Assembly (NCBI GenBank): GCA_030630935.1
Contig: DAOVMD010000003.1
Span: 1 to 25,324, forward strand
Direction: 5' to 3'
Source: Candidatus Mcinerneyibacteriota bacterium
Lineage (GTDB): Bacteria > AUK180 > JAQVHJ01
Length of the DNA stretch: 25,324 nt
The notes under the pieces are model-generated. The model saw only the letters and a program-made list of their open reading frames with translations, did no database searches and had not been told where the DNA came from. The first letter of the stretch is position 1, and every line of letters starts with the position of its first letter. The translations under genes were made by a program, and so were the position numbers. Positions 1 to 25,324 of this stretch are shown here, piece by piece.

Positions 1-253
1 CTATCCGCAAAATTTAGATGTTCTGGTGAAACATGGTTATATTGAGAATCTTCCGGTATGTCCTGTAAAAAATAAACCATATAAATATACAATATCCGGT
101 TGGGAAGATGAAACCTTTACAATTTGGTGTCCCAACCCTAAAAAACATGTGGGATTAAGCGGTCCAAGAAGCCATATGTTGTTATTATATTTTGAACCAG
201 GTTCGGGAGTAAAAGAGATTGATGAAAATTTAAGGTCTTCTACTGGAGACTAA
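1..253 (+). CDS. C-terminal part of a pilin-like domain protein (5' end outside window)
   Basis: The frame is open from base 2 (codons Y-P-Q-N-L-D-V-L-V) to a TAA at 251-253, so this is the 3' end of a longer gene; the in-frame GTG at 26 is internal. The translated tail closely matches the last ~78 residues of the next gene: YPQNLDVLV, the shared LPVCP, the shared run GWEDETFTIWCPNPK, then S-H-x-L-L-L-Y. The Cys-Pro pairs and the YPQNL segment resemble the globular head of type II secretion or type IV pilin-like proteins, but no N-terminal helix is in the window. The two genes are therefore tandem paralogues, at least in this domain, separated by 94 bases. Function is unknown; display of a small disulfide-bearing domain at the membrane is an inference from the neighbour. 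Confidence 0.8.
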   Translation, partial: YPQNLDVLVKHGYIENLPVCPVKNKPYKYTISGWEDETFTIWCPNPKKHVGLSGPRSHMLLLYFEPGSGVKEIDENLRSSTGD

Positions 254-347
254 TTTTTTAATCCCAAGAATTTTTTGATCAAAGAAGAGGTCGGGATATG
301 TATACTAACCGTTTTAATAATTTAATAATAAGCAAGGAGACCTTTCT

Positions 348-1634
348 ATGAAAACTGAAAGAACAATTGATCAAATAGGCAGTTTGAAAATTACTGAGAA
401 AGAAGTTATTTATAAAAAAAAGAAGTTCTTAATATCTGATATAAAAGATATTTCTGTAAAAAAGTCATTTTTTAATAAATCGATAATTATCTCCTCTTCA
501 ACTGATGAGATTAAAATTTCGCCATATTCCCAGTCTACTTTTGAGAAGATTAATGATATTGTTGGACTTGTTCAAGGTATAAATCCATTAAGTTTTTATA
601 TCAAGAATGAAGAGAAGAATATCCTTGCATATTTTTCCAGGTTCTCACCCATTTTTAGCCCTCCGCATTATTACCCTTTGAAAATTTCTCTTTGTTACCA
701 GGAATTCCCGGCAAAAGAGATTTTTCTCTGTGTTATGAATGATTTTTCAAAAAGCTCAAAGATCCTTCAGCCGGATGTGCTAATAAATTTGAAAGGTAAA
801 GAAATAAACCTCACCGGCGAAAAACTTTCAGAAGGATTTTTTAAAGAAAGAAAGTATGTTGAATTTTATAAATTTAAAATCACCGATGAGACCGTTGAAG
901 ATATCTTATCAAGTGCCGATGAGACCGTTGAAGGTATCTTATCAAGTGTAGAAGTCACATTTTTATTTTCTTTTAAATATAGGAAAGGGATTAATGTTTT
1001 AAGTAAGATAATTCTCAATATAGGAAGAAATGATTTTGTAAATGATTTTTCGCGTTCACCTAAAATCTACTATTTCCTTTATACAAAGACTGCTTATGTA
1101 ATGGGAAAATTCCGGGAACTATACAACACCCCTGATCAAGAACTAAGTAATATTAAAACATCCAATATAGAGATAGATTTTACAAAAGAAACTGAATATA
1201 ACCAAAAGACCATGGGAAATAAGAATGCAAATACTATAGTTACTTCAGTTGTTATAGTAATTTTATTGTTTTTCTGTATAGTATCAATGCCATACATGTT
1301 ATCTTTCCGGAGGCGTATGGATCTCGCTTCATGCCGCGGTAATTTAAGGAGTCTTGGGTTTATAATCGACAACTATGCAACAGATAATGATGGACACTAT
1401 CCGCAAAATTTAGATGTTCTGGTGGAACTTGGTTATCTTGAGAAACTTCCGGTCTGCCCGAAAACAAATGATCCGTATGTATTCGAAATATCCGGTTGGG
1501 AAGATGAAACCTTTACAATATGGTGTCCAAACCCCAAAAGACATATTGGGGACAGTGGTCCATGTAGCCATACTTTGTTATTATATTACGAACCAAATTC
1601 GAAAGTAAACCAGGTTGATGAAAATTCAAAATAA
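348..1634 (+). CDS. PH-like / membrane helix / pilin-like head fusion protein
   Basis: 428 residues, ATG preceded by AAGGAGA at good spacing. Residues ~1-80 are short beta strands plus a helix, resembling small bacterial PH-like domains ('ITEKEVIYKKKKFLISDIKDI'-style pattern; inferred, not proven). Residues ~82-285 are an unrecognised beta-rich region containing a 33-base in-frame tandem duplication (residues ~180-201, D-E-T-V-E repeated). A single membrane helix lies at ~296-319, followed by RRRMDLASCRGNLRSLGFIIDNYATDNDGHYP, split here as RRRMDLASCRG and NLRSLG, typical of the helix-to-head junction of pseudopilins. The head (~350-428) has paired Cys and matches the truncated gene upstream. 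There is no N-terminal prepilin cleavage site, so it is unlikely to be assembled as a pilin; a membrane-tethered sensor or scaffold with cytoplasmic N-terminus fits better. Exact role unknown. Confidence 0.8.
   Translation: MKTERTIDQIGSLKITEKEVIYKKKKFLISDIKDISVKKSFFNKSIIISSSTDEIKISPYSQSTFEKINDIVGLVQGINPLSFYIKNEEKNILAYFSRFSPIFSPPHYYPLKISLCYQEFPAKEIFLCVMNDFSKSSKILQPDVLINLKGKEINLTGEKLSEGFFKERKYVEFYKFKITDETVEDILSSADETVEGILSSVEVTFLFSFKYRKGINVLSKIILNIGRNDFVNDFSRSPKIYYFLYTKTAYVMGKFRELYNTPDQELSNIKTSNIEIDFTKETEYNQKTMGNKNANTIVTSVVIVILLFFCIVSMPYMLSFRRRMDLASCRGNLRSLGFIIDNYATDNDGHYPQNLDVLVELGYLEKLPVCPKTNDPYVFEISGWEDETFTIWCPNPKRHIGDSGPCSHTLLLYYEPNSKVNQVDENSK
885..950 (+). repeat. 33-base in-frame tandem duplication
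   Basis: Units 885-917 and 918-950 both read gatgagaccgttgaag followed by atatcttatcaagt or gtatcttatcaagt. They differ in one base in the middle and in the last codon (gcc versus gta). The duplication adds 11 residues to the PH/pilin-like protein without breaking the frame and looks recent. Confidence 0.95.
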
Positions 1635-1683
1635 TACATTGGATATTGATACTTTTGTGTTTGAAAGCGTAAAGATATTGTTT

Positions 1684-1811
1684 GTCATTGCGAGAATAAT
1701 CCGATAGGATTTGACGAAGCAATCTCTGAGCGAAGCGAAGGTTCTAGATTAAGTTGACAATGTTCTTTTAAAAGCGAGATTGCCACGGTCGCTACGCTCC
1801 CTCGCAATGAC
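1684..1811. repeat. MITE-like palindromic element with 11-base terminal inverted repeats
   Basis: The ends are gtcattgcgag (1684-1694) and ctcgcaatgac (1801-1811), perfect reverse complements. Inside, the left half carries gaagcaatct and gagcgaagcga, and the right half carries gagattgcc and gtcgctacgctc, again complementary in outline. No coding capacity. Related copies or halves occur at 1925-2032, 3361-3432, 10182-10217 and 19111-19157. The structure fits a non-autonomous, hairpin-forming dispersed repeat; the mobilising enzyme is not in this window. Confidence 0.75.
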
Positions 1812-1837
1812 ATTCACATGTTCTTTTTAAAGTGAGC

Positions 1838-1888
1838 TTTCCCTGCAAGTAGGGTCTATAAAGCACAGCCTTTTTGGCAGTAATGATC
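1838..1888. repeat. Shortened copy of the kinase-gap repeat
   Basis: The run tttccctgcaag-tagggtctata, then cacagcctttttggcagtaatga, parallels 10142-10217 between the two kinase genes (tttccctgcaag-cagggcttgta, then cacagcctctttgatagcaatga), with about 25 bases missing in the middle. It includes the same CCCTGC-aa-GtAGGG hairpin with one base changed. Together with the flanking elements this accounts for the 506-base gap 1635-2140, in which I see no gene. Confidence 0.6.
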
Positions 1889-1924
1889 CAGAAACACGTG
1901 GAAGCTGTCCAACAACTCCGTTTT

Positions 1925-2032
1925 GTCATTGCGAAGGAGGAGAATTACGACGACTGCGGCAATCTAGTGTTTTTCTTTAAAGCGAGATTACTTCGGTCAG
2001 TGCGCTATTTACCGCACTTCTCTCGTAATGAC
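1925..2032. repeat. Second MITE-like palindromic element
   Basis: The ends gtcattgcga (1925-1934) and tcgtaatgac (2023-2032) are near-perfect inverted repeats of the same family as 1684-1811, with gcggcaatct and agcgagatta in the interior. An 87-codon open frame across it (from 1874) is an artefact of the repeat. The element ends about 110 bases before the adenylate cyclase start. Confidence 0.7.
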
Positions 2033-2089
2033 AATACTTTCGTTTTTCCTATTAAAAAAGTTATCCACGAGTTGTCGGACAGCCTCCGT
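2025..2089 (+). repeat. 65-base dispersed repeat, copy 1 (upstream of the cyclase)
   Basis: Shares gtaatgacaatactttcg, then ttttt, aaaaaagttatccac, agttgtcg and acagcctccgt with 16352-16417, in the same orientation. Both copies lie in a leader region, here ahead of the adenylate cyclase gene and there ahead of the repeat lipoprotein. This copy contains TTATCCACG, one base off the DnaA-box consensus. Confidence 0.85.
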
Positions 2090-2140
2090 GCTTCGCTTGG
2101 ATTCGGGGCACAGCAAATAACATTTTTAAAGAGGTAATTT

Positions 2141-3319
2141 ATGGAGAATCAAGAAGACCTTATTAAAAAACAGCAGGATGAGATTATTGAACTTAAGAAG
2201 TTAATTGAACAGTACGAGAAACAACAACAGGTTACTTTGAGTAATATGTCTATATCCCGGGTTCCGGTTAATGAAGGGACTTTTACTATTAAGGGTCTTG
2301 AGGAAGCTGTTATTCATATTGATGAGAAGAACAGGATAAAATATTGTAATTCCCAACTTTTAAATATGATCGGGTGTTCCGAGAAAGAAGAAGTTAAGGG
2401 TAAAAGAATTATTGATCCTGATTTTCCCGGGTTTTCGAAGGAATTTTTATTAGCGATTATTGGAAGTGCACAGACCTCAGGTAATGTCTTTGTAACCGAA
2501 CGCAGTACCCCGGAAATAGTTGAGTTCATGTGTCCGGAAGAGCGGGATAGGCATAAGACAGAAGGTCCATTGTTGAGGTATGTGGTAACCCCGTTAAAAT
2601 CAGGGATTCAGATCGTAATTCAAGACATATCAAAGGTCAGGTGGTTGGAGACCACCTTCGGGAGATATGTTTCACCCAAGGTAATTCAGCAGATGCTGCT
2701 TATGGACGAGAAAGAGTTAATGAATACAGAAAGACGAACCCTAACAATTTTATTTGCAGATTTGAGAGGTTTTACAAAAATGTGTCAGGAGATTGGACCG
2801 GAAGAGATCGTAGAGACGGTAAATTCATATTTATCTAATATGGTTAATGTAATTGAAGCCAATGACGGAACCATTGATAAATTTATCGGTGACGAGATCA
2901 TGGCGTTTTGGGGTGCGCCCGTTCATGATGAATTCCATTCATTAAAAGCGTTTATAACCGCTGTTGAGATGCAGAAAACCCATCAGGAGATTATAAAGTC
3001 GAGAATAAAAAATAATAAAAAAATGCCGGAGATGGGAATTGGGATTGCGACAGGGGAAGTGATTGTAGGGAATATTGGTACTCCAAAAAGATTGGATTTT
3101 ACCGTACTTGGCCACCATGTGAATCTCGGTGCAAGATTATGCGGTAAAGCAGAGGGTGGGGAGATTTTAACCACAAAAGAAACCCATAAATGTGCAATGG
3201 ATGTTTATAAAAAATTCGATCAGAAACATGTAGCAAAAATGAAATTTATCGCAAAAGGAAAACTTGAACTAAAAAATGTAAAACAGGCAATTGAGGTTTT
3301 TTCGGTTCTTTATAAGTGA
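2141..3319 (+). CDS. Class III adenylate cyclase with N-terminal coiled coil and PAS-like domain
   Basis: 392 residues, ATG preceded by AAAGAGGT. Residues 1-30 are a charged, glutamine-rich coiled coil; ~48-165 look like a PAS domain (A-V-I-H-I-D-E-K-N-R-I, later T-P-L-K-S-G-I-Q-I-V-I-Q-D-I-S). The cyclase homology domain spans ~195-390. Metal-binding aspartates are D207 (LFADLRGFT) and D251 (DKFIGDEIMAFWGAP). The purine-selecting pair is K247 and D319 (RLDFTVLG), which in this family marks ATP rather than GTP. The transition-state pair is N328 and R332 (VNLGARL). All catalytic residues are present, so it should be active as a homodimer making cAMP. There is no transmembrane segment, so it is probably cytosolic, with the PAS-like region as input. 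It stands alone between repeat-filled gaps; the previous gene ends 506 bases upstream. No cAMP-binding regulator is in the window. Confidence 0.93.
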   Translation: MENQEDLIKKQQDEIIELKKLIEQYEKQQQVTLSNMSISRVPVNEGTFTIKGLEEAVIHIDEKNRIKYCNSQLLNMIGCSEKEEVKGKRIIDPDFPGFSKEFLLAIIGSAQTSGNVFVTERSTPEIVEFMCPEERDRHKTEGPLLRYVVTPLKSGIQIVIQDISKVRWLETTFGRYVSPKVIQQMLLMDEKELMNTERRTLTILFADLRGFTKMCQEIGPEEIVETVNSYLSNMVNVIEANDGTIDKFIGDEIMAFWGAPVHDEFHSLKAFITAVEMQKTHQEIIKSRIKNNKKMPEMGIGIATGEVIVGNIGTPKRLDFTVLGHHVNLGARLCGKAEGGEILTTKETHKCAMDVYKKFDQKHVAKMKFIAKGKLELKNVKQAIEVFSVLYK

Positions 3320-3360
3320 TCTTTGAGAAATAATGCCTGATAACAATATAGAGTTTGTAT

Positions 3361-3432
3361 GTCATTGCGAGAAATGAAATGCCGAAGCAATCTCCGAGCG
3401 GAGCGGAGGCACAGCCTCTTTGATAGCAATTA
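3361..3432. repeat. Palindromic element of the gtcattgcgag family
   Basis: Starts gtcattgcgag and ends gcaattac (expected gcaatgac), with gaagcaatctccgagcg inside and the small hairpin GAGGC-aca-GCCTC. Its right part continues into the leader copy at 3405-3482. Confidence 0.65.
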
Positions 3433-3482
3433 CAAATAATGTCTGATAACAATAAAAGGAATTATAAAACAATTATGAAATA
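3405..3482 (+). repeat. Stray copy of the second kinase's leader, with dead start codon
   Basis: Matches 10190-10267 nearly base for base: ggaggcacagcctctttgat, agcaat, acaaataatgtctgat, acaataaaagga, ttataa, then an ATG. Here the ATG at 3475 reads Met-Lys-stop (atgaaataa), where the kinase copy reads Met-Lys-Gln (atgaaacaa). It is thus a duplicated ribosome-binding site and start region without a gene behind it. It also forms the abrupt 3' end of the minus-strand zinc-ribbon remnant. Confidence 0.85.
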
Positions 3483-3675
3483 AGACCCTCGCCAACCTTT
3501 TTAATATTTTTGATGTGTCACTGCGTTTAGTTTTCTTTTTATGTTTGTTCTGTTCATGTTTTTGATCAGGTATAGGTTCCTTCAACTTTTGACCGCACCC
3601 GGGACAAGAGTCATATATATCAGAAATTTCCTTCCCGCATTTTGGATATTTAATTATATTTATATTGACCTCCAA
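3430..3675 (-). pseudogene. Decayed zinc-ribbon protein gene
   Basis: Read on the minus strand, GGAGGT (3673-3668) is a strong ribosome-binding site, but the codons where a start is expected are ATA (3663-3661 or 3657-3655); only the TTG that precedes the site gives a formal start. The protein then reads N-I-I-K-Y-P-K-C-G-K-E-I-S-D-I-Y-D-S-C-P-G-C-G-Q-K-L-K-E: a CPxCG...CPxCG zinc ribbon in which the first cysteine has become Tyr (TAT for TGT). Both lesions are single G-to-A changes on the coding strand. A lysine-rich linker follows, and the frame then runs into the duplicated kinase leader at ~3482 and stops inside it, so the original C-terminus (perhaps a membrane segment) is lost. Alternative: a live small gene using TTG with a three-cysteine ribbon, which I think less likely. 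Confidence 0.6.
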
Positions 3676-3782
3676 ACTTTTAAATTCAATCCATATAATT
3701 TACATAATGTTAATTTTTAAACTCTTAAAAAAAATACCATAAAAATATAATAAATGCAAGGGAAATTTTAAGACAGTATAAC

Positions 3783-3811
3783 TTGACTAAAAGGCGATTA
3801 TATGCTATAAT
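3783..3811 (+). promoter_or_regulatory. Sigma-70-type promoter for the M48 protease gene
   Basis: TTGACT (3783-3788), 17-base spacer, TATAAT (3806-3811), with TATGC directly before the -10 giving an extended -10. The same arrangement, nearly base for base, is at 16498-16526. The predicted leader to the start at 3899 is about 80 bases. Confidence 0.85.
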
Positions 3812-3898
3812 ATTTTTAGATTAAGTTAATTAATAGATATTTGAAGTGATTTATGTTTAGATTTAAAATCCAACTTTAATTATAACAGGGAGGGTTTT

Positions 3899-5545
3899 AT
3901 GAAGGTTAAATTGCAATTTGCGTCTTTAATGACTTTGAGTTTTCTCTTTGGCTTGGTTCTTGTAATTATTCTTGCTGCTTCCTATTTTGCCGGAAAAATA
4001 TCCTGGCAATTTATGATCGGGATAACTATATTATCAAATGTTTTAACATGGTTATTGGGTCCCTATATTAGTGATATTATTTATAAAATATTTTATAAAA
4101 TTAAATTTTATAATTATGAGGAAATTAAGCAATATCCTTATGCGCAATTTATAAAAAAAGTTTGTGATAAACATAACATTAAAACTCCAAAAATAGGAAT
4201 TATCAACGATCAAAACCCGACCGCGTTTACCTATGGTTCAGCTTCCTTTAATGCCAGAGTAGTTGTTACCGAAGGACTATTTAAATTTCTTAATGAACAA
4301 GAACTAAACGCAGTAGTTGCTCATGAATTGGGTCATATTGTCAATAAGGATTTTATAGTAATGTCAATAGCATCAACCCTTTTATCTATTCTTTATGAAT
4401 TATATGTAATCTTTACAGAAACAAGAAACCGCTCTTCTTCATCTTCTTCAAGCTCAGAAAACGGAAAAAGTTATTTTTTCTTCATAGGTTTAGTTTCTCT
4501 AATCTTCTATTGGATAGGAACTTATTTTGTTTTATATTTAAGCAGATTAAGAGAATATTATGCAGATGAATTTTCTGCAAAAGAGACCGGAGACCCGAAT
4601 ATCCTTTCATCCGCCTTGATTAAGGTCGCCTATGGAATAGCATCGGTTCCCGACACGGAAAAAACTGCTCATTTATTGAACACGACAAGAGCACAAGGAA
4701 TTTTTGATTTTAAAGCAGCAAAAAACATCGGGTTAATCTATGAAAATGATAAAGAACGAAAAGGGCTTCTTGAAAGATCCCTTCTATTTGACATTGTCAA
4801 TCCCTGGGCTTGGATTTATCAGTTGAAATCTACCCATCCTTTAATCGGAAAGAGAATTAAAAGGTTATGCAGTTTGACGACTTCTCCCATTTATGATTTT
4901 GAAAATATAATAAACTCTGAAGTTGACAAGGAAAAATTATGGTCAAACTTTTTCAAAGATATTTTAGTTATGTATTCTCAATTAATTGTTATAATAGTGA
5001 CAATTTTAGCTGTAATTCCTCAAGCCTTTACTAGTATAAATTTCATAGTTCCCACAATAATCGCTGGTTTAGTTCTATTAATAATTGTTTCGATTATAAA
5101 ACTAAGATATAAATTCCCGATAGGTGATTTTAAAGAAGCAACTATCCTTGAATATCTTGCAGATATTTATGCATCCCCAATTAAAGGTAAACCGATAAAA
5201 ATTGAAGGACAGGCAATCGGAAGAGGCGAGGCCGGATTCATTTTCGGGGAAGACATGCTCTTTCAGGATAAATCGGGTTTTATTTATCTTAATTATGAAA
5301 GTGCAATTCCAATATTTGGAAACTTATTTTTTGCTTGGAAGAAATTAGATGCTTTATTAAAGGTACCGGCAACTTCAACCGGATGGTTTTTACGGGGAAA
5401 TGCTTTCCACTTGGAATTATACAGGTTTGAGACAAAATCACAAACAATAAAGAGTTATGTTAGATTTTGGGAACTTGCCGGGTTAAGTGCACTCGTTTTA
5501 ATTTGCTCCATATCAATTTATATTTTGGCATTTTATAAAGGATGA
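3899..5545 (+). CDS. HtpX-like M48 family membrane zinc metalloprotease
   Basis: 548 residues, ATG after GGGAGGG. Two N-terminal membrane helices (~8-30, 35-58) are followed by the protease domain with H142-E-L-G-H146 as the zinc-binding and catalytic motif, third ligand E219 in SRLREYYADEFSA, and the family's STHPLIGKRI motif at ~311-320. Two further helices lie at ~154-174 and ~192-215, joined by a run of eight serines (179-186). This far it matches HtpX, which degrades misfolded membrane proteins. It is almost twice HtpX length: another helix pair (~358-376, 382-401), a ~110-residue soluble domain of OB-like appearance (~405-520) and a final helix (~524-545) are added. The soluble tail could present substrates or bind a partner; that is inference. 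It has its own promoter, and the next gene starts 160 bases later behind a separate -10, so it is probably monocistronic. I do not assign htpX because of the extra domains. Confidence 0.9.
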   Translation: MKVKLQFASLMTLSFLFGLVLVIILAASYFAGKISWQFMIGITILSNVLTWLLGPYISDIIYKIFYKIKFYNYEEIKQYPYAQFIKKVCDKHNIKTPKIGIINDQNPTAFTYGSASFNARVVVTEGLFKFLNEQELNAVVAHELGHIVNKDFIVMSIASTLLSILYELYVIFTETRNRSSSSSSSSENGKSYFFFIGLVSLIFYWIGTYFVLYLSRLREYYADEFSAKETGDPNILSSALIKVAYGIASVPDTEKTAHLLNTTRAQGIFDFKAAKNIGLIYENDKERKGLLERSLLFDIVNPWAWIYQLKSTHPLIGKRIKRLCSLTTSPIYDFENIINSEVDKEKLWSNFFKDILVMYSQLIVIIVTILAVIPQAFTSINFIVPTIIAGLVLLIIVSIIKLRYKFPIGDFKEATILEYLADIYASPIKGKPIKIEGQAIGRGEAGFIFGEDMLFQDKSGFIYLNYESAIPIFGNLFFAWKKLDALLKVPATSTGWFLRGNAFHLELYRFETKSQTIKSYVRFWELAGLSALVLICSISIYILAFYKG

Positions 5546-5662
5546 TAAAATAAATTAAAACTTTGGAGAAAATAAAGCGCTTTTTTAATTTTGATCATCA
5601 CTTTAGGAAAGGACTTAATAAGTTAGAATGTGAAATAAAAAAATGCTTTTCTTGGAATTACA

Positions 5663-5671
5663 TGTTATAAT
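5663..5671 (+). promoter_or_regulatory. Extended -10 element ahead of the first giant kinase
   Basis: TGtTATAAT with no good -35 at the 17-base distance (ATGCTT at 5643-5648). It lies 34 bases before the start codon and shares the TG-N-TATAAT form with the other promoters here. The weak -35 suggests dependence on the extended -10 or on an activator. Confidence 0.5.
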
Positions 5672-5704
5672 ATCTCTGTCCTAAATTTATGGGAGATTAC
5701 GATT

Positions 5705-8700
5705 ATGAATAAAGAAAAGAATCTTCTTTTTGGTGTACTTGCGGTACAGATGGGTTTTGTTACAAAAGAACATATGATGGCAGCTGCCGTTATTTGGGCA
5801 ACGAATCAAAACAGAGTGTTATCTGATATTCTTGTAGAAAATGGTTGGCTTAAAGAAAAAAACAAATTAGGAATAGAAAATATTGTTGAACTTCAACTTG
5901 AAGATAATGAGAATGATTTAAACAAAGCCTTAGATTCTATTGGTGGTTTGGAAGTAGTCCATAAGTCTTTTGCTGGTTCTATTGTTGTTACTGAATCAGG
6001 TGAAGTTTTACCATCGATAGGTGGAACTCAAGAACCTACAGATACTGTTTCTGCTCAAGATGATTTAACGAATGATGAAAAGTTAACGATTGAACAGCCT
6101 GGTCGTTACACAATCAAGGGTGAACAAGGTCGTGGCGGGATTGGTAAGGTTTTGGTTGCATTTGACTCACATCTTGGCCGGGAGATTGCGGTTAAGGAAC
6201 TGATAGCATTTGACGAAGGTTTGAATAAGGATCAGCCCACTCCTATAAGTAAGACTGCAGCAATGGTCGCCAGGTTCCTGACCGAGGCACGGATCACCGG
6301 GCAATTGGAGCACCCGTCTATAGTTCCTGTTTACGAAATAGGTAAGAAATCTGACGGTAAAATCTATTATACTATGAAGCTGGTTAAGGGAGAGACCTTA
6401 GCTGATAAACTGGCCAATGAAAAAGACCTTGCAGGCCGTTTGAAATATCTTGATAATTTTGTTGATTTGTGCAATGCGATTGCGTATGCTCATTCACGCG
6501 GTGTGATTCACAGGGATATTAAACCTCAGAATGTTATGATAGGTGAGTTTGGTGAGACGGTTGTTCTGGACTGGGGTCTTGCAAAAGTTAAAGGTCACAC
6601 TGATGAATCATCCGGGAAACTTAAGCTCGAGATAGAAGCACTTAAGGAGAGCTCCGGATTTAAGACTATTCCCGGAAGAGCTTTGGGTACACCATCATAT
6701 ATGCCCCCTGAACAGGCGGAGGGTTTATTGGACGAGATAGATGAGCAAAGTGATGTTTATTCATTAGGAGCAGTTCTTTATGAGATTCTAACAGGTCAAC
6801 CACCGCATACCGGTGAAACTGTGTATGAGATAATGAGTAAGGTTATCGATGAAGAACCGAAAAAGTTAATAGACATCAATAAAGACCTTCCCGCAGACCT
6901 GGTAGCGATCTGTGAAAAAGCCTTGTACAAGAAGAAAAAGAAACGCTATGCCAATGCTTTAAACCTCTCTGAAGATATTAAGAACTTCATGACCGGGAGT
7001 ATGGTAAGCGCTTACCAATATAACCCTATTGAGAAGTTAAAGAAATGGGCTAAGAAGAATAAACCGGTGGTAATAACCGCAACTGTTGGTATACTTTTAT
7101 TATTTGGATTAACTTTATTTACATGGATAAATATATCTAAGAATAAACAATTTAATAAATTCTCCAAGGTTCAAATTCTTTTAGAAAAAGCAGTATTAGA
7201 AGAGCAGAAGGGAAATTATTATTTATCATATTTCTATTATATTAATGCATACTTGAATTCAGATGAAAATAAAATAGAAGAATATTCTTTGGAAGGAATA
7301 AGTAGATTATCGAATTTATACAAAACCCCAAAAGAAAATATAGAAAAAAAAGAGAAGTTATATTCTAATAAGTTTTATTTTCAAATACTTTATATAGACT
7401 ATAAGATGGTTATTAAAATATTTAATTCCAGCACAAATCAAATAATGAAAAATTATAAAGAAGCTAAGGAATATGGTTTATCTCCAAATAAAAAATATCT
7501 AATCTTACATTGGCAAGATCAGTTAATTGAAATAAATCTTGAGAAAGGAACAATTAATGAGCAAAGTTCTGAATCTCAAATGCATTTTTCTTTAATTACC
7601 CCGATAAAGAATGATTTTATTTTCATTAAAGAATTCAATAAACATAATAAAAAATGGAAAATCATAAAGTTCTCTATTCCTGGTTTAAAGGACAAGGAAA
7701 TTGTATTTGATGACTGGGCCTGGCGTGAAGCAGGGGATATAATAAGTATGAATTCTGATGGGAATTTAATTCTATCCGGAAGACAGAGAAAAATTACTTT
7801 CTTTAACTTAATGAGTAATCAATCGTATGAAATATTAAAAGATGAAGATCTAATCCCCAGGACATTCTCCTTTTCCAATGATGATAAATACCTTTATTTT
7901 TTGGGAAATGAAACCTTTAATATTTATAGTTTAAGCAAGAAAAAGATTATTAAGAAACTAAAAGTTTATAGATTAGAGGAATATAAGGTTACAAGTAAGT
8001 ATTATCTATTTTATTGTTTTCAAGAAGCTGCAATCATGAATAAGAACACGTATGAGAAAATTTTAAAAATTCCGGGAGAGAAACACATTCAATTATATCA
8101 AGAAGAAGATTTGTGTGTATGTTATTCGGGTAGGGAATTTGAGATTTGGGATATTAATCTCAGAAAAAGAATTTATTCTGTTCATTTCTTAAAATCGATA
8201 AATAATATTAAAATAATTGAAGATAAAGAGATCGTTATTACTTTTGAGGATAAATCAAAAATATTCTTTAAAAATTTCATTTTTGAAGTAGAGAATTCTG
8301 GTCGTTCAGATATTAAGACATTTGCATTTAATAGCGATTACTCCAATGTAATCTGGTGTGATGAATTAGGTACAATCTATTACTATAATATTATTAAGAA
8401 TAATCTTGAATTTTCAATACATAACCCGGGAATACACTTTGTTAAGTCTACGATCAGTGGGAATAAAAAAAACGCTGCTTTATTAACACGTCGGGAAGCA
8501 CGTTTAACAATCTTTATATCAGAAATTTTAATATTTGATTTAGAAAAAAGAGAGGAATTGTATAGGTTTAAAATTGATGAAGGTGCAGGCGGGAAATATT
8601 ATAACTTTAAGTTCTTTCCACAATCTAATCTTTTAATATATTGTATTGATAATGTAACATCTCTCTTTGACATTAAGCAAAAAGAAATCATTGCAACTTT

Positions 8701-10135
8701 TGAGGGCAGGTTTTTTGATAAATACTCTATAAGCCCTGATGAAACCAAACTGATAACTTACATTCCTGGAAAGAAATTATTTATCTGGAACTTGAAAACG
8801 AAAGAATTGGAGAGTGAAGAGAGTTTTAACTTGGAGAGAGGAGAAAGTTCCAATGAATGTTTTTATGCATTCTTTAATTCAAACAATAAATTAATCGCAG
8901 CCATTCTTAGGAAAGGCTTTTTTGAATTAGTAGATTTGAGTAGTGGAGAAAATATTCAGAAGATAAATATAGATTTAATATCCAAGTCAGTAAAACACCT
9001 TTATTATATAGAGAGACTTATTAAAGCCTTTCCTGAAAAGAACCTTATTTTAATGAACCTGTTTGATAAAATAATAATTTTTAATTATAATACCAAGAAA
9101 AGGAGTGTTATTTCTCGTAGAGGAGATTATTTTCAACGAATTGTGTTAGACAAAGAAAATAATATTCTACTTAGTCTTTCAGGTAAAAAGATTTTGTTTT
9201 ATAATTTAAACATTCTTGAGCTGGATAAAAATGAACTAAAAGATTATTATAATGAAAATTTTAACTTTAGATTATTAGAAATTTCATATCACCCTCTTAA
9301 CTCAATTGCATTTGAATGTTATAAAAAACGAAGAAGATTGTTGTTCGATAGTATTAAATATCCCTACTTTTTTATTTTTAATAATAAAGACAAGATTAAT
9401 AAAGGGATTGCTCCATCAAAGAGAACAAGAGCATTAATAAAGAAAATAATACTCGCATCTTTAGTGTTATTTATACTATTATTTGTAATTTTTTATAATA
9501 CAGGAAAAGTTAAATCAATATATTTAAATAGAATATTGAAATTTTTTGAATTTATACTTTATATAATTCTGATCAATACAACTTTATTTTTTATAGTTAA
9601 AATTTCTTTGGATGCGTATTACTCTACAAGCTTTATTATTAAGATTTTCGGGTTCAGCACAAGCCGTTATTTCATGGATAATTATTTGACATTAGCTATA
9701 AATCACCAAATTGTATTTGCTTTACTACTAACGATTATATTGTTTTTACCATTATTATTTATTAAAATTAAAGAAAAAAATAATGTATTGAGTAAATATA
9801 AATTGTTTTCTATTTGGGCGTCTTCATTTTTATTGATAACTATTATTTTCACTAATAAAATACGGTTTTTTATGAATGAAAATGGGTTGATGGGAAAAAT
9901 AATTACATTTAAAGAATTTTTGTTTTTCTTTTTATTGGGAGTGATTTTAATATTATTGATCCCGGAATATATTTTTAGATTTAAACACTCGAAAAAATTA
10001 GAATATATAAAAAACTTGTGTATATCACTTTATTCTTTTACAATTGCACTTATTTTAAATTGGACATATCTATGCTTTTTTACTTTTGTAGGGTCGTACT
10101 TTAACATTATTTTGAGGAATCTTTATTTGAAGTAA
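5705..10135 (+). CDS. Giant membrane Ser/Thr protein kinase with WD40-like sensor and six-helix C-terminal domain (kinase A)
   Basis: 1476 residues, ATG after GGGAGA. Residues 1-95 are a helical module beginning NLLFGVLAVQ; the same module precedes similar kinases I recall from Planctomycetota and relatives. The Hanks-type kinase (~134-430) has glycine loop G142-R-G-G-I-G147, ATP lysine K164 (IAVKEL), alpha-C E194, catalytic HRD with D271 and N276, metal D289 in DWG instead of DFG, PPE at 335-337 for APE, and D350-V-Y-S-L-G. All catalytic residues are intact. One membrane helix (~455-476) leads to a ~750-residue beta-rich region with scattered WD40-like blades (FEIWDINLRKR, FIWNLKTKELE), then about six membrane helices (~1243-1476). 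Predicted topology puts the kinase in the cytoplasm and the propeller outside. It is a tandem paralogue of the next gene, with a 125-base gap of repeats and no obvious terminator. Ligand and substrates are unknown. Confidence 0.9.
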   Translation: MNKEKNLLFGVLAVQMGFVTKEHMMAAAVIWATNQNRVLSDILVENGWLKEKNKLGIENIVELQLEDNENDLNKALDSIGGLEVVHKSFAGSIVVTESGEVLPSIGGTQEPTDTVSAQDDLTNDEKLTIEQPGRYTIKGEQGRGGIGKVLVAFDSHLGREIAVKELIAFDEGLNKDQPTPISKTAAMVARFLTEARITGQLEHPSIVPVYEIGKKSDGKIYYTMKLVKGETLADKLANEKDLAGRLKYLDNFVDLCNAIAYAHSRGVIHRDIKPQNVMIGEFGETVVLDWGLAKVKGHTDESSGKLKLEIEALKESSGFKTIPGRALGTPSYMPPEQAEGLLDEIDEQSDVYSLGAVLYEILTGQPPHTGETVYEIMSKVIDEEPKKLIDINKDLPADLVAICEKALYKKKKKRYANALNLSEDIKNFMTGSMVSAYQYNPIEKLKKWAKKNKPVVITATVGILLLFGLTLFTWINISKNKQFNKFSKVQILLEKAVLEEQKGNYYLSYFYYINAYLNSDENKIEEYSLEGISRLSNLYKTPKENIEKKEKLYSNKFYFQILYIDYKMVIKIFNSSTNQIMKNYKEAKEYGLSPNKKYLILHWQDQLIEINLEKGTINEQSSESQMHFSLITPIKNDFIFIKEFNKHNKKWKIIKFSIPGLKDKEIVFDDWAWREAGDIISMNSDGNLILSGRQRKITFFNLMSNQSYEILKDEDLIPRTFSFSNDDKYLYFLGNETFNIYSLSKKKIIKKLKVYRLEEYKVTSKYYLFYCFQEAAIMNKNTYEKILKIPGEKHIQLYQEEDLCVCYSGREFEIWDINLRKRIYSVHFLKSINNIKIIEDKEIVITFEDKSKIFFKNFIFEVENSGRSDIKTFAFNSDYSNVIWCDELGTIYYYNIIKNNLEFSIHNPGIHFVKSTISGNKKNAALLTRREARLTIFISEILIFDLEKREELYRFKIDEGAGGKYYNFKFFPQSNLLIYCIDNVTSLFDIKQKEIIATFEGRFFDKYSISPDETKLITYIPGKKLFIWNLKTKELESEESFNLERGESSNECFYAFFNSNNKLIAAILRKGFFELVDLSSGENIQKINIDLISKSVKHLYYIERLIKAFPEKNLILMNLFDKIIIFNYNTKKRSVISRRGDYFQRIVLDKENNILLSLSGKKILFYNLNILELDKNELKDYYNENFNFRLLEISYHPLNSIAFECYKKRRRLLFDSIKYPYFFIFNNKDKINKGIAPSKRTRALIKKIILASLVLFILLFVIFYNTGKVKSIYLNRILKFFEFILYIILINTTLFFIVKISLDAYYSTSFIIKIFGFSTSRYFMDNYLTLAINHQIVFALLLTIILFLPLLFIKIKEKNNVLSKYKLFSIWASSFLLITIIFTNKIRFFMNENGLMGKIITFKEFLFFFLLGVILILLIPEYIFRFKHSKKLEYIKNLCISLYSFTIALILNWTYLCFFTFVGSYFNIILRNLYLK

Positions 10136-10137
10136 AA

Positions 10138-10260
10138 GTTCTTTCCCTGCAAGCAGGGCTTGTAAAAGGGTGCTTGCACCTGGATTGCCGGAGGCACAGC
10201 CTCTTTGATAGCAATGACAAATAATGTCTGATGACAATAAAAGGAGTTATAATAAAAATC
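10138..10260 (+). repeat. Kinase-gap repeat with three stacked hairpins and the kinase B leader
   Basis: Three small perfect hairpins follow one another: CCCTGC-aa-GCAGGG (10145-10158), GGTGC-tt-GCACC (10169-10180) and GAGGC-aca-GCCTC (10191-10203). Then come gatagcaatgac, the end of the gtcattgcgag repeat family, and AAGGAG (10241-10246). None is followed by a T-run, so they are not classical terminators. Related sequence is at 1838-1888 and 3405-3482. Transcription from kinase A may continue through, with the hairpins acting as attenuators or stabilisers (inference). Confidence 0.7.
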
Positions 10261-13200
10261 ATGAAACAAGATAAGAATCTACTTTTTGGTGTGCTTGCGG
10301 TTCAGAAGGGTTACATCACCCAATTTCAATTAATAGAATCTGCTGAGATTTGGACAGAAAATCAGGGCAGAAATTTAGAAGATATCCTTTTAGATAAAGG
10401 ATTCATATCGACTAAGCAGCGGGATGAGATTGCAAAGTTAATTTCTGTTCAGCTTGAAAAGTACAAAGGTAATACCCGTGAAGTTTTAGAATCTTTGGGT
10501 GGTTCAAATGCAGTTCATGAATCATTCGGCGGGTCAATTATTTTAACTGACTCGGGTGAAGTATTACCATCGATAGGTGGAACTCAAGAACCGACAGATA
10601 CTGTTACAGCTCAAGATGATTTAACGAATGATGAGAGGTTAACGCTTGAGCAGCCAGGTCGTTATACGATCAAGGGCGAGCAAGGTCGTGGTGGGATTGG
10701 TAAGGTTTTGGTTGCGTTTGATTCTCATCTTGGTCGTGAGATTGCGGTTAAGGAACTTATAGCATTTGATGAAGGAGCGAATAAGGATCACCCCACTCCG
10801 ATAAGTCAGACTGCAGCAATGGTAGCCAGGTTCCTGACTGAAGCTCGGATCACAGGGCAATTGGAACACCCGTCTATTGTCCCGGTCTATGAAATAGGTA
10901 AGAAATCTGACGGAAAAATTTATTATACAATGAAATTGGTTAAGGGTGAAACCTTAGCAGATAAACTTGCAAAGGAAACAGACCTTGAGGGTCGTTTGAA
11001 GTACCTTGATAATTTTGTTGACCTGTGTAATGCGATTGCGTATGCTCATTCCAGAGGAGTAATCCACCGCGATATTAAACCTCAGAATGTTATGATAGGA
11101 GAATTTGGAGAGACGGTTGTTCTGGACTGGGGTCTTGCAAAAGTTAAAGGTCACCCGGATGAATCATCAGGGAAGCTTAAACTCGAGATAGAAGAACTCA
11201 AGGAGAGTTCCGGATTTAAGACCATTGCCGGAAGAGCTCTGGGGACGCCATCATACATGCCCCCGGAACAGGCGGAAGGGAAACTTGACGAGATAGATGA
11301 ACAGAGTGATGGTTATTCATTGGGAGCAGTTCTTTATGAGATTCTAACCGGGAAACCACCATTTGTAGGTACGACAGTATACGAGATCATAAGTAATGTT
11401 ATTGATGAAGAACCTGAGAATCTTATGAAATCAAGTTTAGAGATCCCGGTTGAGTTGAGTGCAATCTGTATGAAAGCAATTTCGAAGAAGAAGAGTGAGA
11501 GATATGAATCTGCAAAGGACATTGCGGATGATATTAAAAAATTTATGACCGGCAGCCTGGTTTCAGCATATAGGTATAATCCAACAGAAAGACTTAAGAA
11601 ATGGGTAGATAAGAATAAACCAGTAGTATTAACGAGTTTCTTTGCTTTATTAATTTTAATAGTGTTCGGTATCTTTTCCTGGACAAATATCTCCCAGCGC
11701 GAGAAAGCAATTAAGAATTCTTTAGCCAGGACATCATTTAGATTGGCAAAGAAAGCAGAGGCAGAGCAATTTTATAATAAAGCATATTTCTATTATGCTA
11801 ACTCCATTTTAAATGCTCCAAACTCAAGTATCTCGGAACAAGCAAGGGGCTTGCTTGCAAAAGAAATCCTATTTACCAGTAGATTAGAAAGGACTTTTAA
11901 ATTAGAGGGAATAACAGGAAAGATTACTAGGGTATTAATAACTCATAACGAAAAGTATTTAGTTACAATCTTAAAGGATGCAGGGTTTTCGGATGCTCCT
12001 AAAAAAAATGTACCCAGTGTTGTTATTATTTGGGACCTTCAAACATCTAAAATAATTAAGAAACTAAATAATTTCAGAGAAGTATATTTAAGTGATGACG
12101 GAAGTTATTTGATTCTTTATAATAGCTTCAGGGTTTTTCAATATGAGACATGGCATAATATGAAAAATGATAAGTACTATGAGCAAGATGAAATTCCCGT
12201 GAATGAATTTTTGGTTTTGAATTTGAATAATTTTAAAGAGAGTAAATTTGAATTAAGTAAATCCGAAGCAATCACTAATTTAACCTATAAGCCTAAAGAT
12301 GGCAATATCTATTTTAACATTTGGAATGAACCTGAAAATAAAAAATCAATCTTTATTTTTAATATATATTTAATGAAAGAGAATAAAGAACTTTTAAAGA
12401 AATGGAAAGATAAAAATACTCTCGCAATTAGCCCTGATGGAAAGTTTATCGCCGTAAAGGCAGATGGTAATATTACACTCTATGATTTCAAAAGTACAAA
12501 GAAGATTATTGATCTTGGTCATTATGAAAATGTTTTTTTCAGCTCTGATGGTTATTCTTTGGTTATGTTAGGAAAAAAAACAATAGAGACACTTGATTTA
12601 AATTCTTTGAAGATCATTTCTTCATTCAAATCAAAACGTCCGCAACAGGGTAAATATATAAAATTTGTTAAAGGTTTAAATTGGATTTTATATGGTAATG
12701 ATAACGGTGGAAATATTGAAGTTTGGAATTATCGAAATGCTTATTTTATAAGTGATATTGATCTGCCAAGTTTTATGTATTATCCTTGCCCGTTAACTCT
12801 GAGTAATGATAATTTATTCCTTGCAGTATCCCGAGAGAATAACAGTGTTGACATCAGCAGTTTTCTGATAACCCCGACCCTGGAAAAGATTTATACTCCG
12901 GTTAAAACTACTGCACTTTATTTTAATAAGGATTCAACCAAGCTTTTGGTTGCCGGGAAAGATCAAACAATTAATTTCTGGGACATTAAAAATTTAAAAA
13001 TCCTGAGAAGATATCCAAAGTTTCATAAGAGATCATTTGATTCTATCTGTTTTAGTCCTTCAAGTAAATATGTATTAGGTTGTACCAGTTCTTATGATTT
13101 TAAAGATAATTTATCTTATGATGTTATATATATTATAGATTGGAATACAACAGAAATACATAACAAGATTGATGTTAAAACTAAAAGTTCCAAGGAAAAA

Positions 13201-14796
13201 CAAATTATTACTGATGAAAAGAATATTGTATTTTATGATAATTCAGGCACTGTAAAGATCTGGGATTTTAACACTCTAAAGGAAGTAGGTGCCATTCATA
13301 GGAAACAAGAGAATTCCAAGAAGTGTGTCTCGTTAATCCCGAACTATAATGATTACCTGATCGTGAATGATGATAAAGCTGAATTATGGAACTTGCAGAC
13401 CATGAAGAAGGAAAGAACCTTTCCCGGAACCCTTCCAAATGAAAACTGTATTGACTCAACAGGTAAAAGAATCGCAGTAGTTGATGATTCATTAAACAAA
13501 ATTATGGTACTGAAAACCATGACCGGGGAAGTAATTGAGGAATACAACATTGATTTTGAAAAGTATACACCTTACTTTGGTAAAGATGGTGACCTGAAAA
13601 TACTTCAGTTTTTAGGATGGGAAAATATTAAAATTAAGAATCTCAAGACTAATAGAATTGAGTTTAACCAAAAGCTTACTTTAACTAAATATTTCAATGA
13701 ATATCTTGTTTATATTAATGAAGATACAGATAAGTTTATAATTGATGTTTGGTATTCTATAATTATTGTTGATACCACAAGAAACAAAATTAGGAAGATT
13801 GAATTAAAGGATGTAGGATACAGGTCTGTGAACAACGATTTCAGTATAATTTTATCCCGAAACGGGCTTGACCTTTATTACTATAACGGTGATTACTTTT
13901 TAATGACTGAAGATGAGATTGTAGATGATATTATCAGAAGAACAGGACTGTACCCACAGGAATTTTCGTATGAACCTGTTAATGAAGTGGTTTATAATTA
14001 TTATCAACAAAGAAAAGAATATTTCTCAGAAAGTTTTGTTTTAGGTTCTGATATAATATTCCAGTATAACATCCTCAAGAAGAAAGAGGTTAAGGTGTTT
14101 TTTATTAAAACCTCTTTTATAATGTTGATTATTTTATTTATCCTCCTGCTCTTCTCCAGAAAAATCTTTGTATTAAAAAGAAATGAAATAGGTGAAGTTA
14201 TAGAGAAAAAAGATTTAAGAAAATTACTTGTTTACTATGGATTATTTGAAATGACTCTTTTTACAATTGTGATATTGGGAGCATTTCTATTTGACCTGGA
14301 TCAATTCATGAAAGTTGTTTTTAGTTACCTTTATAATATAACTGATTTCAGATTAGTTGGGATACCTAATATATCCGGGTTTATACCAAAATTAATTAAA
14401 ATATTGCTGATAACCTTACCCGGAGTAATCATCTTATCTACACTGCCTTTTTTGAGGAATTTATTCTTGAAAAAGATTGGGTTTAAAATTTGGTTGACTG
14501 GATGGATCGCATTGACTATTATATTTAATTCAACCTGTAATAATTTCTTGAAAGAAAGTAATTTGGTGGGAACATTTATTAATTTTGGGGAATTTGCGGG
14601 GTTTGTTGGTTTAGGAATTTTGTTAAGTTTTATTATTCCGGAATTATTATCAAAGATTAGACTATTTAGGGAACGCGGAATTATTCAGAATGTTTTCATT
14701 CCAATCATTGGTATCTCAGGAGCGTACTTCTCGCTCTGGGTATATACAGCATTCTTCTTTAAAGTATATTACTATTTTGCGACGTTCTCATTATAA
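10261..14796 (+). CDS. Giant membrane Ser/Thr protein kinase, tandem paralogue (kinase B)
   Basis: 1511 residues from the ATG at 10261. I prefer this start because its protein (M-K-Q-D-K-N-L-L-F-G) aligns end to end with kinase A; the ATG at 10231 precedes the AAGGAG site and lies in repeat sequence. Spacing from AAGGAG to 10261 is long (14 bases). Kinase landmarks have the same residue numbers as kinase A: GRGGIG 142-147, K164, E194, D271, N276, DWG 289-291, PPE. One conserved spot differs: DVYSLG has become D350-G-Y-S-L-G. A membrane helix at ~455-476 is followed by a propeller with clearer WD40 blades (VIIWDLQTSK ~587, INFWDIKNLKIL ~903, VKIWDFNTLK ~997, AELWNLQTMK ~1039), then six helices (~1279-1511) homologous to those of kinase A. 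Kinase cores are over 90% identical by eye, while propellers are strongly diverged. The stop is 16 bases before the hydrolase start, so the two are probably cotranscribed. Confidence 0.9.
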   Translation: MKQDKNLLFGVLAVQKGYITQFQLIESAEIWTENQGRNLEDILLDKGFISTKQRDEIAKLISVQLEKYKGNTREVLESLGGSNAVHESFGGSIILTDSGEVLPSIGGTQEPTDTVTAQDDLTNDERLTLEQPGRYTIKGEQGRGGIGKVLVAFDSHLGREIAVKELIAFDEGANKDHPTPISQTAAMVARFLTEARITGQLEHPSIVPVYEIGKKSDGKIYYTMKLVKGETLADKLAKETDLEGRLKYLDNFVDLCNAIAYAHSRGVIHRDIKPQNVMIGEFGETVVLDWGLAKVKGHPDESSGKLKLEIEELKESSGFKTIAGRALGTPSYMPPEQAEGKLDEIDEQSDGYSLGAVLYEILTGKPPFVGTTVYEIISNVIDEEPENLMKSSLEIPVELSAICMKAISKKKSERYESAKDIADDIKKFMTGSLVSAYRYNPTERLKKWVDKNKPVVLTSFFALLILIVFGIFSWTNISQREKAIKNSLARTSFRLAKKAEAEQFYNKAYFYYANSILNAPNSSISEQARGLLAKEILFTSRLERTFKLEGITGKITRVLITHNEKYLVTILKDAGFSDAPKKNVPSVVIIWDLQTSKIIKKLNNFREVYLSDDGSYLILYNSFRVFQYETWHNMKNDKYYEQDEIPVNEFLVLNLNNFKESKFELSKSEAITNLTYKPKDGNIYFNIWNEPENKKSIFIFNIYLMKENKELLKKWKDKNTLAISPDGKFIAVKADGNITLYDFKSTKKIIDLGHYENVFFSSDGYSLVMLGKKTIETLDLNSLKIISSFKSKRPQQGKYIKFVKGLNWILYGNDNGGNIEVWNYRNAYFISDIDLPSFMYYPCPLTLSNDNLFLAVSRENNSVDISSFLITPTLEKIYTPVKTTALYFNKDSTKLLVAGKDQTINFWDIKNLKILRRYPKFHKRSFDSICFSPSSKYVLGCTSSYDFKDNLSYDVIYIIDWNTTEIHNKIDVKTKSSKEKQIITDEKNIVFYDNSGTVKIWDFNTLKEVGAIHRKQENSKKCVSLIPNYNDYLIVNDDKAELWNLQTMKKERTFPGTLPNENCIDSTGKRIAVVDDSLNKIMVLKTMTGEVIEEYNIDFEKYTPYFGKDGDLKILQFLGWENIKIKNLKTNRIEFNQKLTLTKYFNEYLVYINEDTDKFIIDVWYSIIIVDTTRNKIRKIELKDVGYRSVNNDFSIILSRNGLDLYYYNGDYFLMTEDEIVDDIIRRTGLYPQEFSYEPVNEVVYNYYQQRKEYFSESFVLGSDIIFQYNILKKKEVKVFFIKTSFIMLIILFILLLFSRKIFVLKRNEIGEVIEKKDLRKLLVYYGLFEMTLFTIVILGAFLFDLDQFMKVVFSYLYNITDFRLVGIPNISGFIPKLIKILLITLPGVIILSTLPFLRNLFLKKIGFKIWLTGWIALTIIFNSTCNNFLKESNLVGTFINFGEFAGFVGLGILLSFIIPELLSKIRLFRERGIIQNVFIPIIGISGAYFSLWVYTAFFFKVYYYFATFSL

Positions 14797-14812
14797 CGGG
14801 GAGATATTCAAA

Positions 14813-16342
14813 ATGCAAATTTCATTTCGAAAAATTATAAAAGTATCCGTTATCTTATGTATCGTTCTAACTTTTCTAAGGGTTTATTCATACAGAGTTG
14901 AGAACATAGAGTTCACAGTCAAGAATGAAGAAAAATCTGCAATTGTTTTTCTCCCTGATGAAAAAGGAACATACCCCGGAGTGTATTATGCCTATACGAA
15001 GTATAGAGCTGTGACTCCATGTATGATTGCGACAGCTAAGTATCTTGCTGATAATGGAATAATATGTATGATGTTTTCGAACAAAGCATTTAAGGATAAT
15101 CCAGGACCTCAGTTTTTTCAAAAAGCAATTGATGATGGGATCGATGCAGTTGATTACTTGAGATCAAGAGAAGATGTTTATTCTAATAAAATAGGTGTTC
15201 TGGGTCATTCTTTCGGAGCAACCGTAGCCGAGTTAATTAATGTTAATGTTGGGAATATTAGTGCAGTTGTTATGTTGGGAATGATAAGTACTTCCAAACA
15301 GAATGTCAGGTCAAATATAATGATTGGTCTCGGTGCAATGGATGAGTTTAGAACATATAATGATGCTGTAAAATCAATAACTCTGGTCACGGGAAATTCC
15401 GCTGCAGAGGTAGGTGAGGTTTATGGCGATATGGACAACTACAATGCTCGTTTACTTTTAATCTCTCCATACTCAGAGCATTTTGGTGAAACTTATGATC
15501 CTATTCTCCTGAGCTCAATGTTAAATTGGTTTCAAAGAAGCTTCGGAATTAAGCAGGATAAGGTTCATAGATTCTCTCCGATTATAGTTCATTTGGTTGT
15601 TAGGTTCCTTATTTCAGCTATTTGTTTTATTATATTTTTAATGATTTTTCTAAAAATTTCTACCAGGTACGAAAATAAAAGAACCATCCAGAGAATTATA
15701 ACTTTCATATTGAGTTTGGTGTTTATATTTTTAATATGGAAGTTTCCATTTAGGATATTCTCCAAAGAGATTATCTTTTCTATTATACTTGCCGATTTAA
15801 TCGTTAATCACTTAATTTATAAAAATTTAAAATCTATTCTTATGAAAACTTCTCTGATTTTTCTGATTATTATCTTGTGCTTTTCATCAGGATTATTAGT
15901 GAACTCATTTCAATTTATTCTGAACCACCCTAAATTAACATTGAAGTTGATCTTGGGATTATTGGCTCAGATAATAATACTCCCTGTTGCAGGTTATGAG
16001 TATCTGGTAGCTTATTTTGTCGGTGGCTTAAGGAGTTTTCCCTTGCTTACTGCTCCTGTATTTTACCTGTTAGTATTTGAAATTATTTGCCCGGGATATA
16101 CAAATTTAATTAAAATAAAAAAAATAAAGAAAAAACCTTCACCCAAAAAGATGCTATGGGTTTTTATAATCCTTATCCTCGTATTAGTTGTACTGGTTAT
16201 AATACGTTTTAATCAGGGCTTTATTGATGAAGCAAGTACTCTTGTTCTTAGACGACTCTTTCTAAGGGTTGTACTCATGCCTCTAATGATATTCGTATTG
16301 ATAAGCAGGTCAAAACTTTGGAAACGGATTAAAGATATTTGA
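14813..16342 (+). CDS. Membrane-anchored alpha/beta hydrolase with polytopic C-terminal domain
   Basis: 509 residues from the ATG at 14813, preceded by GGGGAG nine bases away; a longer reading from 14690 would overlap kinase B and has no ribosome-binding site. Residues 7-23 form a signal-anchor helix. Residues ~30-245 are a dienelactone-hydrolase-like alpha/beta fold with nucleophile S133 in G131-H-S-F-G135, likely acid D177 (GLGAMDEF) and histidine H223 (SPYSEHFGE), so a full catalytic triad is visible. The rest (~255-505) is about eight hydrophobic helices with no recognised family. The catalytic domain is predicted outside the cytoplasmic membrane. Position 16 bases after kinase B suggests one operon, and the kinases also end in membrane domains, so a membrane complex is conceivable (inference). 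Substrate unknown; an envelope ester, lipid or peptide is possible. Confidence 0.82.
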   Translation: MQISFRKIIKVSVILCIVLTFLRVYSYRVENIEFTVKNEEKSAIVFLPDEKGTYPGVYYAYTKYRAVTPCMIATAKYLADNGIICMMFSNKAFKDNPGPQFFQKAIDDGIDAVDYLRSREDVYSNKIGVLGHSFGATVAELINVNVGNISAVVMLGMISTSKQNVRSNIMIGLGAMDEFRTYNDAVKSITLVTGNSAAEVGEVYGDMDNYNARLLLISPYSEHFGETYDPILLSSMLNWFQRSFGIKQDKVHRFSPIIVHLVVRFLISAICFIIFLMIFLKISTRYENKRTIQRIITFILSLVFIFLIWKFPFRIFSKEIIFSIILADLIVNHLIYKNLKSILMKTSLIFLIIILCFSSGLLVNSFQFILNHPKLTLKLILGLLAQIIILPVAGYEYLVAYFVGGLRSFPLLTAPVFYLLVFEIICPGYTNLIKIKKIKKKPSPKKMLWVFIILILVLVVLVIIRFNQGFIDEASTLVLRRLFLRVVLMPLMIFVLISRSKLWKRIKDI

Positions 16343-16351
16343 TAACAGATG

Positions 16352-16417
16352 AGTAATGACAATACTTTCGTTTTTATTAGTAAAAAAGTTATCCACAAGT
16401 TGTCGAACAGCCTCCGT
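16352..16417 (+). repeat. 66-base dispersed repeat, copy 2, with perfect DnaA-box match
   Basis: Partner of 2025-2089 (same order and orientation of gtaatgacaatactttcg, aaaaaagttatccac, acagcctccgt). This copy contains TTATCCACA (16389-16397), the exact DnaA-box consensus. A single box in a dispersed repeat is not evidence of an origin. Confidence 0.85.
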
Positions 16418-16497
16418 AGAGTGCTGTGCTGTCGCTTTACTTTTTACTTTGATAAATATTAATATAACAAAAAATGAGGAAATATGAGCCCTTAAAC

Positions 16498-16526
16498 TTG
16501 ACTAAAATGATGTTATATGCTATAAT
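16498..16526 (+). promoter_or_regulatory. Sigma-70-type promoter for the repeat lipoprotein gene
   Basis: TTGACT (16498-16503), 17-base spacer ending TATATGC, TATAAT (16521-16526). Almost the same sequence as the M48 protease promoter, including much of the spacer and the following tttta, which suggests a shared ancestry or a shared regulator. The start codon is 37 bases downstream. Confidence 0.88.
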
Positions 16527-16562
16527 GATTTTAGATGAATTTAAATTAGAAGGTAGGTGAAA

Positions 16563-18725
16563 ATGAAGAGAGTATTACAAATTATTATGATAGCCGCACT
16601 GGTGCTTTTAATTAATAGCTGTTTATATAAGAATGAAATTAAGCATGAAAAAACTGTTGAGACAGGGATTCGTTATGCTAAAACGGAATATTATAAAAAA
16701 GTTGAGGTGAATGATAATGAAATAATCATTGGTAAAGACCCTGTTTCAGAAGATAAGATAAAAGAGATTGATTGTTATCGTTTTTGTTATGATAATCAGG
16801 ATAGGTTAGTTAAAGTTGAACATTTGAGAAATGGTAAGATAATTAACAGATCTCGTTTTGGAAACAATGTTGCTCAAGTAATTGTAAAATATTCCCCGGA
16901 GTATGAAACAAGGATATTTCAAGATCGTAATGATAAACCTGTTTTTGATAGATACGGAATTTATTCAAAGCTTTTGAAATATGATGAGAAGGGGAAGATA
17001 ATTGAGATGAGTTTTTTGGGCAAGGATGGAAAGTTAAAAGAAAAAATAGGAGGAAAGCATCATAGTATAGCGATTATCCGTTTGAAATATAATGAGGATA
17101 GAAATATAATTGAGGAAAGCTGTTATGGGAAGGATAATGAACTAAAAGAAATCGAAAGAGGACATCATTTTGGGATTGCAATTTTCCGCAAGAAATACGA
17201 TGATGAGGATGGAAACAAAATTGAAGAAAGTTTTTATGGAAAGGATGAAAAATTAAAAGAAGATTTTGAAGGAATAGCAATTTGCCGGTGGAAATACGAT
17301 GAGGCGGGTAACAAAATTGAACAGAGTTTTTACGGAAATGACAAAAAATTAAAAGAAAACAAATGGGGTATACATAAAGGCATAGCAATTATCCGCTGGA
17401 AATATAATGAGAAAGGTAAATTAGTTGAGATGAGCTATTATGGAAAAGATGAAAAGCTGACAGAAAATATGGGCAAACATAATGATTCTCACAGAAAGGT
17501 CATGACGATTGTTATGAGACATAAAGGGATAGCAATTATCCGCTTAAAATACGATGATGCGGGGAATAAAATTGAAGAGAGTTTTTTCGGAAAGGACAAG
17601 AAATTAAAAGGAAATCCTGGAGGTGTAGCAATTTTCCGCTGGAAATATGATGAGAAAGGAAACAAAATTGAGGAGAGATATTTTGGAAAGAATGAAAAGC
17701 TGAGACAAAATTTTATGGGAATCGCAATTTTCCGCTGGAAATATGATGCTGATGGTAATAATATTGAGATAAGTTTTTATGGAACGGATGAAAAATTAAA
17801 AGAAGAAATGTATGGAGGGGTAGCAATTTTCCGTTGGAAATATGATGATAAGGGAAATAAAATTGAGATAAGTTTTTATGGAACGGATGAAAAATTAAAA
17901 GAATTTAAAGAAGGAAAGTATAAAGGAATAGCGACTTGCAACTGGAAATATGATGCTGATGGAAAGAAGATTGAGGAGAGTTATTTTGGAAGAGATGAAA
18001 AATCAAAAGAAAATTCGTATGGAAGTGTAGCAATTAAACGCTGGCAATACGACGCTTTTGGTAACAATATTGAAAAAAGTTATTTTGGAACAGATGAAAA
18101 GCTAAAAGGAGATTCCAAAGGCATTGCAATTTATCGGTGGCAATACGATGATGATGGAAACCGAATTGAGGAAAGCTATTTTGGTAAGGATGAGAAATTA
18201 AAAGAAAAGAATGATGGACAGTATGGTAGAGTAGCAATTCTACGCTGGCAATATGATGTGGATGGAAACAAAATTGAGGAGAGTTATTTTGGAGAAGATA
18301 AAAATCTGAGAGAAAGTAAAAGAGGTTATGCAATTATTCGTTGGAAATATAATGCTGCAGGAAATAAAATTGAGGAGAGTTATTTTGGAAAGGATAAAAA
18401 GCTGAGAGAAAGAATTAATGGAATAGCAATTATTCGCTGGGAATATGATGAGAAGAGAAAAATCATTGAAGAAAGTTATTATGGAAAGGATAATGAATTA
18501 AAAGAAAAAGAACGAGGTCGGTATGAAGGAATCGCAATTATCCGCTGGCAATATGATAAGAAGGGAAGAAAATTTGAGGAACGTTATTTTGGAAAGACTA
18601 ATTTATTAAAAGAAATAGAAGGTGAAGAGTATAGAGGGATAGCAATTATCCGTTGGAAATATGATGAAAAAGGAAAATGTATAAAAATTGTTCACCTGAA
18701 TAAAGATGGTGAAAAGATAAGATAA
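16563..18725 (+). CDS. Lipoprotein of about 16 tandem YFGKDEKLKE-type repeats
   Basis: 720 residues from the ATG at 16563 (a GTG two codons earlier is possible; AAGG and GGTGA upstream fit the ATG). The N-terminus is a lipoprotein signal: M-K-R, hydrophobic stretch, then lipobox L-I-N-S-C20, so the mature protein is lipid-anchored in the envelope. After ~130 residues of unique sequence come about 16 repeats of 31-37 residues, consensus GIAIIRWKYDEKGNKIEESYFG then KDEKLKE plus a short variable linker; one unit has a ~14-residue insert (NDSHRKVMTIVM region). The pattern of an aromatic-Gly turn and a W-x-Y-D-x-x-G-N motif recalls MORN, YwqK-like and YD-type beta repeats, so a long beta solenoid or sheet is likely. 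Very lysine- and glutamate-rich. Function unknown; surface binding or envelope spacer roles are guesses. Monocistronic with its own promoter. Confidence 0.85.
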   Translation: MKRVLQIIMIAALVLLINSCLYKNEIKHEKTVETGIRYAKTEYYKKVEVNDNEIIIGKDPVSEDKIKEIDCYRFCYDNQDRLVKVEHLRNGKIINRSRFGNNVAQVIVKYSPEYETRIFQDRNDKPVFDRYGIYSKLLKYDEKGKIIEMSFLGKDGKLKEKIGGKHHSIAIIRLKYNEDRNIIEESCYGKDNELKEIERGHHFGIAIFRKKYDDEDGNKIEESFYGKDEKLKEDFEGIAICRWKYDEAGNKIEQSFYGNDKKLKENKWGIHKGIAIIRWKYNEKGKLVEMSYYGKDEKLTENMGKHNDSHRKVMTIVMRHKGIAIIRLKYDDAGNKIEESFFGKDKKLKGNPGGVAIFRWKYDEKGNKIEERYFGKNEKLRQNFMGIAIFRWKYDADGNNIEISFYGTDEKLKEEMYGGVAIFRWKYDDKGNKIEISFYGTDEKLKEFKEGKYKGIATCNWKYDADGKKIEESYFGRDEKSKENSYGSVAIKRWQYDAFGNNIEKSYFGTDEKLKGDSKGIAIYRWQYDDDGNRIEESYFGKDEKLKEKNDGQYGRVAILRWQYDVDGNKIEESYFGEDKNLRESKRGYAIIRWKYNAAGNKIEESYFGKDKKLRERINGIAIIRWEYDEKRKIIEESYYGKDNELKEKERGRYEGIAIIRWQYDKKGRKFEERYFGKTNLLKEIEGEEYRGIAIIRWKYDEKGKCIKIVHLNKDGEKIR

Positions 18726-18791
18726 CAGAGAGCAGAGAACTGACCCTGTACCACGCGCTTTGCTAGGGTGCAGGGCGCGGAATCAGTCGTT
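18724..18791. repeat. Left arm of inverted repeat flanking tyrS
   Basis: aacagagagcag, then agaactgaccctgtaccac, gggtgcagggcgcgga and cagtcgtt are found as the reverse complement at 20879-20952 with a few differences (a 5-6 base insertion and a changed loop). It overlaps the TAA of the repeat lipoprotein. Inside is the hairpin CCCTG (18744-18748) / CAGGG (18771-18775). Confidence 0.85.
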
Positions 18792-18804
18792 TTATAGATA
18801 GCAT

Positions 18805-18868
18805 ACAGCTTCGCTGTTGAGAACAGAGATCAGACCCAAAAAACACGTACTTCGTTAGGGTATTTGGG
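18805..18868. repeat. Two hairpins related to the inverted-repeat arm
   Basis: ACAGC-ttc-GCTGT (18805-18817) is followed by CCCAAA (18835-18840) pairing with TTTGGG (18863-18868). The second hairpin has the same skeleton as 18744-18775 (cagaccc, then acg, a variable 8-mer, tagggt, then gggc), but both strands of the stem have changed together. No T-run follows. Confidence 0.65.
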
Positions 18869-18879
18869 CACAGAAATTA

Positions 18880-19197
18880 TTAATTGTTAAACCAATTTAT
18901 CAAACATCTTTTCTACTTGTTATTGATATTATTATATTCCTTTTTAAATATTTCCATTACAAGTCTCGTCCAAGTCTCTGTTAAAAAAGTATTTCTCTTT
19001 CTTTGTTTTGTTTTTGTCTTTTCTCTGCGTCCGGAGTTTACCCCGTTTTTTCGGGGCGGTGAATTGTTTTTTTCGTTTTCTTTTTATCATATCCATGTTC
19101 TTTATTATAAGATTGCCGCAGTCAGGATGAAATCATTCATCCTTCCATCGCAATGACAAATAACGAGTTATTAACAGCCTTCCATGTCTTTTTTTTC
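18880..19197. other. Non-coding gap before tyrS with repeat remnants
   Basis: No convincing gene. A 90-codon frame from a TTG at 18884 has no ribosome-binding site, and its end is repeat. The stretch holds a CCCCG-tttttt-CGGGG hairpin (19041-19056) and half of a gtcattgcgag-family element (gattgccgca at 19111 to caatgac ending at 19157), and is otherwise T-rich. Confidence 0.6.
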
Positions 19198-19226
19198 TTG
19201 TAAAAAATAATTTCTTATGTTATAAT
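19198..19226 (+). promoter_or_regulatory. Promoter for tyrS
   Basis: TTGTAA (19198-19203), 17-base spacer ending TTATGT, TATAAT (19221-19226). The leader to the start at 19269 is ~35 bases, too short for a T-box, so no tRNA-dependent leader control is apparent. Confidence 0.8.
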
Positions 19227-19268
19227 AAATAAGATTTGAAATTTCATTATTTATAATCGGAGGTTGTA

Positions 19269-20477
19269 ATGACAGACAACGAACTCAATGATATCATAGA
19301 AAAGATTAAGCGTGGTACGGTTGAGATAATCCCTGAATCCGGATTAATTGATAAGTTAAAGAAATCTAAAGAAAACAATAAGCCTTTGATTATCAAGTTA
19401 GGTGCTGACCCATCCGCTCCTGATATTCACTTAGGTCACTATGTTGTTCTGAAGAAGCTTAGAGAATTGCAGGAATTGGGTCACGAGATAGTTTTTATAA
19501 TTGGAGATTTCACCGGGATGATAGGTGATCCGAGCGGCAAATCCAAGACCCGGAACCAGATGACAAAAGAGGATATTGACCAGAATGCCGAGACATATAA
19601 GGTGCAGATATTTAAAGTTTTAGACCCGGATAAAACCAGGATTGAATTTAATAGTAATTGGTTTAAAAAGATGGATATCTATAAGTTCCTTGAGCTTTCT
19701 TCTAAATACACAGTTGCCCGGATGCTTGAACGTGATGACTTTGAGAAGAGATATAAATCAAAATCACCTATTAGTATACTTGAGTTTTTATATCCATTAG
19801 TTCAAGCTTATGATTCAGTTGCGATTAAAGCTGATATCGAATTAGGGGGGATAGATCAGAAATTCAATCTACTGGTCGGGAGAGAGATCCAAACCAGGTA
19901 TGGTCTTGAACCGCAGATTGTAATTACAATGCCGCTATTGATAGGGCTGGATGGGATAAAAAAAATGAGTAAATCCCTCGGTAATTATATTGGGATTACT
20001 GAAAAACCCAATGATATGTTCGGAAAGGTTATGTCAATCCCGGATGAATTGATGAAGGATTATTTCATTCTTCTGACCGATATTCCGGAATCAGAAATTA
20101 ATGATAAATTCAAGAAACTTGATTCAGGCGAGCTCCATCCAAGAGCAATTAAAGAGGAGTTAGGAAAATATATTGTAGAAATTTTCCATTCAAAATCTGA
20201 TGCTGAATCCGCTGCAGAAGCTTTCATAAAACAGTTTAGGAATAAAGAGATCCCTGACGATATCCCGGAACTTCAAATAGATGAAAATAATTTAATATTA
20301 GCAGACTTACTTTTTAAATTGGACCTGGTCGGAAGTAAAAGCGAAGCTAAACGCCTGATTAAAAGTAATGCTGTCTCGATAAATGAAGAGAAGATAAAAA
20401 AGAATGATGACATTAAAATAACAGATGGGATGATTAGCCAAGTCGGTAAACGCAAATTCGCTAAGGTAAAACATTAA
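19269..20477 (+). CDS. tyrS: Tyrosyl-tRNA synthetase
   Basis: 402 residues, ATG after GGAGGT. Class I aminoacyl-tRNA synthetase that charges tRNA-Tyr with tyrosine in the cytoplasm. The HIGH signature appears as H54-L-G-H57 within GADPSAPDIHLGHYVVL, and the KMSKS loop is exact at K232-M-S-K-S236 (GIKKMSKSLGNY). YDSVAIKADIELGGIDQKFN covers the tyrosine and tRNA acceptor site region typical of the shorter, TyrZ-like branch. Residues ~337-400 form an S4 RNA-binding domain (ADLLFKLDLVGSKSEAKRLI...) that recognises the long variable arm. Length and motifs are normal. It stands alone with its own promoter, between two arms of an inverted repeat. Confidence 0.97.
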   Translation: MTDNELNDIIEKIKRGTVEIIPESGLIDKLKKSKENNKPLIIKLGADPSAPDIHLGHYVVLKKLRELQELGHEIVFIIGDFTGMIGDPSGKSKTRNQMTKEDIDQNAETYKVQIFKVLDPDKTRIEFNSNWFKKMDIYKFLELSSKYTVARMLERDDFEKRYKSKSPISILEFLYPLVQAYDSVAIKADIELGGIDQKFNLLVGREIQTRYGLEPQIVITMPLLIGLDGIKKMSKSLGNYIGITEKPNDMFGKVMSIPDELMKDYFILLTDIPESEINDKFKKLDSGELHPRAIKEELGKYIVEIFHSKSDAESAAEAFIKQFRNKEIPDDIPELQIDENNLILADLLFKLDLVGSKSEAKRLIKSNAVSINEEKIKKNDDIKITDGMISQVGKRKFAKVKH

Positions 20478-20486
20478 ACAGATAAC

Positions 20487-20505
20487 AGTTTCGCTTTGCG
20501 AAACT
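20487..20505 (+). terminator. Possible terminator hairpin after tyrS
   Basis: AGTTTCGC (20487-20494), loop ttt, GCGAAACT (20498-20505): a perfect 8-base stem starting nine bases after the tyrS stop. It is followed by attataatt rather than a T-run, so intrinsic termination would be weak; it may instead protect the 3' end. Confidence 0.5.
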
Positions 20506-20581
20506 ATTATAATTGATAATTTATGATTGATAATTATTAATTGAAGATTAATTTGCATTAGATATTATGCTGCACCAGTAG

Positions 20582-20600
20582 GGGTCAAGGGCATTGACCC
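20582..20600. repeat. Hairpin GGGTCAA-gggca-TTGACCC
   Basis: A perfect 7-base stem with a 5-base loop in the 867-base gap between tyrS and the HD-GYP gene. No gene lies in this gap apart from a possible 5-codon leader frame; it is a series of hairpins and short tandem repeats listed separately. Confidence 0.7.
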
Positions 20601-20680
20601 TGATCAAAAGAATTTAACCCACCCGTATGAAATATATAAAAACAAACACTCGCTTCGCTCAAACTTTTTTTATTTACAGG

Positions 20681-20705
20681 GAACTGACGAGAACTGACGA
20701 GAACT
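20681..20705. repeat. 10-base tandem repeat
   Basis: gaactgacga occurs at 20681-20690 and 20691-20700, then gaact, followed by a T-run. Similar agaactga words occur at 18736 and 21026, near the inverted-repeat arms. Confidence 0.8.
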
Positions 20706-20740
20706 TTTTTAAATACAAAAACCAAGAAAAAGAATAACTA

Positions 20741-20840
20741 CCCCGAACTAAAGAAAATCGGGGAAAACTCCACACACTAACCACGCGAAAAACACTAAAA
20801 AGAGAAGAGTTTAATCCCGATGTCCTACGGACATACGGGA
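20741..20840. repeat. Two further hairpins in the tyrS to HD-GYP gap
   Basis: CCCCGA (20741-20746) pairs with TCGGGG (20758-20763). TCCCG-a-TGTCC (20815-20825) pairs across tac with GGACA-ta-CGGGA (20829-20840), a 10-base-pair stem with a small internal loop. Neither has a T-run. Confidence 0.65.
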
Positions 20841-20878
20841 CATCTGCGCTTCGCTTGTCGCATGACTATAATCAATAA

Positions 20879-20952
20879 AACGACTGTTTCCGCGCCCTGC
20901 ACCCAAGCGAAGCAGTGGTACAGGGTCAGTTCTCTGATATCTGCTCTCTGTT
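20879..20952. repeat. Right arm of inverted repeat flanking tyrS
   Basis: Reverse complement of 18724-18791. It contains the hairpin CCCTG (20895-20899) / CAGGG (20921-20925) with loop core caagcgaagcag. The intact gcttcgct-type loop suggests this copy is closer to the ancestral form than the left arm. Confidence 0.85.
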
Positions 20953-21024
20953 CAAGCGACAAAGTTGCTTGAGAATAGCAGGTTGACGATAGAAGGGAGG
21001 AAATCCCGATTATTTAACATCGGG
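20952..21024. repeat. Two hairpins beside the right arm
   Basis: TCAAGCGAC (20952-20960), loop aaa, GTTGCTTGA (20964-20972) pairs fully if one G-T pair is allowed. CCCGAT (21005-21010) pairs with ATCGGG (21019-21024). Both lie in otherwise empty sequence. Confidence 0.65.
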
Positions 21025-21058
21025 AGAACTGAAGAGAACTTATGAAAAAATTTTATTA

Positions 21059-21272
21059 ACACTTGAACAATTGAACTATCAGACGTGCCATGGCACGTCT
21101 CTACGATAACACTTGAACTATTGAACTATCAGACGTGCCATGGCACGTCTCTACGATAACACTTGAACTCTTGAACTATCTCAACTTCTTTAACACTTAA
21201 ACGTTTTTAATAACACTTGAACGATTGAACTATTGTAACTTTTTTAACACTTGAACATTTTATATTTTTACA
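21059..21272. repeat. 50-base tandem repeat carrying a 20-base perfect palindrome, plus degenerate tail
   Basis: Units 21059-21108 and 21109-21158 read aacacttgaac, attgaactatc, a palindrome, then ctacgat. The palindrome agacgtgccatggcacgtct is at 21081-21100 and 21131-21150 and is a perfect 20-base inverted repeat. A third unit (from 21159) loses the palindrome, and the words acacttgaac and ttgaacta recur with decay to ~21260. It ends just upstream of the HD-GYP promoter. Confidence 0.9.
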
Positions 21273-21274
21273 AC

Positions 21275-21303
21275 TTGATTTTTTAAGATTAATATGTTAA
21301 AAT
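21275..21303 (+). promoter_or_regulatory. Promoter for the HD-GYP gene
   Basis: TTGATT (21275-21280), 17-base spacer ending ATATGT, TAAAAT (21298-21303). It has the same extended -10 form as the other promoters in the window. Confidence 0.75.
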
Positions 21304-21330
21304 ATAATTAGAAATAAGAAATTAACTTTT

Positions 21331-21348
21331 ATGAAAAGAGCATTATGA
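21331..21348 (+). CDS. Possible 5-codon leader peptide overlapping the HD-GYP start
   Basis: ATG-AAA-AGA-GCA-TTA-TGA encodes M-K-R-A-L and its TGA overlaps the ATG of the next gene (ATGA). The usual A/G-rich site for the next gene (AAAAGAG) lies inside it. Its own ribosome-binding site is poor, so it may be chance; if translated it would couple initiation of the HD-GYP gene. Confidence 0.25.
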   Translation: MKRAL

Positions 21349-22466
21349 AGAACCCCAGGTACAAAATATTATTAGTTGATAGTAACGATATTATTCAGCA
21401 AGCTTTCATATCTTATATTAACGACTCAAAACTTGCTTGGGAAGTATTTATTGCAGGATCAATTGCCACAGCGAAAAATATGCTTTCAGCAACAGAAATG
21501 AATATTGTGATTTCTAATTATTCCTTACCCGATGGTAATGTTTTTGATATTCTTGAATTTGAGAAAGACATTCCGGTAATTGTAACCACCGAAACCGGTA
21601 ATGAAGAAGTAGCGGTACAATTAATTAAAGCCGGAGCAAGTGAATATATTATTAAGGATAAGGAGTACAATTATTTTAAACTTTTTCCAACCCTGATTAA
21701 AAATGCGATTAGATCTAAATTTTCCGAAGTTCAAATCCGCGATTTTCACTATAAATTAAAGGAGATGGTGGATACTCGTACAGAGGAATTTAATAAATTG
21801 AATTTATTTCTTCAAGAAGAGATCGAAGATCATAAAAAAACAGTAAAGGTTTTAAAGGAAAGTTTAAATAAACAAAAGAGTCTTTTATTATCCTTACTGA
21901 AAGTTGTTTCCAGTATTATAGGAATAGCAGATAAATTTACTGCTGAGCATCAACTTCGAGTTGCCAGGTTAGCTCGGGCAATTGCACTTGAGATGAATTT
22001 ACCAGAGGAGAAAATTGAAGGATTATATCGAACTTCATTTGTTCATGATATTGGAAAGATTAATATCCCTTCGCAGATTATAAATAAACCTGAAGCCTTA
22101 ACCACTGATGAATATAAATTAGTAAAGACGCATCCGTTTATTGGGTTTGAGATTTTAAAAGATATTGATTTTCCATGGCCTGTTGCAAAAATAATTTTAC
22201 AGCATCATGAGCGGTTAGATGGTTCCGGTTACCCCTATAAAATAAAAGAGGCAGAAATTTTATTGGAAGCAAAGATCATTGCAGTTGCAGATGTAGTTGA
22301 GGCAATGTGTTCAAATAGACCATGGCGACCTGCATTAGGTCCGCTTGAAGCATTAACTGAGATCATGAAATATAAAGGGAAATATTATGATCCTGAGATT
22401 GTTGATATTTGTGTAATGTTATTTTCAGATAAAGATTTCAAGTTTGATGACGAACCGGAATCTTAG
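21345..22466 (+). CDS. HD-GYP c-di-GMP phosphodiesterase with degenerate receiver domain
   Basis: 373 residues. Residues 6-120 form a CheY-like receiver, but the phosphoacceptor aspartate is replaced by N58 (VISNYSLPDG) and the acidic pair has only D12 (VDSND); K104 and the T81/T82 position remain. It should therefore not be phosphorylated normally. A coiled-coil linker (~130-180) leads to a complete HD-GYP domain (~185-360): H202 (AEHQLRVARLAR), H234-D235 (VHDIGKINIPSQI), H263 (KTHPFIGFEIL), H287-H288 (HHERLDGSGYP, with the GYP at 295-297) and D316 (VADVVEAM). All the usual metal ligands are present, so it should hydrolyse c-di-GMP in the cytosol. Own promoter upstream; the lipoprotein genes start 48 bases after its stop with no visible promoter, so they may be cotranscribed. 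Confidence 0.92.
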   Translation: MKNPRYKILLVDSNDIIQQAFISYINDSKLAWEVFIAGSIATAKNMLSATEMNIVISNYSLPDGNVFDILEFEKDIPVIVTTETGNEEVAVQLIKAGASEYIIKDKEYNYFKLFPTLIKNAIRSKFSEVQIRDFHYKLKEMVDTRTEEFNKLNLFLQEEIEDHKKTVKVLKESLNKQKSLLLSLLKVVSSIIGIADKFTAEHQLRVARLARAIALEMNLPEEKIEGLYRTSFVHDIGKINIPSQIINKPEALTTDEYKLVKTHPFIGFEILKDIDFPWPVAKIILQHHERLDGSGYPYKIKEAEILLEAKIIAVADVVEAMCSNRPWRPALGPLEALTEIMKYKGKYYDPEIVDICVMLFSDKDFKFDDEPES

Positions 22467-22514
22467 ATTATTTAGTTAAAAGAGAATTTTATAAAACAAA
22501 AAAGGAGAATTTAC

Positions 22515-23471
22515 ATGAGAAATGTAAAAAGGATTTTAGTGGTGTTGTTTTTATTTAGTCTTCTAATTACTTTAATTTCCTGTGGTGGTGGTGAGAAGCT
22601 GGATATAAAACTGAAATTAAAGACCGGTGAAGTTTATGAGCAGGAGACTGTGCTTGACCAGAAAATTACGCAAGTAGTTATGGGAAACAGCATGGAGATG
22701 GATCAGAAAATAACTATGAAGTATAATCAAGTTGTAGAAGAAGTTGATGCTGATGGTAATATACTTTTTAATGTGAAATACGCAGCAGTAAAATTTATTC
22801 AGAAAACTGCTGCTTTTACAGTTGAATATGATTCAGATAATCCACCTAAGGAAATTCCACCGATGGCAATTGGCTATGATGCTTTAGTTGGGCTTGAATT
22901 CAAAATGAAAATGAATAATAAAGGTGAGGTTCTTGAGGTTTTTGGTATTGAAGAAATGTTTAAAAAAATGAGGGATAAATTTAAAAAATCCCTACCAGAT
23001 CTAAGTGAAGAAGAATTTGAAAAAATGATGGAAATCATTGAAAAAAGTTATGGTCCGGAAAGTATGGTTAATAATATGAAAAGTATGTCAGGTTTTTATC
23101 CTGATAAACCTATATCAGTAGGTTATAAATGGAAAGTTGAAAATAAATCAGGTCCTCCTTTGCCGCTTAAATTAAACACAGATTACCATTTTAAAGAGAA
23201 AAAAGATGGGATATTATTAATTACAGCTCAATCAACTTTAGAAAGTGACCCGGAAGCTGAACCAATGGAGATTGGTGAAATGAAAATGTCTTATAATGTG
23301 AAAGGTACTCAAAATGGAACTATTAAATTAGATCAGGATACTGGTTTATTAATAGAATCTAAATTACTCCAAAAATTTGAAGGTACAATTAAAATGACTG
23401 GAGCTCAGGCGATGGAGTGGCCAATTACTGCAGAAAGTACGATCATTGTGAGAACAAAGAAAGTTAAGTAG
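22515..23471 (+). CDS. Lipoprotein paralogue 1 of 3 (ATG start)
   Basis: 318 residues, ATG after AAGGAG. Signal peptide M-R-N-V-K-R with a hydrophobic stretch and lipobox L-I-S-C23. The mature part begins after a Gly-rich spacer with DIKLKLKTGEVYEQE; it then has EEVDADGNILFNVKY, a Met/Lys-rich helical middle (EEMFKKMRDKFKKSLPDL), and a hallmark F-Y-P-D-K-P-I-S-V-G-Y-K-W-K, ending in KGTQNGTIKLDQDTGLLIESK. This order resembles DUF6263-type lipoproteins (tentative, from memory). First of three tandem copies; next copy begins after 11 bases. Function unknown; likely a periplasm-facing lipid-anchored beta-rich protein, perhaps binding a lipophilic ligand (inference). Confidence 0.85.
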   Translation: MRNVKRILVVLFLFSLLITLISCGGGEKLDIKLKLKTGEVYEQETVLDQKITQVVMGNSMEMDQKITMKYNQVVEEVDADGNILFNVKYAAVKFIQKTAAFTVEYDSDNPPKEIPPMAIGYDALVGLEFKMKMNNKGEVLEVFGIEEMFKKMRDKFKKSLPDLSEEEFEKMMEIIEKSYGPESMVNNMKSMSGFYPDKPISVGYKWKVENKSGPPLPLKLNTDYHFKEKKDGILLITAQSTLESDPEAEPMEIGEMKMSYNVKGTQNGTIKLDQDTGLLIESKLLQKFEGTIKMTGAQAMEWPITAESTIIVRTKKVK

Positions 23472-23482
23472 AGAGAGATTCC

Positions 23483-24442
23483 TTGAGAAATATTAAGAGG
23501 ATTATAATATTATTATTTCTATTTGTTTTTCTAATTACATTAGTTTCTTGTAGTGCTGGTAATAAGAAGTATGATTTAAAACTGAAATACAAAACCGGTG
23601 AAGTTTATGAGTTGGAAATTGTAATTGAGCAGAGACATAAGCTAGAACTTGTTCACCTGGAAGATACATTGGATGTGTATGGGAAAATCACAACGAAGTT
23701 TATAGAAACTGTTGAGGAGATTGATGCTGACGGGAATATACTAATACATAGGAAATATGATGCGATAAAATCAATACAAAAAAACGGTCCTCTTAAAATT
23801 GAATATGATTCTGAGAACCTACCAGACGAAATTCCGCAAATTGTAATTCCTTTCCACGATTTAATTGGATTAGAATTCAAGAAGAAAATAAATGAAAAAG
23901 GTGAAATTCTTGAGGTTTTTGAGATTGAAGAAATATTGAAAAAGAGGCAGGCTAAATTAAAAAAAAGATATCCTGATTTAGATGAAATGATTTTAGAAAA
24001 AATGATGGAAGGCATTGAAAAGAACTATGCTCCTGAAAATCTGGGAGGTCCTTTAAAGCACTATTCAGTTTTACGTCAAGATAAACCTATATCGGTAGGT
24101 TATAAATGGATTGCTGAAGTTAAAACAGGACCCCCTTTACCGATTATAATAGAAACAGAATATCATTTTAAAGAAAAAAAGAATGATATATTATTAATTG
24201 TGATTAAATCGACTTTTGAAAGTTCTCCTGAATCTGAGCAAATGAAAAATATGTGGATATATAATGTGAAAGGTACTGAAAGTGGAATTATAAAAATTGA
24301 TAAGGATACAGGTATAATAGTAGACTCGAAAATCTACAGAAGGATCGAAGGTACAGTTACTATGAAAATAAAAGATGAAGATGCGATCTGCCCAATGTTA
24401 CAAGAAACTACAATCATTATAAGAACAAAGAAAGTTAAGTAA
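23483..24442 (+). CDS. Lipoprotein paralogue 2 of 3 (TTG start)
   Basis: 319 residues from a TTG preceded by GAGAGAGA; no nearby ATG fits, and the TTG sits exactly where paralogues 1 and 3 have ATG and GTG (all followed by aga-aat, R-N). Signal peptide with lipobox L-V-S-C. It aligns throughout with the neighbours (KLKYKTGEVYELE, VEEIDADGNILIHRKY, QDKPISVGYKWIAEVKTGPPLPI, VKGTESGIIKIDKDTG), but is the most divergent in the middle (K-K-R-Q-A-K-L-K-K-R-Y-P-D-L-D-E-M-I instead of the MFKKMRDK form). The TTG and poorer ribosome-binding site predict lower expression than the flanking copies. Same operon. Confidence 0.85.
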   Translation: MRNIKRIIILLFLFVFLITLVSCSAGNKKYDLKLKYKTGEVYELEIVIEQRHKLELVHLEDTLDVYGKITTKFIETVEEIDADGNILIHRKYDAIKSIQKNGPLKIEYDSENLPDEIPQIVIPFHDLIGLEFKKKINEKGEILEVFEIEEILKKRQAKLKKRYPDLDEMILEKMMEGIEKNYAPENLGGPLKHYSVLRQDKPISVGYKWIAEVKTGPPLPIIIETEYHFKEKKNDILLIVIKSTFESSPESEQMKNMWIYNVKGTESGIIKIDKDTGIIVDSKIYRRIEGTVTMKIKDEDAICPMLQETTIIIRTKKVK

Positions 24443-24453
24443 GGAGAGATTCC

Positions 24454-25324
24454 GTGAGAAATGTTAAGAGGATTATTATATTGTTATTTCTATCTGTTTT
24501 TCTAATTGCATTAGTTTCTTGTAGTGCCGGCAATCAGAAGTATGATTTTAAACTGAAATATAAAGTAGGTGAAGTTTATGAATTGGAAACCGTGATTGAT
24601 TCGAAAATAACGCAAGTAATTTTTGGAAACAGTATAGAGATAGATCAGAAAATAACCATGATATATCAACAGACTATTGAAGAAGTTGATGCAGATGGGA
24701 ATATGCTTATTAATATGAAATACACTACGGTAAAATTCAATCAGAAATCCGCTGCTTTGGAAATTGAATATGATTCTGAGAATCCACCAAAAGAAATTCT
24801 ACCAGGAGTAATTGCCTACGCTGCGTTCGTCGGCATTGAATTCAAGATGAAAATGAATAATAAAGGTGAAATCATTGAGGTTCTTGGGATTGAAGAAATG
24901 TTTAAAAAAATGCGGGATAAATATAAAAAATCAATTCCGGATCTAAATGAAGGCGAATTTGAAAAAATGATGGAAACAATTGAAAAAAGTTATAATGCTG
25001 AGAGTATTAAAATTAATTTCCAGAAGATGTCAGGTTTTTATCCGGATAAACCTGTATCGGTAGGTTATAAATGGAAAGTTGAAGATAAAACAGGTTCTCT
25101 TATATTAAATTCAGACTATCATTTTAAAGAAAAAAAAGAAGGTACATTATTAATTACTGCTCAATCAACTTTGGAAACTGACGCGGAAGCTGAACCAATG
25201 GAGTTTGGTGAAATGAAAATGCTATATGAGATAAAAGGTACTCAAAATGGAACTATGAAAGTAGATCAGGAAACAAATGTACTAATAGAATCGAAATTAT
25301 ATCGAAAATATGAAGGTACAATTA
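24454..25324 (+). CDS. Lipoprotein paralogue 3 of 3 (GTG start, 3' end outside window)
   Basis: Open from GTG at 24454 (after AAGGAGAG) to the window end, 290 codons, without a stop. Signal peptide with lipobox L-V-S-C, then SAGNQKYDFKLKYKVGEVYELE as in paralogue 2. From about residue 50 on it matches paralogue 1 instead: T-Q-V-I-F-G-N-S-I-E-I-D-Q-K-I-T-M, MFKKMRDKYKKSIPDL, GFYPDKPVSVGYKWKVE, AEPMEFGEMKM. It thus looks like a recombinant of the other two. A short stretch near 24817-24836 (tacgctgcgttcgtcgg) is richer in G+C than its surroundings. About 25-30 residues are missing at the 3' end judged from the paralogues. Confidence 0.85.
   Translation, partial: MRNVKRIIILLFLSVFLIALVSCSAGNQKYDFKLKYKVGEVYELETVIDSKITQVIFGNSIEIDQKITMIYQQTIEEVDADGNMLINMKYTTVKFNQKSAALEIEYDSENPPKEILPGVIAYAAFVGIEFKMKMNNKGEIIEVLGIEEMFKKMRDKYKKSIPDLNEGEFEKMMETIEKSYNAESIKINFQKMSGFYPDKPVSVGYKWKVEDKTGSLILNSDYHFKEKKEGTLLITAQSTLETDAEAEPMEFGEMKMLYEIKGTQNGTMKVDQETNVLIESKLYRKYEGTI

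Follow-up and report, generated by a model that had tools for sequence, protein, structure and literature searches.

Two giant kinase genes in tandem, the second followed closely by the gene for a membrane-bound alpha/beta hydrolase, raise the question of whether kinases and hydrolase form one signaling unit, and of whether the kinases themselves have an undescribed architecture. The stretch of DNA analysed (25,324 nucleotides, hereafter the window) is one contig of a draft genome of 3.16 Mb (471 contigs; 80% complete). With a probability of roughly 0.7, the two proteins (kinases A and B) are tandem-duplicated receptor kinases, each with an MshEN-like module, a kinase domain, a transmembrane segment (TM) and a propeller, to which a six-TM tail adds a second anchor; their catalytic cores would be matched by gene conversion, and the hydrolase (H) would be a separate protein.

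Kinase A (1476 aa, 5705..10135; Pkinase E-value 2e-34) and kinase B (1511 aa, 10261..14796) are encoded by intact open reading frames on the forward strand, as are all of the domains and tracts delimited within them below. For kinase B, a start 10 codons upstream (10231) is also open, with 10261 being the best start. Open reading frames, Pfam profiles and hydropathy peaks bear out the domain order of the original prediction for both proteins: (i) an MshEN-like N-module; (ii) a Ser/Thr kinase domain; (iii) one TM, at about residues 455-471; (iv) a WD40-like ectodomain; and (v) a six-TM tail. The kinase domain occupies residues 135-416 in each (6107..6952 in A and 10663..11508 in B; PF00069, E-value 1.2e-34 for B), and its Pkinase scores of 119.6 (A) and 120.3 bits (B), against a gathering cut-off of 31.7, place both among the Hanks-type kinases. 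All catalytic motifs are complete in A and B (GRGGIGKV, AVKEL, HRDIKPQN, DWG, and GTPSYMPPEQ), as befits Ser/Thr kinases of the HRD type. A reading of the locus as phage defence (PD-T4-6, PADLOC) was rejected, as the matches extend little beyond the kinase domain and are generic kinase matches only. A and B are paralogous over their whole length; outside the catalytic cores the two genes are about 25-45% alike, and ectodomain and tail together are 23% identical. Two further kinases of the host genome, C (1078 aa, contig C225) and D (1356 aa, contig C439), carry a six-TM tail at the equivalent position.

The N-module comprises residues 1-90 (5705..5974 in A and 10261..10530 in B), a region that aligns with the corresponding part of kinases from unrelated bacterial families. 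MshEN domains are built of two 24-residue RLGxx(L/V/I)(L/V/I)xxG...LxxxLxxQ motifs, and their fusion to Ser/Thr kinases has already been reported (PMC5013675). The motif layout of the N-modules resembles that of MshEN, whereas the Arg in the first position of motif 1 and the Gly of motif 2 are missing, and the helix connection in motif 2 is longer. The MshE-related c-di-GMP motif family of NCBIfam, NF053729, matches four of nine N-modules, with the best E-value (1.3e-7, kinase B) lying below the curated cut-off and kinase A reaching only 0.064 in a full-length scan. Thus, by its motifs and profile matches, the N-module belongs in degenerate form to the MshEN-like domains, a kind already described, and the lost residues make c-di-GMP binding doubtful.

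The WD40-like ectodomain spans 750-790 residues (481-1240 in A, 7145..9424; 481-1270 in B, 11701..14070), and the two copies align end to end. Propeller profiles match clearly in B (e.g., PF25174, 2.5e-24) and weakly in A (3e-6). The structure predicted for the B ectodomain with its tail was unusable (pLDDT 34), and closure of a propeller is unsupported by the model. Lys and Arg residues are most frequent in the tail loops between TM1 and TM2 and between TM5 and TM6, and kinase D has a LysM domain within its WD40 region (E-value 1.2e-10; L026 6046-6186). LysM domains bind peptidoglycan-type polymers. The loop charges and the LysM domain of this paralog agree with a propeller region outside the cell, although the Lys/Arg count is also high just before the first tail TM, which somewhat weakens the topology argument. 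An extracytoplasmic propeller, as first proposed, is therefore supported as a prediction, and the kinase would lie in the cytoplasm.

Receptor kinases of this general layout are not rare. Kinases 40-54% identical to A and B are found in several other bacterial families, at least five of which hold matches of about 45-54% (the G099 group, G145, G282, G320, and G191/G323). N-module and kinase domain are about 36-47% identical in G282, G145, and G191 (N-terminal part), while the best kinase matches (45-54%; G099, G237, G366, and G320) combine the kinase domain with a TM and a long C-terminal region. In all seven, the kinase is followed by one TM only, and the six-TM tail is absent. In Planctomycetota, kinases with the catalytic domain inside and WD40 repeats outside are mostly single-spanning and in some cases polytopic, and mention is made of Ser/Thr kinases for which as many as 18 TMs are predicted (PMC11032199), so a polytopic kinase is in itself no novelty. 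The association of WD40 with kinases is frequent in Planctomycetes and Cyanobacteria (PMC5587647). A and B share with the WD40 kinases of Planctomycetota and Myxococcota a cytoplasmic Pkinase domain, a single TM, a C-terminal WD40 array predicted to be periplasmic, and expansion by duplication and recombination (PMC11032199; PMC5587647). The layout of a WD40 receptor kinase (N-terminal kinase, one TM, C-terminal propeller) is present in A and B, with the propeller of A weakly detected. These proteins usually end after the propeller, a feature that is not strictly defining, whereas A, B, C, and D continue into six more TMs. The PknB/PASTA kinases (NF033483) share the kinase fold and the one-TM receptor layout, PknB being the best solved relative (1mru, E-value 1.6e-36), but A and B have no PASTA domains and carry a propeller and a six-TM tail instead. 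Hence, of the architecture proposed as undescribed, the combination of N-module, kinase, TM, and propeller is widespread, and the part that matches no described family is the tail.

The tail covers residues 1241-1476 of A (9425..10132) and 1271-1511 of B (14071..14793), with six hydrophobic peaks between residues 1248 and 1463 and between 1281 and 1494, respectively. The two tails are about 27% identical and homologous, as had been claimed (phmmer E-value 4e-9 among 1,674 open reading frames; 1.9e-11 over a longer stretch). For C, the comparison with A and B is not significant (E-value 19). The tail of D reaches 0.0027 with a profile of A, B, and C, and an hhalign E-value of 8.6e-4 at a probability of 24%, values that suggest homology to the A and B tails. 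The four tails were not accepted as one proven family, as only the A-B match is significant and C and D fall short; a four-way alignment has almost no invariant residues. A common origin with the membrane-spanning part of H was rejected (hhalign probability 0.8%). Predicted alone, the tail of A folds into six helices, as anticipated, at a quality too poor to name the fold (pLDDT 65, pTM 0.36), and a fold search with this weak model gave no match at an E-value below 1.

Searches against Pfam, PHROGs, and PDB sequences returned no match to the tail, nor did a search on plasmids. A four-row profile (tails A, B, C, and D) was run against 386 genomes, namely the window's own and 385 others, and gave good matches solely in the host genome, the source of the profile, where those in C and D are by construction. 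No tail was found in 96 further genomes from two phyla in which related kinases occur, and related kinases elsewhere end without one. Such profiles have low sensitivity for fast-evolving TM domains, so this absence is weak evidence. The survey comprised one genome per species; the host class contributed seven genomes from two families, the host's own being incomplete, and the other genomes from the relatives' sample are related only at the domain level. Within the host's family, one genome (G001) has a D-like kinase that is cut by the contig end before propeller and tail. A pattern scan of the named genomes with two poor peptide patterns hit generic kinases only and has no bearing on distribution. 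To date, the tail has thus been seen in a single genome.

Rather than being part of the sensor, the tail might be a membrane module with a separate function (a transporter, a channel, or a lipid-handling domain) that the kinase regulates in cis. A compact block of six TMs that recurs in four kinases of the host genome would suit such a module, and the lack of any match to a known family leaves room for any function. However, some invariant residues should persist in a transporter or an enzyme, and with almost none retained, and divergence so fast that C and D are not significantly similar to A and B, we regard this as unlikely.

The gene for H (509 aa, 14813..16342, forward strand) begins 16 bases downstream of the stop codon of kinase B. 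The listed open reading frame runs from 14690, with the ATG at 14813 preferred on account of a ribosome-binding site, GGGGAG (14798-14803), directly behind the stop codon. H consists of an N-terminal anchor, a hydrolase domain (BAAT_C 3e-7, DLH 2e-4), and about 8 C-terminal TM peaks. Its BAAT_C score of 31.1 bits, against a gathering cut-off of 20.9, assigns it to the alpha/beta hydrolase superfamily, and its triad of S133 (GHSFG), D177, and H223 is invariant in the nearest homolog. The enzyme, its spacing, and its membrane part are therefore as originally described.

The signaling role proposed for H fares differently. A, B, and the hydrolase could form one membrane signaling unit, with the hydrolase either controlled by the kinases or supplying the ligand that the propellers sense; the genes lie on one strand with a 16-base gap and a good ribosome-binding site, whose position directly behind the stop codon is compatible with translational coupling, and propeller and hydrolase domain are predicted to share the outer side of the membrane. 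Against this, the linkage was seen once, rather than in more than one lineage as in a conserved operon, and full-length homologs of H occur without kinases. The nearest of these (G003, from the host's class; 29% identical and similar over its full length) is flanked by a hypF-like gene and by a long open reading frame unrelated to the kinases. Full-length relatives on two Pseudanabaena plasmids, annotated as alpha/beta hydrolases (E-values of about 1e-25; 8.5e-26 over residues 36-506 of H for WP_126390901.1), adjoin mobilization and DNA-repair genes and have no kinase neighbor, and two other proteins of H-like layout (G177 and G315) likewise have no kinase nearby. G155 encodes a distant hydrolase two genes away from a TPR-like kinase; that kinase is of another type, and an opposite-strand gene intervenes. 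WP_126390901.1 and its relatives (G003, G155, G177, and G315) thus share the N-anchor, alpha/beta hydrolase, and polytopic C-terminus of H, but are only about 23-29% identical to it and have no adjoining receptor kinase of the A/B type. Conversely, no hydrolase of the H family was found beside related kinases in about 20 loci elsewhere, nor beside kinases C and D, where both contigs end close by. The survey of co-occurrence on which the original prediction had been staked accordingly yielded no related kinase with an H-family hydrolase alongside, and the sensor-hydrolase unit is not supported.

With kinase-free homologs on one side and hydrolase-free kinases on the other, the operon was rejected as a conserved unit, and a signaling unit of kinases and hydrolase is unlikely. 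The H family (N-anchor, alpha/beta hydrolase, 6-8 TMs) is unrelated to the kinases and widespread, including in other phyla without such kinases. H is predicted to be a separate extracytoplasmic membrane enzyme, esterase-like, that may be co-transcribed; it is probably a neighbor by chance proximity, not a partner, and the pairing alone would carry no significance.

The receptor-kinase reading draws further on the catalytic cores. Over residues 91-385 (approximately), A and B are identical at 272 of 295 positions (92%), compared with 226-227 of 295 for A-C and B-C. Within this core, 48 of 127 four-fold sites differ between A and B, as against 61-66 of 105 between either and C; outside it, A and B (100/234 identical) are no closer than A and C (108/233). 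In a best-segment test, informative sites joining A with B made up 152 of 210 inside residues 100-326 (6002..6682 in A, 10558..11238 in B) and 116 of 341 outside, the latter being about the one-third expected by chance, and none of 2000 shuffles reached the observed score. Synonymous third positions follow the same pattern, with 60 sites joining AB, 24 BC, and 12 AC inside the block, and 25, 21, and 16 outside. A direct repeat reported by a repeat finder (5925-6224 and 10481-10780, 84% identical) covers part of this stretch. The plain reading is clear: the kinase core has been converted between the tandem copies. A foreign origin of the GC-rich core was dismissed, as its third-position GC (0.36-0.37) falls within the 0.26-0.37 of other genes in the window, so the GC bump is mostly a matter of amino-acid composition. 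That A and B are dispensable, decaying duplicates, with core identity left from recent duplication and no conversion, is very improbable: ectodomains and tails only about 23% identical do indicate that large parts evolve fast, but the frames of 4.4-4.5 kb are open with catalytic motifs intact in both, and the core identity is sharp-edged on both sides, with synonymous third positions agreeing.

For converted receptor kinases, a course of signaling may be envisaged. In the host lineage, the six-TM tail would tether the propeller to the membrane a second time. The propeller would sense a ligand or a state of the envelope, or the tail would do so within the membrane, and this input would shift the position of the single helix leading to the kinase. 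Conversion would keep one catalytic specificity, and presumably one substrate specificity, while the sensor parts of A and B diverge, so that the two proteins would pass distinct inputs on to a single output. That the tail constitutes a new kind of membrane domain, a sensor or a coupling part, making A and B seven-helix receptor kinases whose ectodomains are held in the membrane at both ends and whose matched tandem cores serve different sensors with one output, is a tentative proposal, well short of even odds. If it holds, the layout of an external sensor anchored at both ends, absent elsewhere in the survey, would come from an under-sampled class of bacteria. The tract itself provides a natural case of a uniform catalytic core with two diverging sensors, in which modular sensor exchange in bacterial kinases becomes testable.

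The hydrolase gene is followed by that of a YD-repeat lipoprotein-like protein (722 aa, 16557..18725, forward strand; YD_repeat_2x, 8.9e-16), with a near-consensus promoter at 16498-16526. A relative on contig C225 (L025 1471-3558), with 75% identity across its first 157 residues, is convergent to kinase C, and further partial copies lie on contigs C175 and C127. A YD-repeat gene is thus present at both N-module kinase loci and, as a candidate partner, is to be preferred to H. About 20 bases before kinase D lies the gene for a membrane histidine kinase of 1333 aa (HAMP, HisKA, HATPase; L026 365-4363, contig C439), which might connect Ser/Thr signaling with two-component signaling.

Directly upstream of kinase A lies a gene for an M48 (HtpX-like) membrane metallopeptidase (3899-5545), itself preceded by a near-consensus promoter (3783-3811). 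No strong promoter match was found ahead of kinase A, which may therefore share the metallopeptidase transcript. No RNA families or tRNAs were found within the window. On either side of the region are genes for a PAS-guanylate/adenylate cyclase (2141-3319) and a receiver-HD protein, HD-GYP-like (21345-22466), which makes the use of nucleotide second messengers plausible. Toward the end of the window (22515-25323) a lipoprotein-like gene is present in three tandem copies, of which the first matched DUF6263 (7e-47) and the third is cut by the window end.
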